A stretch of 64,000 bases of DNA from assembly GCF_030812295.1 (NCBI RefSeq), contig NZ_JAUSSK010000001.1, positions 1-64,000 of the forward strand. Direction: 5' to 3'. Positions 1 through 64,000 of this stretch are shown piece after piece. Source of the stretch: Luteibacter jiangsuensis (GTDB lineage Bacteria > Pseudomonadota > Gammaproteobacteria > Xanthomonadales > Rhodanobacteraceae). Under the pieces are notes generated by a model. It ran no database searches. It saw only the letters and a program-made list of their open reading frames with translations, and was not told where the DNA came from. Each line of letters opens with the position of its first letter. Position 1 is the stretch's first letter. Made by a program: the position numbers and the translations under genes.

Positions 1-160
1 GGGGGGTTTTTTTGTGGCTCCCCCGCCGTCCCCGCGCCCCCAAAACTCGCGGCCCCCCACACCCCCGCCGCCTCAAACCCCAACCCCGCCCGGGGGGGGC
101 CCCCCGGGGGGGGGGGGGGGGGGGGGCCCCCCGACCCTGTCGGCGATGGGGGGCAAGACG
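1..160. other. Low-complexity, probably unreliable contig-end sequence
   Basis: This stretch is made of long G and C runs broken by short T or A runs, unlike anything else in the window. At 131-150 it contains a recognisable half of the REP element found elsewhere. Normal-looking sequence resumes around 160. I read it as a badly sequenced or collapsed REP at a contig edge. The reading frames that cross it have Pro/Gly/Arg-only composition and I do not call them. Confidence 0.7.
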
Positions 161-218
161 ACCCAACAGGATGAGGTGGCCCTCAGGACCGCCTCACTGC
201 CTTCTCATCCCACCTTCC

Positions 219-2591
219 TCAACCGGCCTTTTTCTTGGCCAACCGCAGCCAGGTGTCGACCACGGTGTCCGGATTGAGCGACATCGATTCGATGCCCTGT
301 TCCATCAGCCACTCCGCCAGGTCCGGATGATCGGACGGGCCCTGGCCGCAGATGCCCACGTACTTGCCCTTGTCGCGTGCCGTCTTGATCGCCATGGCGA
401 GCAGCTTCTTCACCGCCGGGTCGCGCTCGTCGAACAGGTGGGCCACGATGCTCGAATCGCGATCCAGGCCCAGGGTGAGCTGTGTGAGATCGTTTGAACC
501 GATGGAGAAGCCGTCGAAGATGTCGAGGAATTCGTCCGCGAGCAGGGCATTGGACGGCACCTCGCACATCATGATCACCTTCAGGTCGTGCTCGCCCTGG
601 ACCAGACCGTTCTGGCGGAGTACCTCGATCACCTTGCGGCCTTCGTCGAGCGTACGCACGAAGGGAATCATCACCCATACGTTGGTGAGGCCCATGGTCT
701 CGCGCACGTACTTGGTCGCCTTGCACTCGAGCGCGAACGACTCGGCGAAGCCCGGATCGACATAACGGCTGGCGCCGCGGTAGCCGATCATCGGGTTCTC
801 CTCGTGCGGCTCGTAGCGCGAGCCGCCGATCAGGCCGGCGTATTCGTTCGACTTGAAGTCGGACAGGCGCACGATCACCGGCTTCGGATAGACCGATGCG
901 GCGATGGTCGCGATGCCTTCGGCGAGACGGTCGACGTAGAAGGAGACCGGATCCTTGTAACCCTGGATGCGTGCATCGATGCGCGCCTTGGTTTCCGCGT
1001 CCTGCTTGCCGTATTCCAACAGCGCCTTCGGGTGCACGCCGATGTGGCTGGCGATGATCATTTCCAGGCGCGCCAGGCCGATACCGGCATTGGGCAACAT
1101 GCCGAAGTCGAAGGCACGCTCGGGATTGGCCACGTTCATCATGATCTTCAGCGGCGCTTCCGGCATCGCGCCCAGGTCGGCGGTGATGCGGTCGAACTTC
1201 AACGTGCCTTCATAGATCGTGCCGGTGTCGCCTTCGGCGCAGGAGACGGTGACTTCCGCGCCGTCGGGAATCGCCTCCAGCGCGTTGCCGCAGCCGACCA
1301 CGGCGGGCACGCCCAGCTCGCGGGCGATGATCGCCGCGTGGCAGGTACGGCCACCGCGATTGGTCACGATCGCCGCGGCACGCTTCATCACCGGCTCCCA
1401 GTCGGGATCGGTCATGTCGGCCACGAGCACGTCGCCGGGCTGGACCTTGTTCATGTCGGCGAGCGACCGGATCACCCGGGCCTTGCCGGCACCGATCTTC
1501 TGGCCGATGGCGCGGCCTTCGGTGAGCACCTTGCCCTTTTCGTTGAGCTGGAAGCGCTCCAGCGTGGTCGCGTGGTCGCGCGATTTCACCGTCTCCGGGC
1601 GCGCCTGGACGATGTAGAGCTTGCCGGTGTGGCCGTCTTTCGCCCATTCGATGTCCATCGGGCGGCCGTAGTGCTTCTCGATGACGAGCGCCTGGCGCGA
1701 GAGCTCTTCCACGTCGGCGTCCGCGATGCAGAAACGATGGCGATCCTCGACCGGGGTCTCCTCGATGCGCACGCGCTCGCCCGGCTGGTCGGAATAGACC
1801 ATGCGCTGCTGCTTCGCGCCGAGGCTGCGGCGGAGCACGGCCGGCTTGCCTTCGCGCAGCGTGGGCTTGAAGACGTAGAACTCATCCGGATTGACGGCGC
1901 CCTGGACGACCATCTCGCCCAACCCGTACGAGCCGGTGACGAAGACCACGTCGCGGAAGCCGGATTCGGTATCCAGGGTGAACAGCACGCCGGATGCGCC
2001 GATGTCGGAACGGACCATCAGCTGCACGCCGGCGGACAGGAACACGTCCTCGTGCTTGAAGCCCTGGTGCACACGATAAGCGATGGCCCGGTCGTTGTAG
2101 AGCGAGGCGAAGACCTCCTTCACCTTGCGCAGGATATCGTCGATGCCGACGACGTTGAGGAAGGTTTCCTGCTGGCCCGCGAACGAGGCATCGGGAAGAT
2201 CCTCGGCCGTGGCGGAGGAACGCACGGCCACCGCGATATCGGTGGCGCCGGCGTCCTTGCACAGCTTGATGTAGGCATCGCGGATGGCCTGCTCGAGGTC
2301 GGCGGGCAGGGCGGTATCGATGATCCAGCCACGGATCTCCTTGCCGCCCCGGGTCAGCTCGTCCACATCGTCCACGTCCAGCGTGGCCAGGCGCTCCTGG
2401 ATACGCTTCGCGAGGCCGCTCTTCTCGAGGTAGGTCTGGAAGGCGTCGGCCGTGGTGGCGAAGCCGCCAGGCACGGAGACACCCAATTTCGCCAGGTTGC
2501 CGATCATCTCGCCAAGGGAGGCGTTCTTGCCGCCCACCTTGCCCAGGTCGGTCATGCGTAGCGCGTCGAGCCAAAGTACCAGGTCGCTCAA
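219..2591 (-). CDS. ppsA: Phosphoenolpyruvate synthase
   Basis: PpsA makes PEP from pyruvate and ATP (giving AMP and phosphate) in the cytoplasm, for gluconeogenesis. The protein of about 790 residues has the N-terminal pyruvate/ATP-binding domain ([11 protein letters not shown] near the start), the swivelling phosphohistidine domain with [15 protein letters not shown] (catalytic His near residue 418) and the C-terminal PEP-utilising barrel. E. coli PpsA is 792 residues. The frame stays open upstream, but the added residues do not look like PpsA. I start at the TTG at 2589-2591, preceded by GAGGA, which gives [13 protein letters not shown] and matches the family start. The regulator ppsR is divergent, 203 bases away. 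Confidence 0.95.
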
Positions 2592-2794
2592 GGGAAGGTC
2601 CTCACAATCGGTTCGTCGGTATCGGTTCGTCGGTTTTGCGGCGGGCCGCGCTAGAAAATCCATATATTGTCGGGGGGCGGTCGGCGCCGAAACAAGGCGC
2701 GATGCACAAACGTTCAGCGATGATGCGGGGTGGATTGTTATCGCGGCGTCTTGAGCTAAGGTGGATCCATGGACCACCGCAGGGAAAATGACCG

Positions 2795-3610
2795 ATGCGT
2801 CGCACCGTGTTCTTCATCTCCGACTCCACCGGCATCACGGCCGAGACCATCGGCAACAGCATGCTGGCCCAGTTCGAGGGGGTGCAGTTCGATACCCACC
2901 GGCTGCCCTTCATCGACAATCCGGCCAAGGCCGAGGCAGCCAGCCTGCGGATCAAGACCAAGTACGCCCAGGACGGCCAGCGTCCCATCGTGGTCAATAC
3001 GATGACCTCGCGGACGTTATGCGACATCGTGGCCGGCAGCGGGGCGCTGATGCTCGACGTCTTCGCCCCTTTCATCGAGCCGCTGGAGGCGGAACTGGGC
3101 GCGAAACAGTCCGGCGCCGTCAACCGCTCCCACGGCCTGGTCGATTTCGAGCGCTACGAGGCCCGTATCGAGGCCACCAACTACGCCCTGGCCCACGACG
3201 ACGGGCTGGACGTGGACTACAACCAGGCGGACGTGGTGCTGGTGGGGGTCTCCCGCTCGGGCAAGACACCCACCTGCCTGTACATGGCCTTGCATTACGG
3301 TGTCTGCGCCGCCAACTATCCGCTCACGGACGACGACCTCGACAAGCTGGAGCTGCCGACGCGTCTACGCCCTTATCGCAGCCGGTTGTTCGGTCTCACC
3401 ATCGACCCGATCCGCCTGGCGCAGATTCGCGAGCAGCGCCGTCCCGGCAGCCGCTACGCCACGCTGAAGCAGTGCCGCTGGGAACTCGAACAGGCCGACA
3501 GGCTGATGCGGCGGGAGAACATTCCGGTCCTCAACACGACGCACACCTCGATCGAGGAGATTTCGAGCAAGATCTTCGAGTACCTCGGTATCGAACGCCA
3601 TATGTATTAG
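2795..3610 (+). CDS. ppsR: PEP synthase regulatory protein (kinase/pyrophosphorylase)
   Basis: A DUF299 (PSRP) enzyme that, by family knowledge, inactivates PEP synthase by ADP-dependent phosphorylation of an active-site threonine and reactivates it by phosphate-dependent pyrophosphorolysis. The 271-residue protein starts with the family signature [12 protein letters not shown] and has a P-loop GVSRSGKT at about residues 151-158. Length matches the family (about 270-280). It is divergent from ppsA, the classic arrangement for the enzyme and its modifier. The start is the ATG behind GGGAAAATGACCG. Confidence 0.95.
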
Positions 3611-3642
3611 ACGAGAACGTTTCACGGAGTACCGCGACCCCC

Positions 3643-4119
3643 ATGACCGCCGTCATCGAACGCCCCATCGCCCTTATCCCGGGACGCTTCGAGTTCCTGA
3701 TGGGACTCTATGCGGAGAACTACCACCGGCTGGCACGGCTGTTCGCACCGCAGCGGCTGGCGCCGGGCCGGTACATTTCGGACGTGGACGATGGACTGAA
3801 GGTGCGCCTGGACGTGCAGGAGAAACATCCGTATACGCTCGAGCTGGAACTCACCTACGACTTCGTCGACGAGGCGACCGGACAGCCTTCACCTTCGGCG
3901 CAGCTGCGCATGTACACCGATGCGCACGTGGCCGAGGCCATGCATTGCCATCCGGGCCGCAAGCTGTGGCAGGTGCTGGGGCCGTTTCCGCCCGCCCGCA
4001 CGGTATTGCAACACCGGCTGCGCATGAACGGCTTCCTCAGCCGCTGGCTGGAATACCTGGCGGAGCAGGGCCATTCGATCGGCACCCTGGAGCGCGTGGG
4101 CGACGTCCCGGCCGAGTGA
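3643..4119 (+). CDS. DUF1249 domain-containing protein (YqiB-like)
   Basis: A 158-residue soluble protein of the DUF1249/YqiB family, whose biochemical role I do not know. The middle part (about YTLELELTYDF to GHSIGTLERVG) carries the conserved acidic and aromatic residues of the family, including MYTDAHVAEAMHC. The frame is open far upstream, but there it only shadows ppsR, so I use the ATG at 3643, 32 bases after the ppsR stop. It probably shares the ppsR transcript. Confidence 0.8.
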   Translation: MTAVIERPIALIPGRFEFLMGLYAENYHRLARLFAPQRLAPGRYISDVDDGLKVRLDVQEKHPYTLELELTYDFVDEATGQPSPSAQLRMYTDAHVAEAMHCHPGRKLWQVLGPFPPARTVLQHRLRMNGFLSRWLEYLAEQGHSIGTLERVGDVPAE

Positions 4120-4147
4120 GCTGACTAGCGAGTGAGCTGACCAGATG

Positions 4148-4246
4148 GTGGGAGCCGCCTGAGGTGGGAGCCGACCCTGTCGGCGATGGGTGCTTGCCGT
4201 AACGTGGCCCGCTGCCGCGGGATCGCCGACAAGGTCGGCTCCCACC
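4148..4246. repeat. REP-like palindromic doublet
   Basis: Two copies of GTGGGAGCC (4149 and 4164) are followed by an inverted pair: the left arm GTGGGAGCCGACCCTGTCGG and the right arm ending GGTCGGCTCCCAC enclose about 35 bases. Each arm contains its own small palindrome, GCCGAC-CCT-GTCGGC. The layout matches REP doublets (BIME-like) of Pseudomonas and relatives. Related copies occur at 7622, 10041 and 32202, all between genes. Confidence 0.85.
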
Positions 4247-4272
4247 AATCCATCGGGCCTTGAATTCAGGGC

Positions 4273-4297
4273 AAAAAAAACCCGCCGGATGGCGGGA
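4273..4297 (-). terminator. Intrinsic terminator of the tRNA operon
   Basis: On the minus strand CCCGCC-ATCC-GGCGGG is followed by eight T, starting about 15 bases after the 3' end of tRNA-Asp. This is a textbook Rho-independent terminator for the Ala-Glu-Asp tRNA transcript. Confidence 0.85.
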
Positions 4298-4312
4298 TTC
4301 TTTTGGAGGTAA

Positions 4313-4389
4313 TGGCGGAGCGGACGGGACTCGAACCCGCGACCTCCGGCGTGACAGGCCAGCATTCTAACCGACTGAACTACCGCTCC
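4313..4389 (-). tRNA. tRNA-Asp (GTC)
   Basis: The 77-base gene has an encoded 3' CCA (TGG at 4313-4315 on the plus strand), acceptor GGAGCGG paired with CCGCTCC, the anticodon loop CCTGTCACG with anticodon GTC, and the T loop GGTTCGAGTCC. It is the last of three tRNAs transcribed from the promoter at 4637-4665. Confidence 0.97.
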
Positions 4390-4457
4390 ACACTACGTTC
4401 CACTTCCAACAACGACCAACTTCCTTCGTCCTTTACACTCTCCGGCGAACCGAAAAG

Positions 4458-4533
4458 TGGCGTCCCCACGGGGATTCGAACCCCGGTCGCCACCGTGAAA
4501 GGGTGATGTCCTAGGCCTCTAGACGATGGGGAC
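4458..4533 (-). tRNA. tRNA-Glu (TTC)
   Basis: The 76-base gene begins GTCCCCATCGTCTAGAGG, carries anticodon TTC in CCCTTTCACGG, has the T loop GGTTCGAATCC and an encoded CCA end. It is the middle gene of the Ala-Glu-Asp operon. Confidence 0.97.
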
Positions 4534-4544
4534 GTACTAGAAGT

Positions 4545-4620
4545 TGGTGGAGCCAGCCGGGATCGAACCGGCGACCTCCTGCATGCCATGCAGGCGCTCT
4601 CCCAGCTGAGCTATGGCCCC
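4545..4620 (-). tRNA. tRNA-Ala (GGC)
   Basis: The 76-base gene begins GGGGCCATAGCTCAGCTGGG, has anticodon GGC inside GCATGGCATGC, the T loop GGTTCGATCC and an encoded CCA. It is the first gene of the operon, 16 bases downstream of the -10 box. Confidence 0.97.
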
Positions 4621-4636
4621 CTGCTGGAAGCCGCAA

Positions 4637-4665
4637 AGATTACGTCCGACCCGTGACTTCGTCAA
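4637..4665 (-). promoter_or_regulatory. Sigma-70 promoter of the tRNA operon
   Basis: On the minus strand TTGACG (4660-4665) and TAATCT (4637-4642) are separated by exactly 17 bases, a near-consensus housekeeping promoter placed just upstream of tRNA-Ala. Confidence 0.8.
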
Positions 4666-4825
4666 GCATTCGTTACATTTTTTTTGAATTTATTTTCGAC
4701 GAAAGGGGGAATGCCGAGACCTGGCACGTACTTGCGGTGAAGTGCGTTCCACCGCTTTCTTCACCTCGTGTGCTTCGGCGGCGGCACACCGGTTAACCTG
4801 TCCTTCCATACCTACAGGGACAGGC

Positions 4826-6586
4826 ATGCACGGCATCGTTTTCATCCAGGACCTGGCCACGGTGATGCTCGTCGCCGGACTCACGACGGTGCTTTTCCAG
4901 CGTCTGAGGCAGCCCGTGGTGCTCGGCTACATCATCGCCGGCGTGCTCATCGGTCCGCATACGCTGCCGGTGATCTTCATCCACGACGAGGAAACGATCC
5001 GTACCTTGTCCGAACTGGGCATGATCCTCCTGCTGTTCGCGTTGGGCCTGGAATTCAGCTTGAAGAAGCTGCGGGCGGTGGGTGGCGCCGCCCTGGTCGC
5101 CGCCTTCGCCGAAATCGTGTTGATGGTCTGGATCGGGTACGAGATCGGCCGCTTCTTCGGCTGGTCGGCCATGGATTCGTTGTTCCTCGGCGCCATGCTT
5201 TCGATTTCCTCCACCACCATCATCATGAAGGCGCTCGAGGACCTGGGCCTGAAGCGCGAGCGCTTCGCCCAGCTGATGTTCGGCATCCTCATCGTCGAGG
5301 ACCTGCTGGCGATCGTGCTGATGGCCCTGTTGACCGGTATCGCCGGTACCGGCGGTGTCGAGGCGGGGCAAGCGCTGGCGGCGGTCGGCCGGCTCGGCCT
5401 GTTCATGGCGGTGTCGCTGGTGGTGGGGCTGCTGCTCGTGCCGCGCGTCGTCGACTACATCGCGCGGGTAAGCCGCAACGACGTGCTGCTGGTGGCGGTG
5501 CTCGGCATCTGCTTCGGCTTCTGCCTGCTGGTGACGGAAATGGGCTACAGCGTCGCGCTGGGGGCTTTCATGATCGGCGCGATCGTCGCGGAATCGGAAA
5601 GCGTGATGCGGATCGAACGCATCGTGATGCCGGTGCGCGACATGTTCAGTGCGATCTTCTTCGTCGCCATCGGCATGCTGATCGACCCCGACCTCCTGCT
5701 GCAATACGCCTGGCCGATCACCGTGGTCACGATCGCGGTGGTCCTGGGCAAGGTCATCACCTGCAGTTTCGGCAGCTTCGTGGCGGGCAACGACGGGCGC
5801 ACCTCGCTTCGCGTGGGCATGGGCCTGGCGCAGATCGGCGAGTTCTCGTTCGTCATCGCCTCGCTCGGCCTGACGCTCAAGGTGACCAGCGATTTCCTCT
5901 ATCCCGTGGCCGTGGCCGTGTCGGCCATCACCACCTTCCTCACGCCTTACCTCATCCGTTCGTCGGACCCGTTGGCACGCTTCATGGGCCGGATATTGCC
6001 CTCGCGCTTCACGGGCGTGTTCGCCGCCTATACGGAATGGATGGGCAACCTCGGCCTGCAGGGGCAGGGCGCCATCGTGATGAAGATGATCCGCCGGCTC
6101 GTCTGGCACGTGATCATCAACACGGCGCTGGTGGTCGCCGTGTTCATCATCGTGGCCTTCGCCTATCGCCGGGGTTTCCTGCACCTGGACATGTTCAGCG
6201 ACCGGCCGACGGTGCAGCGCAGCCTGGCCTGGTCCATCGCGGCGCTGCTCTCCCTGCCGATGGTCGTGGCCACCTACCGCAAGGCGGGGGCCCTGGGCAT
6301 GCTGCTGGCGGAGCTATCCATTCCCGACCGGTTCGGCGCGCGCACCTACAAGATCCGCTCGGTGCTGGGCCGGATCATCCCCCTGATGGCCATGCTGGTG
6401 CTGGGCCTGCTGGTGGCGGCGCTGGCCTCGACCATCCTCCCGCCCCGGGAGGTCGCCCTGGTCCTGGTCCTGATCGGCATCGGCCTGACCTGGCTGCTCT
6501 GGCGGGCGCTGGTCCAGGTCCATGCCCGGCTCCAGGCCGCGATCCGGGATACCCTGGAAAAACCGGGCCAGGATCGCCACGAGTGA
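4826..6586 (+). CDS. CPA2-family monovalent cation:proton antiporter (KefB/KefC-like)
   Basis: An inner-membrane Na+/K+:H+ antiporter-type protein of 586 residues. The N-terminal ~390 residues form the Na_H_Exchanger domain, with QPVVLGYIIAGVLIGP near the start and the LLLFALGLEFSLKKL segment typical of CPA2 members. Family KefB/KefC proteins carry a C-terminal TrkA-N domain. Here the C terminus is instead three or four more hydrophobic segments, so nucleotide gating is unlikely. I use the ATG at 4826, which directly precedes a hydrophobic helix. Substrate is unknown. Confidence 0.85.
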   Translation: MHGIVFIQDLATVMLVAGLTTVLFQRLRQPVVLGYIIAGVLIGPHTLPVIFIHDEETIRTLSELGMILLLFALGLEFSLKKLRAVGGAALVAAFAEIVLMVWIGYEIGRFFGWSAMDSLFLGAMLSISSTTIIMKALEDLGLKRERFAQLMFGILIVEDLLAIVLMALLTGIAGTGGVEAGQALAAVGRLGLFMAVSLVVGLLLVPRVVDYIARVSRNDVLLVAVLGICFGFCLLVTEMGYSVALGAFMIGAIVAESESVMRIERIVMPVRDMFSAIFFVAIGMLIDPDLLLQYAWPITVVTIAVVLGKVITCSFGSFVAGNDGRTSLRVGMGLAQIGEFSFVIASLGLTLKVTSDFLYPVAVAVSAITTFLTPYLIRSSDPLARFMGRILPSRFTGVFAAYTEWMGNLGLQGQGAIVMKMIRRLVWHVIINTALVVAVFIIVAFAYRRGFLHLDMFSDRPTVQRSLAWSIAALLSLPMVVATYRKAGALGMLLAELSIPDRFGARTYKIRSVLGRIIPLMAMLVLGLLVAALASTILPPREVALVLVLIGIGLTWLLWRALVQVHARLQAAIRDTLEKPGQDRHE

Positions 6587-6615
6587 CCCAGTCCTCATTT
6601 CGATGAAAGGTTCCT

Positions 6616-6642
6616 GAACTTTTCATGTGAAACCTTGTCTCT
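6616..6642 (+). promoter_or_regulatory. Sigma-E-type promoter upstream of the FKBP isomerase
   Basis: GAACTT (6616-6621), a 15-base spacer, then GTCTCT (6637-6642) fits the RpoE consensus GGAACTT-N15-GTCTAA known from E. coli. The same GAACTT-N15-GTCTC pattern lies upstream of rpoE at 15518. The expected transcript start is about 100 bases before the gene. Confidence 0.7.
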
Positions 6643-6749
6643 CGCCCCGTCATTGCAAGCAGGGCGCGAACCACCGCACAATGGCGTTTCCGCCTCCACA
6701 AGGAGGTGTACCGGCGGCGTCGCCGATCTTTCTAGAGAGGGAGTACCGA

Positions 6750-7532
6750 ATGAAGCACTTTTTGCGTCCCACGATGACGGCCGTCGCCCTGGCGGTTGCG
6801 CTGGGTACGGCCGCGGGCGCATCCGCCCAGGCCGCCAAGCCGGCTGCCTCCGCGGCACCGGTCGATAAACAGAAGGCCAGCTATGTCGTGGGTTGGGACC
6901 TCGCCAGCTCGCTTCCGCCGCTCGTCGCGAAGGAAGTCGATGCCGCCACGGTCGCCAAGGCACTGCAGGCTGCGCTGTCGGGCCAGAAGCCGACCATGTC
7001 GGAAGCCGAGGCCAAGTCGGTTCGCGAAGCGTTCGTCGCCCAGCTGAAGGTCAAGGCCGAGGCGGAGTACAACAAGGTCGCCGCCCAGAACAAGCAGGAA
7101 GGCGATGCGTTCCTGGCCAAGAACAAGTCGGCTGCGGGCGTGAAGGTCACTTCCTCCGGCCTGCAGTACCAGGTCGTCCAGGCCGGTACCGGCCAGCGTC
7201 CGGGTCCGAACGACACCGTGACCATCAACTACACCGGCACCTTCGTGAACGGCGAGAAGTTCGACTCCTCGGCCGACCACCAGCCGGCTGGTCCGGCCCA
7301 GATCCCGCTCGCCGCGGTGATCCCGGGCTTCCGCGAGGGCCTGCAGCTGATGCAGACCGGCGGCAAGTACAAGCTGTTCATTCCTTCGAACATCGCTTAC
7401 GGCGCCAAGCCGGAAAATGGCTTCCCGCCGAACGCGACGATCATCTTCGACGTCGAACTGCTCAAGACCGGCCCGACCCCGGCCGGCCAGGGCCCGGGTG
7501 CTCCGGGTGCCGCGCCGCAGGGTGGCAAGTAA
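6750..7532 (+). CDS. fkpA: FKBP-type peptidyl-prolyl isomerase, FkpA/Mip-like, periplasmic
   Basis: A secreted prolyl isomerase and chaperone of 260 residues. It has a signal peptide (MKHFLRPTMTAVALAVALGT, cleavage near ASAQ-AA), a helical N-terminal dimerisation domain (about residues 35-125) and a C-terminal FKBP domain (about 130-245, with VTINYTGTFVNGEKFDSS and VIPGFREGLQLM). The tail is Pro/Gly rich. I start at ATG 6750, preceded by AGAGAGGGAG. It is monocistronic: a sigma-E-type promoter lies upstream and a terminator directly follows. FkpA belongs to the sigma-E regulon in E. coli, which agrees. Confidence 0.9.
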   Translation: MKHFLRPTMTAVALAVALGTAAGASAQAAKPAASAAPVDKQKASYVVGWDLASSLPPLVAKEVDAATVAKALQAALSGQKPTMSEAEAKSVREAFVAQLKVKAEAEYNKVAAQNKQEGDAFLAKNKSAAGVKVTSSGLQYQVVQAGTGQRPGPNDTVTINYTGTFVNGEKFDSSADHQPAGPAQIPLAAVIPGFREGLQLMQTGGKYKLFIPSNIAYGAKPENGFPPNATIIFDVELLKTGPTPAGQGPGAPGAAPQGGK

Positions 7533-7559
7533 GCCCTAAAGGCTTACTGGCGATATCGA

Positions 7560-7591
7560 AAGGGCGCGGAGCGATCCGCGCCCTTTTTCTT
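7560..7591 (+). terminator. Intrinsic terminator after fkpA
   Basis: The hairpin GGGCGCGGA-GCGA-TCCGCGCCC is followed by TTTTTCTTT, about 28 bases after the stop codon. Confidence 0.9.
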
Positions 7592-7621
7592 TGGTGGGAG
7601 TCTGGGGTCTTGCCACACCCT

Positions 7622-7705
7622 GGTGGGAGCCGGCCTTGTCGGCGATCCCGCGGCAGCGGGCCAGGTTGCGGCAAGCACCCATCGCCGACAGGGTCGGCTC
7701 CCACC
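7622..7705. repeat. REP-like palindromic doublet
   Basis: GTGGGAGCCGGCCTTGTCGG at the left and GGGTCGGCTCCCACC at the right form the same inverted pair as at 4148. The internal spacer, with the CCCGCGGCAGCGGG motif, is inverted relative to that copy. The left arm carries GGCCTT instead of GACCCT. Confidence 0.85.
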
Positions 7706-7713
7706 GGCTTGGT

Positions 7714-7741
7714 TTGTTTGCCGCGCGTGCCGGACTACAAT
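7714..7741 (+). promoter_or_regulatory. Probable sigma-70 promoter of ugd
   Basis: TTGTTT (7714-7719), a 16-base spacer and TACAAT (7736-7741) lie about 40 bases before the ugd start, just after the REP element. Confidence 0.5.
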
Positions 7742-7781
7742 TGCCCGTTACGACGAGCCTGTCGAAAGCTCCGGGAGCTTC

Positions 7782-9131
7782 ATGAAAGTCACGATCTTTG
7801 GAACCGGCTATGTGGGTCTCGTCACCGGGGCTTGCCTGGCCGAGATGGGCAACCATGTCGTCTGCGTGGATGTCGACGCCGGCAAGGTCGAGCGGCTGAA
7901 GCATGGTGACGTTCCGATCTACGAGCCGGGCCTGGAGCCCATGGTCATCCGCAACCATGCGGACGGGCGCCTCGATTTCACGACGGATGCCGCACCCGCC
8001 ATCGCCCATGCCGACATCGTGTTCATCGCGGTCGGTACGCCACCCGACGAGGATGGCAGCGCCGACCTGCAGTACGTGCTGGCCGTGGCCAAGACCATTG
8101 GCGACCACATCGACCGCTATACCGTGGTGGCGAACAAGTCGACCGTGCCCGTGGGCACCGCCGATCGCGTGCGCGCCGCGGTGGCCGCGCGACTGGAAGA
8201 GCGCGGTGTCGACGTGCCGTTCGATGTCGTTTCCAACCCTGAATTCCTCAAGGAAGGCGACGCCGTCGAGGATTGCCTGCGCCCGGATCGCATCATCGTC
8301 GGTGCGTCGAGCCAGAAGGCCATCCGCGTGCTGCGGAAATTGTACGCCGCGTTCAATCGCAACCACGATCGCATGGTGGTGATGGATGAGCGTTCGGCCG
8401 AACTGACCAAGTACGCCGCGAACGCGATGCTGGCGACCAAGATCAGCTTCATGAACGAGATCGCGAACATCGCCGAGCACGTCGGTGCCGACGTGGAACT
8501 GGTGCGCCAGGGTATCGGTGCCGATCCGCGCATCGGTTACCACTTCATCTATCCCGGCGCCGGCTACGGGGGCTCCTGCTTCCCGAAGGATGTGCAGGCG
8601 CTGGCGCGCACCGCGCATTCGGTGGGCTACCAAGCGCGCCTGCTCGACGCGGTGGAAGCGGTGAACGATGCGCAGAAGTCGCGGCTGTTCACCCTTCTCT
8701 CGAAGCATTTCGATGGCAAGCTGAAAGACCGCACCATCGCCGTGTGGGGCCTGGCCTTCAAGCCCAATACCGACGACATGCGCGAAGCCTCCAGCCGTCG
8801 TCTCATGGAACAGTTGTGGGAGGCTGGCGCCCGCGTTCGCGCATTCGACCCGGAAGCCGCGGAAGAAACCCGCCGCATCTACGGCGATCGTGACGACCTC
8901 ACGCTGGTCGAGCGTCCCTACGCCGCGCTCGAAGGTGCCGATGCGCTGGTCATCGTCACCGAATGGAAGGCTTTCCGCAGCCCTGACTTCGGGCGTGTGA
9001 AATCGCTGCTCGTATCGCCGGTGATTTTCGACGGCCGCAATCTTTACGATCCGGTCGTGGTCGAGGAAGCCGGCATCGCGTACTACGGCATCGGTCGTGG
9101 GCGTAGCCTCGCGGGGCACGATCGTGGCTGA
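7782..9131 (+). CDS. ugd: UDP-glucose 6-dehydrogenase
   Basis: Oxidises UDP-glucose to UDP-glucuronate with two NAD+, supplying precursor for exopolysaccharide or lipid A modification. The 449-residue protein has the N-terminal Rossmann motif ([11 protein letters not shown]), the catalytic [10 protein letters not shown] with Cys at about residue 266, and the C-terminal UDP-binding domain. Length matches bacterial enzymes (about 440-450). The start ATG at 7782 is preceded by GGGAG. slyX overlaps its 3' end by 8 bases. No polysaccharide cluster is adjacent; the pga genes lie far away in the window. Confidence 0.95.
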
Positions 9132-9336
9132 TCTGGATGAACGCGTGGTCGAACTAGAGGTGCGTCTCGCCTTCATCGACGACACCGTCAACGCGCTTTC
9201 ATCGGCCGACGCGGAAATCGCCCGCCGGCTCGACCTACTGGAACGAGCCGTGCGCGACCTGCGTTCGGATCTCGTGAACATGCGCGCGGGGCTGGGCAGC
9301 GATGCCGCCAACGAACCTCCGCCGCCGCACTACTGA
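9124..9336 (+). CDS. slyX: SlyX family protein
   Basis: A 70-residue coiled-coil protein ending PPPPHY, the hallmark of SlyX. The role of the family is unresolved; E. coli slyX lies near slyD. The start is a GTG at 9124 inside the end of ugd (8-base overlap), which gives [19 protein letters not shown] with a heptad pattern from the first residue. The overlap suggests translational coupling to ugd. Confidence 0.85.
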
Positions 9337-9361
9337 AGCATTCGAACGAGCCTTACCGATC

Positions 9362-10036
9362 ATGGCAGAGTCCCTGCGCGACCAGTTGTTGAAGAGTGGC
9401 CTCGTGAAGGAAATTCGCGAGGAAAAACGGAAGTCGGCGCCTCCGGCGCGGCAGGGTGGCAATACCTCCGCCAGCGGCCAGCCGTATGCCGGCGATCGCC
9501 CGAAGCAGGGCGGCAAGCCGCATGGCGGCGGTAACGCCCGGAACAAGGGCGGTCAGAATCCGGCGGGTCGTCCGCCCCGCCACGCGGGCAAGCCGGGTGC
9601 GCCCGCGCAACGCCCGCCGCGCAAAGATGGCGAGATCGACCTTGCCAAGGCTTATGCGATCCGCGCGCAAAATGAAGCCGCCGAGCGCCGCAGGGTGGAG
9701 GCGGAGGCGGCCGAGCAGGCACGGTTGCGCAAGGAGAAGAAGCGCAAGGTCGAGGATCTGCTGAAAGGCAAGGCTCTCAACCTGCCCGATGCCGACCAGG
9801 TGCGTCATTTTCCGTATGGAGAGAAGATTCGCCGCGTGTACGTCGACGCCGCGCAGCTGGCCGCCTTGAATGCCGGGGAACTCGGCGTCGTGCAGCAGGG
9901 GGGGCGTTACCTGGTGGTGGACAAGGCGGTGATCGAAGCATTGCGCGGCATCGCGCCGGAGTTCATCGCACTGATGGTCGATCCGAACGCGGCGGACGAG
10001 TCGGACGATGGGGTGCCTGACGATTTGATGTGGTGA
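9362..10036 (+). CDS. DUF2058 domain-containing protein (YaiL-like)
   Basis: A 224-residue protein of the DUF2058 family, annotated in E. coli as YaiL (nucleoprotein/polynucleotide-associated); its exact function is unknown. MAESLRDQLLKSGLVKEI is the family N terminus, followed by a long Gly/Arg/Pro/Lys-rich basic region (about residues 22-90), a charged helix with many Lys-Lys pairs, and a C-terminal domain containing HFPYGEKIRRVYVD. The basic low-complexity tract would suit nucleic-acid binding. The start is the ATG at 9362, 25 bases after slyX. Confidence 0.8.
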   Translation: MAESLRDQLLKSGLVKEIREEKRKSAPPARQGGNTSASGQPYAGDRPKQGGKPHGGGNARNKGGQNPAGRPPRHAGKPGAPAQRPPRKDGEIDLAKAYAIRAQNEAAERRRVEAEAAEQARLRKEKKRKVEDLLKGKALNLPDADQVRHFPYGEKIRRVYVDAAQLAALNAGELGVVQQGGRYLVVDKAVIEALRGIAPEFIALMVDPNAADESDDGVPDDLMW

Positions 10037-10040
10037 GTGA

Positions 10041-10168
10041 GGTGAGTCCGCGCTGTCGCGCGGATCGCCGCTGAAGCGGCTCCCACCAAGCAACAGCATC
10101 GCCGACAGGGTCGGCTCCCACTAGGGTCTGCGCAGGTCTTGGGTGGGAGCCGACCCTGTCGGCGATGG
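10041..10168. repeat. REP-like element cluster (three arms)
   Basis: Three related arms lie between two converging genes: GCGGATCGCCGCTGAAGCGG followed by CTCCCACC, then ATCGCCGACAGGGTCGGCTC, then GTGGGAGCCGACCCTGTCGG in the opposite direction. The first arm is a variant in which the inner palindrome has changed while the CTCCCAC end is kept. Confidence 0.8.
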
Positions 10169-10197
10169 CTCGGAGCCTTGAGTAGCCAGCCGGCGAG

Positions 10198-12285
10198 CTA
10201 CGCAGCCGGAGCGGATAGCTCCGGATTCTCCCAGCCTTCCTTTCTGGCGAAGCGCGCGCCGTGCTTCTGCTCGAGCTTCGCCAGGCGTTCGCGCACCGCG
10301 GCCACGCCCTCGCTGCGCACATACTGGATGGGACCGCCGCGGAAGGGCGCGAAGCCCGTGCCGAAGATGACGCCCGCATCCAGCAGGTCGGCATCGTCGA
10401 CGACGCTCTCGGCCAGACAGGCGATCGCTTCGTTGATCATGGGCAGGATCATGCGGTCCTGGATGTCCGGTGGCGGGACGTAGTCCGGATCGACTTCCGG
10501 TTTGTCCGGCTTGCCGTCCTTCCACACGTACAGGCCTTCGCCATTCTTCTTGCCGCGCTTGTTCGCGGCGAGCCGGTCTTCCAGGCCCTGTGGAATCTCC
10601 AGGCCGAGGAAAGGCGCGAGTTCCTTACCCACCGAGGCGCAGACATCGAGTCCGACGGTGTCGGCCAGTTCGATCGGTCCCATGGGCATGCCGAATTTCT
10701 TCGCTTCGCGGTCGAGCACCGGCCCCGGTACGCCTTCGTTGTACAGGCGCATCGCTTCCATCAGGTAAGGCATGAGGATGCGGTTGACCAGGAAGCCCGG
10801 CGTTCCCTTCACCGGCACGGGAAGCTTGCCGATCGCCTTGCAGAAGGCGAGGGCGCGCTTTTCGATCGCGGGATCGAGGGCGTCGTGGCGCACCACTTCC
10901 ACCAGCGGCATCTGCGCCACCGGGTTGAAGAAATGCAGGCCGAGGAAACGTTGCGGCGCCTTCAGGCCCTGGCGGAGTTCGTCCAGCGGGATGGAAGACG
11001 TGTTGCTGGCGAGGATCTCGTCGGCCTGGAATTGCGGCTCGATCGCCGCATAGAGCGCGTGCTTGGCTTCGGGGTTCTCGAAGATGGCCTCGATGGCGAG
11101 ATCCGCATCGGCGACGCCCTTGCCCTCCACGTCGGCGCGCAGGCGGGCGACGGCGGCATCGACCTTGGCCGGCGCCCGCAGTTTCTTCTCGAACAACGCG
11201 CGGGCACGCTTGATCGCGGGTTCGACGAAACGGAGTTCGCGGTCCTGCAGCGTCACGTCGAAGCCTTTGAGCGCGGACCACGCGGCGATATCGCCACCCA
11301 TCGTGCCGGCACCCACCACGTGCACGTGCTTGATGCCGTGATCCGTCCCGCCGCCGAGCCCCTTGAGGCGTTCCTGCAGGAAAAAGATGCGGATGAGGTT
11401 ACGCGCGGTCGACGTCGTGGCGAGTTTCGCCACCGACTTCGCTTCCAGCTTGAGGCGTTGCTGGATGTTGCCGCCGCCACGTGCCCAGACGTCGATCAGC
11501 GCGAACGGGGCGGGGTAGTGCTCCCGGCGCACCTTGGCGGCCGTCTGCTTGCGCACCATGGGCGCGAGGATGGCCCGCGCGGGCAGGGTGTTCGTGGCCC
11601 ATGCCTTGGCCCGCTGCGCGAACGGCCGCACCTGCGGACGCCTTGCCAGGTCGCGGGCCTCGGCCAGGAGTTCGTCGGGACGGGCGAGGCGATCGACCAG
11701 GCCGACGGCTTTTGCGCGGCGTGCGTTGAACGGTTTTCCGGTGAGCATGGCTTGCAACGCATCCGGTGCGCCGATCAGGCGCGGCAGGCGGGCGCTGCCA
11801 CCCCATCCCGGATGGATGCCGAGCATGACCTCGGGCAAGCCGATCTTCGTGGCATCGTCATCGGCGGCGATGCGCAGGCGGCAGGCCAGCGCGAGTTCGG
11901 TACCGCCACCCATGCAGGCGCCGTGGATGGCGGCGACGGTCGGGCAGGGCAGGCGGGCGAGGCGTTCGAAGACGCGCTGGCCGTTCTCGATATTGTCGAG
12001 CACGGTGCCGGTCTGCGCATACTCCACGAATTCCCGGATATCGGCGCCCACCGCGAAACCCAGGGGCTTCGCCGAGTGGATGACGACTCCCTTGGGGTTT
12101 TCGATGGCGAGGCGCTCGACGAGGGTGTCCAGTTCGTCGAGCACCTCGCGCGACAGCGCGTTGGCGCTGGCGCCCTCGCGATCGAGGGTGAGGACGACGA
12201 TGCCGTCGTCGCCCACGCTGGTCTTCCAGTGCTTGAATCGAAGTCCTTCGAACATGGCGGGTCGTACGGTGGCGAATGAGCGCAT
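10198..12285 (-). CDS. fadJ: Multifunctional fatty-acid oxidation protein: enoyl-CoA hydratase / 3-hydroxyacyl-CoA dehydrogenase
   Basis: A 695-residue FadJ/FadB-type enzyme for the hydration and NAD-dependent dehydrogenation steps of beta-oxidation. The N-terminal third is a crotonase domain with the oxyanion-hole region IHGACMGGGTELALACRLRI. The next part is a Rossmann domain with HVVGAGTMGGDIAAW, then the 3-hydroxyacyl-CoA dehydrogenase C-terminal repeats. I start at ATG 12285, seven bases after GGAAAGG; a later ATG at 12255 is possible but lacks a ribosome site. The thiolase partner (fadA/fadI) is not adjacent, so the symbol is by resemblance only. Confidence 0.85.
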   Translation of the reverse strand: MRSFATVRPAMFEGLRFKHWKTSVGDDGIVVLTLDREGASANALSREVLDELDTLVERLAIENPKGVVIHSAKPLGFAVGADIREFVEYAQTGTVLDNIENGQRVFERLARLPCPTVAAIHGACMGGGTELALACRLRIAADDDATKIGLPEVMLGIHPGWGGSARLPRLIGAPDALQAMLTGKPFNARRAKAVGLVDRLARPDELLAEARDLARRPQVRPFAQRAKAWATNTLPARAILAPMVRKQTAAKVRREHYPAPFALIDVWARGGGNIQQRLKLEAKSVAKLATTSTARNLIRIFFLQERLKGLGGGTDHGIKHVHVVGAGTMGGDIAAWSALKGFDVTLQDRELRFVEPAIKRARALFEKKLRAPAKVDAAVARLRADVEGKGVADADLAIEAIFENPEAKHALYAAIEPQFQADEILASNTSSIPLDELRQGLKAPQRFLGLHFFNPVAQMPLVEVVRHDALDPAIEKRALAFCKAIGKLPVPVKGTPGFLVNRILMPYLMEAMRLYNEGVPGPVLDREAKKFGMPMGPIELADTVGLDVCASVGKELAPFLGLEIPQGLEDRLAANKRGKKNGEGLYVWKDGKPDKPEVDPDYVPPPDIQDRMILPMINEAIACLAESVVDDADLLDAGVIFGTGFAPFRGGPIQYVRSEGVAAVRERLAKLEQKHGARFARKEGWENPELSAPAA

Positions 12286-12417
12286 CACCATACCTTTCCG
12301 CCGGGACGAATGCGAGATACCCCGCCGTATGGTGTGCCCCTGGGCGGGCGGGGCGACGGCTGGCGCGGGGCCGGGGATGGGCGGATACTTCGCGCCACTC
12401 AAGCCGATCGACTGCCG

Positions 12418-12900
12418 ATGTCCGTGGATGCCAACGTAGGAAACGATGTCTTCGACCGCATTCTGTCGGCCTCGGGACCCCTGGTCGCCCTGAAGACGAA
12501 CGACCCGGCCCTGCTGGTCGAGCAGTTCCGCCTGGTCGCCCGGCGCACCGGGCAGGCCGTCTACCTTTGGCGCCATGCCGAGGGGCTGGTGAGCCTGCGT
12601 GACGCGCAGATGCGCGTACCGGGCTGCCTGCGCCTGGGCGATGCCCTGCGCTACATCTCGCAGAGCCTTCACTTCGGCGTGTACCTCCTCGACATGCCCA
12701 CCGGCGTGCCCAGCGCCACCGACGGTGCACTTTTACGGCAACTTTCGCGCGCGCAGACCGGACATGTCCGCCGGGTCGTGCTGCTCGGTGCGAGCCCCAG
12801 CCTGCTCGCCACCTTCGAGAACGACGTTGTGCGCGTGGAAGCCGACTGGCACGCGCGCTCGGCGGCACCCCGGTTGCGCGACGGTCGCTGGGTGGTCTGA
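12418..12900 (+). CDS. Conserved hypothetical protein upstream of a GGDEF-EAL gene
   Basis: I cannot name this 160-residue soluble protein. It has no signal peptide or membrane helix. The N-terminal half reads as an alternating helix/strand fold with VALKTNDPALLVEQFRLVAR and QAVYLWRHAEGLVSL, which faintly recalls the N-terminal domain of Ycf46-like AAA proteins. No Walker motif is present. It ends 3 bases before the GGDEF-EAL gene and is probably co-transcribed with it. The ATG at 12418 has a weak ribosome site; an upstream in-frame ATG at 12310 would add a low-complexity Gly/Arg stretch. Confidence 0.6.
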   Translation: MSVDANVGNDVFDRILSASGPLVALKTNDPALLVEQFRLVARRTGQAVYLWRHAEGLVSLRDAQMRVPGCLRLGDALRYISQSLHFGVYLLDMPTGVPSATDGALLRQLSRAQTGHVRRVVLLGASPSLLATFENDVVRVEADWHARSAAPRLRDGRWVV

Positions 12901-12903
12901 GCG

Positions 12904-15429
12904 ATGGCTGGCATGAAGGAATCCATCGGCGTGCTCATCTTCACGCCGCGGCGCGATATCCGCCGCGCGGTCTTCGATGCGCTCGACATGGATGGCGACT
13001 TCGTGCTGCTGAGCGCGCGCGATGCCACCCAGCTGGAAGCGCTGCTCGCCGACGCACCACCCTTGCACGTGGCCGTGTTCGGCGCGGATGGCAGCGCGGA
13101 CATGGCCCAGGGCCTGCGCATCCTGCGTGCTTCACCGAGGTATGCCTCGGTGCCGGTCGTCCATGTCGTCGACGACCGTCCGGGCGTGGCACCGGAAGGC
13201 GCCGTGGACTGGTTGCGCGAAGGCGCCATCGGTGTCGAGCTGGCGCAACGGGTGCGCGCGGCCATTCGTGGGCCGGCACCCGCGATCGGCCCCGAACCGC
13301 CGGACTGGCGCTTCGCCTTCGACGCCGGCGCGGCCTGGGTGATCGCCTCGACGCCCGGCGGATGCGTCGTCGAGAGCGGCGCGGCGATGGACCGGCTCTT
13401 CGCCGGCGAGGGGCCTGTGCAAGGGCGCCTGCTGGCGGAGATCTTCGCGCTGGCGGACGGCACCGCGTGGCCGGTGCCCGATGGCGAGGGGCTGGCCTGC
13501 ACCCTGCGCCGTCGTGACGGTGACGACATAGGCGGCGAGGTCGACGTCCGCCATATCGTCGACCGTGGCGAACACCGCATCGCCGTCGGTTTCCGCGACA
13601 TGCGCGCCGTGGACATGGCGGAGCGCGCACTGTCCTTGCTCGCCGTGCTGGACGCCTGTTCCAGTGACGACGAAGGGATGGGCGAGGCCGCGGCGATGCT
13701 CGCCGATGCCCTCGAACTCGACGTCGTGGCCGTCTGGTCGGCACTTCCCGAGAGCGAATACGGCCCCGAGGTGCTCGCGCGGATATGGAACGGGCCTGGT
13801 TCCGTCGAATGGCCCGACGCCTCCGACCTGCCGTTGCTCAAGGTGTGCCTTGGCGGCGAGACACTGTCGCGGCTCGCCGCCGGCGAGGACGCGCCGGTGA
13901 CCGATCCCCTCATCGACACGCTGGGCCTGCGTTCCTATGTATTGTTGCCCTTGCTGGACGAGCGCCGCAGCGTGCTCGGTGCCTTGCTCGCCGGCCGTCG
14001 CCGGACGGCCGGCGATGCACGTGTCCTCGGTCCCGCGTTACGCGCGGCCACCGCCCGGTTCGCCTCCGCGCTCGAACTGCGCCGGGCACGTGAGCAGGGC
14101 CGGGTGCGTGGGCTCATCGATACGCTCACCGCCCTGCCGAACCGACTGCTCTTCAACGACCGGCTCGAGACCACGATCCGCGAAGCGGAACGCACGGGCG
14201 AATGCTTTGCCACGCTGCTGGTCGACCTCGACCGCTTCAAGGGCATCAACGAGACGCTGGGTCACGGCGTGGGCGATCAGGTGCTCACCGCCCTGGCCAA
14301 GCGCCTGCGCGCCAGCGTACGTGCCTCCGACACCGTTGCGCGCTATGCGGGAGACGAGTTCACCCTGATCCTGCGCCATATCATCAAGCGCGACGACGTG
14401 TTGCGCATCGCCGAAAAAATAGTCCAGGCCATGGAGGTGCCGTTATCGCTGGAAGACGGTTCCGAACTCCAGGCGACCATCTCCGTCGGCATTTCGTTCT
14501 TTCCCGATGACGCCGTCGAGGGCGAGCTACTCCTGCGCCATGCCGACGAGGCGATGTACGGCGCGAAGAGCCTGGGCCGCAACAACTACCAGATCTACGC
14601 CGCCAACGTGGACGCCGCGCAGCAACAGCAGGCCGAGCTGAAGGTCCGTCTGCGCCATGCGGTACGCAACGACGAGCTGCGCGTGTTCTACCAGCCGCAG
14701 GTCGACGCCGTCACCGAGGACATCATCGGCATGGAGGCTCTGGTCCGCTGGGAGCACCCCGAGCTGGGCATGATCAGCCCGGCCTTCTTCATCCCGCTGG
14801 CCGAGGCAAGCGGCTTGATCGTGCCGATAGGCGAGTGGGTGCTGCGCACGGCCTGCGCACAGGCCAAGGCATGGGAAGCACGGTATGGACTGGGCCTGCG
14901 GATCGGCGTGAACCTGTCGGCGGTGCAGCTCATGCAGCAGAACCTCGCGGCCGTCGTGGCCTCCGCGCTACAGGACACCGGGCTGGATCCGCGGCAACTC
15001 GAACTCGAGGTCACCGAGAGCATCAGCGTGAAGACCGTGCCGCACCTGGTCGAGACGCTCGACGCCCTGCATGCGATGGGCTGTGGCATCGCCATCGACG
15101 ATTTCGGCACCGGTGCGGCCTCGCTCGACTACCTGCGCCGGTTGCCGGCCGACCGGATCAAGATCGACCAGAGCTTCGTCCGCAACATCGGCGTGGACCC
15201 CGACGACGAAGCCATCGTCCGCGCCACCATCGACGTGGCCCACCGGCTCAAGCGCGGGGTGGTGGCCGAGGGCGTCGAGATCGAGCAGCACCTGCAGTTC
15301 CTTCGTGCGAACGGCTGCGACGAGCTGCAGGGCTACCTGTTCTGCCGGCCGCTGCCCGTACCGAGCTTCGAGAAGCTGCTGGCCGAACGGGAGCGCCTGG
15401 TGAGCGAAGGGCAGGCCGTCCCGGCCTGA
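12904..15429 (+). CDS. GGDEF-EAL bifunctional-type c-di-GMP protein with degenerate receiver and GAF-like region
   Basis: An 841-residue soluble signalling protein. Residues ~7-120 resemble a response-regulator receiver, but I do not see the usual acidic pair, so it is probably a pseudo-receiver. A PAS/GAF-like sensor region follows (~135-395). The GGDEF domain (~400-560) has the active-site variant AGDEF and an upstream RASD I-site. The EAL domain (~580-830) has the catalytic-type motifs EALVRW, ELEVTES, DDFGTG and AEGVE. It therefore looks competent as a phosphodiesterase; cyclase activity is uncertain. It follows the unknown 160-residue gene by 3 bases. Confidence 0.9.
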   Translation: MAGMKESIGVLIFTPRRDIRRAVFDALDMDGDFVLLSARDATQLEALLADAPPLHVAVFGADGSADMAQGLRILRASPRYASVPVVHVVDDRPGVAPEGAVDWLREGAIGVELAQRVRAAIRGPAPAIGPEPPDWRFAFDAGAAWVIASTPGGCVVESGAAMDRLFAGEGPVQGRLLAEIFALADGTAWPVPDGEGLACTLRRRDGDDIGGEVDVRHIVDRGEHRIAVGFRDMRAVDMAERALSLLAVLDACSSDDEGMGEAAAMLADALELDVVAVWSALPESEYGPEVLARIWNGPGSVEWPDASDLPLLKVCLGGETLSRLAAGEDAPVTDPLIDTLGLRSYVLLPLLDERRSVLGALLAGRRRTAGDARVLGPALRAATARFASALELRRAREQGRVRGLIDTLTALPNRLLFNDRLETTIREAERTGECFATLLVDLDRFKGINETLGHGVGDQVLTALAKRLRASVRASDTVARYAGDEFTLILRHIIKRDDVLRIAEKIVQAMEVPLSLEDGSELQATISVGISFFPDDAVEGELLLRHADEAMYGAKSLGRNNYQIYAANVDAAQQQQAELKVRLRHAVRNDELRVFYQPQVDAVTEDIIGMEALVRWEHPELGMISPAFFIPLAEASGLIVPIGEWVLRTACAQAKAWEARYGLGLRIGVNLSAVQLMQQNLAAVVASALQDTGLDPRQLELEVTESISVKTVPHLVETLDALHAMGCGIAIDDFGTGAASLDYLRRLPADRIKIDQSFVRNIGVDPDDEAIVRATIDVAHRLKRGVVAEGVEIEQHLQFLRANGCDELQGYLFCRPLPVPSFEKLLAERERLVSEGQAVPA

Positions 15430-15517
15430 TACCCTGTGGGGGGTGGGGCTCCCGCTTGAGGTCCAGGTTCGGGCCCGCATGTCCCCCAGTGGGGACGACT
15501 CCGGACCGTCCACAATG

Positions 15518-15544
15518 AACTTGCAAGGCGCCCGCATGTCTCAG
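15518..15544 (+). promoter_or_regulatory. Sigma-E-type autoregulatory promoter upstream of rpoE
   Basis: GAACTT (15518-15523), a 15-base spacer and GTCTCA (15539-15544) match the RpoE consensus and lie about 45 bases before the rpoE start codon. The pattern is nearly identical to the site before fkpA, supporting a shared sigma factor. Confidence 0.7.
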
Positions 15545-15588
15545 CTGCGCCCGCGACTGGCCCCGATAGAGTTGAGGAGACGGCCCGG

Positions 15589-16185
15589 ATGGGCGAAAAC
15601 GAATTGGATCAAGCACTTGTCGAACGGGTGCAGCAAGGGGATCGCCGCGCCTTCGACCTGCTGGTCCGCAAGTACCAGCACAAAGTCATCGCGCTGATCT
15701 CGCGCTACGTGCACGACCGGACCGAGTGCGAGGACATCGCCCAGGAAGCTTTCGTGCGCGCCTGGCGCGCGCTGAAGTCCTTCCGGGGCGAGAGCGCGTT
15801 CTACACCTGGCTGTACAAGATCGCCGTGAACACGGCCAAGAACCACCTGGTGGCCATGGGCCGCCGCCCGCCCACCGGCGATATCGACATCGAGGATGCC
15901 GTCTACGTGCCCGGGGCCACCCGCATGCACGAAAGCGCCACCCCCGAGCGTGAAATGATGCGTGAACAGGTGGAACAAACGGTGTTTTCCACTGTCCAAG
16001 CCTTGCCCGAAGAACTTCGGGCCGCGATTACCCTGCGCGAGGTGGATGGCAAGAGCTACGAGGAGATTGCCGTCATCATGGACTGTCCCATTGGAACCGT
16101 CCGTTCGCGTATTTTCAGGGCTCGTGAAGCCATCGACCAGAAACTGCGGCCGCTGTTGTCCGACCGCGAGGACCACAACCCATGA
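15589..16185 (+). CDS. rpoE: RNA polymerase sigma-E factor
   Basis: An ECF sigma factor of 198 residues controlling the envelope-stress response. Region 2 contains the DIAQEAFVRAWRALKSF motif and FYTWLYKIAVNTAKN; region 4 contains LPEELRAAITLREVDGKSYEEIA and GTVRSRIFRARE. The sequence and the rpoE-rseA-mucD order match the AlgU/RpoE group. The next gene overlaps by 4 bases (ATGA). A sigma-E-type promoter lies upstream, so it probably activates itself. Confidence 0.97.
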   Translation: MGENELDQALVERVQQGDRRAFDLLVRKYQHKVIALISRYVHDRTECEDIAQEAFVRAWRALKSFRGESAFYTWLYKIAVNTAKNHLVAMGRRPPTGDIDIEDAVYVPGATRMHESATPEREMMREQVEQTVFSTVQALPEELRAAITLREVDGKSYEEIAVIMDCPIGTVRSRIFRAREAIDQKLRPLLSDREDHNP

Positions 16186-16832
16186 GCGAAGCCAATCGGG
16201 AAATTCTCTCCGCCGGTATGGACGGAGAGCTGTCACGGGAGGAAATCCGCTTCCTGCTACGTCGTCTCGAGGCCGATCCGGTCCTCGCCGATACGTGGGC
16301 GCGCTTTCATGTGGCGCGTGACGGACTGCGCAAGCAGGGTGCGCCGCTGGCCTCCGGCGATTTCGCCAGCCGGGTCATGGCGGCCATCGAGGCGGAGCCC
16401 AGCACCGTGGCCGCCCCGCGCAGGCGCTGGTTGCAGTGGTCGGCGGGTGGCGCCATCGCTGCCAGCGTCGCGGTTGCCGCATTGATGATCTCCCAGCCCG
16501 CCGGCAACCGTCCGGGCACGGCGGATATCGCCCAGCACGCACCCACCGTCGGAGATTCCCCGCTGGCCGATGCCACGCCCGCACCTGCCGCGGCACCCGT
16601 CGCGCCGCAGTGGCTCAGCGGTGGCAGCAGCATGGCCTCCCAGTTCACCCAGAAGGCCGCCTTCGACAGTTCGGAAGACGGCGGAGCCGCGGCCTACCTG
16701 CCGCGTTCAACGCCTTACCAGATTCACCGCGCCCGGGCCGCCACAGCCCCGGAAGGCAATGGCTACATGCTGATGATCCGTCCCGACGGTACCCGGTATG
16801 TGCAGCCGGTCGTCGTGCCGCAGGCTCGCTGA
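16182..16832 (+). CDS. rseA: Anti-sigma-E factor RseA
   Basis: A 216-residue single-pass inner-membrane protein that holds RpoE inactive until cleaved. Residues ~1-75 form the RseA N-terminal domain (EILSAGMDGELSREEIRFLL); a transmembrane helix lies at about 88-108 (SAGGAIAASVAVAALMI); the rest is periplasmic. It overlaps rpoE by 4 bases, so the two are translationally coupled. No rseB follows, unlike enteric operons; mucD comes next. Confidence 0.9.
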   Translation: MSEANREILSAGMDGELSREEIRFLLRRLEADPVLADTWARFHVARDGLRKQGAPLASGDFASRVMAAIEAEPSTVAAPRRRWLQWSAGGAIAASVAVAALMISQPAGNRPGTADIAQHAPTVGDSPLADATPAPAAAPVAPQWLSGGSSMASQFTQKAAFDSSEDGGAAAYLPRSTPYQIHRARAATAPEGNGYMLMIRPDGTRYVQPVVVPQAR

Positions 16833-16957
16833 GCCACGGCGCATGTTCCGCACGCGCCTGACGTCCCCGGGCGCGTTTATTCTCTGAAGTTAGTAACGAT
16901 ACGTGCGGGGTCATTCCTCGCACGGGCAGCCGTGGTTAGGTAAAAAGGAGGAAATCG

Positions 16958-18379
16958 ATGGCTCACTGGCATGCACGCGCGCTACTCGGTGGCGCACTGC
17001 TCGTGGTAACGGCGGGCGCGCAGGCGCAATCGTTGCCGGATTTCACCGGCATCGTCGAAAAATATGCGCCCGCCGTGGTTCACGTGGAAGCGAAGACAAC
17101 GGGGGCGGCCCGTAAGACACGCGGCAGCCCCGACGCCGCGCCCGACGACCAGGAAGAGCTGCTGCGGCGATTCTTCGGCATGCCGGGCGTGCCCACGCCA
17201 CCGCGCGAGCAGACCTCGCTGGGCTCGGGTTTCATCATTTCCGCGGACGGCTACATCCTCACCAACGATCATGTCGTCGACGACGCCGACGAGGTGAAGG
17301 TCCGCCTGCAGGATCGCCGCACCTTCACCGCGAAGGTCGTCGGCAAGGATCCCCAGTACGACATCGCGTTGTTGAAAGTGGACGGCGGTGCATTGCCGAC
17401 GGTCACCATCGGCGATTCGCGCACGGTGAAGCGGGGCCAGTGGGCCCTTGCCATCGGTTCGCCGTTCGGCCTGGACGCCACCGTGACCCATGGCATCATC
17501 AGTGCTGTCGGCCGTAACCTCGGCAGCGGCGACCAGCCGTATACGTCCTTCATCCAGACGGACGTGCCGATCAATCGCGGCAACTCGGGCGGGCCGCTGT
17601 TCAACCTCCAGGGCCAGGTCATCGGCGTGAACTCGCAGATCTACTCCACATCGGGCGGTTACCAGGGCCTCTCGTTCTCGATCCCGATCGATGTCGCGAT
17701 GAACGTCGTGCAGCAGATCAAGGAGAAGGGCTATGTGTCGCGGGGCATGCTCGGCGTCACCGTGCAGCCTGTCGACCAGTTCGTGAAGAATCTCGACCTT
17801 CCCGACGCCAACGGAGCCCTCGTGGCGCAGGTCACCCCTGGAAGCGGCGCCGACAAGGCCGGTATCAAGCAGGGCGACGTGATCCTCTCGTTCAACGGCA
17901 CGCCGATCACCCAGTCGCCTGACCTGCCGCCCCTGGTCGGTATCACCAAGCCGGGTTCCATGGCGAAGGTGGAGATCCTGCGCGACCACAAGAAGCAGGT
18001 GCTCGACGTCAAGGTCGGCGAGCTGCCGCGCGACAAGAACGCCCTGGCCGCCGCGGCCGGTGGCGACGAGGGGCCGGCCGGCGGTTCGGCCGCGGCCCTG
18101 GGCATGTCCGTGCAGGACATCGATGCCTCGGCCCGCGCGGAACTCGGCCTGAAGGCGGGCGAGGGCGTGGTGGTCAGCCGGATCACCGGGCGCGCCGCGG
18201 CAAATGCCGGCCTGCAGTCGGGCGACGTGGTCCTCATGGTCAACCAGAAGCGTATCGGCAGCGCCGCCGCCTTCCGTGATGCCGTAAAGGGCATCAAGCC
18301 CGGCGATACGGCCATGCTCCTGGTCCGCCGCGACGATTCCACCCGCTTCGTCGGGGTTACCGTCCCAAGCGAGCGCTGA
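16958..18379 (+). CDS. mucD: DegP/MucD-type periplasmic serine protease (Do family)
   Basis: A 473-residue secreted quality-control protease with two PDZ domains. It has a signal peptide (LLGGALLVVTAGAQA), the trypsin-like domain with catalytic triad His105 (NDHVVDD), Asp135 (DIALLKVD) and Ser210 (GNSGGPL), then PDZ1 (~265-355) and PDZ2 (~380-470). The ribosome site AAGGAGGAAATCG is very strong. It lies 125 bases after rseA and is the third gene of the envelope-stress locus. A possible separate start signal in the gap, GAAGTT-N16-GGTCAT, is much weaker than the rpoE site. Confidence 0.95.
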   Translation: MAHWHARALLGGALLVVTAGAQAQSLPDFTGIVEKYAPAVVHVEAKTTGAARKTRGSPDAAPDDQEELLRRFFGMPGVPTPPREQTSLGSGFIISADGYILTNDHVVDDADEVKVRLQDRRTFTAKVVGKDPQYDIALLKVDGGALPTVTIGDSRTVKRGQWALAIGSPFGLDATVTHGIISAVGRNLGSGDQPYTSFIQTDVPINRGNSGGPLFNLQGQVIGVNSQIYSTSGGYQGLSFSIPIDVAMNVVQQIKEKGYVSRGMLGVTVQPVDQFVKNLDLPDANGALVAQVTPGSGADKAGIKQGDVILSFNGTPITQSPDLPPLVGITKPGSMAKVEILRDHKKQVLDVKVGELPRDKNALAAAAGGDEGPAGGSAAALGMSVQDIDASARAELGLKAGEGVVVSRITGRAAANAGLQSGDVVLMVNQKRIGSAAAFRDAVKGIKPGDTAMLLVRRDDSTRFVGVTVPSER

Positions 18380-18383
18380 GGCC

Positions 18384-18414
18384 AGGCCGGCCGCCGCTCG
18401 GCGGCGGTCGGCCT
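18384..18414 (+). terminator. Strong hairpin after mucD, possible terminator
   Basis: A 14-base stem with one G-T wobble and a TCG loop, running from AGGCCGGCCGCCGC to GCGGCGGTCGGCCT, begins 5 bases after the mucD stop. Only TTCC follows, so it may stop or protect the transcript rather than act as a classic intrinsic terminator. Confidence 0.45.
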
Positions 18415-18418
18415 TCCA

Positions 18419-18427
18419 TGCGATAAT
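18419..18427 (+). promoter_or_regulatory. Possible extended -10 promoter of lepA
   Basis: TG-C-GATAAT at 18419-18427 resembles an extended -10 element, about 80 bases before lepA and directly after the mucD hairpin. No good -35 box is visible. Confidence 0.35.
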
Positions 18428-18504
18428 GCGGGATTCGCGCTGGCCAAAAGGCCGGCGCGCGTCGTTCGCGCCGCGAGCGATGGTGAACGTGACCACGGCG
18501 CTCC

Positions 18505-20295
18505 ATGGAACTCATCCGCAACTTCTCCATCATTGCCCACATCGACCATGGCAAGTCGACCTTGGCCGACCGCATCATCCAGTTGTGCGGCGGTTTGTCC
18601 GAGCGCGAAATGGAAGCGCAGGTGCTCGACAACAATCCGATCGAGCGCGAGCGCGGCATCACCATCAAGGCCCAGTCGGTATCGCTGCCGTACAAGGCGC
18701 GTGACGGCAAGACCTATCAGCTGAATTTCATCGACACTCCCGGACACGTCGACTTCTCGTACGAGGTCAGCCGCTCGTTGTCCGCATGCGAAGGCGCGCT
18801 GCTGGTCGTCGATGCCGCGCAAGGCGTCGAGGCGCAGTCCGTCGCCAACTGCTATACGGCGATCGAGCAGGGCCTGGAGGTGATTCCGGTCCTCAACAAG
18901 ATCGACCTGCCCACGGCGGACATCGAGAAGGCCAAGGCCGAGATCGAGGCCGTGATCGGCCTGGATGCCAGCGACGCGATTCCCGTCAGCGCGAAGACCG
19001 GCCAGAACGTGGTCGAGGTGCTGGAAGCCATCATCCAGCGCATTCCCGCGCCGAAGCCGGGCGACACGGACAAGCTGCAGGCGCTGATCATCGACTCCTG
19101 GTTCGACAACTACCTCGGCGTCGTATCGCTGGTCCGCGTCATGCAGGGCGAGATCCGCCCCGGTGACAAGATCCTGGTCATGTCCACCGGCCGCACGCAT
19201 CTCGTCGACGACGTCGGCGTGTTCACTCCGAAGCGGAAAAAGCTCGAGCGGCTCGCGGCCGGCGAGGTCGGTTGGATCAACGCGTCGATCAAGGACGTCC
19301 ACGGCGCGCCGGTGGGCGATACGCTCACCCACGCCGGCAAGCCGGCGGCGGCTCCGCTGCCGGGCTTCCAGACCATGAAGCCGCGCGTGTTCGCAGGCCT
19401 CTTCCCGGTCTCGGCCGACGATTATCCCGCCCTGCGCGAGGCGTTGGACAAGCTGCGCCTCAACGACGCCGCCATGTTCTTCGAGCCGGAAAGCTCCGAG
19501 GCGATGGGCTTCGGTTTCCGTTGCGGCTTCCTCGGCATGCTGCATATGGAAATCGTGCAGGAGCGCCTCGAGCGCGAATACGATCTCGATCTCATCACCA
19601 CCGCGCCGACCGTCGTCTACGAGGTGCTGAAGACCGATGGCAGCGTGCTGGCCATGGACAACCCGGCGAAGCTCCCGCCGCCGCAGCAGATCACCGAGAT
19701 CCGCGAGCCGATCATCGTCGCGACCATCCTCACGCCGGGCGACTACGTCGGCAACGTGATCAAGCTGTGCGAAGAGAAGCGCGGCGTGCAACTGACTATC
19801 CAGTACCTGGCCACCCAGGTCCAGGTCACCTATGAATTGCCCCTGGCCGAGGTTGTCCTCGACTTCTTCGACCGCCTGAAATCCGTCTCGCGCGGCTATG
19901 CGTCCATGGACTACCACCTGGAACGTTTCGACGCGGGTCCATTCGTTCGGGTGGACATCCTGATCAATGGCGATCGCGTGGACGCACTGAGCCTGATCGT
20001 GCATCGTTCGCACGCCGACCGTCGTGGCCGGGAACTTGTGGAGCGAATGAAGGATCTGATTCCGCGCCAGCAGTTCGACGTGGCCATTCAGGCGGCGATC
20101 GGCGCGGCCGTCATCGCCCGCTCCACGGTGAAGGCGCTGCGCAAGAACGTCCTCGCCAAGTGCTATGGCGGCGACGTGTCGCGCAAGAAGAAGCTGCTTG
20201 AGAAGCAAAAGGAAGGCAAGAAGCGCATGAAGCAGGTCGGCAGCGTGGAGATCCCACAGGAAGCGTTCCTGGCCGTGCTCAAGGTGGACAAGTGA
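18505..20295 (+). CDS. lepA: Elongation factor 4 (back-translocating GTPase LepA)
   Basis: A 596-residue translational GTPase that acts on stalled ribosomes. G1 ([13 protein letters not shown]), G3 (DTPGHVDF) and G4 (NKIDLP) motifs are intact, followed by domains II, III and V and the LepA-specific C terminus ([22 protein letters not shown]). Full length for the family (about 600). It heads the lepA-lepB-DUF4845-rnc-era-recO cluster, the standard proteobacterial order. Confidence 0.98.
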
Positions 20296-20393
20296 GCGCC
20301 GCCGTCGCGGCATGACCTTTCACCTATGGAACCCCGGCGCCGGATGCGCCGGAATGGGCCTCACGGCCCCTCGACACGACTGATGGAGTTGGC

Positions 20394-21296
20394 ATGGCGG
20401 CATTCGATTTTTCGGCGATCCTACTAGGCCTCACGGTCCTCTTCGGAGTGATCTGGCTGTTCGATCGCCTGTTCCTTGTGAAGGCGCGTCGCGCCCGGGC
20501 GGAAGCCGCCGGCACGGAGCAACCGGAACCCTGGCCGGTCGACTGGGCGCGCTCGCTGTTCCCGGTGATCCTGGTGGTGCTCATCCTGCGCTCGTTCGTG
20601 GCGGAGCCCTTCCGTATCCCTTCCGGCTCGATGATGCCGACGCTCGACGTCGGGGATTTCATCCTGGTCAACAAATTCGCCTATGGCCTGCGCATGCCGG
20701 CCTTCAACAACAAGCTGGTCGAGAACGGCGAGCCCCGCCGTGGCGACGTCGTGGTCTTCCGATTCCCCGGTTACGTGTGCAAGGACGAAAACGGCAAGAC
20801 CATCCGTAGCGGCGACATCACCTGCCAGGATCCGCACGCCCCGGTGGCCAGCGAGAACTGGATCAAGCGTGTTATCGGCCTGCCGGGCGACCGTATCGAA
20901 ACCCGTGGCAGCGAGCTTTACATCAATGGTGAGCGCGTGGGGGCGGACGAGATCGGCCCGTTCAAGGGCAGCATGAACCGTCCCGAGGACCGCCTGCTGA
21001 TGACCTATGGGTCGAAGCTCTACACGGAGCACCTGGGCAGCATCAATCACACGATCGCGCTGACCCCGGCTTTCAACATGCCCCAGGACATCCCCAACGC
21101 GGCCGTCCCGTCCGAAGTGCCCAAGGGCTGCTATATCGTCATGGGCGACAACCGCATGAACAGCACCGACAGCCGTTGGTGGGGCTGCATGCCCGAGCAG
21201 AACCTGGTCGGCAAGGCGTTCTTCGTCTGGCTTGCCTGGCGCGGCCCGGGCAACGGCTGGCTCGATTTTTCCAAGATGGGCAAGGTCATTCATTGA
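20394..21296 (+). CDS. lepB: Signal peptidase I
   Basis: The inner-membrane protease (300 residues) that removes Sec and Tat signal peptides. Two N-terminal membrane helices (~5-25 and ~55-70) precede the periplasmic catalytic domain. The nucleophile is Ser79 in PSGSMMPTL and the general base is Lys158 in KRVIGLPGD; the box GDNRMNSTDSR is also present. It follows lepA, as usual, with 98 bases between. Confidence 0.97.
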   Translation: MAAFDFSAILLGLTVLFGVIWLFDRLFLVKARRARAEAAGTEQPEPWPVDWARSLFPVILVVLILRSFVAEPFRIPSGSMMPTLDVGDFILVNKFAYGLRMPAFNNKLVENGEPRRGDVVVFRFPGYVCKDENGKTIRSGDITCQDPHAPVASENWIKRVIGLPGDRIETRGSELYINGERVGADEIGPFKGSMNRPEDRLLMTYGSKLYTEHLGSINHTIALTPAFNMPQDIPNAAVPSEVPKGCYIVMGDNRMNSTDSRWWGCMPEQNLVGKAFFVWLAWRGPGNGWLDFSKMGKVIH

Positions 21297-21360
21297 CCGA
21301 ACGGAGGCCTCCGTCACGCCGGCGGGCGTTGCGGATGGCGCCGGACAAGGTAATCTCCGC

Positions 21361-21385
21361 TGCGGGGCGCGTATCGCGCCCCGCA
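21361..21385. repeat. Perfect inverted repeat between lepB and the DUF4845 gene
   Basis: TGCGGGGCGCG-TAT-CGCGCCCCGCA is an 11-base perfect stem with a 3-base loop. No T tract follows on either strand, so it is not a clear terminator. It could attenuate or stabilise the mRNA between lepB and the downstream genes. Confidence 0.6.
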
Positions 21386-21435
21386 CGCATTCACCGTCTT
21401 GAACAGGGGAGCCGCCGTGGCGGCGGGACACGATC

Positions 21436-21810
21436 ATGAAATCCAGGCAATCGGGTATTACTCTCATCGGCTTCGTCATCGTGCTGCTCGTGCTGGGCTT
21501 CTTCGCCTTCATGGCCATGAAGCTGGTGCCTGCCTACATCGAGTTCTTCGGCGTGAAGAAGGCGATGAGCCAACTGGCGACGAGCGGCAACACGCAGGAC
21601 CTCGACAGCATCCGCCGCGACCTGATCTTCAAGATGGGCTTCCAGTACGTCGACGATGCGACGATCCAGCCCAAGGACATCACGCTTGATCGCAGCGGCA
21701 ACGGCGCCACGCTGAACGTGAACTACGAGAAGCAAATCCATTTCATCTACAACATCGACTTCCTCCTGCACTTCGACAACGCCGTGCAGTTGAGGAATCC
21801 GTCCATGTAA
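21436..21810 (+). CDS. DUF4845 domain-containing membrane protein
   Basis: A 124-residue protein with a single N-terminal transmembrane helix preceded by a pilin-like MKSRQSGITLIGFVIVLLVL, then a periplasmic domain with AMKLVPAYIEFFGVKKAM. DUF4845 proteins regularly sit between lepB and rnc in Gammaproteobacteria. Function is unknown; the helix resembles a type IV pilin start, but no pilin body follows. Confidence 0.8.
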   Translation: MKSRQSGITLIGFVIVLLVLGFFAFMAMKLVPAYIEFFGVKKAMSQLATSGNTQDLDSIRRDLIFKMGFQYVDDATIQPKDITLDRSGNGATLNVNYEKQIHFIYNIDFLLHFDNAVQLRNPSM

Positions 21811-21819
21811 CGAGCGATC

Positions 21820-22473
21820 GTGCAGTTTCCCCATTCCTTCCGTAACCCCGACCTCGCGACCCTGGCGCTGACGCATCGAAGCGCCGGCCGGCCGAACAAC
21901 GAGCGCCTGGAATTCCTCGGTGACGCCCTGCTGGGCGTCACGGTGGCCGAATTGCTCTTCGAGGCCCATCCTAACGCGAGTGAAGGCGAGCTCTCGCGGT
22001 TGCGCGCACAGCTGGTCAACGGCCAGGCGCTGGCGGTGATCGCACGTGAACTCGAATTGGGAGACATCCTCAAGCTGGGGCCGGGCGAGCTCAAGAGTGG
22101 CGGCTACCGGCGCGACTCGATCCTGGCCGACGCCTTCGAAGCCCTGGTGGCGGCGGTCTACCTCGACGATGGATACGACGCCTGCCGCCAGGTCGTACGC
22201 AGGCTCTTCATGCCCCGTGTGGCAGAAATCAAACGTTCCAGCAAGGATGCGAAGACGCGCCTGCAGGAGTGGTTGCAGGGCAGGGGCATGCCGCTACCCG
22301 TTTACGAACTCACCGACAGTTACGGCGAAGACCATGCCAAGATCTTCGATGTCAGCTGTTCCATCGACGAACCCGAGCCAATCCGCGTCGAAGGGCGCGG
22401 TGGCAGCCGGCGCGCCGCCGAGCAGGACGCCGCCGAAGCGGTGCTCCGCCGCCTGCTGGAAAACAAGATATGA
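21820..22473 (+). CDS. rnc: Ribonuclease III
   Basis: Cleaves double-stranded RNA, including the 30S rRNA precursor. The 217-residue protein has the RNase III signature [13 protein letters not shown] with its metal-binding acidic residues, and a C-terminal dsRNA-binding domain (~150-217, ending [19 protein letters not shown]). The start is a GTG at 21820, giving [19 protein letters not shown]. era begins inside its stop codon (ATGA overlap). Confidence 0.97.
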
Positions 22474-23402
22474 ATGACATCGACATCACTGAAAACGACT
22501 CCGTCGTCGACGACGACTTCCGCTGCGGTTACGTGGCCCTCGTCGGTCGTCCCAACGTCGGCAAGTCGACGCTGCTCAACGCCCTCATCGGCGTGCGCCT
22601 GAGTATCGTCAGCCACCGTCCGCAGACCACGCGCCATCGCATCCTCGGTATCGCCAGCAAGCCCCAGGGGCAGATCCTCTACGTGGACACCCCGGGACTG
22701 CACCGTGGCGGCAAGCGGGCGATGAACCGCAGCCTCAATCGCGCCGCGCGCGCGGCGATCACCGAGGTCGACCTGGCCGTGCAGGTGATCGAGGCCGGCC
22801 GCTGGACCGACGAGGACGCGACGATGTACGCGGCGCTCGCCGAGCAAAAGGATATGCCGAAGCTGCTGGCGATCAACAAGGTCGACCTGCAGAAGGACAA
22901 GACGGTCATGCTGCCCTTCGTCGCCGACCTGATGCAGAAGCATCCGTTCGACGACGTCTATTACGTCAGCGCGTTGAAATCCAAGGGGCTTTCCGGCCTG
23001 GAGAAAGGCATCCTGAAGCGGCTGCCGGAGCAGGCCGCGATCTACGGCGAAGACGAGATCACCGACCGCAGCGAACGCTTCCTCGCCGCGGAGATGGTCC
23101 GCGAGCAGCTGATGCTGCGGTTGGACCAGGAACTGCCGTACGCCACCACGGTGGAAATCGAAGCCTTCCAGGATCGTCCCGACGGTATCGCCGAGGTACA
23201 CGCCGTGATCTGGGTCGAGCGCGATGGCCAGAAGGCCATCGTCATCGGCGAAGGCGGTGCACAGCTGAAGGCTATCGGCACGTCCGCGCGCAAACAGATG
23301 GAGAACCTGTTCGAACGCAAGGTCTTCCTCAAGTTGTGGGTCAAGGTGCGCGAGGGCTGGGCCGACGACGAAAACCTGCTCAAGCGTTTCGGCTACGAAT
23401 AA
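22470..23402 (+). CDS. era: GTPase Era
   Basis: A 310-residue GTPase for 30S subunit maturation. It has G1 [10 protein letters not shown]3 DTPGLH, G4 NKVD, and a C-terminal KH domain (~230-305, with [14 protein letters not shown]). The 4-base overlap with rnc and recO 21 bases later keep the classic rnc-era-recO unit. The N terminus carries an acidic extension ([16 protein letters not shown]) before the GTPase domain. Confidence 0.97.
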
Positions 23403-23423
23403 ACGGGCCGGCCGCCGGTCGCG

Positions 23424-24116
23424 ATGCGCATCGAGCAACAACCCGCCTTCGTCCTCCACGCCCGGCCCTACCGGGAAACCTCGTTGCTGGTCGAATGCCT
23501 GACCCCCGACTACGGCCGCATCGGCGTCGTCGCGCGGGGAGTACGCAAGGAGCGGGCGCGCCTGCAGCGCGCCCAGCTCGAGCCGTTCCAGCGTATCCAA
23601 CTGGACATGCTCCTGAAGGGTGAGCTGGCCACGCTTCGCGGCGCGGAACCTTCCGGCGCGGTGATGAGGCTGACCGGTGATGCCGGGCTCGCCGGCCTGT
23701 ACCTCAATGAGCTGGTGGTCCGACTCACGGGGCGACAGGATCCGAATGCGGCACTGTTCGCTTTCTACGAACGCACGTTGAGGCGGATGGCAGCGGGCGA
23801 GCCGTTGGCCTGGACCCTCAGGCGCTTCGAGCGCGACATGCTCGACTCATTGGGTTATGCGCTGCAGCTGGATGTGGACGCGGTCCAGGGCGAGCCGCTC
23901 GAACCCAAGGCGACGTATTTCTATGACCCCGAATCCGGTGCCATGCCGGGGCGTGCCGGCGATCCCCAGGCGATTCGTGGTGCCGACTTGCTGGCGCTGG
24001 CCGCCGACCAGGCGCCGGACACCGCCGGACTGGCGTCGCTACGGCGCATGATGCGCCAGGTGATCGGGTTCCATCTCGGCGGGGGCGAGCTGCGCGCATG
24101 GCGGGTGCTTCGCTGA
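23424..24116 (+). CDS. recO: DNA repair protein RecO
   Basis: A 230-residue mediator that helps load RecA in the RecFOR pathway. The N-terminal OB fold includes FVLHARPYRETSLLVECLTPDYGRI and VVARGVRKER; the C-terminal helical domain follows. I see none of the zinc cysteines found in some RecO groups. It ends the lepA-recO cluster and converges with the receiver-Hpt gene after 11 bases. Confidence 0.95.
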   Translation: MRIEQQPAFVLHARPYRETSLLVECLTPDYGRIGVVARGVRKERARLQRAQLEPFQRIQLDMLLKGELATLRGAEPSGAVMRLTGDAGLAGLYLNELVVRLTGRQDPNAALFAFYERTLRRMAAGEPLAWTLRRFERDMLDSLGYALQLDVDAVQGEPLEPKATYFYDPESGAMPGRAGDPQAIRGADLLALAADQAPDTAGLASLRRMMRQVIGFHLGGGELRAWRVLR

Positions 24117-24127
24117 CCGGGTTGCCC

Positions 24128-24880
24128 TCAGTCGGGCAAGGCGGCCAGCGTCGCATCGAGTTCCGCCCGGAATCGCGCCATTGCACCCGGCACCACCGCG
24201 CGTGTTTCCCGCACGTGTACCTGCAGCACCTTCGCCTGCGTCCCCAGCCGCGCGGCGCCACAGAACCCGCACGCGGAGCGCAGCCGGTGCATGCGCTCGA
24301 CGAGAGCGGTCGGATCGGCCGCCACGGTGTCCAGTTCCGCCGCCAGTTCCACGAGTTCGGCGCGAAGCAGCCTGCGCAGTGCCTGCATGGTCGCCGTATC
24401 GCCCGCGGCGGTGAGGCCCGCCTGGTCGTCCAGCACCCGAAGCTGCCCATCGACGCCCAGCGTGGCCGCCAGCGCATCGACCACCGAGGCGATGCGGCAG
24501 GGTTTCTCGATGATTCCCGCGAATCCCGCGTTGAGTAATTCCGCACGCAGACTGGAGGGCACCTCCGCACTGGTCGCCAGCGCGGTCGCTTCCTTCGAGG
24601 CCGAACCGGTATCGCCGCGCAGCGTGGCCAGCACGTCGATGGCGCCCGCGTGGGGCATGCGGCAATCGAGAATGAGGGCATCGAAACGTTCTGCGCGGCC
24701 GAACGACAGTGCCTCCGCGCCGTCACATGCGAGGGTCACCCTGTAGCCGTGCCCGCCGAGCGCGCCGGCGAGGAACTGCCGCGTGGAGGGATCGTCGTCG
24801 GCGACCAGGAGGCGGCGCGCACCGGGGGTGGCGTGACGAGGGGGGACATCATGCGACATGCAACGTTCCGTGTCGTTCAT
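24128..24880 (-). CDS. Response regulator receiver fused to an Hpt domain
   Basis: A 250-residue cytoplasmic phosphorelay protein. Residues ~22-140 are a complete receiver: acidic pocket ADDD, phospho-acceptor Asp in ILDCRMP, Thr/Ser in ATSAE and Lys in IEKP. Residues ~155-250 are a helical Hpt-like domain with MHRLRSACGFCGA, where the His is the likely phosphotransfer residue. No DNA-binding or catalytic output is present, so it probably relays phosphate to another protein. It diverges from the YdbH-like gene with only 24 bases between starts; an alternative start at 24859 (MSHDVPPRH) would give 45. Confidence 0.8.
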   Translation of the reverse strand: MNDTERCMSHDVPPRHATPGARRLLVADDDPSTRQFLAGALGGHGYRVTLACDGAEALSFGRAERFDALILDCRMPHAGAIDVLATLRGDTGSASKEATALATSAEVPSSLRAELLNAGFAGIIEKPCRIASVVDALAATLGVDGQLRVLDDQAGLTAAGDTATMQALRRLLRAELVELAAELDTVAADPTALVERMHRLRSACGFCGAARLGTQAKVLQVHVRETRAVVPGAMARFRAELDATLAALPD

Positions 24881-24904
24881 CTGGATTTGGCAGAATGGCC
24901 GACC

Positions 24905-26932
24905 ATGCTCCCCGTATCAACCCGCCCGTTCATCATCTTGCTCGTCGTCTCGTTCGCCCTGGGGTGGGCGAGCGCTGCGCAGGCGGGCCTGTCGGTGGGA
25001 GCCGACACGCTCCAGGTGCCAGGACTGGAGATGTCCGGCATGCAGGCGGACATCGACTCGTCGGCGAGTGGCAAAGGCCTGGATGTCAAATTGACCGCCG
25101 ATCGCGCGGACATGCCTGCGATGGGCTGGCGCAAGCTCGGCCTGGGCCTTGAGGGTGTGCTCGATCGCGACGAACTCGGCCGTTGGGTGTTCGATGGATC
25201 GATCCGGCTGAAGGGGGCGCCGGGTGGTGCCCTGGGCAACGCCACCGTGCGGGTCGTTGCCGACGCCGCCGCCAATACGCTCGAGGTGTCGCTGCGCCAG
25301 GACAAGGCCTCGGCCCAGGTGGCCTTGCCGATGGACCAGCCCACCCATGCGCAGATCACGCTGAAGGGTCTCCCGGCGGGATGGTTGCAGGGCCTGCTCT
25401 CTACCGTGTGGTCGGGCCGCGCGACGGCGGGGCGGGTCGATGCCGACCTCGCGCTCGACATCCTGGAAGACGGCGTCCAGGCGGCAGGCCAGTTCGCGCT
25501 GGACGGTGTCGGCTTCGACGGTCCGGGAGGGAAGCTGGCCGGGCAGTCGCTGTCCGGCGGCGGCCGTCTGGGCGTCGACAGTCACGCCGACGGCCAGTCG
25601 ATCGACCTCGATGCCACCTTGCGCGGGGGCGACCTGTTGCTTGGCCCTTTGTATGCCGACCTGCCAGCGCATGCCGTGCAGCTGGCGCTGGGTATCCGTA
25701 CCCATAAAGGCGAACTCACGATTCCCCGCCTGCGCCTGACCGATCCCGACGCCTTGCAGCTCGAAGGCGAACTCGGCTTCACCGCCAAGGGCGATTTGTC
25801 GCGGTTGCGGTTCGACCGGTTCAATGCCCGCTTTCCTGCCGCCTACAACCGCTATGGCAAGGGCTTGCTTCGCGATGCCGGCCTCGATGGCTTGCATGCG
25901 AGCGGTGAAGTGACCGGTCACATGACGATGGAAGGCGGTGCGTTCACGGCCTTCGCCATGCAGACCGGCGGTCTGGATCTAGCGTTGTCCGACGCACGCC
26001 TCGGTATCGATGGCTTGCGTGGAGCCATCGACTGGAGCGCCACCGAAGAGCGGCCGGCGACGAAGCTCGGCTGGCGCGCCTTGCGGGTCTACCGCATCCC
26101 GAATGGCGCGGCGGAGGCATCCTGGCGGAGCACCGGCGGCACGCTGAAGCTGGACAAGCCGTTCGCGATTCCCGTCCTCGACGGCCAGTTGCGCGTCCTC
26201 GGGCTCTCCCTGCGTCCGGCGGCCGCCAGCGGCGAGCGCCTGCAAACATCGCTGGCGCTTACCCAGATCGACATGGCCGCCTTCTGTCGCGCGCTGGGCT
26301 GGCCACCATTCCAGGGGACACTCGGCGGCGCCGTGCCCTCGCTGCGCTATGTCGACGACCGGGTGGAACTCGCTGGCGGCCTGTCCCTCAATGTCTTCGA
26401 CGGCTTCGTCGATATCACCGGCATGACCCTGTCGCATCCGTTCGGCGATGCGCCCGTGCTGACCGGCGATATCGCGCTGCGCCGCCTCGACCTCGGCCTG
26501 CTGACCTCGGTGTTCGACTTCGGAAACATCACCGGCCGCCTGCACGGGGTGATCGACGACCTTCGCCTGGTTGCCTGGAGCCCGGCATCGTTCAAGGCCA
26601 GCCTTGTCGCCGATGAAGGGGGCAGGATCAGCCAGAAAGCGGTCAACAACCTCACTTCCGTGGGCGGGGGTGGCATCGCCGGTGGACTCCAGGGCACGGT
26701 GCTGAAGTTGTTCAAGACCTTCGGCTACAAGCGCATCGGCCTGTCGTGCACACTGAAAGGCGACGTCTGCAGCATGGGGGGCCTGGGTCCGGCAAAGGAT
26801 GGCTACACTATCGTCGAAGGCAGCGGTTTGCCCCGGCTGACGGTGGTGGGACACCAGCGGGAAGTCGACTGGCATACCCTCGTCCGCCGCCTGCAAGCCG
26901 CCACGGAAGGCGACGGACCCGTCGTGCGATAA
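24905..26932 (+). CDS. YdbH-like AsmA-family protein (intermembrane lipid transport)
   Basis: A 675-residue envelope protein with an N-terminal hydrophobic anchor (PFIILLVVSFALGWASAAQA) followed by long amphipathic beta-rich repeats. The C-terminal part (GNITGRLHGVIDDLRLVAW to GDVCSMGGLG) is the most conserved. In E. coli YdbH is one of three AsmA-like proteins (with TamB and YhdP) that carry phospholipids to the outer membrane. Assignment rests on this fold and on the YdbL gene 17 bases downstream. It is shorter than E. coli YdbH (about 880). The start is the ATG before the anchor; its ribosome site is weak. Confidence 0.72.
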   Translation: MLPVSTRPFIILLVVSFALGWASAAQAGLSVGADTLQVPGLEMSGMQADIDSSASGKGLDVKLTADRADMPAMGWRKLGLGLEGVLDRDELGRWVFDGSIRLKGAPGGALGNATVRVVADAAANTLEVSLRQDKASAQVALPMDQPTHAQITLKGLPAGWLQGLLSTVWSGRATAGRVDADLALDILEDGVQAAGQFALDGVGFDGPGGKLAGQSLSGGGRLGVDSHADGQSIDLDATLRGGDLLLGPLYADLPAHAVQLALGIRTHKGELTIPRLRLTDPDALQLEGELGFTAKGDLSRLRFDRFNARFPAAYNRYGKGLLRDAGLDGLHASGEVTGHMTMEGGAFTAFAMQTGGLDLALSDARLGIDGLRGAIDWSATEERPATKLGWRALRVYRIPNGAAEASWRSTGGTLKLDKPFAIPVLDGQLRVLGLSLRPAAASGERLQTSLALTQIDMAAFCRALGWPPFQGTLGGAVPSLRYVDDRVELAGGLSLNVFDGFVDITGMTLSHPFGDAPVLTGDIALRRLDLGLLTSVFDFGNITGRLHGVIDDLRLVAWSPASFKASLVADEGGRISQKAVNNLTSVGGGGIAGGLQGTVLKLFKTFGYKRIGLSCTLKGDVCSMGGLGPAKDGYTIVEGSGLPRLTVVGHQREVDWHTLVRRLQAATEGDGPVVR

Positions 26933-26949
26933 CCCCGGGAGTAGAAATC

Positions 26950-27555
26950 ATGCGTAAATCCCTGATTGGCCTCATCGCGGCCACGGCAGTCGCCCTCGTC
27001 GGCTGCGTCACCATCAACGTCTACTTCCCCGAGGCGGCGGCACAGAAAGCAGCGGACCAGTTCATCGGCAATGTCCTCGACGAAAGCGGGGTCGGCAAGC
27101 CTTCGCCCGCGAAGGACGCGCCGGCAAGCCCGGTGCCGGGCAAGCAGCCGTCGGCGTCGCTGCTCGACCTGGTCATTCCCGCCGCGCAGGCGGCCGAAGC
27201 GCCGGACATCCAGGTCCGCACGCCCGAGACCGACGCGATCCGGGCACGCATGAAGGCTCGTTTCGGCGGCCAGCTGAAGGCCTTGTTCGACAGCGGTGCC
27301 GTGGGCTTCACCGCCGATGGCCTGGTGGCCGTGCGTGACGCGGGTGCCTTGCCCCTGGACCAGCGCTCGCAGGCGGACGGTCTCGTCAAACAGGAAAACA
27401 ACGACCGCGACGCGCTCTATCGCGCCATCGCGGTGGCGAACGGTCACCCCGAATGGGAGCCGCAGATCCGCAAGACCTTCGCCGAGGGTTGGGTCCAGCG
27501 CGCACCGTCGGGCTGGTATTATCGCGATGCCTCCGGCGCCTGGAAGCGCAAGTAG
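26950..27555 (+). CDS. YdbL-family (DUF1318) lipoprotein, with a YnbE-like N terminus
   Basis: A 201-residue protein. It begins with a lipoprotein signal (GLIAATAVALVGC, Cys at about residue 21) followed by VTINVYFPEAAAQKAAD, which recalls the small lipoprotein YnbE. After a Pro/Ala linker comes the DUF1318/YdbL domain (~95-201: ARMKARFGGQLKALFDSGAVG to the tail GWYYRDASGAWKRK). E. coli encodes YnbE and YdbL separately in ydbH-ynbE-ydbL; here one polypeptide seems to carry both. It ends at a strong terminator. Confidence 0.8.
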   Translation: MRKSLIGLIAATAVALVGCVTINVYFPEAAAQKAADQFIGNVLDESGVGKPSPAKDAPASPVPGKQPSASLLDLVIPAAQAAEAPDIQVRTPETDAIRARMKARFGGQLKALFDSGAVGFTADGLVAVRDAGALPLDQRSQADGLVKQENNDRDALYRAIAVANGHPEWEPQIRKTFAEGWVQRAPSGWYYRDASGAWKRK

Positions 27556-27602
27556 GCATTCCGCCAGGATCGCACGCCGCCTCGCGGCGCGTCCTCCCAG
27601 CC

Positions 27603-27637
27603 AGCCCGGGCCGTCGGCGGTCCGGGCTTTACGTTTT
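27603..27637 (+). terminator. Intrinsic terminator after the ydbH/ydbL-like pair
   Basis: AGCCCGG and CCGGGCT (27603-27609 and 27622-27628) form a stem, with further GC pairing inside, followed by TTTACGTTTT. The rlmD start lies 7 bases further on, so rlmD either has a promoter within this region or is read through. Confidence 0.65.
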
Positions 27638-27643
27638 GAGCGC

Positions 27644-28945
27644 ATGACCGAATTCGAAGCCACCATCATCGACCTCAGCCACGACGGCCGGGGCGTCGCC
27701 CGCATCGACAACAAGGCCACCTTCGTTTCCGGCGCGTTGCCGGGCGAGCGCGTGCTGCTGAAGTACCGCAAGCGCCACCGCAACTACGACGATGCCGAGA
27801 TCGTCCAGGTGATCGAGGCATCGCCCGAGCGCGTGGTACCCAGGTGCCGGCACTTCGGCCAGTGCAGCGGCTGCTCGCTCCAGCACATGGAGCCATCCGC
27901 GCAGATCGCCGCGAAGCAACGCGTGCTGGCGGAAAACTTCGAACGGATCGGCAAGGTCAGTCCGGCTTCGTGGTTGCCACCGCTCACCGACCAGCCCTGG
28001 GCCTACCGGCGCAAGGGGCGTTTTTCGGTTCGCTATGTCGCCAAGAAGGAGCGCGTGCTGGTGGGCTTCCGTGAGGAGTCCAACCCGCGTTTCGTGGCCG
28101 ACATCGACGTCTGCGAAGTGATCCATCCGGCGCTCGGACCGAAGGTGGGATTGCTCGCCGCACTCATCGGCGGCCTTGACGCGGCCCGCGATATCCCGCA
28201 GGTGGAGTTCGCCGCGGGTGACGACACCGTCGCCTTGGTATTTCGCCATCTGGCGCCGCTGTCGGAGCGGGACCGGGCGGCCCTGGTCGCGTTCGGCCAG
28301 GAACATGGCCTGGCCATCTACCTGCAGCCGGGCAGCCAGAGCAGCGTGCATCCAATCTGGCCCGAATCGCCGCGCCTGGCCTTCGCCGTGCCGGCCGACA
28401 ATGTCGAACTGGAATTCCTGCCGCTGGACTTCGTCCAGGTGAATGCCGGCATGAACCAGCGCATGCTCGCGCGCACGCTGGAACTGCTCGACCTGCGGCC
28501 TGCGGACCGGGTGCTCGACCTGTTCTGCGGCCTCGGCAATTTCACCTTGCCGATCGCCCGGCACGCCGCGGAAGTGGTCGGCGTGGAAGGCGAGCATGGC
28601 CTGGTCGAGCGCGCGGCGGCCAACGCCGCCCGCAACGGCCTGGGCAATGCCTCGTTCCGCGTCGCCAATCTTTTCGAAGACCAGCGTGCCGCGCCGTGGG
28701 CCACGCAGCCGTGGGACAAGATCCTGCTCGACCCGCCGCGTGCCGGTGCCGACAAGGTGCTGGAATACCTTCCCCGCAAGGGCACCTCGCGCGTGGTCTA
28801 CGTCTCGTGCCATCCCGGCTCGCTGGCGCGCGACGCGGGTATCCTCGTGCAGAAGCACGGCTTCAAGCTCGTGTCGGCCGGTGTCATGGACATGTTCCCG
28901 CACACCGCGCATGTCGAATCCATCGCGCTGTTCGAGCGCGGCTGA
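27644..28945 (+). CDS. rlmD: 23S rRNA (uracil-1939-C5)-methyltransferase
   Basis: A SAM-dependent RNA methyltransferase of 433 residues. It has an N-terminal TRAM domain (TIIDLSHDGRGVARIDNKAT), a 4Fe-4S cluster site with cysteines in CRHFGQCSGCSLQH, and a C-terminal methyltransferase with VLDLFCGLGNFTLPIA, DPPRAG and the catalytic YVSCHPGSLARD. These Cys ligands separate RlmD from TrmA. It heads the rlmD-CYTH-nagZ-hpt-MTIP operon. Confidence 0.95.
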   Translation: MTEFEATIIDLSHDGRGVARIDNKATFVSGALPGERVLLKYRKRHRNYDDAEIVQVIEASPERVVPRCRHFGQCSGCSLQHMEPSAQIAAKQRVLAENFERIGKVSPASWLPPLTDQPWAYRRKGRFSVRYVAKKERVLVGFREESNPRFVADIDVCEVIHPALGPKVGLLAALIGGLDAARDIPQVEFAAGDDTVALVFRHLAPLSERDRAALVAFGQEHGLAIYLQPGSQSSVHPIWPESPRLAFAVPADNVELEFLPLDFVQVNAGMNQRMLARTLELLDLRPADRVLDLFCGLGNFTLPIARHAAEVVGVEGEHGLVERAAANAARNGLGNASFRVANLFEDQRAAPWATQPWDKILLDPPRAGADKVLEYLPRKGTSRVVYVSCHPGSLARDAGILVQKHGFKLVSAGVMDMFPHTAHVESIALFERG

Positions 28946-28958
28946 CGGACCGGAATCC

Positions 28959-29483
28959 ATGGGCGTCGAAATCGAACGCAAGTTCCTCCTCGCCGGCGAC
29001 GGTTGGCGGTCGCTCGTGCAGCGCAGCGAGCGGATGGCGCAGGGTTACCTCGTCAGCGCCGCCGCCCTGGCCGGCGGCCATGCGAAATGCTCGGTGCGCG
29101 TGCGCGTCTCGGGCGATGTGGCGTGGCTCAACATCAAGTCGGCGACGCTCGGTGTCGAACGCCATGAGTTCGAATACGCCATTCCGCTCGCCGATGCGGA
29201 ACATCTGCTCCACGAGCTATCCGATGGCGTGCTGGAGAAGGTTCGCCACCATGTCATGTTCGACGGTGCACACTTCGAGATCGACGAATTCCTGGGCGAC
29301 AACGCCGGGCTGGTCGTCGCGGAAGTGGAGCTGCCTTCGGTCGACGCGGCGTATCCGCGGCCGGACTGGCTGGGTGCCGAAGTGAGCGAGCAGACCCGAT
29401 ACTACAACGTCAACCTGATCGGTCGGCCCTATGCGAGCTGGTCGGTCGCCGAGCGGGAAGGGAAGGAGGACACCGCATGCTGA
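28959..29483 (+). CDS. CYTH domain protein (triphosphate tunnel metalloenzyme)
   Basis: A 174-residue stand-alone CYTH protein. The family signature ExExK is E4-I-E6-R-K8 near the start (MGVEIERKFLL), and alternating charged strands (CSVRVRVSG, WLNIKSA, VAEVELPS) form the rest of the tunnel. Bacterial members are often inorganic triphosphatases; some are adenylate cyclases. The size suits a simple triphosphatase. It begins 13 bases after rlmD and overlaps nagZ by 7 bases. Confidence 0.85.
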   Translation: MGVEIERKFLLAGDGWRSLVQRSERMAQGYLVSAAALAGGHAKCSVRVRVSGDVAWLNIKSATLGVERHEFEYAIPLADAEHLLHELSDGVLEKVRHHVMFDGAHFEIDEFLGDNAGLVVAEVELPSVDAAYPRPDWLGAEVSEQTRYYNVNLIGRPYASWSVAEREGKEDTAC

Positions 29484-30478
29484 TCATCGGCCTTGCCGGT
29501 ACCGAACTGGCCGCGTACGAACACGGCCGGCTCACCGCGCCAGGGGTGGTCGGGACGATCCTTTTCTCGCGCAACTTCCGTTCGCGCGAACAGGTCACGG
29601 CCTTGATCGACTCCATCCGCGACGTCGCCGGTGACGACTTCCTCGTCTGCATCGACCAGGAAGGAGGACGCGTGCAGCGCTTTCGCGACGGGTTCACGCG
29701 GTTGCCGCCGCTCGCGGCGATCGGCAAGTTGTACGAGAGCGATCCCGTCGAAGCGGTGAATCGCGCCGAGGAACACGCGTGGATCATGGCCAGCGAAATG
29801 CGCGCCATCGGCGTCGACTTCAGCTTCGCGCCCGTGGCCGATCTCGAACGTGGCAGCGCGGCTATCGGCAACCGCGCCTTCCACGCCGATCCGGTCATCG
29901 CCGCGGAGCTCGTGCAGGCCTACGTGCGTGGCATGCACCTGGGTGGCATGGCCGCCGTGCTGAAACATTTTCCCGGCCACGGGTCGGTCAAGGAAGACAC
30001 CCACGAATCCGTCGCCGTCGATTCCCGCGGCAAGGACGAGATCCTGCGCGACGACCTGTTGCCCTTCGTGGCCGGCATGGAAGCGCGCGCGGAAGCCGTC
30101 ATGGCCGCGCACGTCAGGTACCCCGCCGTGGACGACCGCCCTGCCGGCTATTCGCGTATCTGGATCGAGGAAATCCTGCGCGGTGAACTCGGCTTTCGCG
30201 GCTGCGTGTTCGGCGACGACATCAGCATGGCCGCGGCCGGCGGCGTCGGCGGCATCGCCGCGCGCGTGGCCGCGAACCTCGATGCGGGCTGCGACCTCGT
30301 GCTCGCCTGCTTTCCCGACGTCGTTCCCGAGGCGATCACGGCGGTCGAAGGCCGCCGCCCGTCGCCGGCCGAGCGCATTGCCCCCTTGCGTGGCGCGATC
30401 GGTTCGACCTGGGAAGGCCTTGTCGACAATCCCCAACGCGACCGGTTCATCGCGCGCGTGACCGCCCTGGAGCCCTGA
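29477..30478 (+). CDS. nagZ: Beta-N-acetylhexosaminidase NagZ
   Basis: A cytoplasmic glycoside hydrolase family 3 enzyme (333 residues) that removes GlcNAc from anhydromuropeptides in peptidoglycan recycling. CIDQEGGRVQRF and KHFPGHGSVKEDTHES (the His/Asp catalytic loop) and the downstream FGDDISMAA are diagnostic. There is no signal peptide, as expected. In beta-lactamase-inducible species NagZ products feed AmpR signalling; no ampC or ampR is seen here. Confidence 0.96.
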   Translation: MLIIGLAGTELAAYEHGRLTAPGVVGTILFSRNFRSREQVTALIDSIRDVAGDDFLVCIDQEGGRVQRFRDGFTRLPPLAAIGKLYESDPVEAVNRAEEHAWIMASEMRAIGVDFSFAPVADLERGSAAIGNRAFHADPVIAAELVQAYVRGMHLGGMAAVLKHFPGHGSVKEDTHESVAVDSRGKDEILRDDLLPFVAGMEARAEAVMAAHVRYPAVDDRPAGYSRIWIEEILRGELGFRGCVFGDDISMAAAGGVGGIAARVAANLDAGCDLVLACFPDVVPEAITAVEGRRPSPAERIAPLRGAIGSTWEGLVDNPQRDRFIARVTALEP

Positions 30479-30484
30479 CCTACC

Positions 30485-31030
30485 ATGACTGCCGCTTCGC
30501 TCGACGACGCGCTCGCGCGTTCGGACATCCTGTTCACCCGAGAACAGCTCGATATCGAAATTGCCCGCATGGGCAAGGAGATCGACGTCGCTCTCGCCGG
30601 CGAGCGTCCCGTCTTCCTTACCGTGATGCATGGCGCGCTGATCTTCGCCGGCCAGCTGGCGTTATCGGTCAAGACCGACCTCGAGTTCGATTACGTCCAC
30701 GCCACCCGTTACCGCGGCGAGACCAGTGGCGGCGACCTGCACTGGCTGCGTCGCCCCGAGGTGCCGTTGAATGGCCGTACCGTGTTGCTGGTGGACGACA
30801 TCCTCGACGAAGGCCACACGCTGAAGGCGGTGCGTGACGCATGCCTCGACATGGGGGCCTCGCGCGTATGGCTGGCGGTGCTCTGCACGAAACGGCATGA
30901 CCGCCGTGCGCATGGCATCGAGGCCGACTTCAATGGCGTGGACCTTCCCGATCGCTACGTGTTCGGTTATGGCATGGATTACCACGAGCAGGCGCGCAAC
31001 CTGCCGGCCATCCATGCGCTGAAGGACTGA
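30485..31030 (+). CDS. hpt: Hypoxanthine-guanine phosphoribosyltransferase
   Basis: A 181-residue purine salvage enzyme that uses PRPP to convert hypoxanthine or guanine to the nucleotide. The PRPP-binding motif is VLLVDDILDEGHT, and FDYVHATRYRGETSGG matches the flexible loop of hypoxanthine-preferring enzymes. It lies 6 bases after nagZ and just before the methylthioinosine phosphorylase, which would supply hypoxanthine. Confidence 0.93.
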   Translation: MTAASLDDALARSDILFTREQLDIEIARMGKEIDVALAGERPVFLTVMHGALIFAGQLALSVKTDLEFDYVHATRYRGETSGGDLHWLRRPEVPLNGRTVLLVDDILDEGHTLKAVRDACLDMGASRVWLAVLCTKRHDRRAHGIEADFNGVDLPDRYVFGYGMDYHEQARNLPAIHALKD

Positions 31031-31035
31031 TGCCG

Positions 31036-31782
31036 ATGAGTATCGATCTCGCCGTCATTGGCGGTAGTGGCCTGTACGCCTTCGAGGGCCTGGAGAATGC
31101 CGGGCGTCAACGAGTCGAGACACCCTTCGGCCCGGCCTCCGGCGATGTCGTGACGGGCGACTTCCGTGGCAAGCGTCTCGCCTTCCTCGCCCGGCACGGC
31201 GAGAGCCATACGTTACCGCCGCACCGGGTGAACTACCGGGCGAACCTGTGGGCGTTGCATTCGCTCGGCGCGCGCCGTGTCGTGGCCGTGAACGCGGTGG
31301 GTGGCATCCGCGACGACATGGGCCCGCGCACCCTCGTGGTGCCGGACCAGATCATCGACTACACCCACGGCCGCTACACCAGCTTCAACGATGTCGAAGG
31401 GGCGGAAGTGCGTCACATCGACTTCAGCGAGCCGTACACGGAGAGCCTGCGCCAGGCGATCCTGGCCGCCGCGCGTGCGGAAGGGCTGGCGATCCTCGAC
31501 GGTGGCGTGCATGGCGTCACCCAGGGGCCGCGACTGGAAACCCGGGCGGAGATCGCGCGAATGAAACGCGACGGCTGCGACCTGGTCGGCATGACCGGCA
31601 TGCCGGAAGCGGCGCTCGCACGCGAACTCGACCTGGAGTTCGCCTGCCTTGCCCTGGTGGCCAACTACGCGGCGGGCGCCGGCGACGAAGCGGAAATAAG
31701 CATCGAGGAGATCTTCGCCCACCTCGCGGCGGCGACGGCGAATGTGCCGCCGATCCTCGGGCGCCTGCTGGCGGATGCCTGA
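31036..31782 (+). CDS. S-methyl-5'-thioinosine (or thioadenosine) phosphorylase
   Basis: A 248-residue MTAP/PNP-type phosphorylase that splits methylthio-nucleosides into base and methylthioribose-1-phosphate. Motifs include the phosphate-binding VIGGSGLY, RHGESHTLPPHRVNYRAN and NAVGGI. The nagZ-hpt-MTIP order matches P. aeruginosa, where the enzyme (PA3004) prefers methylthioinosine; with Hpt next door hypoxanthine release makes sense. I start at ATG 31036, nine bases after GAAGGA, rather than at 31030, which overlaps the hpt stop. Confidence 0.88.
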   Translation: MSIDLAVIGGSGLYAFEGLENAGRQRVETPFGPASGDVVTGDFRGKRLAFLARHGESHTLPPHRVNYRANLWALHSLGARRVVAVNAVGGIRDDMGPRTLVVPDQIIDYTHGRYTSFNDVEGAEVRHIDFSEPYTESLRQAILAAARAEGLAILDGGVHGVTQGPRLETRAEIARMKRDGCDLVGMTGMPEAALARELDLEFACLALVANYAAGAGDEAEISIEEIFAHLAAATANVPPILGRLLADA

Positions 31783-31798
31783 CAGGAAAGTGCCCCAG

Positions 31799-31828
31799 TT
31801 GCGCTTTGGTCTAAAACATGATGATACT
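31799..31828 (+). promoter_or_regulatory. Possible sigma-70 promoter for the cold-shock gene
   Basis: TTGCGC (31799-31804) and GATACT (31823-31828) are separated by 18 bases, about 90 bases before the cspA-like start. The resulting leader of roughly 80 bases would be of the type that mediates cold induction in CspA genes, though no cold-box was recognised. Confidence 0.45.
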
Positions 31829-31917
31829 TTGTGCGCGCCGCGGGGGCAGGCCAAGGGGATCCATGGGGAACGCCTCGCCATCCGGGTGCTTCCAGTCCAT
31901 GTCCAGAGGTTTCCGCA

Positions 31918-32124
31918 ATGCGTTTCGGTACGGTCAAGTGGTTCAACGATGCCAAGGGTTTCGGTTTCATCGCGCCCGAGGACGGTGGGGAGGACGTGTT
32001 CGTCCACTTTTCTGCGATCAACTCCAAGGGGTTCCGTAGCCTTCAGGAAGGCCAGCGTGTGAAGTTCGAAGTGACCAATGGGCCGAAGGGTGCCCAGGCG
32101 TCCGGTGTCGAAATCGCGGCGTGA
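31918..32124 (+). CDS. cspA: Cold-shock protein, CspA family
   Basis: A 68-residue single-stranded nucleic-acid-binding OB-fold protein. RNP1 (KGFGFI) and RNP2 (VFVHF) are intact in [20 protein letters not shown] and [14 protein letters not shown] precedes the ATG at 31918. It stands alone, with a candidate promoter 90 bases upstream and a terminator 23 bases after the stop. The symbol is generic; which CspA paralogue it corresponds to cannot be told from here. Confidence 0.95.
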
Positions 32125-32146
32125 ACGCCACGACATCGATGCCATG

Positions 32147-32177
32147 AAAACCCCGCGCGAATGCGCGGGGTTTTTTT
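32147..32177 (+). terminator. Intrinsic terminator after the cold-shock gene
   Basis: CCCCGCGC-GAAT-GCGCGGGG followed by TTTTTTTT is a strong classic terminator. Confidence 0.95.
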
Positions 32178-32201
32178 TGTGGTGGTGGGATTTCTTGTAG
32201 T

Positions 32202-32285
32202 GGTGGGAGCCGACCCTGTCGGCGATGGGTGCTTGCCTCAGTCTGGCCCGCTGCCGCGGGATCGCCGACAGGGTCGGCTCCCACC
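32202..32285. repeat. REP-like palindromic doublet
   Basis: The cleanest copy in the window: GTGGGAGCCGACCCTGTCGG at the left and the exact inverse ending GGGTCGGCTCCCACC at the right enclose a spacer like that at 4164-4246. The gap between the cold-shock gene and the pilin-like genes (32125-32427) otherwise holds only the terminator and an open frame that could extend the pilin leader. Confidence 0.88.
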
Positions 32286-32427
32286 AGGTCTCCACACCAG
32301 GTCTTTCACCAGATATCCCGCCAGATACGCCTCGCCACATATGCCCACGTTAGGCGGCATGGTTTCCGACGATCGCCTTTGCCGTTTTCCGGCAGCGTGT
32401 GCACGCCTGGCATCGGACCCTGTGGGG

Positions 32428-32772
32428 ATGCGACAGGTCTCCGGCTCGTCCCTCATCGAATCGCTCGTCGCGCTGGCGGTGTTCGCGATCGGCAGTGCGT
32501 CGACCGCGACGTGGGTCGCGCAGTCGATGGCCGTCGATGCGAGGGCGTCGCGGCTCGTCGCGGCGACCACGATCGCGGTCAGCCTGGAGGCACGCATCCG
32601 CGCCGGCGGCGGCACCGTTTCCGATGGCGACCTGCAAGTGTTTCATGCCGCGCTTATCCGACGAATGGGACCAGCCGCCAGGGGCTCCGTGATCTGCAAG
32701 CCGCCGGCGGCGTGCGCCATCCGGATCGCCTGGGCCACGCGCGAGGTCCTGTCATGGCCATTCGATCCATGA
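32428..32772 (+). CDS. PilV-like minor pilin (prepilin-type N terminus)
   Basis: A 114-residue protein with a short leader MRQVSG followed by SSLIESLVALAVFAIG, the cleavage site and hydrophobic stalk of PilV-type prepilins (usual motif G-FSLIE). The body, with VDARASRLVAATTIAVSLEARIRA, also resembles PilV and GspI. Ribosome sites are poor at every candidate; starts at 32422 (GTG) or 32359 are possible. It overlaps the next pilin-like gene. A type II pseudopilin GspI is the main alternative. Confidence 0.6.
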   Translation: MRQVSGSSLIESLVALAVFAIGSASTATWVAQSMAVDARASRLVAATTIAVSLEARIRAGGGTVSDGDLQVFHAALIRRMGPAARGSVICKPPAACAIRIAWATREVLSWPFDP

Positions 32773-33287
32773 CGGCTCGTGGCATGACGCTGGTCGAACT
32801 GCTCGTCGGGCTGGCGGTGGCCGCGATCGTCGCCGCGGTAGCCATGACCGGCTTGTCGATCATGGGGCTTGCCATCCTCCGTCAGCGTGCGGCGACGAGG
32901 ATGGACGACGCGGCATGGCTGGCGCATGCAGCGATCGCCCGGGACCTGTGCGTATCGACCCGGTGGAAGGGGTGCGTCGAGGCACGCGGCTGCACGACGC
33001 AGACGGCGCATGGCGGCACGCCGGCACTGGTGCTCGACCATGCCGAGTGGTTCGTCGATGGGGGACTATGGCGATGCGAAGGGCGGGATTGCCAGACCTA
33101 CCTCGATGGCATCGCCGGCGCCGAGTTCATCGCCTCGCTAAGGGACGACGGCGGCACGCTCCGCCAGGTGCCATTCGCCCCGATCCATGAAAACAGGGCG
33201 AGGGCGCTCGAGGTGGTGTTATGGACGGTGGATGGGCACCGTTACAGCCGGACGACGGACCGGGGTGGTTGTGCGCCGGTCCGCTGA
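32754..33287 (+). CDS. PilW-like minor pilin (prepilin-type N terminus)
   Basis: A 177-residue prepilin-like protein: MAIRSMTARG precedes the processing motif MTLVELLVGLAVAAIVAAV. The globular part contains four cysteines that may pair. GAGG lies 7 bases before the ATG at 32754; a later ATG at 32769 that overlaps the previous stop (ATGA) would leave a 5-residue leader. PilW or GspJ are the likely family names. It is the second gene of an orphan three-gene set. Confidence 0.65.
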   Translation: MAIRSMTARGMTLVELLVGLAVAAIVAAVAMTGLSIMGLAILRQRAATRMDDAAWLAHAAIARDLCVSTRWKGCVEARGCTTQTAHGGTPALVLDHAEWFVDGGLWRCEGRDCQTYLDGIAGAEFIASLRDDGGTLRQVPFAPIHENRARALEVVLWTVDGHRYSRTTDRGGCAPVR

Positions 33288-33585
33288 GCGTGGCACGATC
33301 CTGCTCGTGGTGCTGGCGGTGCTCGCGATGATGGCGATCCTCGCGGCGTCGTTGTCACGCTCCGCGCGGTCGCGGGTGCTGGCCGCGCAGGAGTTCCACC
33401 AGGCGGAGATGGACGCACGGCACGGGCGCGTCCCTCGTGGTGGCGAGGGTGGCGACGCCCATGCGACCATCGACGATGGCGCGGTCGGCGCGTCGTCGAA
33501 TGAGGCAACCCATGGATCGCAGACGATTCCTCCAGGGGGCGACCATCGCCTCCGGCGTGGCACTGGCCGCCAAGGGCATCGCTAA
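33271..33585 (+). CDS. PilX-like minor pilin, short and possibly truncated
   Basis: A GTG start at 33271 (after GGGGTGG) gives RRSAERGTILLVVLAVLAMM, a hydrophobic segment like those of PilX and GspK, then SRSARSRVLAAQEFHQAEMDAR. After that, similarity ends and the sequence becomes Gly/Ala rich, with a final 74 bases overlapping the asparaginase gene. Typical PilX is about 150-190 residues, GspK about 300; this is 104. I suspect a truncated or decayed gene. The first part is better supported than the tail. Confidence 0.45.
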   Translation: MRRSAERGTILLVVLAVLAMMAILAASLSRSARSRVLAAQEFHQAEMDARHGRVPRGGEGGDAHATIDDGAVGASSNEATHGSQTIPPGGDHRLRRGTGRQGHR

Positions 33586-34531
33586 GGCAGCTCCCGCCAC
33601 GACCGCCGCGGGGATGGTTCCGCGCGTGTGTTCCACCTGGGACTTCGGTGTGGCCGCCAACCAGGCCGCGTGGAAGGTGCTCGCCGCCGGCGGGCGCGCG
33701 CTGGATGCGGTGGAGCAGGGCGCCCGCGTACCGGAGGCCGACCTGCGCAACCATAGCGTCGGCCGCGCCGGGTATCCGGATCGCGACGGCAAGGTCACGC
33801 TCGACGCCAGCATCATGGACGAGAACGGCAACTGCGGCGCGGTGGCGGCGATCGAGCATATCGCCCATCCGATCTCCGTCGCGCGGCGGGTCATGGAGCG
33901 CACGCCCCATGTACTGCTGGTGGGTGACGGCGCGTTGCAGTTCGCGATCGAACAGGGCTTCCCGCGCGAGGAACTGCTCACCCCCGAGTCGGAAAAGGCC
34001 TGGCACGAATGGCTGAAGACGGCGAAGTACAAGCCGGTGGCCAATAGCGAGGTCAGGAGCTACAACGCCGGCCCCGGCGGAACGCCAGGCGATGCAAGCA
34101 ACCACGACACGATAGGCATGCTCGCGATCGACGCCAAGGGCAACCTGTCCGGTGCGTGCACCACCAGTGGCATGGCCTGGAAGCTGCACGGTCGCGTGGG
34201 CGACAGCCCGATCATCGGTGCTGGCCTTTATGTCGACAACGACGTCGGCGGCGCGACCTCCACGGGCGTGGGCGAAGAGGTGATCCGCAACGTCGGCAGC
34301 TTCCTCGTCGTGGAACTGATGCGCCAGGGCCGCTCTCCCGAAGACGCGTGCCGCGAGGCGGTGGAGCGCATCCTGCGCAAGAAGCCGAACGCGAAGGATC
34401 TCCAGGTCGGCTTTCTCGCGATGGACAAGAAGGGCAACGTCGGTGCCTGGGCGATCCAGAAAGGTTTTTCCTACGCGGTCTGCGATGCGGCGAAGCAGGA
34501 TGCGTTGATTCCCGGCAAGAGCAGCTATTGA
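33512..34531 (+). CDS. N4-(beta-N-acetylglucosaminyl)-L-asparaginase, Tat-type export
   Basis: A 339-residue Ntn-hydrolase of the glycosylasparaginase/isoaspartyl peptidase group. It is made as a precursor that self-cleaves before the nucleophile Thr, here HDTIGMLAID. Glycine-rich substrate loops follow (GACTTSGMAWKLHGRVGDSPIIGAGLY). The N terminus MDRRRFLQGATIASGVALAA is a twin-arginine signal, so the enzyme probably acts in the periplasm. GAGG precedes the ATG at 33512. It overlaps the end of the PilX-like frame and is followed after 2 bases by cutC. Confidence 0.88.
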   Translation: MDRRRFLQGATIASGVALAAKGIAKAAPATTAAGMVPRVCSTWDFGVAANQAAWKVLAAGGRALDAVEQGARVPEADLRNHSVGRAGYPDRDGKVTLDASIMDENGNCGAVAAIEHIAHPISVARRVMERTPHVLLVGDGALQFAIEQGFPREELLTPESEKAWHEWLKTAKYKPVANSEVRSYNAGPGGTPGDASNHDTIGMLAIDAKGNLSGACTTSGMAWKLHGRVGDSPIIGAGLYVDNDVGGATSTGVGEEVIRNVGSFLVVELMRQGRSPEDACREAVERILRKKPNAKDLQVGFLAMDKKGNVGAWAIQKGFSYAVCDAAKQDALIPGKSSY

Positions 34532-34533
34532 CC

Positions 34534-35253
34534 ATGGCGCTGCTCGAGGTCGCGGCCAATTCGGTGGCATCGGCGTTCGCCGCGCAGGAAGGCGGTGCGG
34601 GACGCGTCGAACTGTGTGCCTGTCTGGAAGAAGGTGGAGTCACGCCTTCGCACGGCACCATCGCGCTGGCACGCGAGGGCCTGAATGTTCCGCTCTATGT
34701 CTTGATTCGTCCGCGGGCGGGCGACTTCGTCTACGAGAACGCCGAGGTCGAAGCGATGCTCGACGACATCGCGCATTGCCGGGCACTCGGTTGCGACGGC
34801 GTGGTGGTCGGCGCGCTCACCGCCGAAGGCGAGGTGGATGTGGACGTCTGCGCCCTGTTCGTACGCGCGGCCGAAGGCATGGGGCTGACCTTCCATCGGG
34901 CGTTCGACCTGGTCGAGGATCAGTCCTCCGCGCTGGAAACGGTGATCGATCTTGGCTTCGAGCGTGTACTCACCTCCGGCGGCATGCGGAGCGCGGTGGC
35001 CGGCGCCTCGTCCATCGCGCGGCTCGTGGCCCAGGCGGGAGGACGCATCGTGGTGATGCCAGGAGCCGGCATCGAGCCGGGCAACGTGCTTGACCTTCGC
35101 GAGGCGACGCGCGCACGCGAATTCCATGCATCGGCGAAAAAGCACCTTCCGTCGGCGATGCGCCGGGCATCGGGCGAAGCGCTCGGCATGGGCGCGGGCG
35201 AGATCCGCACGGATGTCGATACCGTGCGCGCGCTGGTCGCCGCCCTGGCTTGA
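34534..35253 (+). CDS. cutC: Copper homeostasis protein CutC
   Basis: A 239-residue TIM-barrel protein of the CutC family. LEVAANSVASAFAAQEGGAGRVELC, GGVTPSHG and RPRAGDFVY are conserved. Despite its name, direct copper transport is not established for the family. It begins 2 bases after the asparaginase gene, so the two are probably co-transcribed. Confidence 0.92.
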   Translation: MALLEVAANSVASAFAAQEGGAGRVELCACLEEGGVTPSHGTIALAREGLNVPLYVLIRPRAGDFVYENAEVEAMLDDIAHCRALGCDGVVVGALTAEGEVDVDVCALFVRAAEGMGLTFHRAFDLVEDQSSALETVIDLGFERVLTSGGMRSAVAGASSIARLVAQAGGRIVVMPGAGIEPGNVLDLREATRAREFHASAKKHLPSAMRRASGEALGMGAGEIRTDVDTVRALVAALA

Positions 35254-35307
35254 TGCCTCAGCCCGCCACCAGGCGGCGGATCGTCGACAGCGCGGAAACG
35301 CTACGGA

Positions 35308-37071
35308 TCAGGCCACGAACTGCAAGCGTGCCAGTTCGGCGTAGAGGCCGCCCTCGGCGAGCAGGCTCTCGTGCGTGCCCTGCGCCACGATCCGGCCACC
35401 GTCCATCACGACGATGCGGTCGGCGCGTTGCACGGTGGCGAGACGATGCGCGATCACCAGCGTGGTACGGCCCTTCTCGAGGCGTTCCAGTGCGTGCTGG
35501 ATGGCCGCCTCCGATTGCGCGTCGAGCGCCGAGGTCGCTTCGTCCAGCAGCAGCAAGGGGGCGTCGCGCAGGATCGCCCGGGCGATGGCGATGCGTTGCT
35601 TCTGTCCGCCGGACAGGCGCACGCCACGTTCGCCCAGCGCCGCTTCGTAACCGTCGGGCAGGGCGGCGATGAAGCCGTCCGCTTCGGCGAGGCGCGCGGC
35701 TTCGCGCACCTCGTCGTCGGAGGCGTCGGCACGGCCGAAGCGGATGTTGTCCGCGGCGGTGCCGCCGAAGATCACGGTCTCTTGCGGTACCAGCGCGATC
35801 GCTCCGCGTAGTTCGGGCAGCGCGAGTGCGCGCAGGTCGATGCCGTCGAAGCGAATGGAGCCGGAGCGCGGATCGTGGAAGCGGAGCAGCAAGCTGAAGA
35901 CCGTACTTTTGCCGGCGCCCGACGGCCCGACGAGTGCCACGGTTTCTCCCGGAGCGATCTCCAGATCGAAGTCGGAGAGGGCGGCCACGTCGGGACGCGA
36001 CGGGTAGCGGAATTCGACATGCTCGAAGCGTAGCGATCCGGTGACCGGCCGGGGCAGGGGTTCCGGTGCCTCGGGCGTGAAGATACCGGGCCGTTCGGCG
36101 AAGAGTTCGCCGATGCGTTCCATGGCGCCGGCGGCACGCAGCACGTCGCCCCACACTTCGGACAGGCCGGCCACCGAGCCGGCGGCGAAGATCGCATAAA
36201 GCACGAACTGGCTCAGTACGCCCGGCGCGAGATCGCCTGCGATGACGTCGCGCGCGCCGGCCCACAGCACCAGGGTGATCGCGCCGAAGATCAGCACGAT
36301 CACGACGGCGGTCAGCAGCGAACGCATGCCGATCCGGCGGCGCGCCGTCGCCAGGGCGAGGTCGATGGCGCTGGCGTAGCGTCGGCTTTCGATCGGTTCG
36401 CGCGCGTAGGCCTTGACCGCTTGCGCGGCGTTCAGGGTTTCGTTGGCGACGGCGGCGGCATCGGCGATGCGATCCTGGCTGTGCCGCGAGAGCTTCTGCA
36501 CGCGGCGGCCGAAGACGAGGATGGGCAGCATCACCGCCGGGATGACCAGCGCGGTGAGGCCGGCGAGGCGCGGGCTGGTCCAGGCCATGGCCGCCGCGGC
36601 GCCGATCAGCATCACCACGCTGCGCAGCGCCACCGAGATGCCGGAGCCGACCAGGGTCTGCACCACTTCGGTATCCGTGCCCAGGCGGGACGTGAGCTCG
36701 CCGACGCGGGTGCTTTCATAGAAGCCCACGTCCAGCCCGATCACGTGCTGGTAAAGCGTGGTGCGCAAGGAGGCGAGCGAACGCTCGCCGAGCAGGGCGA
36801 TGCAGTAGTACCGGGCGGCCGTGGCGATGGCCAGGACCACGGCCACGCCGAACAGTCCGAGGAAGGTACCGTTGATCGTGGCGATGCTCGAGGCGAGGAA
36901 GCCATGGTCGATGATGTGCCGCACCGCCACGGGCAGGAGCAGCGAGGCGCCGGACGATATGCCCAGGAACACGAGCCAGCCGATGGCGAGGCCCTTGTGC
37001 GGCTTCAGGAACGGCCAGAGGTTGCGCAGTGCCCCGATCTTGCGTGACTTCTCCCTGCGTTCGTCGCTCAT
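35308..37071 (-). CDS. MsbA-like ABC exporter (ATP-binding and permease in one chain)
   Basis: A 587-residue half-transporter that would work as a homodimer. Six membrane helices (~30-310) are followed by a nucleotide-binding domain with Walker A (GPSGAGKSTVFSLLLRF), the signature LSGGQKQRIAIARAIL and Walker B LLLLDEATSALD. It belongs to the ABCB/MsbA-type family; substrate (lipid A, peptide or drug) cannot be told from sequence. I start at ATG 37071 (MSDERREK), as the longer TTG start at 37101 lacks a clear ribosome site. It is the last gene of a minus-strand series. Confidence 0.88.
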   Translation of the reverse strand: MSDERREKSRKIGALRNLWPFLKPHKGLAIGWLVFLGISSGASLLLPVAVRHIIDHGFLASSIATINGTFLGLFGVAVVLAIATAARYYCIALLGERSLASLRTTLYQHVIGLDVGFYESTRVGELTSRLGTDTEVVQTLVGSGISVALRSVVMLIGAAAAMAWTSPRLAGLTALVIPAVMLPILVFGRRVQKLSRHSQDRIADAAAVANETLNAAQAVKAYAREPIESRRYASAIDLALATARRRIGMRSLLTAVVIVLIFGAITLVLWAGARDVIAGDLAPGVLSQFVLYAIFAAGSVAGLSEVWGDVLRAAGAMERIGELFAERPGIFTPEAPEPLPRPVTGSLRFEHVEFRYPSRPDVAALSDFDLEIAPGETVALVGPSGAGKSTVFSLLLRFHDPRSGSIRFDGIDLRALALPELRGAIALVPQETVIFGGTAADNIRFGRADASDDEVREAARLAEADGFIAALPDGYEAALGERGVRLSGGQKQRIAIARAILRDAPLLLLDEATSALDAQSEAAIQHALERLEKGRTTLVIAHRLATVQRADRIVVMDGGRIVAQGTHESLLAEGGLYAELARLQFVA

Positions 37072-37126
37072 GCTCGCTTCGCTTCCGGATTCATTCGCCA
37101 ACGGATGGGGCCATCCGGTGCAGTAT

Positions 37127-37729
37127 TCAACATGGATCGACGCGGCGGGGATGCACCTTGCCCCGGGTCAGGTCGACGATCCGCGCGGCGATGGCGTCCA
37201 GCCGGTCGACCGGCGCCCGTACACTCAGTTCCGCGCCATCGGCGACGAAGGTCTCCTGCTCGATGGAGGCCTCCATCTCGCGCAACCGCGCCGAGACCAG
37301 GGCCAGTTCACCGAATTCGCAGCGCAGCCGCAGGCATCCGGTGGCAACGATCGGCAGTCGTGGCGCGAGGCGCATGCACTCGGCGGCCGTCCCGCCGTAG
37401 GCGCGCGCGAGCCCGCCCGCGCCGAGTTTGATCCCGCCGTACCAGCGTGTGACCAGCACGGCCACGCGGTCGCAGCCCTGGCCGTCGATGGCCTGCAGGA
37501 TGGGGCGCCCGGCGGTGCCGCCGGGCTCGCCGTCGTCGTTGAACCGGTAGGCATCGTCGATGCGATACGCCCAGCAGTTGTGCGTGGCATCTGGATCGCC
37601 CACCGATTCGAACCACGCCAAGGCGTCGGCCGGCGATTCGACGGGCATGGCCTGCGCCAGGAAGCGGCTCTTCTTGATCTCTTCCTCGTGCCGCCAGGGC
37701 GAGGCGAGGGTTTCCAGCGGTGCACTCAA
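37127..37729 (-). CDS. IMPACT/YigZ family protein
   Basis: A 200-residue protein with the UPF0029 N-terminal domain (EEEIKKSRFLAQAMPV, then DDGEPGGTAGRPILQAI and WYGGIKLGAGGL) and a C-terminal DUF1949 domain. The IMPACT/YigZ family includes eukaryotic translation regulators; the bacterial role is unknown. The start is a TTG whose last two bases begin the TGA stop of the preceding gene (TTGA overlap), giving MSAPLETLASPWRHEEE. This fits translational coupling. Confidence 0.88.
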   Translation of the reverse strand: MSAPLETLASPWRHEEEIKKSRFLAQAMPVESPADALAWFESVGDPDATHNCWAYRIDDAYRFNDDGEPGGTAGRPILQAIDGQGCDRVAVLVTRWYGGIKLGAGGLARAYGGTAAECMRLAPRLPIVATGCLRLRCEFGELALVSARLREMEASIEQETFVADGAELSVRAPVDRLDAIAARIVDLTRGKVHPRRVDPC

Positions 37730-38448
37730 GGGGTCAGGTCGCGCAGGTCTTGGGGGAGGTCGTAGTGAGGATAGCGCTCGCGCAGTTCGCGCAGGCGCCG
37801 CAAGGCTTCCTCGCGCTCCCCGCGACCGAGCAACTGTCGGATCTCGCCGACGCGGTCGTCCGGCCCGAGTTCCGTCTTCATCGCACGGTCGGAAGCGACG
37901 CCGAAGGCCTGTGGGGCCGTCCTGGACACGGTTGACGACTTGGGTGCCGGTGCGAACGCCTGTCCCGGTGCCTGAGCAGGGGCTGATTCTGCTTCCGCAG
38001 CCGGTGCCGGTGCCTCTACGGACGGCGCGGGTGCAGCCGGTGCCAGTGACCGTGCCGGTGCCGAACGACGCGCCATCCTCGGCGGGGCTGCCGCGCGTGT
38101 CGACTCTTGCAGAACGGCGGGAGCGCTCGCTTGCATGGGCGCGGACGCTGACCCGGTGGATTCGACGCGTCGTGCCGTGGCAGCGGGAAGCGTCGCCGTC
38201 ACGTCGGGGCGGCTGTCGCGCAGCTGCCACGCCAGGCCGACGGCCAGCACCAGTACCGCCGCCGACCCCAGCGCGATTGGCCAGTGTGCCCGGCGGCTGC
38301 GGGCCGGTACCGCACGATCGGCCTGCGCGAGTACCACCGCGTCCAGCGCGGGGTCGGGCTCGGCCTTTGGCAGGCGCGCGTACAGCGCCGCCAGGTCGCG
38401 CTCGTCGGGCAGGTCGTCGTCGCTGGGAGGTGGCGTGTTCGGGTTCAT
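37726..38448 (-). CDS. Probable anti-sigma factor, single-pass membrane protein
   Basis: A 240-residue protein immediately downstream of an ECF sigma gene. A short cytoplasmic N terminus (DDDLPDERDLAALYARLP) precedes a transmembrane helix at about 60-82 (IALGSAAVLVLAVGLAWQL), a long Ala/Pro/Ser-rich periplasmic linker and a small C-terminal helical domain (EIRQLLGRGEREEALRRLRE). I infer the anti-sigma role from position and topology; no zinc-binding HxxxCxxC motif is present. The ATG at 38448 lies 1 base after the sigma stop; an in-frame TTG at 38460 overlaps it. Confidence 0.65.
   Translation of the reverse strand: MNPNTPPPSDDDLPDERDLAALYARLPKAEPDPALDAVVLAQADRAVPARSRRAHWPIALGSAAVLVLAVGLAWQLRDSRPDVTATLPAATARRVESTGSASAPMQASAPAVLQESTRAAAPPRMARRSAPARSLAPAAPAPSVEAPAPAAEAESAPAQAPGQAFAPAPKSSTVSRTAPQAFGVASDRAMKTELGPDDRVGEIRQLLGRGEREEALRRLRELRERYPHYDLPQDLRDLTP
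37941..38076. repeat. Degenerate CCGGTGCC repeats in the anti-sigma linker
   Basis: On the plus strand the motif CCGGTGCC or close variants recurs about seven times, coding for the Ala/Pro-rich linker on the other strand. It may vary in copy number by slippage. Confidence 0.6.
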
Positions 38449-38449
38449 G

Positions 38450-39004
38450 TCATTCGGCAACGAGTTCTCGTATCCGTGCCATGGCGTAGCGGAGCCGCGA
38501 TTTCGCGGTTTCCTTTCCCACGCCGGTCACGGCGGCGATGTCCTCCAGGGATAGTTCGTTCTCCATGCGTAACACGAAGGCTGTCCGTTGTTCGTCGGGA
38601 AGGCTTTCGATCGCGCGTTGCATGCGCCGGCGCAGTTCGAAAGCCGAAAGGGCGTGATCGGGTTGCTCGCGTTCCGGAGCCGCCTGCGCGGCGAAGACCG
38701 CCTCGGCCTCTTCGGCGCCGGCCCGTGGACGCTGCCGACGGAAGCTGTCCACGGCCAGGTTATGCGCGATCTGAAGCAGCCAGGTGCTGAACTTCGCCTC
38801 GGCGCGATAGCGTTGGCGCGCCACGATCACGCGGCTCCAGGTTTCCTGGAACAACTCATCGGCGACCGCCTTGTCCTTCACCGTCTTCAACAGGAACCGG
38901 TACAACGGGCCCTTGTGCTTCGCGTAAAGCTCCCCGAAGGCGGCCGCGTTCCCGCCCGCCCAGGCGAGCATCAGCCCGCCATCGTCGGTAAGGGGAGCAT
39001 CCAT
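38450..39004 (-). CDS. ECF-type RNA polymerase sigma factor
   Basis: A 184-residue sigma-70 family factor with region 2 (ELFQETWSRVIVARQRY, FSTWLLQIAHNLAVDSFRRQ) and region 4 (LPDEQRTAFVLRMENELSLEDIAAVTGVGKETAKSRLRYA). It is distinct from the rpoE at 15589. It lies 16 bases downstream of the VWA gene and is followed at once by a putative anti-sigma gene, suggesting a self-contained membrane-signal module. I chose the ATG at 39004; upstream sequence is basic and unlike the family. Confidence 0.9.
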   Translation of the reverse strand: MDAPLTDDGGLMLAWAGGNAAAFGELYAKHKGPLYRFLLKTVKDKAVADELFQETWSRVIVARQRYRAEAKFSTWLLQIAHNLAVDSFRRQRPRAGAEEAEAVFAAQAAPEREQPDHALSAFELRRRMQRAIESLPDEQRTAFVLRMENELSLEDIAAVTGVGKETAKSRLRYAMARIRELVAE

Positions 39005-39020
39005 GGGCGGGGAGGTTACC

Positions 39021-40745
39021 TTATCGCCGCGGGGAATCCGCGACCGGCTCGGTCGACATCCCGCCGGCCATCCGCGCGAGCCTCGACATCTCCGCCCGGT
39101 ATCCGCCTTCGTCCTTGCCCAGCGCGCCACGCGCCAACTCCGCGACCTTGTCGTAGCCGAAGCCGTCCACGTACTTGCCTCCGCGCAGGTTCTCCGCGAA
39201 CGCCGCCACGGCCGCGGCGAATCGCAGCCGGTCGCTCGCCTGTTCCGCGACGCCCGCGGACAAGGGCTGCTCGATCAGCTGGCTCGCGCCGCCGTCGGGC
39301 GCCTTGTAGCGCAGGCGGAGGAAACCGAGTTCGCCGGACGTCGGCGTGTCCTTCGCGGCGGCGTAGCGCAGCGGTTCGACACGCGCGGCCCTGGAGCCCT
39401 TCAACGTGATCTCGTACAACGCGGTGACACGGGCACCCGCGCCGATCTCGCCCGCATCGACGGCATCGTTATTGAAGTCTTCCCGCGCGAGGACACGCTT
39501 CTCGTAGCCGATCAGGCGATACTCGGCGACGACCCCGGGGTTGAATTCCACCTGGATCTTCACGTCCCTGGCGATCGTCATCAGCGTCGCCGACATCTCG
39601 TCCACCAGTACACGGCGCCCTTCGCCGAGGTTGTCGATGTAGTGGTGGCTGCCGTTACCGGCGTCGGCCAGCTCCACGGCCATCTCGTCGTTATAGTTGC
39701 CCTCGCCGAAGCCGAGCGTGGTCAACGCGATACCGCTCTTGCGCTTTTCCGCGATGCGATCCTTCAGGGCCTGCACGCCAACCGTGCCGACATTGAAGTC
39801 GCCGTCGGTGGCGAGGATGACGCGGTTCACGCCGCCCTTGATGAAGCCCTTCGCCGCCTGGGCATAGGCGAGGTCGATGCCGGCGGCGCCGTTGGTGGAC
39901 CCGCCCGCGCCGAGTGCGTCGATGGCCGCGGCGATCTTCGCGTGTTCGTCGCCCGGCGTGGAGGGCAAGGCGACGCAGGTCGAGCCGGCGTAGGTCACCA
40001 GCGAGATGCGGTCGGCCGCGCGCAGCTTCGGCACGATCTGCTTCAGCGAGGCCTTGAGCAGGGGCAGCTTGTCCGGCTCGTCCATGGAACCGGAAACGTC
40101 CACGAGGAAGACGAGGTTGGCCGGAGGAATCTCGCTGGTGGGCACGCTGTATCCCTGGATGCCGATGAGTAGCAGCTGGCGTTCGTGGTTCCACGGCGCG
40201 GGCGCGAACTCCGTCGTGACGCCGAAGGGCTTCGCGCGGCTCGCCGGCACCGTGTAGCCGTAGTCGAAGTAGTTGATGAATTCCTCGGTACGGACGGCGT
40301 CGACGGGCGGCAGGCGGCCTTCGTCGAGCATGTGGCGCACGTTCGTATACGAGCCCGTGTCGACGTCGACGCTGAAGGTCGACACCGGGTCGCTGGCGGC
40401 GAGGTGCACGGGATTCGGCGTGCGATGCGCGTAGTTCTCGCGGTCGACGGGCAGGTAGGCCGGTGCGATCGCGGTGGCGTAACCGGCTTGCGCCACGGAT
40501 TCGACCAGCGCCTGCGGCATGGTCTTCGTCATGGCTGGCGGTGCGGGTGCCGCGGCCGGTGCGTCCATCGGGCGGGAGAGCCTCCGCCGAACCGGCATGC
40601 CTTGGCCCGGCTGGCAGCCGGTCTCGTCGGCCGCTGGCATGGGCGTGTCGCGCGGCGCGGCGAAGGCATCGCCCGAAGCGGCTACGCCGATGGCGGCGAC
40701 CGCACCGGCGAACAGGAGGGAAAACGTGACACGGAGCGTGTTCAT
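39021..40745 (-). CDS. VWA domain-containing protein (YfbK-like)
   Basis: A 574-residue secreted protein with a signal peptide (LRVTFSLLFAGAVAAIGVA). An N-terminal part carries the YfbK region (YSTFSVDVDTGSYTNVRHML-like, then RTEEFINYFDY). A von Willebrand A domain (~195-370) has a MIDAS motif DVSGSMDEP; the C-terminal ~200 residues form the DUF3520 region. VWA domains bind proteins through a metal ion. The frame runs far upstream but the ATG at 40745, nine bases after GAGG, opens a good signal peptide. It heads the sigma/anti-sigma/IMPACT gene series. Confidence 0.85.
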   Translation of the reverse strand: MNTLRVTFSLLFAGAVAAIGVAASGDAFAAPRDTPMPAADETGCQPGQGMPVRRRLSRPMDAPAAAPAPPAMTKTMPQALVESVAQAGYATAIAPAYLPVDRENYAHRTPNPVHLAASDPVSTFSVDVDTGSYTNVRHMLDEGRLPPVDAVRTEEFINYFDYGYTVPASRAKPFGVTTEFAPAPWNHERQLLLIGIQGYSVPTSEIPPANLVFLVDVSGSMDEPDKLPLLKASLKQIVPKLRAADRISLVTYAGSTCVALPSTPGDEHAKIAAAIDALGAGGSTNGAAGIDLAYAQAAKGFIKGGVNRVILATDGDFNVGTVGVQALKDRIAEKRKSGIALTTLGFGEGNYNDEMAVELADAGNGSHHYIDNLGEGRRVLVDEMSATLMTIARDVKIQVEFNPGVVAEYRLIGYEKRVLAREDFNNDAVDAGEIGAGARVTALYEITLKGSRAARVEPLRYAAAKDTPTSGELGFLRLRYKAPDGGASQLIEQPLSAGVAEQASDRLRFAAAVAAFAENLRGGKYVDGFGYDKVAELARGALGKDEGGYRAEMSRLARMAGGMSTEPVADSPRR

Positions 40746-40801
40746 CGTGCATGGCCTCGTGGGTGACATGACGATGAAACGCAGGGAGAAGCGGATCGGG
40801 G

Positions 40802-42313
40802 TTAACCGATGTGACGCGATTCGTTCAGCCGGGTCGGGTCCGTGCGCGCTTCCTCGCCCGCGCTCACCCGGTTCCGGCCCATCTGCTTGGCCCGGTAGAG
40901 CGCACGGTCCGCTGCATTGAGCAGGTCGAGCGGCCCGCCGTGGGCACTCACCTGCACGTGGGCCACGCCGATGCTGATGGTGACGACGCCGTAGGGACTC
41001 GATGGATGGATGATGGCCAACGCCTCGACCTGCGCGCGCAAGTCCTCGGCCAGGGCCATCGCTTCCGGCAGCCGCGTGGCGGGAGCGATCACGGCGAACT
41101 CCTCGCCACCGAACCGGGCGATGAAATCGCCCGCGCGCACGCCGCGGCCGATCAGGCCGCTGACCAGGGAACGCAGGCAGTCGTCGCCCGCCAAGTGGCC
41201 GTAGCGGTCGTTGTATTCCTTGAAGAAGTCGACATCGATCATCAACAGGGAGATCGGCTCCTGCTGACCGGGGCGGTGCCATTCGCGCAGGAGGCGCTCG
41301 TCGAGCGCGCGTCGGTTGGCCAGGCCGGTGAGGCTGTCGACAAAGACCAGCCCTTGCAGCTCGTCGCGGCTGCGCGATAGCCGGTATTCCTCCTCCACCA
41401 GGCCGACCTGGGCCAGTGTGCCGCGCAGGCCGATGCCGATCACGGCGGCGATGGCACCCACGATGCCCAGGGTGGGATAGCCCGGGATGACCATGAGTCC
41501 GAAACCGAGCACGCTCATGGCCAGGAAGGTCGGGCTCGCACTCTGCACGAAACGCACCAGGTAGATCGGCGGATGCCAGTGCCGCCTTGGTTGCCGCATC
41601 ACCGCCGTGACGAAGAGGGCGAGGAAGGGGAGGTCGAGCAGCGCGTCCCACGGCGAGGTGCCGAACTCAGGGTGCCCGCCCAACGCCACGTAGTGGTTGT
41701 AGAAATAGCCGGAAAACGCGTAGGTGACGAAGAAAGCGGTCACGCCACGGAAGAAGAAATGATCGTCCGCGCGATCCGTCGCCAGGTAGCGCAACGATGC
41801 GGCCAGGGCGAGGCATGCGTTTTCGAAGTCGAGCATATAGGCGATGTCCACCGCCTGTTGCGTCGCCATCGCGCCCTGGACCGACACGATGGAAAACGTG
41901 CGCACATAGAACAGCACGCCGAGCAGCGCCGCCAGGACCAGGTCGATCGCGGCAGCCCATGTCCTGCGCGCCGGCACGGGGGCGGACGAGACCGCCACCA
42001 GCACGGGCAGCACATACAGGATGTAGAAGAACATGCTGTCGCCGGGCGCCGGATTGGAGTTTTCCAGCACGTAGTTCTGCCGGGCGGACAGGGACATGCC
42101 GACCGTCCACAGGGCGAGGCTGGCCAACAGCAGCCACCAGCGCCGGTCGCGCGGCGGCCCGGAGCGGCGCCAGGCCAGCAGCACGCTGGCCATGGCCATG
42201 GCCGCAACGGTGAAGAAGCTCACATAGGAAACAGCCATGCCCCCGGAGGGCATGTTCGCCAGTGCGATCACGTGGACCAGGACGATGGCCACTGCGACGA
42301 TGACAGCTTTCAT
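40802..42313 (-). CDS. Membrane-bound diguanylate cyclase (GGDEF)
   Basis: A 503-residue protein with about eight or nine membrane helices (residues ~1-310) and a C-terminal GGDEF domain that makes c-di-GMP. The catalytic motif is GGEEF (IARFGGEEFAVIAP), the metal-binding MIDVDFFKEYND is intact, and RAGD five residues before GGEEF is a product-inhibition I-site. It should be an active cyclase. I start at ATG 42313, just before the first helix. It diverges from the DUF427/egtBD operon across 252 bases, in which I found no clear element. PGA synthesis, encoded 3 kb away, is c-di-GMP dependent in E. coli, a possible target. Confidence 0.9.
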   Translation of the reverse strand: MKAVIVAVAIVLVHVIALANMPSGGMAVSYVSFFTVAAMAMASVLLAWRRSGPPRDRRWWLLLASLALWTVGMSLSARQNYVLENSNPAPGDSMFFYILYVLPVLVAVSSAPVPARRTWAAAIDLVLAALLGVLFYVRTFSIVSVQGAMATQQAVDIAYMLDFENACLALAASLRYLATDRADDHFFFRGVTAFFVTYAFSGYFYNHYVALGGHPEFGTSPWDALLDLPFLALFVTAVMRQPRRHWHPPIYLVRFVQSASPTFLAMSVLGFGLMVIPGYPTLGIVGAIAAVIGIGLRGTLAQVGLVEEEYRLSRSRDELQGLVFVDSLTGLANRRALDERLLREWHRPGQQEPISLLMIDVDFFKEYNDRYGHLAGDDCLRSLVSGLIGRGVRAGDFIARFGGEEFAVIAPATRLPEAMALAEDLRAQVEALAIIHPSSPYGVVTISIGVAHVQVSAHGGPLDLLNAADRALYRAKQMGRNRVSAGEEARTDPTRLNESRHIG

Positions 42314-42565
42314 GGCGTGCCTCCCCCAACCTGCAACGCAATGGTCATATCGGCGGGGACGGCGGGAAGTTGAGATCCATGAACGGATGTTAAGCCTGGC
42401 ACGGACCAAGATGTGAAGGTACTGACGGACCGGGGCGGCGGTTTTCCGGTCCAAGACGGCAATCTTTGCCTGTTGGTAATGTCACCTGTTCCGGGTCGTC
42501 GTCTTGGATTCCCTGCGTAAGGGTCGCAGGATGTCGGCCTGACTTTGTCACCGAAGGAGCATGCC

Positions 42566-42943
42566 ATGTCCTCACACCCCGTGAAGATCCCCGGCCCCGA
42601 CCATCCCATCACGGTCGAGCAAGCGGGTGGCAGGGTGGTGGTGCATGACGGCGACCGGGTCGTCGCCGACACCCGCGATGCGCTCGTGCTCAAGGAGGGC
42701 CGCTATCCAGCCGTGTTCTACATCCCCCGTGCCGATGCCGACATGGCCTCGCTGCGCCGGACCGAACACCATACCTATTGCCCTTATAAGGGTGAAGCCT
42801 CGTATTACAGCCTTCCGGGCAACGAGGAAAGGGCGATCAACGCGATCTGGACCTACGAAGAGCCGCACGAGGCGGTCTCGTCGATCCGCGGCCACCTCGC
42901 CTTCTACCCGGACCGCGTGCGCATCGAGCACACGTCCGGCTGA
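42566..42943 (+). CDS. DUF427 domain-containing protein
   Basis: A 125-residue protein of the DUF427 family, whose function is unknown. The fold is a small beta-barrel with LKEGRYPAVFYIPRADADM, the conserved HHTYCPYKGEASYY and the C-terminal AFYPDRVRIE. AAGGAG lies 6 bases before the ATG at 42566. It lies 23 bases upstream of the EgtB-EgtD gene, so both are likely on one transcript. Confidence 0.88.
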   Translation: MSSHPVKIPGPDHPITVEQAGGRVVVHDGDRVVADTRDALVLKEGRYPAVFYIPRADADMASLRRTEHHTYCPYKGEASYYSLPGNEERAINAIWTYEEPHEAVSSIRGHLAFYPDRVRIEHTSG

Positions 42944-42966
42944 CCGCCCCGCCACGGAGCCCATCC

Positions 42967-45168
42967 ATGCAAGCTTTCGTCGACACCTCCTGGGCGCCCG
43001 GCGCCGCCTCCCGCCGCGCCAGCACGGGCGTCACCACCGTCCGATGTCAGCCCGGCCTTCCGCTCCGTGAGCGTTACGACGCCGTGCGGGCGCGTACCGA
43101 GGCGCTCGTCGCGGCGCTCGGCCCGGAGGACATGGTCGTCCAGTCGATGCCCGATGCCAGCCCCGCCAAATGGCACCTGGCGCACACCACATGGTTCTTC
43201 GAGACTTTCCTGCTCGGCCCGAACGTGCCCGGCTACGAAGTGTTCGATGCCGAATTCGGGTATTTCTTCAATTCTTACTACGAAGCCATCGGCCCGCGTC
43301 ATCCGCGACCGTTGCGCGGCTTGCTGACCCGGCCCCCTATCGATCGCGTGATCGCCTATCGCCATCACGTGGACACGCATATGCGCGCCTTCCTCGCTGG
43401 CGGCGCGGTAGGCCCCGAACTGGAAGCGCTGGTGCGGCTCGGCTTCGCCCATGAGGAACAGCACCAGGAACTGCTGGTGATGGATGTGCAGCACCTGTTC
43501 GCTCAGTCGCCGCTGAAGCCCGCCTTCGATCCGGCATGGTCCGCACCGGCACCCGGTCCGACAGGTCGCTTTCGTCCGGTGGGCGGTGGGCCGGTGCGCA
43601 TCGGTGCCGTCGACGAACCCTTCGCGTTCGACAACGAAGGCCCCCGGCACACGGTCTGGCTGGAGCCGTTCGAGATCGCCGACCGCCTGGTCACCAACGG
43701 CCAGTGGCTGGCCTTCATGGCGCTCGGCGGGTATCGCCGCGCCGATCTGTGGCTTTCCGACGGGTGGGCACAGCGCCAGGAGGAAGGGTGGGAATCGCCG
43801 CTTTACTGGCAGCACGATGGCGAAGCCTGGTCGCACATGACCCCCGGTGGCTGGCGTCCGGTCGATCCCGACGCGCCGGTGACCCACGTCAGTTACTACG
43901 AAGCGGAGGCTTTCGCGCGCTGGGCCGGAGCCCGTCTTCCCACGGAAGCGGAGTGGGAGCACGCCATGCGTACACGCGACGACCTGGAGCAGGTCGACGA
44001 TGTCGTCTGGCAGTGGACGGCCAGTTCGTACTCGCCGTACCCGGGATTTCGCGCGGCGGACGATGCGGTCGGTGAGTACAACGGGAAGTTCATGATCGGC
44101 CAGATGGTCTTGCGCGGCGGCGCGAGCGTCACGCCCGCCGGGCACGCGCGGATCTCGTACCGTAACTTCTATCGGCCCGGGCAGCGCTGGATGTTCAGCG
44201 GCGTGCGCCTCGCGCGCGATCCCGCGTTCACGCCGGACGGCGACCGTCTGACCTTTCTGCGCGACACGCTGGCCGGTCTGTCCTCGTCACCGAAGACCTT
44301 CTCGCCGAAGTACTTCTACGACGGTGCGGGGTCCGACCTGTTCGAGGCGATATGCGTCACGCCCGAGTATTACCCGACGCGCACGGAGACGGCCTTGCTT
44401 CGTGAGATCGCTCCCGCGCTCGCCGCAGGCATTCCGCAAGGCGCCGTGCTGCTCGAACTGGGCAGTGGGGCGAGCGACAAGACGCGGATGCTGCTCGACG
44501 CTGCACCCTGGATTTCCGCCTATGTTCCGGTGGACATCAGCGCCGCGGCGCTCGATGGTGCGGTGACACGCTTGCGAGAGGCCTATCCGTCGCTCGCGGT
44601 GCACCCGGTGGTCGGCGATTTCACCCATGCGATCGAGGTTCCGAAGGCTTTGGCGGGACGTCCCGTCGTGGCATTTTTCCCCGGTTCCACGATAGGCAAT
44701 TTCACGCCCGTGGAGGCCATCGCCTTGCTGCGTTCGGTGAGGGAACGGCTCGGGCCGGGGGCGCGTTTCATCGTGGGTGCGGACCAGGTCAAGGACGTCG
44801 AGGTACTGCTCGCCGCCTATGACGATGCCGCTGGCGTGACCGCCGCGTTCAACCGCAACGTGCTCGTTCGCGTGGACCGCGAGCTCGGTGGCGATTTCGA
44901 TCCGCAGGCGTTCGACCACCGCGCGGTATGGAATGCGCAACTCGAGCGCATCGAGATGCACCTGGTGAGCCGGGAGGCGCAGCGCGTGACGGTCGCCGGT
45001 CAGTCGTTCGCCTTCGCCGCTGGCGAGTCGATCCACACGGAGAATTCGCACAAGTTTACGCCGGCGTCGTTTGCGCGGCTGGCCGAGGCGGGTGGATGGC
45101 GGATCGAGCGTGAATGGATATCGGCGGCGCCGGCGTTCGGGGTGTTCTCGCTCGTTGCCGCTTCGTAG
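42967..45168 (+). CDS. EgtB-EgtD fusion: hercynylcysteine sulfoxide synthase / histidine trimethyltransferase
   Basis: A single 733-residue polypeptide that combines two ergothioneine enzymes. Residues ~36-180 are the DinB-like EgtB domain with iron ligands His73, His162 and His166 (HxxxHxE in HEEQHQE). Residues ~200-418 are the FGE-sulfatase-type domain (RLPTEAEWEHAM, FSGVRLARD). From ~425 EgtD begins: PKYFYDGAGSDLFEAI, ELGSGASDKTRMLL, FFPGSTIGNF, IHTENSHKF. Known bacteria usually have separate egtB and egtD; fungal Egt1 is fused in the opposite order. OvoA was considered and rejected because the C-terminal half is EgtD-type. Converges with pgaD. Confidence 0.9.
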   Translation: MQAFVDTSWAPGAASRRASTGVTTVRCQPGLPLRERYDAVRARTEALVAALGPEDMVVQSMPDASPAKWHLAHTTWFFETFLLGPNVPGYEVFDAEFGYFFNSYYEAIGPRHPRPLRGLLTRPPIDRVIAYRHHVDTHMRAFLAGGAVGPELEALVRLGFAHEEQHQELLVMDVQHLFAQSPLKPAFDPAWSAPAPGPTGRFRPVGGGPVRIGAVDEPFAFDNEGPRHTVWLEPFEIADRLVTNGQWLAFMALGGYRRADLWLSDGWAQRQEEGWESPLYWQHDGEAWSHMTPGGWRPVDPDAPVTHVSYYEAEAFARWAGARLPTEAEWEHAMRTRDDLEQVDDVVWQWTASSYSPYPGFRAADDAVGEYNGKFMIGQMVLRGGASVTPAGHARISYRNFYRPGQRWMFSGVRLARDPAFTPDGDRLTFLRDTLAGLSSSPKTFSPKYFYDGAGSDLFEAICVTPEYYPTRTETALLREIAPALAAGIPQGAVLLELGSGASDKTRMLLDAAPWISAYVPVDISAAALDGAVTRLREAYPSLAVHPVVGDFTHAIEVPKALAGRPVVAFFPGSTIGNFTPVEAIALLRSVRERLGPGARFIVGADQVKDVEVLLAAYDDAAGVTAAFNRNVLVRVDRELGGDFDPQAFDHRAVWNAQLERIEMHLVSREAQRVTVAGQSFAFAAGESIHTENSHKFTPASFARLAEAGGWRIEREWISAAPAFGVFSLVAAS

Positions 45169-45180
45169 GATTCGCTGTTC

Positions 45181-45624
45181 CTACCGGACCTCGTCCAGCT
45201 TCATGTAGCCGCCCTCGGAAACGCTGACCACCGAGCGCCGATGGCCTTGCATCTTCACCGCGTCGTCCACCGAAGCGCCGATCGCCGAGGCGGTCTCGGC
45301 CACGCCCACCGGCTTGTTGCCGCGACGCTTCTGCTTTCCCGCGAAGCGGGCGTGGTTGTACCCCGACCAGCTGGTGAACACGACCGCACAGGCGATGGCC
45401 ACGATGAGGATGACGTTGATATCGCCGCCATCGCCGATCGGATCGAGCACATGCAACTGCAGCCAGGCGCTGCGTACACCGAACGCCCACGCGCCCAAGG
45501 TGAGCAAGGGCAGCCACAGGAAGACCCAGAACAGCCAGGCGAAGATGGTGACGGTGGTGAACACGGCCTTTTGCGCCGCCGATTGACGTTCCGGGCGCTG
45601 GATAAGAATGGCTTCGGCTTTCAT
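45181..45624 (-). CDS. pgaD: Poly-beta-1,6-N-acetyl-D-glucosamine synthase subunit PgaD
   Basis: A 147-residue inner-membrane protein with two helices (~22-47 and ~70-90) and a cytoplasmic tail. By family knowledge PgaD forms with PgaC the c-di-GMP-responsive PGA synthase. It starts inside the pgaC stop codon (ATGA overlap), 6 bases after GGGGA. Identification rests mainly on the pgaABCD order and topology, since PgaD sequences vary. Confidence 0.85.
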   Translation of the reverse strand: MKAEAILIQRPERQSAAQKAVFTTVTIFAWLFWVFLWLPLLTLGAWAFGVRSAWLQLHVLDPIGDGGDINVILIVAIACAVVFTSWSGYNHARFAGKQKRRGNKPVGVAETASAIGASVDDAVKMQGHRRSVVSVSEGGYMKLDEVR

Positions 45625-46871
45625 CGCAGTCCCCTGTCCGGGCTGACCCAGATCGCGCGTGTCCCCTTGCGCTTCAGCAAGGCCTTGGGCATCGCGACGA
45701 TCGAGGTCGCCGTGTTGAGCAGCCAATACACCAGCGGATACCAGATCATCCAATAGTAGTTGCGGCCGATGCGCGTCTCGTAGCGGCGGTCCACCAGCAG
45801 GCTGATGAGGAACTGCAGCAGGCAGATCGCGCCGAGCACCACGCCATGCCACTGCGGCAGCAGCGTGTCGATGTACAGCGAAGGCGGCAGGTCGACCACG
45901 CGGCCGAGCACCCAGAGCACGATGATGACGGCCATCGTGTAGGACCAGAGCAGGCTCATCACATACTCGAAGGCCACCGGCCACATGCGACGCTGGCGCC
46001 ACTTGAGCAAGCGTCCGGTGTATCGCAGCAGCACCTCGGAGCCACCCTGGGCCCAGCGCAGGCGCTGCTTCCACAGGCCGCGAAGCGTCTCCGGCATCAG
46101 GATCCAGCACAGTGCGTTCGGCTCGTAGCGGATTTCCCAGTGACGCATCTGCAGCCGCCAGCTCACGTCGATGTCCTCGGTGACCATGTCGGTGTTCCAG
46201 TAGCCCACGTCGTGCAGCGCGCTCTTGCGGAAACAGGCGATCACGCCGGACACCGTGAAGATGCGCCCGTACACACGTTGCGCGCGCTTGATCAGGCCGA
46301 TGATCGAGGAGAACTCGCCGACCTGCAGCTTGCCCAGCAAGGTGGAACGGTTACGGATGCGCGGGTTGCCCGTGACCGCGGCGACGCGCGGACTCTCGAG
46401 CATGTGCATCATCATCCAATGGGTGGCGTAGTCGTCGAGCAAGGCGTCGCCGTCGACGCAGACGAGGAAATCCGATCGCGCGGCGAGTGCCGCCGCACGC
46501 AGGCCCATGGCCTTGCCCTGGTTGCTCGACATGTGGATCACCCGCAGCGCGGGGTACTGGTCCATCAGCTGGTCGAGCTGCGTGCCTGTATCGTCGGTGG
46601 AGCCGTCGTTGATCGCGATGATCTCGAAGTTCGGGTATTGCTGCGAGGCCAGGTGCGCGATGGTCTCGCGTACCTGCTCACCCTCGTTGTGGCATGGCAC
46701 CACGAGGGTCACCATCGGGTACTCGGGCAGCATGTGCGGTTGCACGCGTGCCGGCTCCCGGCGTTCCCAGCGCACGAAATAGATGATGCCGCCGCTCATC
46801 CAGATGAGCGACATCACCAGCGGGTAATAGAAGGCGAATTCGAGTAGCGCGTGCAGGATGCCGCTGTTCAT
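45621..46871 (-). CDS. pgaC: Poly-beta-1,6-N-acetyl-D-glucosamine synthase PgaC
   Basis: A 416-residue family-2 glycosyltransferase that polymerises UDP-GlcNAc at the inner membrane. It has membrane helices at both ends and the catalytic signature DGS near INDGSTDDT, DGDALLDDY, TEDIDVSWRL and the product-binding QRLRW (QxxRW). It overlaps pgaB and pgaD by 4 bases each. Confidence 0.95.
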   Translation of the reverse strand: MNSGILHALLEFAFYYPLVMSLIWMSGGIIYFVRWERREPARVQPHMLPEYPMVTLVVPCHNEGEQVRETIAHLASQQYPNFEIIAINDGSTDDTGTQLDQLMDQYPALRVIHMSSNQGKAMGLRAAALAARSDFLVCVDGDALLDDYATHWMMMHMLESPRVAAVTGNPRIRNRSTLLGKLQVGEFSSIIGLIKRAQRVYGRIFTVSGVIACFRKSALHDVGYWNTDMVTEDIDVSWRLQMRHWEIRYEPNALCWILMPETLRGLWKQRLRWAQGGSEVLLRYTGRLLKWRQRRMWPVAFEYVMSLLWSYTMAVIIVLWVLGRVVDLPPSLYIDTLLPQWHGVVLGAICLLQFLISLLVDRRYETRIGRNYYWMIWYPLVYWLLNTATSIVAMPKALLKRKGTRAIWVSPDRGLR

Positions 46872-48742
46872 CGCGCGGGCTCCCGGTAGGGGTAGTCGGC
46901 CGCCGAGATATAGGGGCGTATCGCCTCCAGGGCGGGGTGGTCGTGGACGAAGTCATCCGGGTAATAACCTATGTGGCGTCCACCCGCGGCCTGCACGGCG
47001 CGCATGCGCGCGCCGAGGTCGCCATCGTCGATCGGCTCGCGTGTTCGCCAGTCGTGGGTCGCGAATTCGAACAGCGTGCGCTCCATGGCGCCGGGGGTGG
47101 CGTTCACCTGGGCGACGAGCTTGCGGTACCAGCCCAGCCGGTCCGCTTGCTGGTCGAGCTGGGGCATCGCCATCACCGCGGTCATGTCGTAGGCACGGTT
47201 GAAGGCTGGCAGGGCCTGCGCGAACCACGCCTCGGCCTTCGGTTGCAGGATCGGCCGCGCGTAGATGTTGCGCGCGGTGAGCAACTGCGGGCGCCAGCGT
47301 TTCATGCGCTCCGCCAGTTCGAGGGTGAAATCGATCAACGCCTGGGTGTTTTGCGCCGGGGTATTCCTAGACCAGGGACCGAGTTGGTCGGTGTCTCGCA
47401 GATAGGCGTCGTCGGAAAACAGCACGCCGGCTTCGTCGGCATGCATGGCCAGGTCTTCATAGACATCGCCGATCAGACGGCGCACCCGGGCGTCGTAGGG
47501 TGCCAGCCGGTAGTGGTCGCCGCCGGCCTTCGGCTCGCCCGCCAGCGTCGGCAGGTCCTTGCCATCGGGGAAGCGGAAGGCCAGCACGGGCATCCACGCA
47601 TAGACTCGAACCCCCGCGCGGGTACGCAACTGCCATGACACGCGCGAGAACAGGTCGGCACGCACGGGGAGGTGGCGGTTCGGGAAATACACGGCGTCCG
47701 CCACGCCATCGCCGTCCGGATCCGCGTACGCCTGCAGCCAGACCTCACTCGGGTGCATGCGCTTGATCCGATCGAGCAGCTTCGAAAGGTTGCGGTCTTG
47801 CTGCGCGGGGTCGGGATCGTACACGTAGTCGAGATCGACCTGCACGGCGCGTGTCGGGTCGACGCGTGTCTGGTGGCGCATCAGCCAGCCGAGGCGGTTG
47901 GCGGTGACGTTACCGCTGACCAGAAGCCGCGGGATCGTGCGCCCCGGGACGAGGTTGGGCAGTTTGTCACCCAGGCTGAAGGTGATCGACATGCCCAGTT
48001 CGCCGGCGATATCGCGGCCTACCTGGGTATAGGCACCGTAGGGCCACGCGATCGCACGAGGCCGTGCGCCGATGTGTTGCTCGATCTCGTCCGCACTGTG
48101 CGCAAGGTCGGTCCGGATGCGCGCTTCATACTCGTCGACCGTTTCGTAACGCTGTTTAGCGGTGTCGTAGGCCAATGCCGAGGCCGTGGGAAGCAGATTG
48201 CCTTGCGGGTTCGCGTTCAGGCCCAGGTGCATCTGCCAGGAGTGCGAGGCGAATTCGACCAGGTGGGACTGGTGCATCTCCACGACCTGTTCCCAGGTGA
48301 GGAAGCACGAGCGGTCGCAATCGGTGCCGTTGTACGGCATGCGTTGCCCCGGCGCCATGTCCATCCAGGAGCCCACCAGTGCCTGTACAGCGGGATAGTT
48401 GTAGGCCCGCAACAGCGGGTAGACACGCGTGTAGAAGCTTTCCAGCCCGTCGTCGAAGGTCAGCAGGACGGCATCGTCGGGCAACGGCGCTCCGCCATGG
48501 CTGGCCTGGACGACCTGGTCGAGGCTCACCACGTTGTAACCGTTGGCCTTGAGCCAGTCGAAATGAGCAATGAGATGATCGGTGCTGATGGCGTCGGGAT
48601 CGCGGTCCGCGTTCAGGCCGACGTCGTCGCGGACATCGTGGTAAGCGAGCACGATGAGGGGCGGCCGCGCAGGCGCGGCCGGCTGCGCGAACGCAGGAAG
48701 CGCAAGCCCCAGCAGGGCAAGCAGGATCAACAGCGGGCGCAT
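46868..48742 (-). CDS. pgaB: PGA N-deacetylase PgaB
   Basis: A 624-residue periplasmic protein that deacetylates PGA before export. The N-terminal deacetylase domain has YHDV, LTFDDG and SHSWQMH (two His spaced as in PgaB metal sites); the C-terminal half is the PgaB glycoside-hydrolase-like domain (VWLQAYADPDGDGVADAVYFPNRHLPVRAD region). The signal peptide ends LALPAFAQ with no cysteine, so unlike E. coli PgaB it does not look like a lipoprotein. Start at 48742 is preferred; ATG 48751, overlapping the pgaA stop, is possible. Confidence 0.93.
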   Translation of the reverse strand: MRPLLILLALLGLALPAFAQPAAPARPPLIVLAYHDVRDDVGLNADRDPDAISTDHLIAHFDWLKANGYNVVSLDQVVQASHGGAPLPDDAVLLTFDDGLESFYTRVYPLLRAYNYPAVQALVGSWMDMAPGQRMPYNGTDCDRSCFLTWEQVVEMHQSHLVEFASHSWQMHLGLNANPQGNLLPTASALAYDTAKQRYETVDEYEARIRTDLAHSADEIEQHIGARPRAIAWPYGAYTQVGRDIAGELGMSITFSLGDKLPNLVPGRTIPRLLVSGNVTANRLGWLMRHQTRVDPTRAVQVDLDYVYDPDPAQQDRNLSKLLDRIKRMHPSEVWLQAYADPDGDGVADAVYFPNRHLPVRADLFSRVSWQLRTRAGVRVYAWMPVLAFRFPDGKDLPTLAGEPKAGGDHYRLAPYDARVRRLIGDVYEDLAMHADEAGVLFSDDAYLRDTDQLGPWSRNTPAQNTQALIDFTLELAERMKRWRPQLLTARNIYARPILQPKAEAWFAQALPAFNRAYDMTAVMAMPQLDQQADRLGWYRKLVAQVNATPGAMERTLFEFATHDWRTREPIDDGDLGARMRAVQAAGGRHIGYYPDDFVHDHPALEAIRPYISAADYPYREPAR

Positions 48743-48747
48743 CGTTC

Positions 48748-50802
48748 TCATTCTCCCCAGTGCAGCGTCAGGTCGAGGACGACGCGGTGCTCGCGGCGGC
48801 CATCGTAGGGTTGGTTGTGCCAGCCGATGCCCCAGCCAAAGTGCACCCCCGGGCCGGTCTGGATCGTCTGGCCATAACGTATGGTGGCCATCCAGTCGGT
48901 GGCGAAGCCTTGTTCGGCGTACTGGCCCACGGCCACGTCGATGCGCTGGGTCACGCTGCGCTCGTAGAACTGGCCGAGCAGGTTTTCCAGCCGGCCGGTG
49001 ACCGCATAGCTGCGGTCGCGGCGCGGATTGAAATACGGCCGATCGGTTTGCGTGTTCATCGATCCACCGAGTTCCAGGCCCCCGTCGAGGGTGAGGTTCG
49101 GCGCCGTATGCAGCCGTTGCGTCAGCGTGGCGAGCCAGCCGGTACGCTTGTTGCCATCGCTGAAGTCGTCGCGCGACAGGCCGAGCCGGGCCTGGGTGAG
49201 TTCGCTGGCGCGCCAGGTCACGGCGGTGTCCAGCGTCTTCGCCGATATCCCGTAGTACTGTGCACGCAGCGGCGTATCTTCGCCGGCGGTGCTGAAATCC
49301 ACGGCCCACGACCAGTGATCGCTCAGCGACCAGTCGAAGCCGGCCTCGATCGCGGTCTTGTTCACATAGCTGTCGGTGGCGGGCAGCACCTGCACATACG
49401 CTTCGATCCCACGGGCGTAGCCGCGGATACCGAGGCCCACGCGGCTGCGCCGAACGTTGCCCTCGGGCAGGTCCGCGGTCGAATACCGGCCGAGGGCGAT
49501 CACGCGCCAGTGGTCGTCGATGAGGGGGCTGGCGATCGTGGCCTGGGTGGTGCCGTCGCGATCGCCGAAGTCGGGGCTGGAGCCCTTGCCCTGTTCGGTG
49601 CCCAGGTCGAACTGCCAGCCCCGTTCGCGATCCCACGAGCGCAGCGCGCGCTCGACGCGGCCGTTGCGATCGGCCAGGGTCTGGGCGAGGGCGAGGTTCT
49701 CGTCCACGCCCTCGTAGTCGTTCAGCGCCCGGCTCGCGTCGGCCTCGCCGATATACGCGCCGACGTCGCGGCGATCGAGCGTACCGGCGATGTTGAAGTC
49801 GTCCTGTGCGCGGCGAGGCCAGCCGCGGGCGAGCTCCACCATGCCCAGTTCGCGGCGGATCTGCGAATTGGCCGGGGCTTCGCGGCTGAGCGGTTCCAGC
49901 CGGGCATACGCTTCCGCCGGCATGTTCACGTATTCGCGCAATGTCGCGGCGTTGAGGTCGGCGTCGACCTTGCGCGCATTCTGGATCGGCAGCCGGATAC
50001 CGGGCACGCGCACCCAGGCCGGCTCCTTCGCGGCCAGTTCGTCGATCGTCTTTAACGCCTTCGCCGTTTCGCCCGCTTCAAGGTAGGCGTACATCAGGCC
50101 GATCCGCGGTTCGCTTTCGTTGGCGCCGTAGGGGCCGGGGTCCTTCGCGATGCTGTCCTCGTAGAGTGCAGCTGCCTCGGCGGGCCGGCGTTTCACCAGC
50201 AAGGCATCGGCCACGGCACGCTGCACGTACGGTGGCAACTCGACGCCCCGCTTGTGCAAGGCGTCATAACGGTTGACCGCCTCGTCCGCGCGGCCGGCAT
50301 GATCGAGCGCGACGAGCAGGTCGAGTTCCGCACGCTGGCGCAAGCCGGGCGGCAGCTGCGGGTCGTCGGCCATGCGCCGTGCGTCGGCCACCGCGCGGTC
50401 GGCTTCCGCGTAGGGTCGAGCGGGGTCGGCGGGCTCGCCGTCGGCCCAGCGGATCTCCTGGGCGACATGGTCGGCGTCGCGGCGGTACCTTGCCGCGGCG
50501 TCCGGGGCCGGTCGCAGGCTTTCCGCCAGTTCCTTGGCGCGCGTCGTTGCGCCCAATTCCGTCAATAATGTGACGTTGAGCGCCTGTGCCTCGGTATCGG
50601 CGGGCCAGCGGTCGAGGATCGTCTGGCAGAGGGCGAGAGCGTCCACGCGGTGGCCCGCGTCGCGTTCCTGATGCAGCCTGGCCATCAGCGCGTCACGCTC
50701 CGCTGGCCTGTCGGCGGCCAAGGCCAACGGGCCGTGAAGTGCCAGCAACAATGCCAGGCACAACCGTCCCCTCGCCACACGCATGCTGCGCGGAGCTGTC
50801 AT
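48748..50802 (-). CDS. pgaA: PGA outer-membrane export porin PgaA
   Basis: A 684-residue protein: signal peptide (RLCLALLLALHGPLALAA), an N-terminal TPR-rich periplasmic region (~40-400) and a C-terminal beta-barrel ending HWGE. It would export partly deacetylated PGA through the outer membrane. The ATG at 50802 has GGGACGGA 6 bases upstream; the earlier ATG at 50817 has no spacing for a ribosome site. It is first in the pgaABCD operon, as in E. coli. Confidence 0.92.
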   Translation of the reverse strand: MTAPRSMRVARGRLCLALLLALHGPLALAADRPAERDALMARLHQERDAGHRVDALALCQTILDRWPADTEAQALNVTLLTELGATTRAKELAESLRPAPDAAARYRRDADHVAQEIRWADGEPADPARPYAEADRAVADARRMADDPQLPPGLRQRAELDLLVALDHAGRADEAVNRYDALHKRGVELPPYVQRAVADALLVKRRPAEAAALYEDSIAKDPGPYGANESEPRIGLMYAYLEAGETAKALKTIDELAAKEPAWVRVPGIRLPIQNARKVDADLNAATLREYVNMPAEAYARLEPLSREAPANSQIRRELGMVELARGWPRRAQDDFNIAGTLDRRDVGAYIGEADASRALNDYEGVDENLALAQTLADRNGRVERALRSWDRERGWQFDLGTEQGKGSSPDFGDRDGTTQATIASPLIDDHWRVIALGRYSTADLPEGNVRRSRVGLGIRGYARGIEAYVQVLPATDSYVNKTAIEAGFDWSLSDHWSWAVDFSTAGEDTPLRAQYYGISAKTLDTAVTWRASELTQARLGLSRDDFSDGNKRTGWLATLTQRLHTAPNLTLDGGLELGGSMNTQTDRPYFNPRRDRSYAVTGRLENLLGQFYERSVTQRIDVAVGQYAEQGFATDWMATIRYGQTIQTGPGVHFGWGIGWHNQPYDGRREHRVVLDLTLHWGE

Positions 50803-50807
50803 CGAAT

Positions 50808-50847
50808 TCCGTCCCATCCTGTAAACATGATCCCTATCGGCCGTTCC
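50808..50847 (-). promoter_or_regulatory. GGA-rich pgaA leader, candidate CsrA/RsmA target
   Basis: On the minus strand five GGA motifs fall within 40 bases before the pgaA start, including UUUACAGGAUGGG, close to the CsrA consensus ACANGGANGU, and one overlapping the ribosome site. In E. coli the pgaA leader is a multi-site CsrA target. Confidence 0.5.
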
Positions 50848-50860
50848 GGATGGTCATTAC

Positions 50861-50912
50861 CGGCACGGAGTAAAAAAAGAAGAACGGTATTTTCGCTGCA
50901 AGCACCGTGCCG
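50861..50912. promoter_or_regulatory. Inverted repeat upstream of pgaA
   Basis: CGGCACGG (50861-50868) and CCGTGCCG (50905-50912) are perfect 8-base arms around a 36-base A-rich spacer. It lies about 60-110 bases upstream of pgaA and could bind a regulator or fold in the leader. The rest of the 50803-51028 gap shows no firm promoter. Confidence 0.4.
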
Positions 50913-51028
50913 AAGATAGTCGGCGCAGTCGATACGCACCCCGGCCATCGCGGCTAGACCGAAAGGCATAGTCGCCACGCAAGCTCCCTCATCGCTTGTC
51001 GACGTGGCGTGTGCGCCGCCGGGCGCGC

Positions 51029-52372
51029 TCAGGTCCGCGCGGATTCGATGGGCAGCAGCAGGGTCGCGGCGAGTCCTTGTGCCGTATTGCCCAGGACGAC
51101 TTCGCCGCCATGGCCGCGCACGATGCTGCGCGCGGTGGGCAAGCCGAGGCCGACGCCACCGGTGTTCCGGTTTCGCGAACTTTCACCGCGGAAGAAGGGA
51201 CGGAACACCGTTTCCTGCAGCGACTCGGGAATGCCCGGCCCGTTGTCCAGGATGCGCAGCCGCACATGCGCAATGTCGGTATCGAGTTCGACATGGGTCT
51301 TGCCGCCATAGCGCATGGCATTTCCCAGCAGGTTCGTGATGGCCCGTTTCAGCGCGATGGGGCGGCCTTCGTAGATCAACCGGGTGGGGCCGGCGTAGGT
51401 CACCTCGCCACCTTCGTCGCGACCGTCGTCGATCACGGTCTGGACCAGTCCGGCGAGGTCGAAGCGGGTAGGTGCTTCTTCCTCGCCGTCGCCACGGAAG
51501 AAGGCGAGGGCGGCGTCGATCATGGAGCGCATCTCGTCCACGTCGGCGAATAGCTTGCGCCGTTGTTCGGCCTCGTCGATGTACTCGCCACGCAGGCGGA
51601 TACGCGTGAGCGGCGCGCGCAGGTCGTGGGAAATCGCGGCCAGCATGTCCGTGCGGTCGCGGACGAACCGCTGGATGCGTCCCTGCATCTCGTTGAAAGC
51701 GCGCATCGCCACGCGAAGTTCCAGTGGCCCCTCGGGGCGGATCGCCGGTGCTTTCACATCGGCGCCGAAACGTTCGGCGGCCGCGGCGAGCCGGCGCATG
51801 GGGCGGGAGAGGTGCCGGCTCGCGACGGCGGCCACGACCACGCTGGAGAACATCACGAACAGGCCGATCACCAGGTAGCGGGTGTGCGGATGGACGCCCC
51901 AGATGCGCTTGGCGGTATCGAAAGTCAGCCAGCTGCCGTCCTTCAGCTGCACGGCGAGCATGTAATGGGTCTGCCCGGAGCGGCCCTCCGGGTCGTCGTC
52001 GTGGGGATCGAACGCTTCCATCCGCCGCTGCCCGAGTATCTCCACCAGCGGTTCCTTGAAGGACGTCGCATCCTGGTCCGACGGCGGCATCGGCACGTCG
52101 TTGCGCGATGCGTACCAGTGCACGCCGTATTCCTCGTGATCGGAGATCGCGGCGGCCATGCGTGGCCGCTCGGCCGCAGGGCAGGCCTCGACGGCTTTCA
52201 GCATGATGCCCATCTGCTGCAAAAGCCCGCTCTGGACGATATCGGGACGCGCCCACACGCTGGCGAAGGCGATGACGGCGGCATTGAGCAGCACGACCAT
52301 CAGGATGGCGAAGACGATGTTCACCATCATCCAACCGGCCAACGTATTCAGGCGCCAGTTGAAGACGCTCAT
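51029..52372 (-). CDS. Sensor histidine kinase, EnvZ-type
   Basis: A 447-residue inner-membrane kinase. Two helices (~13-35 and ~160-185) flank a periplasmic sensor domain of about 125 residues; then a HAMP domain (SRHLSRPMRRLAAAAERFG), the H-box ISHDLRAPLTRIRLRGEY and the ATP-binding N, G1 and G2 boxes (NLLGNAMRYGG, LDNGPGIP, GVGLGLPTA). It overlaps its response regulator by 4 bases (ATGA). Stimulus unknown; pgaABCD lies 226 bases downstream on the same strand. Confidence 0.93.
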   Translation of the reverse strand: MSVFNWRLNTLAGWMMVNIVFAILMVVLLNAAVIAFASVWARPDIVQSGLLQQMGIMLKAVEACPAAERPRMAAAISDHEEYGVHWYASRNDVPMPPSDQDATSFKEPLVEILGQRRMEAFDPHDDDPEGRSGQTHYMLAVQLKDGSWLTFDTAKRIWGVHPHTRYLVIGLFVMFSSVVVAAVASRHLSRPMRRLAAAAERFGADVKAPAIRPEGPLELRVAMRAFNEMQGRIQRFVRDRTDMLAAISHDLRAPLTRIRLRGEYIDEAEQRRKLFADVDEMRSMIDAALAFFRGDGEEEAPTRFDLAGLVQTVIDDGRDEGGEVTYAGPTRLIYEGRPIALKRAITNLLGNAMRYGGKTHVELDTDIAHVRLRILDNGPGIPESLQETVFRPFFRGESSRNRNTGGVGLGLPTARSIVRGHGGEVVLGNTAQGLAATLLLPIESART

Positions 52373-53079
52373 GCGCTCTCCACCGGCACGGCGAACATGT
52401 AGCCGGCGTTGCGGATGGTGCGGATGAGTTCCGGTGCCGTCGCGTCGTAGCCGAGCTTGCGGCGCAGGCGGCTCACCTGCACGTCGGTGCTGCGATCGAA
52501 AGCCTCGTGGCGATTGCCGCGTGCGAGATCGATCAGTTGCTCGCGCGTCAGCACGCGCTGCGGATGTTCGACGAAGGCCAGGAGGAGATCGAATTCACCG
52601 CCGGAGAGTGGCACGAGCGTGCCGTCGCCGGCGCGAAGCTCGCGACGCGCGACGTCGAGTTGCCAGCCGGCGAAGCGCACGGCCACGCGTGTGCCGGTCG
52701 TGGGACCCGGTAGCGCGGCGTCCGCACGGCGCAGGATGGCCCGCACGCGTGCCAGCAATTCGCGTGGGTCGAACGGTTTCGCCAGGTAATCGTCGGCGCC
52801 CACTTCGAGGCCGACGATGCGTTCGGACGTGGCGCTGGTGGCGGTCACCATGATGATCGGCAGCGACGACTTCGCGCGCACGCGGCGGCAAAGCGACAAG
52901 CCGTCTTCGCCGGGAAGCATGAGGTCCAGGGTCATCAGGTCGTAGCTGCCACGGGCCAGCCGTTCGTCCATCGCCACGCCGGACGAGGCCACGTCCACCT
53001 CGAAGCCATTACGTTCGAGGAAGCGCCGGAGAAGGGCACCGATTTCCTCGTCGTCGTCTACTACCAGGATGCGTCTCAA
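52369..53079 (-). CDS. OmpR-family response regulator
   Basis: A 236-residue transcription regulator: receiver (~1-120) with VVDDDEE, phospho-Asp in DLMLPGEDG and Lys in AKPFDP, then a winged-helix DNA-binding domain (GGEFDLLLAFVEHP, DVQVSRLRRKLG, IRTIRNAGYMF). No ATG fits the N terminus; the best start is TTG at 53077-53079 (MRRILVVDDDEEIG). It forms an operon with the kinase and diverges from the MipA operon 163 bases away. Confidence 0.9.
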   Translation of the reverse strand: MRRILVVDDDEEIGALLRRFLERNGFEVDVASSGVAMDERLARGSYDLMTLDLMLPGEDGLSLCRRVRAKSSLPIIMVTATSATSERIVGLEVGADDYLAKPFDPRELLARVRAILRRADAALPGPTTGTRVAVRFAGWQLDVARRELRAGDGTLVPLSGGEFDLLLAFVEHPQRVLTREQLIDLARGNRHEAFDRSTDVQVSRLRRKLGYDATAPELIRTIRNAGYMFAVPVESA

Positions 53080-53242
53080 GCCCGTCGGTCTCTTTGCGAA
53101 AACTCCGTCGTTATAGCCGCTGGCGTGCGCCAAGTCATTTATTTCACGGCGGAAACAATATGTCGCCGCTGCAGGAAAACAGACAAATCGAAGCAAACGA
53201 CGATGGGCACGCTTGCCACACCTCTTCCCACCAGGTACCACG

Positions 53243-53482
53243 ATGCGCCTGCCCGTCCTCGTTCGTTCCCGGCTGCGCGGCCGTCCACGCGATCCCTCCG
53301 TCGAGGCGATCGCGATCGCCTCGCGTCTCGAGCCCGATCCCACGCTCCGCGACGATTGGTTCCACCACGATCCCATCCACGAACTTCGCGGCATGACCGC
53401 GGAACGGGCTATCGCCTCGGGCAAGGCAGGCGATCTCGTGCGCCTGCTACGTTCCATCGAAGCGGGGAGGCGTGGACGATGA
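53243..53482 (+). CDS. Small protein resembling the DUF2384 (MbcA/ParS/Xre antitoxin C-terminal) domain
   Basis: A 79-residue basic protein with no signal peptide. The C-terminal half (WFHHDPIHELRGMTAERAI, then KAGDLVRLLRSIEAGRRG) is like the toxin-binding domain of MbcA/ParS antitoxins, but no RES-type toxin is adjacent and the helical DNA-binding part is missing. The gene overlaps mipA by 4 bases (ATGA). It may be a domain reused for another purpose; function unknown. Confidence 0.45.
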   Translation: MRLPVLVRSRLRGRPRDPSVEAIAIASRLEPDPTLRDDWFHHDPIHELRGMTAERAIASGKAGDLVRLLRSIEAGRRGR

Positions 53483-54228
53483 CGCGTCGCTTCTTCTCCG
53501 TGGCGATGGGCGGTTTGCTTGCCGTGCCGTCGGTCACGCTCGCGGCCGAGGATGCCAGTTCCTCCTGGGCGCTCGGTGCGGGCTTCGGCGTGGTACGCCG
53601 GCCTTACAAGGGCATGGACAACGACACCCTGGCGTTCCCTTTCGTGCGCTACGAGAGCCAACGACTCAACATTCTCGGCACCGGCGCCGACTTCAAGTTC
53701 GCTCCGGTCGGTGCGTTTTCGTTCCGCCTGCGTGCCCGCTACGATTTCGGCGATGGCTACGACGCTGGCGATTCCTCGTTCCTGCGCGGGATGGCCGACC
53801 GGAAGGGTGGGTTCCGGGCAGGTGCCGCCGTGGTCTGGCGGCCCGGTCAGGTGGAGATGTCGCTCGACTGGCTGGCGGGCATCGGCAGCGCCAAGGGAAA
53901 AAAGGCCAACCTGAGCTTCGCGGTGCCGTTCCATGCGGGTCCGTTGCGGATCACGCCATACGTCGCCGCCGGATGGGTCGACCGGACCTATGCCACCTGG
54001 TATTTCGGCGTCCGCCCGTCCGAGGCGCGGCCAGGCCGTCCCGCCTACGAGGCGGACGCGACGGTGAACTTCATGGCAGGCGTTCGCGCCGAGTATCCGT
54101 TCGCCCGGCGCCATGCCTTGTTCCTGGATGTGAGCGGCACGCGCTACGGAAGCGAGATCCGCGACAGTCCTATCGTCGATCGCTCGAATTCGACGATGGT
54201 CCGCGTCGGCTACGCCTACCGGTTCTGA
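53479..54228 (+). CDS. MipA/OmpV-family outer-membrane protein
   Basis: A 249-residue beta-barrel-type protein with a signal peptide (VAMGGLLAVPSVTLAAE). Alternating strands such as WALGAGFGVVRRPYKGMD and FSFRLRARYDFGDGYDAGDSSF, and the C-terminal aromatic strand VRVGYAYRF, fit MipA/OmpV. MipA of E. coli scaffolds murein-synthesising enzymes; other members are porin-like or induced by stress. The gene is coupled to the small upstream gene and faces a two-component system, which may control it. Confidence 0.85.
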   Translation: MTRRFFSVAMGGLLAVPSVTLAAEDASSSWALGAGFGVVRRPYKGMDNDTLAFPFVRYESQRLNILGTGADFKFAPVGAFSFRLRARYDFGDGYDAGDSSFLRGMADRKGGFRAGAAVVWRPGQVEMSLDWLAGIGSAKGKKANLSFAVPFHAGPLRITPYVAAGWVDRTYATWYFGVRPSEARPGRPAYEADATVNFMAGVRAEYPFARRHALFLDVSGTRYGSEIRDSPIVDRSNSTMVRVGYAYRF

Positions 54229-54234
54229 TGCACG

Positions 54235-54426
54235 TCACGAGGTGACCGATGCCTGCAAGGCCGCAGCCAGGCCGGCGTCGCCGCTCAGTACGTCCTTCCA
54301 GGCAAGCGAGATGCCGTTTCGCTTGCCCTTGGCCACCAGTTTCAGGCCGTCGGGGTCGATGGTGAGGGTATAGGCCTGGCCGTCGACCTCGAGTTCGCGT
54401 TTCAGTGGTTTATCCAGTGGTGTCAT
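54235..54426 (-). CDS. Small hypothetical protein
   Basis: A 63-residue soluble protein starting at ATG 54426 with AAGGAG 8 bases upstream. LEVDGQAYTLTIDPDGLKLVAKGKRNGI reads as two beta strands, so it may be a small beta-sandwich. I recognise no family. It converges with mipA 6 bases apart and diverges from the toxin-antitoxin operon. Confidence 0.6.
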   Translation of the reverse strand: MTPLDKPLKRELEVDGQAYTLTIDPDGLKLVAKGKRNGISLAWKDVLSGDAGLAAALQASVTS

Positions 54427-54510
54427 GGGGCGTGCTCCTTGATGAGGGGCCCAGCATGTAGTCAGCCTTGTCTGGGGCTGGTGTAGGCGTCCCAAAAAGG
54501 GAAATTAGGG

Positions 54511-54535
54511 TATATTGGACCCAGAGCCCCTCTGG
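54511..54535 (+). promoter_or_regulatory. Promoter -10 and candidate operator of the Phd-zeta operon
   Basis: TATATT (54511-54516) looks like a -10 box. Just after it CCAGAG-CCC-CTCTGG (54521-54535) is a perfect 6-base inverted repeat between the -10 and the start codon, well placed for antitoxin autorepression. No clear -35 box is seen. Confidence 0.45.
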
Positions 54536-54544
54536 AGTGACGCC

Positions 54545-54901
54545 ATGGCCCTGACCCTCAAGCTCGACGCCATCGAAGACCTTCCGCATACCGCGGCTTC
54601 CGATGTGAAGAAACTCGGCTGGCGCGGCGTGATGCGGGCGATCGGCCGTACGGGCAAGGTGGTGGTGACGAACCACAGCGAACCCGAGGCGGTGATCCTT
54701 TCCGCGGAGGAATACGGGGCCATCATGCGCGCGCTCAACGACGCCGGGTCGCAGCACGAGTCCGCGCTCGATGCGCTTCGCCACCGTTTCGATGAACGCC
54801 TGGCCTCGCTGCAGGCCGACGATGCCGGCGATCGCTTGCGTTCCCTCATGCGTGGCCCGACGACCCTGGGCGGAAAGGTCAAGGCCGGGGACACGCATTG
54901 A
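54545..54901 (+). CDS. Phd/YefM-like antitoxin
   Basis: A 118-residue protein. The N-terminal part is Phd/YefM-like: TAASDVKKLGWRGVMRAIGRTGKVVVTNHSEPEAVILSAEEYGAI has the strand-helix pattern and the N-P-x-A-V-I-L-like segment of that DNA-binding fold. The C-terminal half is a charged helix that could bind a toxin. The next gene, a zeta-like kinase, starts inside its stop codon (TTGA). Phd proteins normally pair with Doc or RelE toxins. Confidence 0.7.
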   Translation: MALTLKLDAIEDLPHTAASDVKKLGWRGVMRAIGRTGKVVVTNHSEPEAVILSAEEYGAIMRALNDAGSQHESALDALRHRFDERLASLQADDAGDRLRSLMRGPTTLGGKVKAGDTH

Positions 54902-55527
54902 AGGGGCGTCCCGTCCTGTATGTGTTGGCGGGAGTGAACGGTGCTGGCAAGAGTTCCATCGGCGGTTACCGCCTGCGGCAGGCCGGGCTGGACTGGTTCG
55001 ACCCGGACACCTTCGCGCGCGAACTGGTCGCCGATACCGGATGCGCGCAGGTCGAAGCGAACGCCGCCGCATGGAACGAAGGCATGCGCCGACTCGATGA
55101 GGCGGTGGCGTGCGGCACGGTCCACGCGTTCGAAACCACACTGGGCGGCAACACGGTGCCCGCCAAGATCGCGGACGCCACGCGGACGCACGACGTGCTC
55201 ATGTGGTTTTGCGGACTGTCGTCGCCCGAGCGGCATGTCGCTCGTGTCGCGGCGCGCGTTGCCGCCGGCGGGCACGACATTCCGGAAGCGAAGATACGCG
55301 AACGCTACGTCGCGGCGCTGGAGAACCTCATCGCCTTGCTGCCCGCGATCGCCTTGCTGCAGGTATACGACAACAGTGTCGACGTCGCGCGCGGAGAAGC
55401 GATTCCCGATCCGTTGCTTGTCGCCGAGATCGCCCGTGGGCGCTTGGTGAGCCCCAGCGATATCGATGTCTTGCGGCGCACGCCGGATTGGGCAAAGCCC
55501 ATTCTCGAAGCGGCGCTTTCGTCATGA
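54898..55527 (+). CDS. Zeta-toxin-like P-loop kinase
   Basis: A 209-residue P-loop protein with Walker A GVNGAGKSS (residues 12-20, Lys18), then DWFDPDTFARELVADTG and a catalytic-type FETTLGG, as in zeta and PezT-like kinases that phosphorylate UDP-N-acetylglucosamine. It begins with TTG overlapping the antitoxin stop (MKGRPVLYVLAG) and overlaps chrA by 4 bases. Position next to a Phd-like gene supports a toxin role, but a housekeeping small-molecule kinase is not excluded. Confidence 0.72.
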   Translation: MKGRPVLYVLAGVNGAGKSSIGGYRLRQAGLDWFDPDTFARELVADTGCAQVEANAAAWNEGMRRLDEAVACGTVHAFETTLGGNTVPAKIADATRTHDVLMWFCGLSSPERHVARVAARVAAGGHDIPEAKIRERYVAALENLIALLPAIALLQVYDNSVDVARGEAIPDPLLVAEIARGRLVSPSDIDVLRRTPDWAKPILEAALSS

Positions 55528-56711
55528 GTGCAGGGGGCGGCGCATGGGAAGTGGGCACAGCCTTCCTCAAGCTCGGCTTGACCTCGTTCGGCGGCCCGGT
55601 GGCGCACCTGGGCTATTTCCGCCGCGAGTTCGTCGAGCGGCGACGCTGGCTCGACGAGGAACACTTCAGCCAGCTGCTGGCGCTATGCCAGTTCCTGCCG
55701 GGCCCGGCCAGCAGCCAGCTAGGCTTTTCGATCGGCCTGCTTCGCGCGGGATGGGCAGGCGCCATCGCCGCTTTCGTCGCCTTCACCTTGCCCTCGGTGC
55801 TCCTGCTGCTTGCGTTCGCCACATTGAGCGTCTATCTGGCCGGGCCGTGGGGACAGGGCGCGATCCACGGACTGAAGCTGGTTGCCGTGGCGGTCGTCGC
55901 CCACGCGGTGCTTGGCATGGGCCGAACGTTGACCCCGGATCGCACTCGCCTCCTCATGGCCGCGGCGGCCGCGGGCGCGATCGCCTTCGGCACGAGTCCC
56001 GCGATGCAGTTGGGCGTCGTGGCGTGCGGTGCCCTGCTGGGTCCATGGTTGTGCCGCGGCGTGCATGCGCGACAGGGCGAGACGTTCCCGCTGGCCTATG
56101 GCCGGCCCCTGGGTTTCGCCTTGCTCTGCGTGTTCGGGTTGCTGCTCCTGCTCTCCTTGATCGTCGCACCGGGCCTGTCGCCGCTGGGGCAGGTGGCCGG
56201 TGCGTTCTATCGGGCCGGTGCGCTCGTGTTCGGCGGCGGGCATGTCGTGCTGCCGCTGTTGAAGCAGGCCGTCGTCGATCCCGGTTGGATAGGCAACGAC
56301 ACCTTCCTCGCGGGCTATGGCGCGGCGCAGGCGGTGCCCGGGCCGATGTTCTCGCTGTCCGCGTTCCTTGGTTATCGCTTGCAGGGAGAGCAGGGCGGAT
56401 TCGCCGGCGCGCTGGTCGGCTTGCTGTCGATCTTCCTGCCGGGCCTGTTGCTGGTCGGCGGCGCCTTGCCGTTCTGGCGCGCGCTGGCCATGCGCAACGA
56501 CGCGGCGCGCATGCTCGCCGGCGTGAACGCGGTGGTGGTCGGCATGCTGGCGTACGCGTTTTACGATCCGGTGTGGATCAGCGCGGTGCGCGATGTGCCG
56601 GACTTCGCCATCGCCGCCGCGGCATTCGGCTTGCTCATCGCGCGCTGGTCCGCGTTGCCGGTGGTCGCGCTATGCGTCGCGGTGTCCGTGTTGCGCGTGG
56701 CGTTGGCTTGA
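55524..56711 (+). CDS. chrA: Chromate transporter ChrA
   Basis: A 395-residue inner-membrane protein with two homologous halves (long-chain CHR family), each with the motif FGGPVAHLGYF or FGGGHVVLPLL followed by a PGP-containing segment (LCQFLPGPASSQLGF; QAVPGPMFSLSAFLGY). By family knowledge it exports chromate using the proton gradient. It starts inside the zeta-like stop (ATGA), so it appears translationally coupled to a toxin-antitoxin pair. No chrB regulator is adjacent. Confidence 0.93.
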   Translation: MSAGGGAWEVGTAFLKLGLTSFGGPVAHLGYFRREFVERRRWLDEEHFSQLLALCQFLPGPASSQLGFSIGLLRAGWAGAIAAFVAFTLPSVLLLLAFATLSVYLAGPWGQGAIHGLKLVAVAVVAHAVLGMGRTLTPDRTRLLMAAAAAGAIAFGTSPAMQLGVVACGALLGPWLCRGVHARQGETFPLAYGRPLGFALLCVFGLLLLLSLIVAPGLSPLGQVAGAFYRAGALVFGGGHVVLPLLKQAVVDPGWIGNDTFLAGYGAAQAVPGPMFSLSAFLGYRLQGEQGGFAGALVGLLSIFLPGLLLVGGALPFWRALAMRNDAARMLAGVNAVVVGMLAYAFYDPVWISAVRDVPDFAIAAAAFGLLIARWSALPVVALCVAVSVLRVALA

Positions 56712-56717
56712 AGGCCC

Positions 56718-57179
56718 TCAAAGCAACTTGCGGTACACGATGAAGCCGGACTTCTCCGCCACCTTGTCGTAGAGCTGCATGGCATGCGTGTTCGTCTCGT
56801 GGGTCTGCCAGTAAACGCGCCCCGCGCCGGCCTTCTTCGCCTCCGCGTACACACGCTCGATCAAGGCACGTCCGATGCCGGTGCCGCGCGAGGATGGCGT
56901 CGTGAACAGATCCTGCATGTAGCAGTTGTCGCTGGTGCTGGTGGTCGTGCGATGGAACAGGAAGTGCGCCAGGCCGAGCAACAGGCCCGAGCGCTCGGCG
57001 ACCAGGGCGTGCATGGGTTCGGTGGCGTCGAGGAAACGCGCCCAGGTCGCCAGCGTGATGGGCTCCGCCAGCGCGGTCGCTCCTTCCCGGCCGTAGAACG
57101 CGTTGTAACCGTCCCACAGGGGCTTCCAGGCGGCGAAGTCCCGGTTCGTCACGTATCTGATCGCGAAGGGCTCGGTCAT
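56718..57179 (-). CDS. GNAT-family N-acetyltransferase
   Basis: A 153-residue acetyl-CoA-dependent transferase. Motif A is SSRGTGIGRALIERVYAEAKKAG with the R/QxxGxG/A acetyl-CoA loop, and HETNTHAMQLYDKVAEKSGFIVYRK is the end of the fold. The substrate is unknown. I use ATG 57179 (MTEPFAIRY); GTG at 57185 is a close alternative. It converges with chrA and diverges from the NodT operon. Confidence 0.9.
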   Translation of the reverse strand: MTEPFAIRYVTNRDFAAWKPLWDGYNAFYGREGATALAEPITLATWARFLDATEPMHALVAERSGLLLGLAHFLFHRTTTSTSDNCYMQDLFTTPSSRGTGIGRALIERVYAEAKKAGAGRVYWQTHETNTHAMQLYDKVAEKSGFIVYRKLL

Positions 57180-57265
57180 GTTCACTCAACCCAGGAAGTT
57201 CGGGCTTCGATGATGGCGCAATCGCGGCACGCGCGCCACGCAACGGAAGCTCCCGGCGTTTCGTC

Positions 57266-57279
57266 TTGATCTCGATCAA
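57266..57279. promoter_or_regulatory. Perfect FNR/Anr-type box
   Basis: TTGAT-CTCG-ATCAA matches the FNR/Anr consensus TTGAT-N4-ATCAA exactly. On the plus strand a -10-like CATGCT (57301-57306) sits where a class II activated promoter would need it, about 41 bases from box centre to transcript start. It lies about 100 bases before the NodT gene and about 90 before the divergent GNAT gene. Confidence 0.7.
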
Positions 57280-57375
57280 GCCGTCAGGGAGCCGCCCGGT
57301 CATGCTGTGAACCGACTTCGGATTCTAAGGTGCATGCGCCCATGACGGTTCACTGGCGACCCGGCATCTATCGGC

Positions 57376-58851
57376 ATGGCTGACTATGGCGCGTCATCGG
57401 CATGCACCCGGCGGGGTGCGGTTTCCGTGCTCTGCGTCCTGGTGAGTGGATGCGTATCCCTCGCGCCAGCGCCCGTGACGCCACCCTTGCCCGTCGCCGC
57501 CGACTGGCCGGCCGATGCACCGCACGATCCGGACGCGAACGTGCATGCGCCGGAACTGCCCTGGGAAAGGTATTTTGTCGAACCGTCATTGCAACAGCTG
57601 ATCCAGTCCGCCCTGCGGAACAATCGCGACCTGCGCATCGCCGTCCTGCGGGTCGAAGAGGCACGAGCGGCCTATCGGATCAGCCGTGCGGACGCGTGGC
57701 CGACGCTGGCGGTGGGCATGCAGGCCTCGCGCGCCCGCGTTCCGGGCGACCTGAACCTCACCGGTCACTCGCTGGTCTCCGGTGACGACGAGGCCTATGT
57801 CGGCATCAGCAGCTGGGAGCTCGACCTGTGGGGACGTGTGCGCGACCTGAAGTCGGGCGCTTTGGAGACGTATCTGGCAACCGATGCGGCCCGGGCCGCG
57901 GTGCGCGTAAGCCTCATCGCGCAAGTCGCCGACGGCTACCTCGGACTGCGCGAGCTGGACGAGCGCGTGGCACTTGCCCGACGAACGGAGGAAAGCCGCG
58001 CGGAGGCATTTCGCATCTTCACGCGGCGCCACGATGTCGGTGCCATCTCGAAGCTGGAGTTGACCGAAGTCCAGACCCTGCTCACCCAGGCTCAGGCCTT
58101 GCGAACCCAACTCGAGCAAGCACGCGCCATCCAGGCACATGCATTGGGGCGCCTGGTGGGCGACGGTACCGACGCCTTGACGGCATCCGGGCACTTCGAT
58201 GACGCCGCGATCTTCGGTGAACTCCAGGTGGGACTGCCGTCGCGGCTGCTGGTCGACCGCCCCGATATCATGGCCTCCGAGCACCAGTTGCGTGCCGCGG
58301 ACTTCAGTATCGGCGCGGCGCGGGCCGCGTTCTTCCCTCGCATCGCGTTGACCGCCACCTGGGGAACGGCCAGTGCCGAGCTGGACGGCCTGTTCGACGC
58401 CGGCAGTCGCGCGTGGACCTTCGTGCCGACGTTTTCCTTGCCGATCTTCGACGGTGGCCGTCGTCGTGCGAACCTGGACGTGACCCGGGTGCGCCGGGAG
58501 ATCGCAGTCGCGGATTACGAGAGAACGGTTCAGAACGCCTTTCGCGAGGTCGCCGACGCATTGGCGGCCCGGCAATGGCTGGACCGGCAGGTTCGCTTCC
58601 AGCGCATGACGGTCGACACCCAGATCGAGCGAGCGCGACTGGCGCAGCTTCGCTACGACAGCGGGGCCGCCCCCTATCTCGAGGTGCTCGACGCACAACG
58701 TGCGCTGCTGGCGGCGGAACAGGAATGGGTGCAGGCACGCCGCGCCTTGTTGTCCAGCCGTGTCGCGCTCTATGCGGCGCTGGGTGGCGGTGCCGGTGTC
58801 GATGTCGCGCCGTCGTATTCCTCCACGCCAGCGACGGCGCAGAGCCGATGA
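57376..58851 (+). CDS. NodT-family outer-membrane efflux lipoprotein
   Basis: A 491-residue TolC-like protein anchored as a lipoprotein: signal with lipobox LVSGC (Cys at about residue 26). Two OEP repeats follow ([22 protein letters not shown], then [32 protein letters not shown] and [15 protein letters not shown]). It would form the outer-membrane channel for the exporter encoded by the next three genes. HlyD starts inside its stop codon (ATGA). Confidence 0.93.
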
Positions 58852-59930
58852 TCGCCTTCGACTCCCGAAAGAAGAAGTTGCTGGCCATCGCCGGGGCGGT
58901 CGTGGCGTTGTCGGTGGCGGGGCTCTATGGATGGTTTTCGTTCCACAGCGAAGGCCCGGGCGACGGCTTCGTCAGCGGCAACGGACGCATCGAGGCGACC
59001 GAGATCGACGTGGCGACGAAGTTGGCGGGGCGGGTCGATGCCATCCTGGTCGTGGAGGGGGACTTCGTGAAGGCTGGCCAGCCGCTCGGACGCATGCAGG
59101 TGCAGGTGTTGCAGGCGCAGTACGACGAAGCACGTGCCCAGGAGCAGCAAACCGAGCAGGTGGTGAATGCCGCCGAAGCCCAGGTAGCCGTGCGTGAGAG
59201 CGACGTGGCCGCGGCCGAGGCATTGGTGCGTCAGCGCGAGGCCGAGCTGGATGCGGCGCGTCGTCGGCTCGCGCGCTCCGAGACCCTGTCCAAGGAGGGG
59301 GCGTCTTCCGTGCAGGAACTGGACGACGACCGCGCGCACGCGCGCAGCGCGGAAGCGGCGGTGGCGGCCACGCGGGCACAGGTGGCCGCCGCGAAGGCGG
59401 CGGTGGCCGCGGCTCGCGCGCAGCTTACCGGCGCGCGTTCGTCGGTCATCGCGGCGCAGGCGACGACGGCGAGGGTCGCCGCCGATATCGCCGATAGCGA
59501 GCTGAAAGCTCCCCGTGACGGCAGGGTGCAGTTCCTCGTCGCACAACCGGGTGAGGTGCTGGGCGCGGGCGGTCGCGTGCTGAACATGATCGACTTGTCG
59601 GATGTCTACATGACCTTCTTTCTACCCGAGGCGGTCGCTGGCCGCGTGGCGTTGGGCAGCGAGGCGCACATCGTGCTCGATGCCGCTCCCCAGTATGTCC
59701 TGCCAGCGACGGTGTCGTTCGTGTCGAGTACGGCGCAGTTCACGCCCAAGAGCGTGGAAACGGCCAGCGAGAGGCAGAAGCTGATGTTCCGGGTCAGGGC
59801 GCACATTCCACCGTCGTTGCTTCGCCAGCATCTCAGTCAGGTGAAGACAGGCCTTCCAGGGGTGGCCTGGATTCGCACCGACGCCAGCAAGCCATGGCCG
59901 CCCGGGTTGATTCTCCGGGTGCCGGAGTAG
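58848..59930 (+). CDS. HlyD-family periplasmic adaptor (YhiI-like)
   Basis: A 360-residue membrane-fusion protein with one N-terminal helix ([22 protein letters not shown]), a split biotinyl-lipoyl domain ([33 protein letters not shown]) and a long Ala-rich coiled-coil hairpin (~95-215). The sequence and neighbours match YhiI of E. coli, which partners RbbA and YhhJ. It would link the ABC transporter to the NodT channel. Confidence 0.9.
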
Positions 59931-59933
59931 CGA

Positions 59934-62681
59934 ATGGAGCAGGCGGCTCCCGCGCCGATGGTGGCCCGATTGCGGGCGGTCGGCCTGCGTTACGGGAAAA
60001 CGGTCGCGCTCGACGGCATCGACCTCGACGTTCCCGCAGGCTGCATGGTCGGCGTGATCGGCCCCGACGGGGTCGGCAAGTCGAGCCTCCTGGCGCTGCT
60101 TGCCGGTGCGCGCGCGATCCAGGCCGGCGAGATCGAGGTCTTGGGGGGAAACATGGCCAGCAAGCGCCACCGTGACGATGTCTGCGCGCGGATCGCCTTC
60201 ATGCCCCAGGGTCTGGGCCGGAACCTGTATCCCACCTTGTCGGTGGAGGAGAACCTTCAGTTCTTCGGGCGCCTGTTCGGTCACGGAGCCGCCGAACGTC
60301 GGCGTCGGATCGATGCGCTCACCGACAGTACGGGATTGCGGGCCTTCCTCGACCGGCCGGCCGGAAAACTGTCGGGAGGCATGCGCCAGAAGCTCGCCTT
60401 GTGCTGCGCCTTGATCCACGATCCGGACTTGCTGATCCTCGACGAACCCACGACGGGCGTCGATCCGCTTGCGCGCGTGCAGTTCTGGAACCTGATCGCT
60501 CGCTTGAGGCAATCGTCGCCGGGCATGAGCGTGATCGTGGCCACGGCGTACATGGACGAGGCGCAACGCCTCGACCAGTTGGTGGCCATGGACGGAGGGA
60601 GGGTATTGGCGAGCGGCACGCCGCAGGCTCTGCTCTCCCGCACCGGCGCGGCTTCCCTGGAGGATGCGTTCATCGAACTTCTCCCCGCGGCACGCAAGCG
60701 TGGATGGGCGCCCGTGACGATCCCTCCGCTACCGGCCAGCGCGACGGAGGAGATCGCGATCGAGGCCACCGACTTGACGAAACGCTTCGGCGACTTCGTC
60801 GCGGTGGACCACGTCAGCCTGCGCATCCGCCGTGGCGAGATTTTCGGTTTCGTGGGCTCCAACGGATGTGGGAAGACCACGACCATGAAGATGCTCACGG
60901 GCCTGCTGCCGGCGAGCGAGGGACGGGCCAGGCTGTTCGGCCGTGAAGTGGACGCCCGCGACTACGCCACGCGCGGACGGGTCGGCTACATGTCGCAATC
61001 GTTCTCACTCTACGGCGAACTGACGGTGCGACAGAACCTCATGTTGCACGCGCGCTTGTTCCGCGTGCCCGTGGCGGAACGGGGTGCGCGCGTGGAAGAG
61101 ATGGAGCAGCGCTTCGACCTGTCCGGGGTACGCGACAGCTTGCCCGATCGTTTGCCGCTGGGTATGCGCCAACGGCTGTCGCTTGCGGTGGCGATGGTGC
61201 ACCGGCCCGAGCTGCTGATCCTGGACGAACCGACTTCAGGCGTGGATCCCGTGGCACGCGATGGCTTCTGGCGACTCCTGGCCGAGTTGTCACGACGGGA
61301 TGGAGTCACGATCTTCATCTCGACCCATTTCATGAACGAAGCCGAGCGCTGCGACCGGATATCGATGATGCATGCCGGCAAGGTGCTGGACAGCGACGCG
61401 CCGGCATCGTTGGTGAAGAAGCGTGGCGTGGCTACCCTGGAAGATGCCTTCATCAGTTACCTGACCGAAGCGGGCGCCGGTGGTGAGCCGGTCGCGCTAC
61501 CCGAGGTCTCGAAGGTGGCTTCCGCCGACGTCGGTGGGAAACCGGTGGACAGGCATCGGCGTTTCAGCGTGCAGCGCCTGTTGACCTATGGCTGGCGCGA
61601 AGCGCTGGAATTGCGCCGCGATCCCGTGCGGGCCACGCTGGCTCTGGCTGGTTGCGTGATCCTCATGTTCGTCGTCGGTTATGGCATAAGCCTGGATGTC
61701 GAGAATCTCCGTTACGCGGTGCTGGATCGCGACCAGAGCGCGTTGAGCCAGAACTATGCGCTGAACCTGGCTGGGTCACGCTACTTCCTGGAGCGACCGC
61801 CACTTTCCAGTTACGAGGAGCTTGATCGGCGCATGCGCGACGGCGAGCTGGCACTGGCCATCGAATTGCCGTCGGGCTTCGAACGGGAGGTCCTTCGTGG
61901 CGGTCCCGCGCAGGTAGGTGCATGGATCGACGGCGCGATGCCGATGCGCGCCGAAACCGTGCAGGGCTACGTGCAGGGCATGCATCAGCAATGGTTGGAC
62001 ACGCAGGCTCGCATGCGGCTCGGCACGGCGACGGCGGCGGCCGATGTGCAGACACGCTACCGTTATAACCCCGATGTACGCAGCCTTCCGGCGATGGTGC
62101 CGGCGGTGATCCCCCTCTTGCTCCTGCTGCTTCCGGCGATGCTGACCGCGCTCGCCGTGGTGCGGGAAAAGGAAACCGGTTCCATCGTCAACCTGCATGT
62201 CACCCCGGTGACCCGCACCGAGTTCCTGTTGGGCAAGCAACTGCCTTACGTGGCGCTGGCGATGGTCAACTTCGGGACGATGAGCCTGTTGGCGGTCACC
62301 CTCTTCGGTGTTCCTGTCAGCGGCAGTTACGCTTTCCTGCTGCTTTCCGCGTTGGTCTTCAGCATCTGCGCCACCGGCCTGGGCCTGGTGGCCTCCGCCG
62401 CCACCCGAAGCCAGATCGCCGCCATGTTCATCACCCTCGTGGGTACCCTCATTCCCGCCATCCAGTTCGGCGGCCTGATCGATCCGGTCAGTTCGTTGAG
62501 CGGCATGGGGCGTCTTATCGGCACGATCTATCCCGTCAGCTACATGTTCACCATCAGCCGTGGCGTGTTCAACAAGGGCCTGGGCATCGTCGACCTGTAT
62601 GGCTCGCTGTGGCCGTTGCTGGTGTCGGCACCGGTGATCGTCGGCGCGGCCGTCGCCCTGCTTCGAAAACAGGACCGGTAG
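59934..62681 (+). CDS. rbbA: RbbA-like ABC transporter: two ATPase domains fused to an ABC-2 permease
   Basis: A 915-residue protein (E. coli RbbA 911). Two nucleotide-binding domains lie in the first ~530 residues: Walker [17 protein letters not shown] with [15 protein letters not shown], then [16 protein letters not shown] with a variant signature [15 protein letters not shown]; both have LLILDEPT Walker B motifs. The C-terminal ~350 residues are an ABC-2 permease with about six helices. RbbA has been reported as ribosome-bound, but the operon with HlyD and NodT genes argues for export here. It follows the HlyD gene by 3 bases. Confidence 0.93.
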
Positions 62682-62683
62682 GC

Positions 62684-63808
62684 ATGCCCTCGATCGCCAA
62701 CATCTTCCGGCTGGGCGTGAAGGAACTGTGGAGCCTGGCCCGGGATCCGATGATGCTCGTGTTGATCGTCTATACGTTCACCGTATCGGTGTACACGGCG
62801 GCGACGGCCATGCCGGAAACCCTGCACAACGCCCCCATCGCCATCGTGGACGAGGACGGGTCGCCGTTGTCCGCACGCTTGTCGTCGGCGTTCTACCCGC
62901 CCCAGTTCACCAAGCCGGTGCTCATCGGCATGGCCGATGTCGATCCGGGCATGGACGCGGGTCACTACACGTTCGTCCTCGATATCCCGCCGAATTTCCA
63001 GCGCGATGTGTTGGCCGGCGACGGTGCCCAACTCCAGTTGAACGTGGACGCGACCCGCATGAGCCAGGCGCTGACCGGAAGTGCCTACGTGCAGCAGATA
63101 GCCCTGGGCGAGGTGGACGAGTTCGTGCGCCGGTATCGGGGCCAGAGTGCGCCGCCGGTGGAACTTGCCTTGCGCGCGCGCTTCAATCCGGGGCTGGACA
63201 AGAGCTGGTTCGGTGGCCTCATGGAGGTGATCGACAATGTCACGATGCTGTCGATCATCCTCGCCGGTGCCGCGCTCATACGGGAACGCGAGCACGGCAC
63301 GATCGAACACCTGCTGGTGATGCCGGTGTCGCCGCTTGAAATCATGCTGGCCAAGATATGGTCGATGGGGGCGGTCGTGTTGCTTGCGGCAAGCCTGTCG
63401 CTGTACTTCGTCGTTCGTGGACTCCTGCACGTGCCTGTGAGCGGATCGGTGCCGCTGTTCCTGGCAGGGGCCGCGTTATGCGTGTTCGCGACGACGTCGA
63501 TGGGCATCTTCATGGCGACGCTGGCACGCGGCATGCCGCAGTTCGGCCTGCTGCTGATCCTCACGCTCATTCCATTGCAACTGCTCTCCGGCGGCGTCAC
63601 GCCCCGTGAAAGCATGCCGCCTTTCGTGCGATTCCTGATGCAGGCGGCGCCGACCACGCATTTCGTCGAACTGGCCCAGGCCATACTGTTTCGCGGCGCA
63701 GGCATTCAAACGGTATGGAAGCCATTCCTCGCCCTGCTGGCGATCGGCACGATACTTTTCCTCGTGTCGCTCGCACGTTTTCGCAAGACGGTAGGGCAGA
63801 CGAACTGA
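62684..63808 (+). CDS. ABC-2-type permease (YhhJ-like)
   Basis: A 374-residue inner-membrane permease with one N-terminal helix, a large periplasmic domain (~50-175) and five or six C-terminal helices (ALIREREHGTIEHLLVMPVSPLEIMLAKIW is the conserved ABC-2 coupling region). In E. coli yhhJ follows rbbA. With the permease half of RbbA it would complete a heterodimeric membrane part. It starts 2 bases after rbbA. Confidence 0.92.
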   Translation: MPSIANIFRLGVKELWSLARDPMMLVLIVYTFTVSVYTAATAMPETLHNAPIAIVDEDGSPLSARLSSAFYPPQFTKPVLIGMADVDPGMDAGHYTFVLDIPPNFQRDVLAGDGAQLQLNVDATRMSQALTGSAYVQQIALGEVDEFVRRYRGQSAPPVELALRARFNPGLDKSWFGGLMEVIDNVTMLSIILAGAALIREREHGTIEHLLVMPVSPLEIMLAKIWSMGAVVLLAASLSLYFVVRGLLHVPVSGSVPLFLAGAALCVFATTSMGIFMATLARGMPQFGLLLILTLIPLQLLSGGVTPRESMPPFVRFLMQAAPTTHFVELAQAILFRGAGIQTVWKPFLALLAIGTILFLVSLARFRKTVGQTN

Positions 63809-63827
63809 CGGCCGTCGCCGCCATGGC

Positions 63828-64000
63828 CTACACGGCAGCGGAGGTGGCGCTCCCTGCAAGCATGAGTCGCCACAGTCCCGTCACCATCAGCCAGAATCCG
63901 GTGAGAAAGCCGATGATGGCGATCGAGTTTCCCGGCCAACCGATCACCAGGAGGATCGCGAGCAGGATCGAGAGCAGGCCATCGAAAAGCACCCAGCCCC
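63828..64000 (-). CDS. HdeD/DUF308-like membrane protein, 3' end only
   Basis: Only the last 57 codons are in the window. WVLFDGLLSILLAILLVIGWPGNSIAIIGFLTGFWLMVTGLWRL has the WxLxDGxLSIxLGxxxxxxWP pattern of HdeD, an acid-resistance membrane protein, with two hydrophobic helices. The start lies beyond base 64000. Confidence 0.75.
   Translation of the reverse strand, partial: GWVLFDGLLSILLAILLVIGWPGNSIAIIGFLTGFWLMVTGLWRLMLAGSATSAAV

Follow-up and report, generated by a model that had tools for sequence, protein, structure and literature searches.

The window, i.e. the whole stretch of 64,000 nucleotides analysed here (contig NZ_JAUSSK010000001.1 of the soil bacterium Luteibacter jiangsuensis, positions 1 to 64,000), holds three tightly packed genes preceded by an operator-like element:

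54491..54522, + strand: operator-like array with a 9-bp period, conserved upstream of phd across relatives
54491-54501, + strand: CCCAAAAAGGG, promoter-proximal palindrome and first part of the array, read from the sequence
54499-54507, + strand: GGGAAATTA, array part, read from the sequence
54508-54516, + strand: GGGTATATT, array part, read from the sequence
54511..54516, + strand: -10-like box TATATT inside the array, read from the sequence; its columns are conserved in the family alignment
54517-54522, + strand: GGACCC, last array part, read from the sequence
54545..54901, + strand: phd-type antitoxin gene, 118 aa, ATG at 54545, assigned by profile matches and a fold model
54898..55527, + strand: gene of a short zeta-type P-loop kinase, presumed toxin, 209 aa, TTG start, assigned by AlphaFold/Foldseek and residue conservation
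55524..56711, + strand: chrA, gene of a long-chain chromate transporter, 395 aa, TIGR00937 E 9e-89

All three reading frames are intact, and each neighbouring pair overlaps by four bases, as the sequence-only reading of this DNA had it: TTGA at 54898-54901 combines the phd stop with the kinase start, and ATGA at 55524-55527 the kinase stop with the chrA start. Position 54511, where that reading let its stretch begin, is the start of the TATATT box and not the phd ATG (54545).

The kinase of Luteibacter is a marginal member of its family by profile score: Zeta_toxin (PF06414) matches it with an E of 0.002 and 18 bits, below the cut-off of 22.3, and is matched by 54 of 59 kinase relatives (best E 2.4e-11); a weak AAA_33 match was also found in the profile search. 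When the PDB was searched by sequence, the kinase and its profile found just weak shikimate-kinase-type P-loop matches. More was learned from the fold comparison: the top 12 Foldseek matches of the AlphaFold model (pLDDT 93.7) in the PDB are AvrRxo1, zeta and PezT, followed at lower ranks by matches that include metabolic P-loop kinases of related fold. Invariant or near-invariant in the 59 relatives are the P-loop residues G12, G17, K18 and S19 as well as D37, E79, R116, R120 and H126. The predicted structure is that of a zeta P-loop kinase with the catalytic Lys, Asp and Arg pattern of the PF06414 family. Matched by published descriptions rather than by superposition, this pattern resembles that of zeta, for which PMC4938570 gives K46, T47, D67 and R158 as catalytic residues, and that of a short Mycobacterium tuberculosis kinase (Lys15, Ser16, Asp36, Arg116, His122; PMC6362051). 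The UDP-GlcNAc-binding motif of zeta kinases, GTxR (PMC6362051), is absent from the kinase; the position reads ETTLGG, strongly conserved across the relatives, and because of this replacement the substrate is probably other than UDP-GlcNAc.

The protein encoded upstream falls into the Phd/YefM family by both profile and predicted fold. Its match to TIGR01552 lies above the cut-off, and PF02604, which matches 54 of 54 Phd homologues, scores the Luteibacter protein at 27.8 bits (E 2.2e-6), just below the cut-off of 29.8. The AlphaFold model (pLDDT 82) has the strand-helix-strand-strand-helix core seen in Phd/YefM, and its nearest Foldseek matches are YefM/Phd antitoxins, with a probability of up to 1.0 and a best E of only 0.007. 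Two segments are conserved: DVKKxGWRGVM in the core and LxGKVKAG in the C-terminal tail, which lies beyond the DNA-binding fold.

That a zeta-type kinase has a Phd-fold partner, as had been read from this one locus, proved to be real and conserved in many proteobacteria. A GTDB scan for the kinase yielded at least 553 encoding loci among at least 592 matched stretches; the 80 best, which come from Lysobacteraceae, Burkholderiales and further groups, were assessed for adjacency with tblastn and by direct reading of frames, since a simple GC-frame gene caller mis-called some of these. A Phd gene lies directly upstream of the kinase in 78 of these 80 best loci, the Phd homologue ending at most 100 nt from the kinase start in 73 and 100-180 nt away in five; in the two others, Phd lies 785 nt upstream (L089) or the contig ends (L061). 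Further loci from the order all have a Phd match (24 of 24, weak in L185). The 4-nt overlap recurs in 31 loci, as TTGA every time, and the start codons differ between the partners: the kinase begins with TTG in 35 of 66 cases, phd with ATG in 64 of 66 as picked by a script that favoured ATG for phd, the pattern expected where more antitoxin than toxin is to be made. The pair has the gene order of type II toxin-antitoxin systems, with a small antitoxin-type gene upstream that overlaps or abuts its conserved partner. The distance matrices of Phd and kinase correlate with r = 0.74 (n = 62 pairs, permutation maximum 0.235), a value to which host relatedness contributes, and the flanking genes differ between loci, the commonest neighbour cluster occurring in at most 12. 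Phd-family genes being common, an orphan of this kind might have come to lie beside a kinase gene by chance; set against the pairing in nearly all sampled loci of several proteobacterial orders, the co-divergence of the partners and their shared operator, this is next to inconceivable. At one locus with a distant kinase (L030; 46%, 8747-9355, - strand), the adjoining upstream frame is divergent and apparently Phd-like, and was missed by blast with the Luteibacter Phd as query.

The palindrome, noted in the sequence-only reading as well placed for autorepression, turned out to be part of a larger operator-like element that is found family-wide. Upstream of phd, G/C triplets alternate with A/T blocks at a period of 9 bp, and the pattern runs out over a TATATT/TATAAT box. 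Of 84 phd upstreams, 53 contain GGSTAYWWT (57 sites versus 0.6 expected in shuffles); after dereplication to a Phd identity below about 68%, the motif is present in 25 of 40 and in none of 125 control upstreams taken at these loci. The G/C-A/T autocorrelation at lag 9 is 0.34 in the dereplicated set and 0.03 in the controls. The array of Luteibacter, GGGAAATTAGGGTATATT, has a single match in its own 4.3-Mb genome, even allowing one mismatch. Conservation across the family together with uniqueness in the genome speaks for an operator that serves this locus alone, with Phd as the simplest candidate to bind it; the array is thus probably the operator of the antitoxin, which would bind there and may repress its own synthesis by occluding the -10 box. 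A sigma-70 consensus scan found no strict promoter, so it is the conserved TATATT/TATAAT box that supports speaking of a promoter here. Three Phd-kinase pairs of greater divergence, from Stenotrophomonas (L085, L091, L100), lack the 9-bp array and share AAACAGGAGTA upstream in its place; operator and Phd may diverge together.

How does this pair relate to known systems? Compared with epsilon/zeta and PezAT (PF06414), it shares the zeta P-loop fold, the catalytic Lys, Asp and Arg and an antitoxin gene directly upstream, but the partner is of Phd/YefM type by profiles and Foldseek, not epsilon or HTH-PezA, and the kinase is short (209 aa) with ETTLGG in place of GTxR. The expectation that zeta kinases normally go with epsilon stands in part: a Phd partner is non-standard relative to epsilon/zeta, but zeta is not strictly bound to epsilon (PMC6504116, PMC6362051), as TASmania includes HTH_3.Zeta_toxin pairs and lists ParD_like.Zeta_toxin as a possible new family (PMC6504116), and the short M. 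tuberculosis kinase has a ribbon-helix-helix protein as its antitoxin (PMC6504116, PMC6362051). This last system, the non-canonical PezAT-like Rv0367c-Rv0366c, is similar in its short zeta kinase (197 aa) without GTxR, in a DNA-binding antitoxin of non-epsilon fold and in a substrate thought to be other than UDP-GlcNAc (PMC6362051); its antitoxin is of ribbon-helix-helix type (ParD_like.Zeta_toxin, PMC6504116), in contrast to Phd/YefM in Luteibacter. The nearest PDB fold to the kinase, AvrRxo1, belongs with Arc1 to the zeta:epsilon superfamily and, according to the parts of PMC4938570 and PMC5087710 drawn on here, has a zeta-like site without the conserved UDP-GlcNAc contacts and acts on NAD(P)-type metabolites; unlike the Luteibacter kinase, it is a larger secreted effector, and those parts do not present Arc1 as a Phd-like protein. 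Phd-Doc and YefM-YoeB (PMC2701414), conversely, provide the antitoxin fold, the antitoxin-first operon and a palindrome at the promoter, but no zeta partner, and the operator-like element of Luteibacter differs in being a 9-bp-periodic array. The partners listed for PHD antitoxins by Makarova et al. 2009 are Fic/Doc, PIN, RelE and MazF-like proteins, with no zeta (PMC2701414). No description of a Phd-zeta pairing was found in a library of open-licence papers, and the supplementary pair tables of TASmania may include it. Each of the two families is already known and carries a name in databases; it is their pairing, together with the operator array, that seems undescribed.

Taken together, the segment 54545-55527 is best explained, with a probability of about 75%, as a chromosomal type II toxin-antitoxin module made up of two genes, one for a Phd-type protein and one for a short zeta kinase, the toxicity of the kinase being deduced from sequence and predicted fold. 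It could operate in the following manner: The Phd/YefM-type protein would be antitoxin and autorepressor at once. Its N-terminal fold would bind the 9-bp-periodic operator across the -10 box, and the kinase would be bound and blocked by the long helix together with the conserved tail at the C-terminus (LxGKVKAG). Loss of the antitoxin would free the kinase, a small-molecule kinase of short zeta fold, which may then phosphorylate an essential metabolite, probably not UDP-GlcNAc, such that growth stops. Against a toxin-antitoxin pair speak the sub-threshold Zeta_toxin score of the Luteibacter copy and the 785-nt gap in L089. Some zeta-like P-loop kinases may be enzymes without toxicity, and repression could be the sole role of the Phd-like protein; a small-molecule kinase of metabolism that has a Phd-type repressor of its own would fit the metabolic kinases of related fold among the lower Foldseek ranks and the derivation of toxicity from sequence and predicted fold. 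We consider this unlikely: the distribution is patchy with no conserved metabolic neighbours, the overlapping order is antitoxin-first with a TTG-started kinase, the folds closest to the kinase are those of zeta toxins and not of metabolic kinases, and the Phd tail is conserved beyond the DNA-binding fold. Odds are about even that the toxin-antitoxin module of Luteibacter represents a widespread undescribed family, in which a Phd/YefM protein would neutralise a short zeta-fold kinase phosphorylating some other metabolite than UDP-GlcNAc, with autoregulation by cooperative Phd binding along the 9-bp array.

The third gene has a different standing. By profile score, ChrA is a full member of the long-chain CHR chromate transporters (TIGR00937 as above; PF02417, E 2e-72), but its place behind a toxin-antitoxin pair is seen only in the L. 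jiangsuensis genome. It is not part of a chr operon, its neighbours being the kinase and a GNAT gene, with no chrB or other chr genes. The overlap with the kinase stop implies translational coupling, though lineage-specific, and chrA is probably co-transcribed and translationally coupled with the kinase. In this arrangement the sequence-only reading had seen a hint of a link to metal export, which would be maintained or switched with the module. A rival reading would be a three-gene unit whose toxin-antitoxin operator controls chromate export, efflux being switched or stabilised with the module. Such a unit would agree with the ATGA overlap, which leaves no space between the two genes for a separate promoter of chrA, and with a second adjacency on a MAG contig (L046, 1360-3603), where a DUF1259 gene and chrA lie directly upstream of phd in mirror arrangement; that chrA, however, is 29% identical to the Luteibacter gene, and its adjacency is probably a coincidence. 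L046 is the sole exception among the best 80 GTDB loci, the other 79 having no chrA adjoining the pair, and neither does any other pair-carrying Luteibacter. A PF02417 scan of the 54 kinase-bearing genomes of the order found a chromate transporter above cut-off in 13, at the pair only in L. jiangsuensis and in none of the other 53; three members of the genus have a close chrA, which lies away from any Phd-kinase pair. With about 100 loci read, two cases of adjacency are compatible with chance, and one of the two was why the window had been selected. The proposed coupling to metal export was thus not borne out, and a three-gene unit is decidedly improbable. A role of chrA as a conserved third component was rejected on the basis of the 80 best GTDB loci, the 24 order loci, the genus and the 54-genome scan. 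Most likely, chrA is an incidental rider of the toxin-antitoxin pair, a local accident rather than a conserved part of the module, which would have come to lie behind the kinase by insertion or recombination in the lineage of L. jiangsuensis, with at most incidental co-regulation.

As to whether the trio is conserved or variably located, the pair is conserved and chrA is not, and the pair sits in a strain-variable region. In the order, the kinase is distributed patchily: of 399 genomes sampled, 54 have it. Within the genus, six of 23 genomes carry the pair, including the one analysed here with its single copy, and 17 do not; identity is 75-79% in four of the others and 48% in the fifth. In a class sample of 369 genomes, the own genome and two others hold a Phd match possibly of the same family. 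In the four close genus genomes, the pair is placed in a strain-variable region with pgaA on the phd side and a tRNA-Ala(cgc) gene on the kinase side, and in three of them a conserved 63-codon frame lies between pgaA and the pair. The flanking features are:

48748-50817 of the window: pgaA, on the phd side of the pair
54235-54423 of the window: conserved 62-63-codon frame adjoining the pair, with identities reaching 97% within the genus
contig 1:64609-64684: tRNA-Ala(cgc), just beyond the window end
contig 66852-67964: gene kept beside tRNA-Ala(cgc) in relatives

The short frame has no Pfam or NCBIfam match and also occurs without the Phd-kinase pair (in G009 and G015). The strain-variable region, about 20 kb long, is bounded by a conserved gene and tRNA-Ala(cgc) (window 45147-64000, continuing on contig 1 to 64684) and contains pga genes, a two-component system, the Phd-kinase-chrA trio, the GNAT gene and a NodT/HlyD/ABC exporter; in G009, which has no pair, the conserved left gene is only about 1.6 kb from the tRNA. 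ARAGORN also called a tRNA-Arg(gcg) at window 49635-49716, opposite strand, within the pgaA coding region, probably a false positive. The pair is further found on some Variovorax megaplasmids, once beside an integrase, where the NCBI names read ‘prevent-host-death family antitoxin’ and ‘zeta toxin family protein’. Phage records gave no match, the only viral-contig relatives being four distant ones (29-34%), and PADLOC defence models have no match at the locus.

The negative result for chrA cautions against inferring co-regulation from one gene overlap. If the toxin-antitoxin reading is true, the modular toxin-antitoxin network would gain a link from Phd to zeta kinases that recurs in proteobacteria, and the pair would provide a testable case for short zeta kinases and their substrates; the family-wide operator-like array makes autoregulation directly testable.
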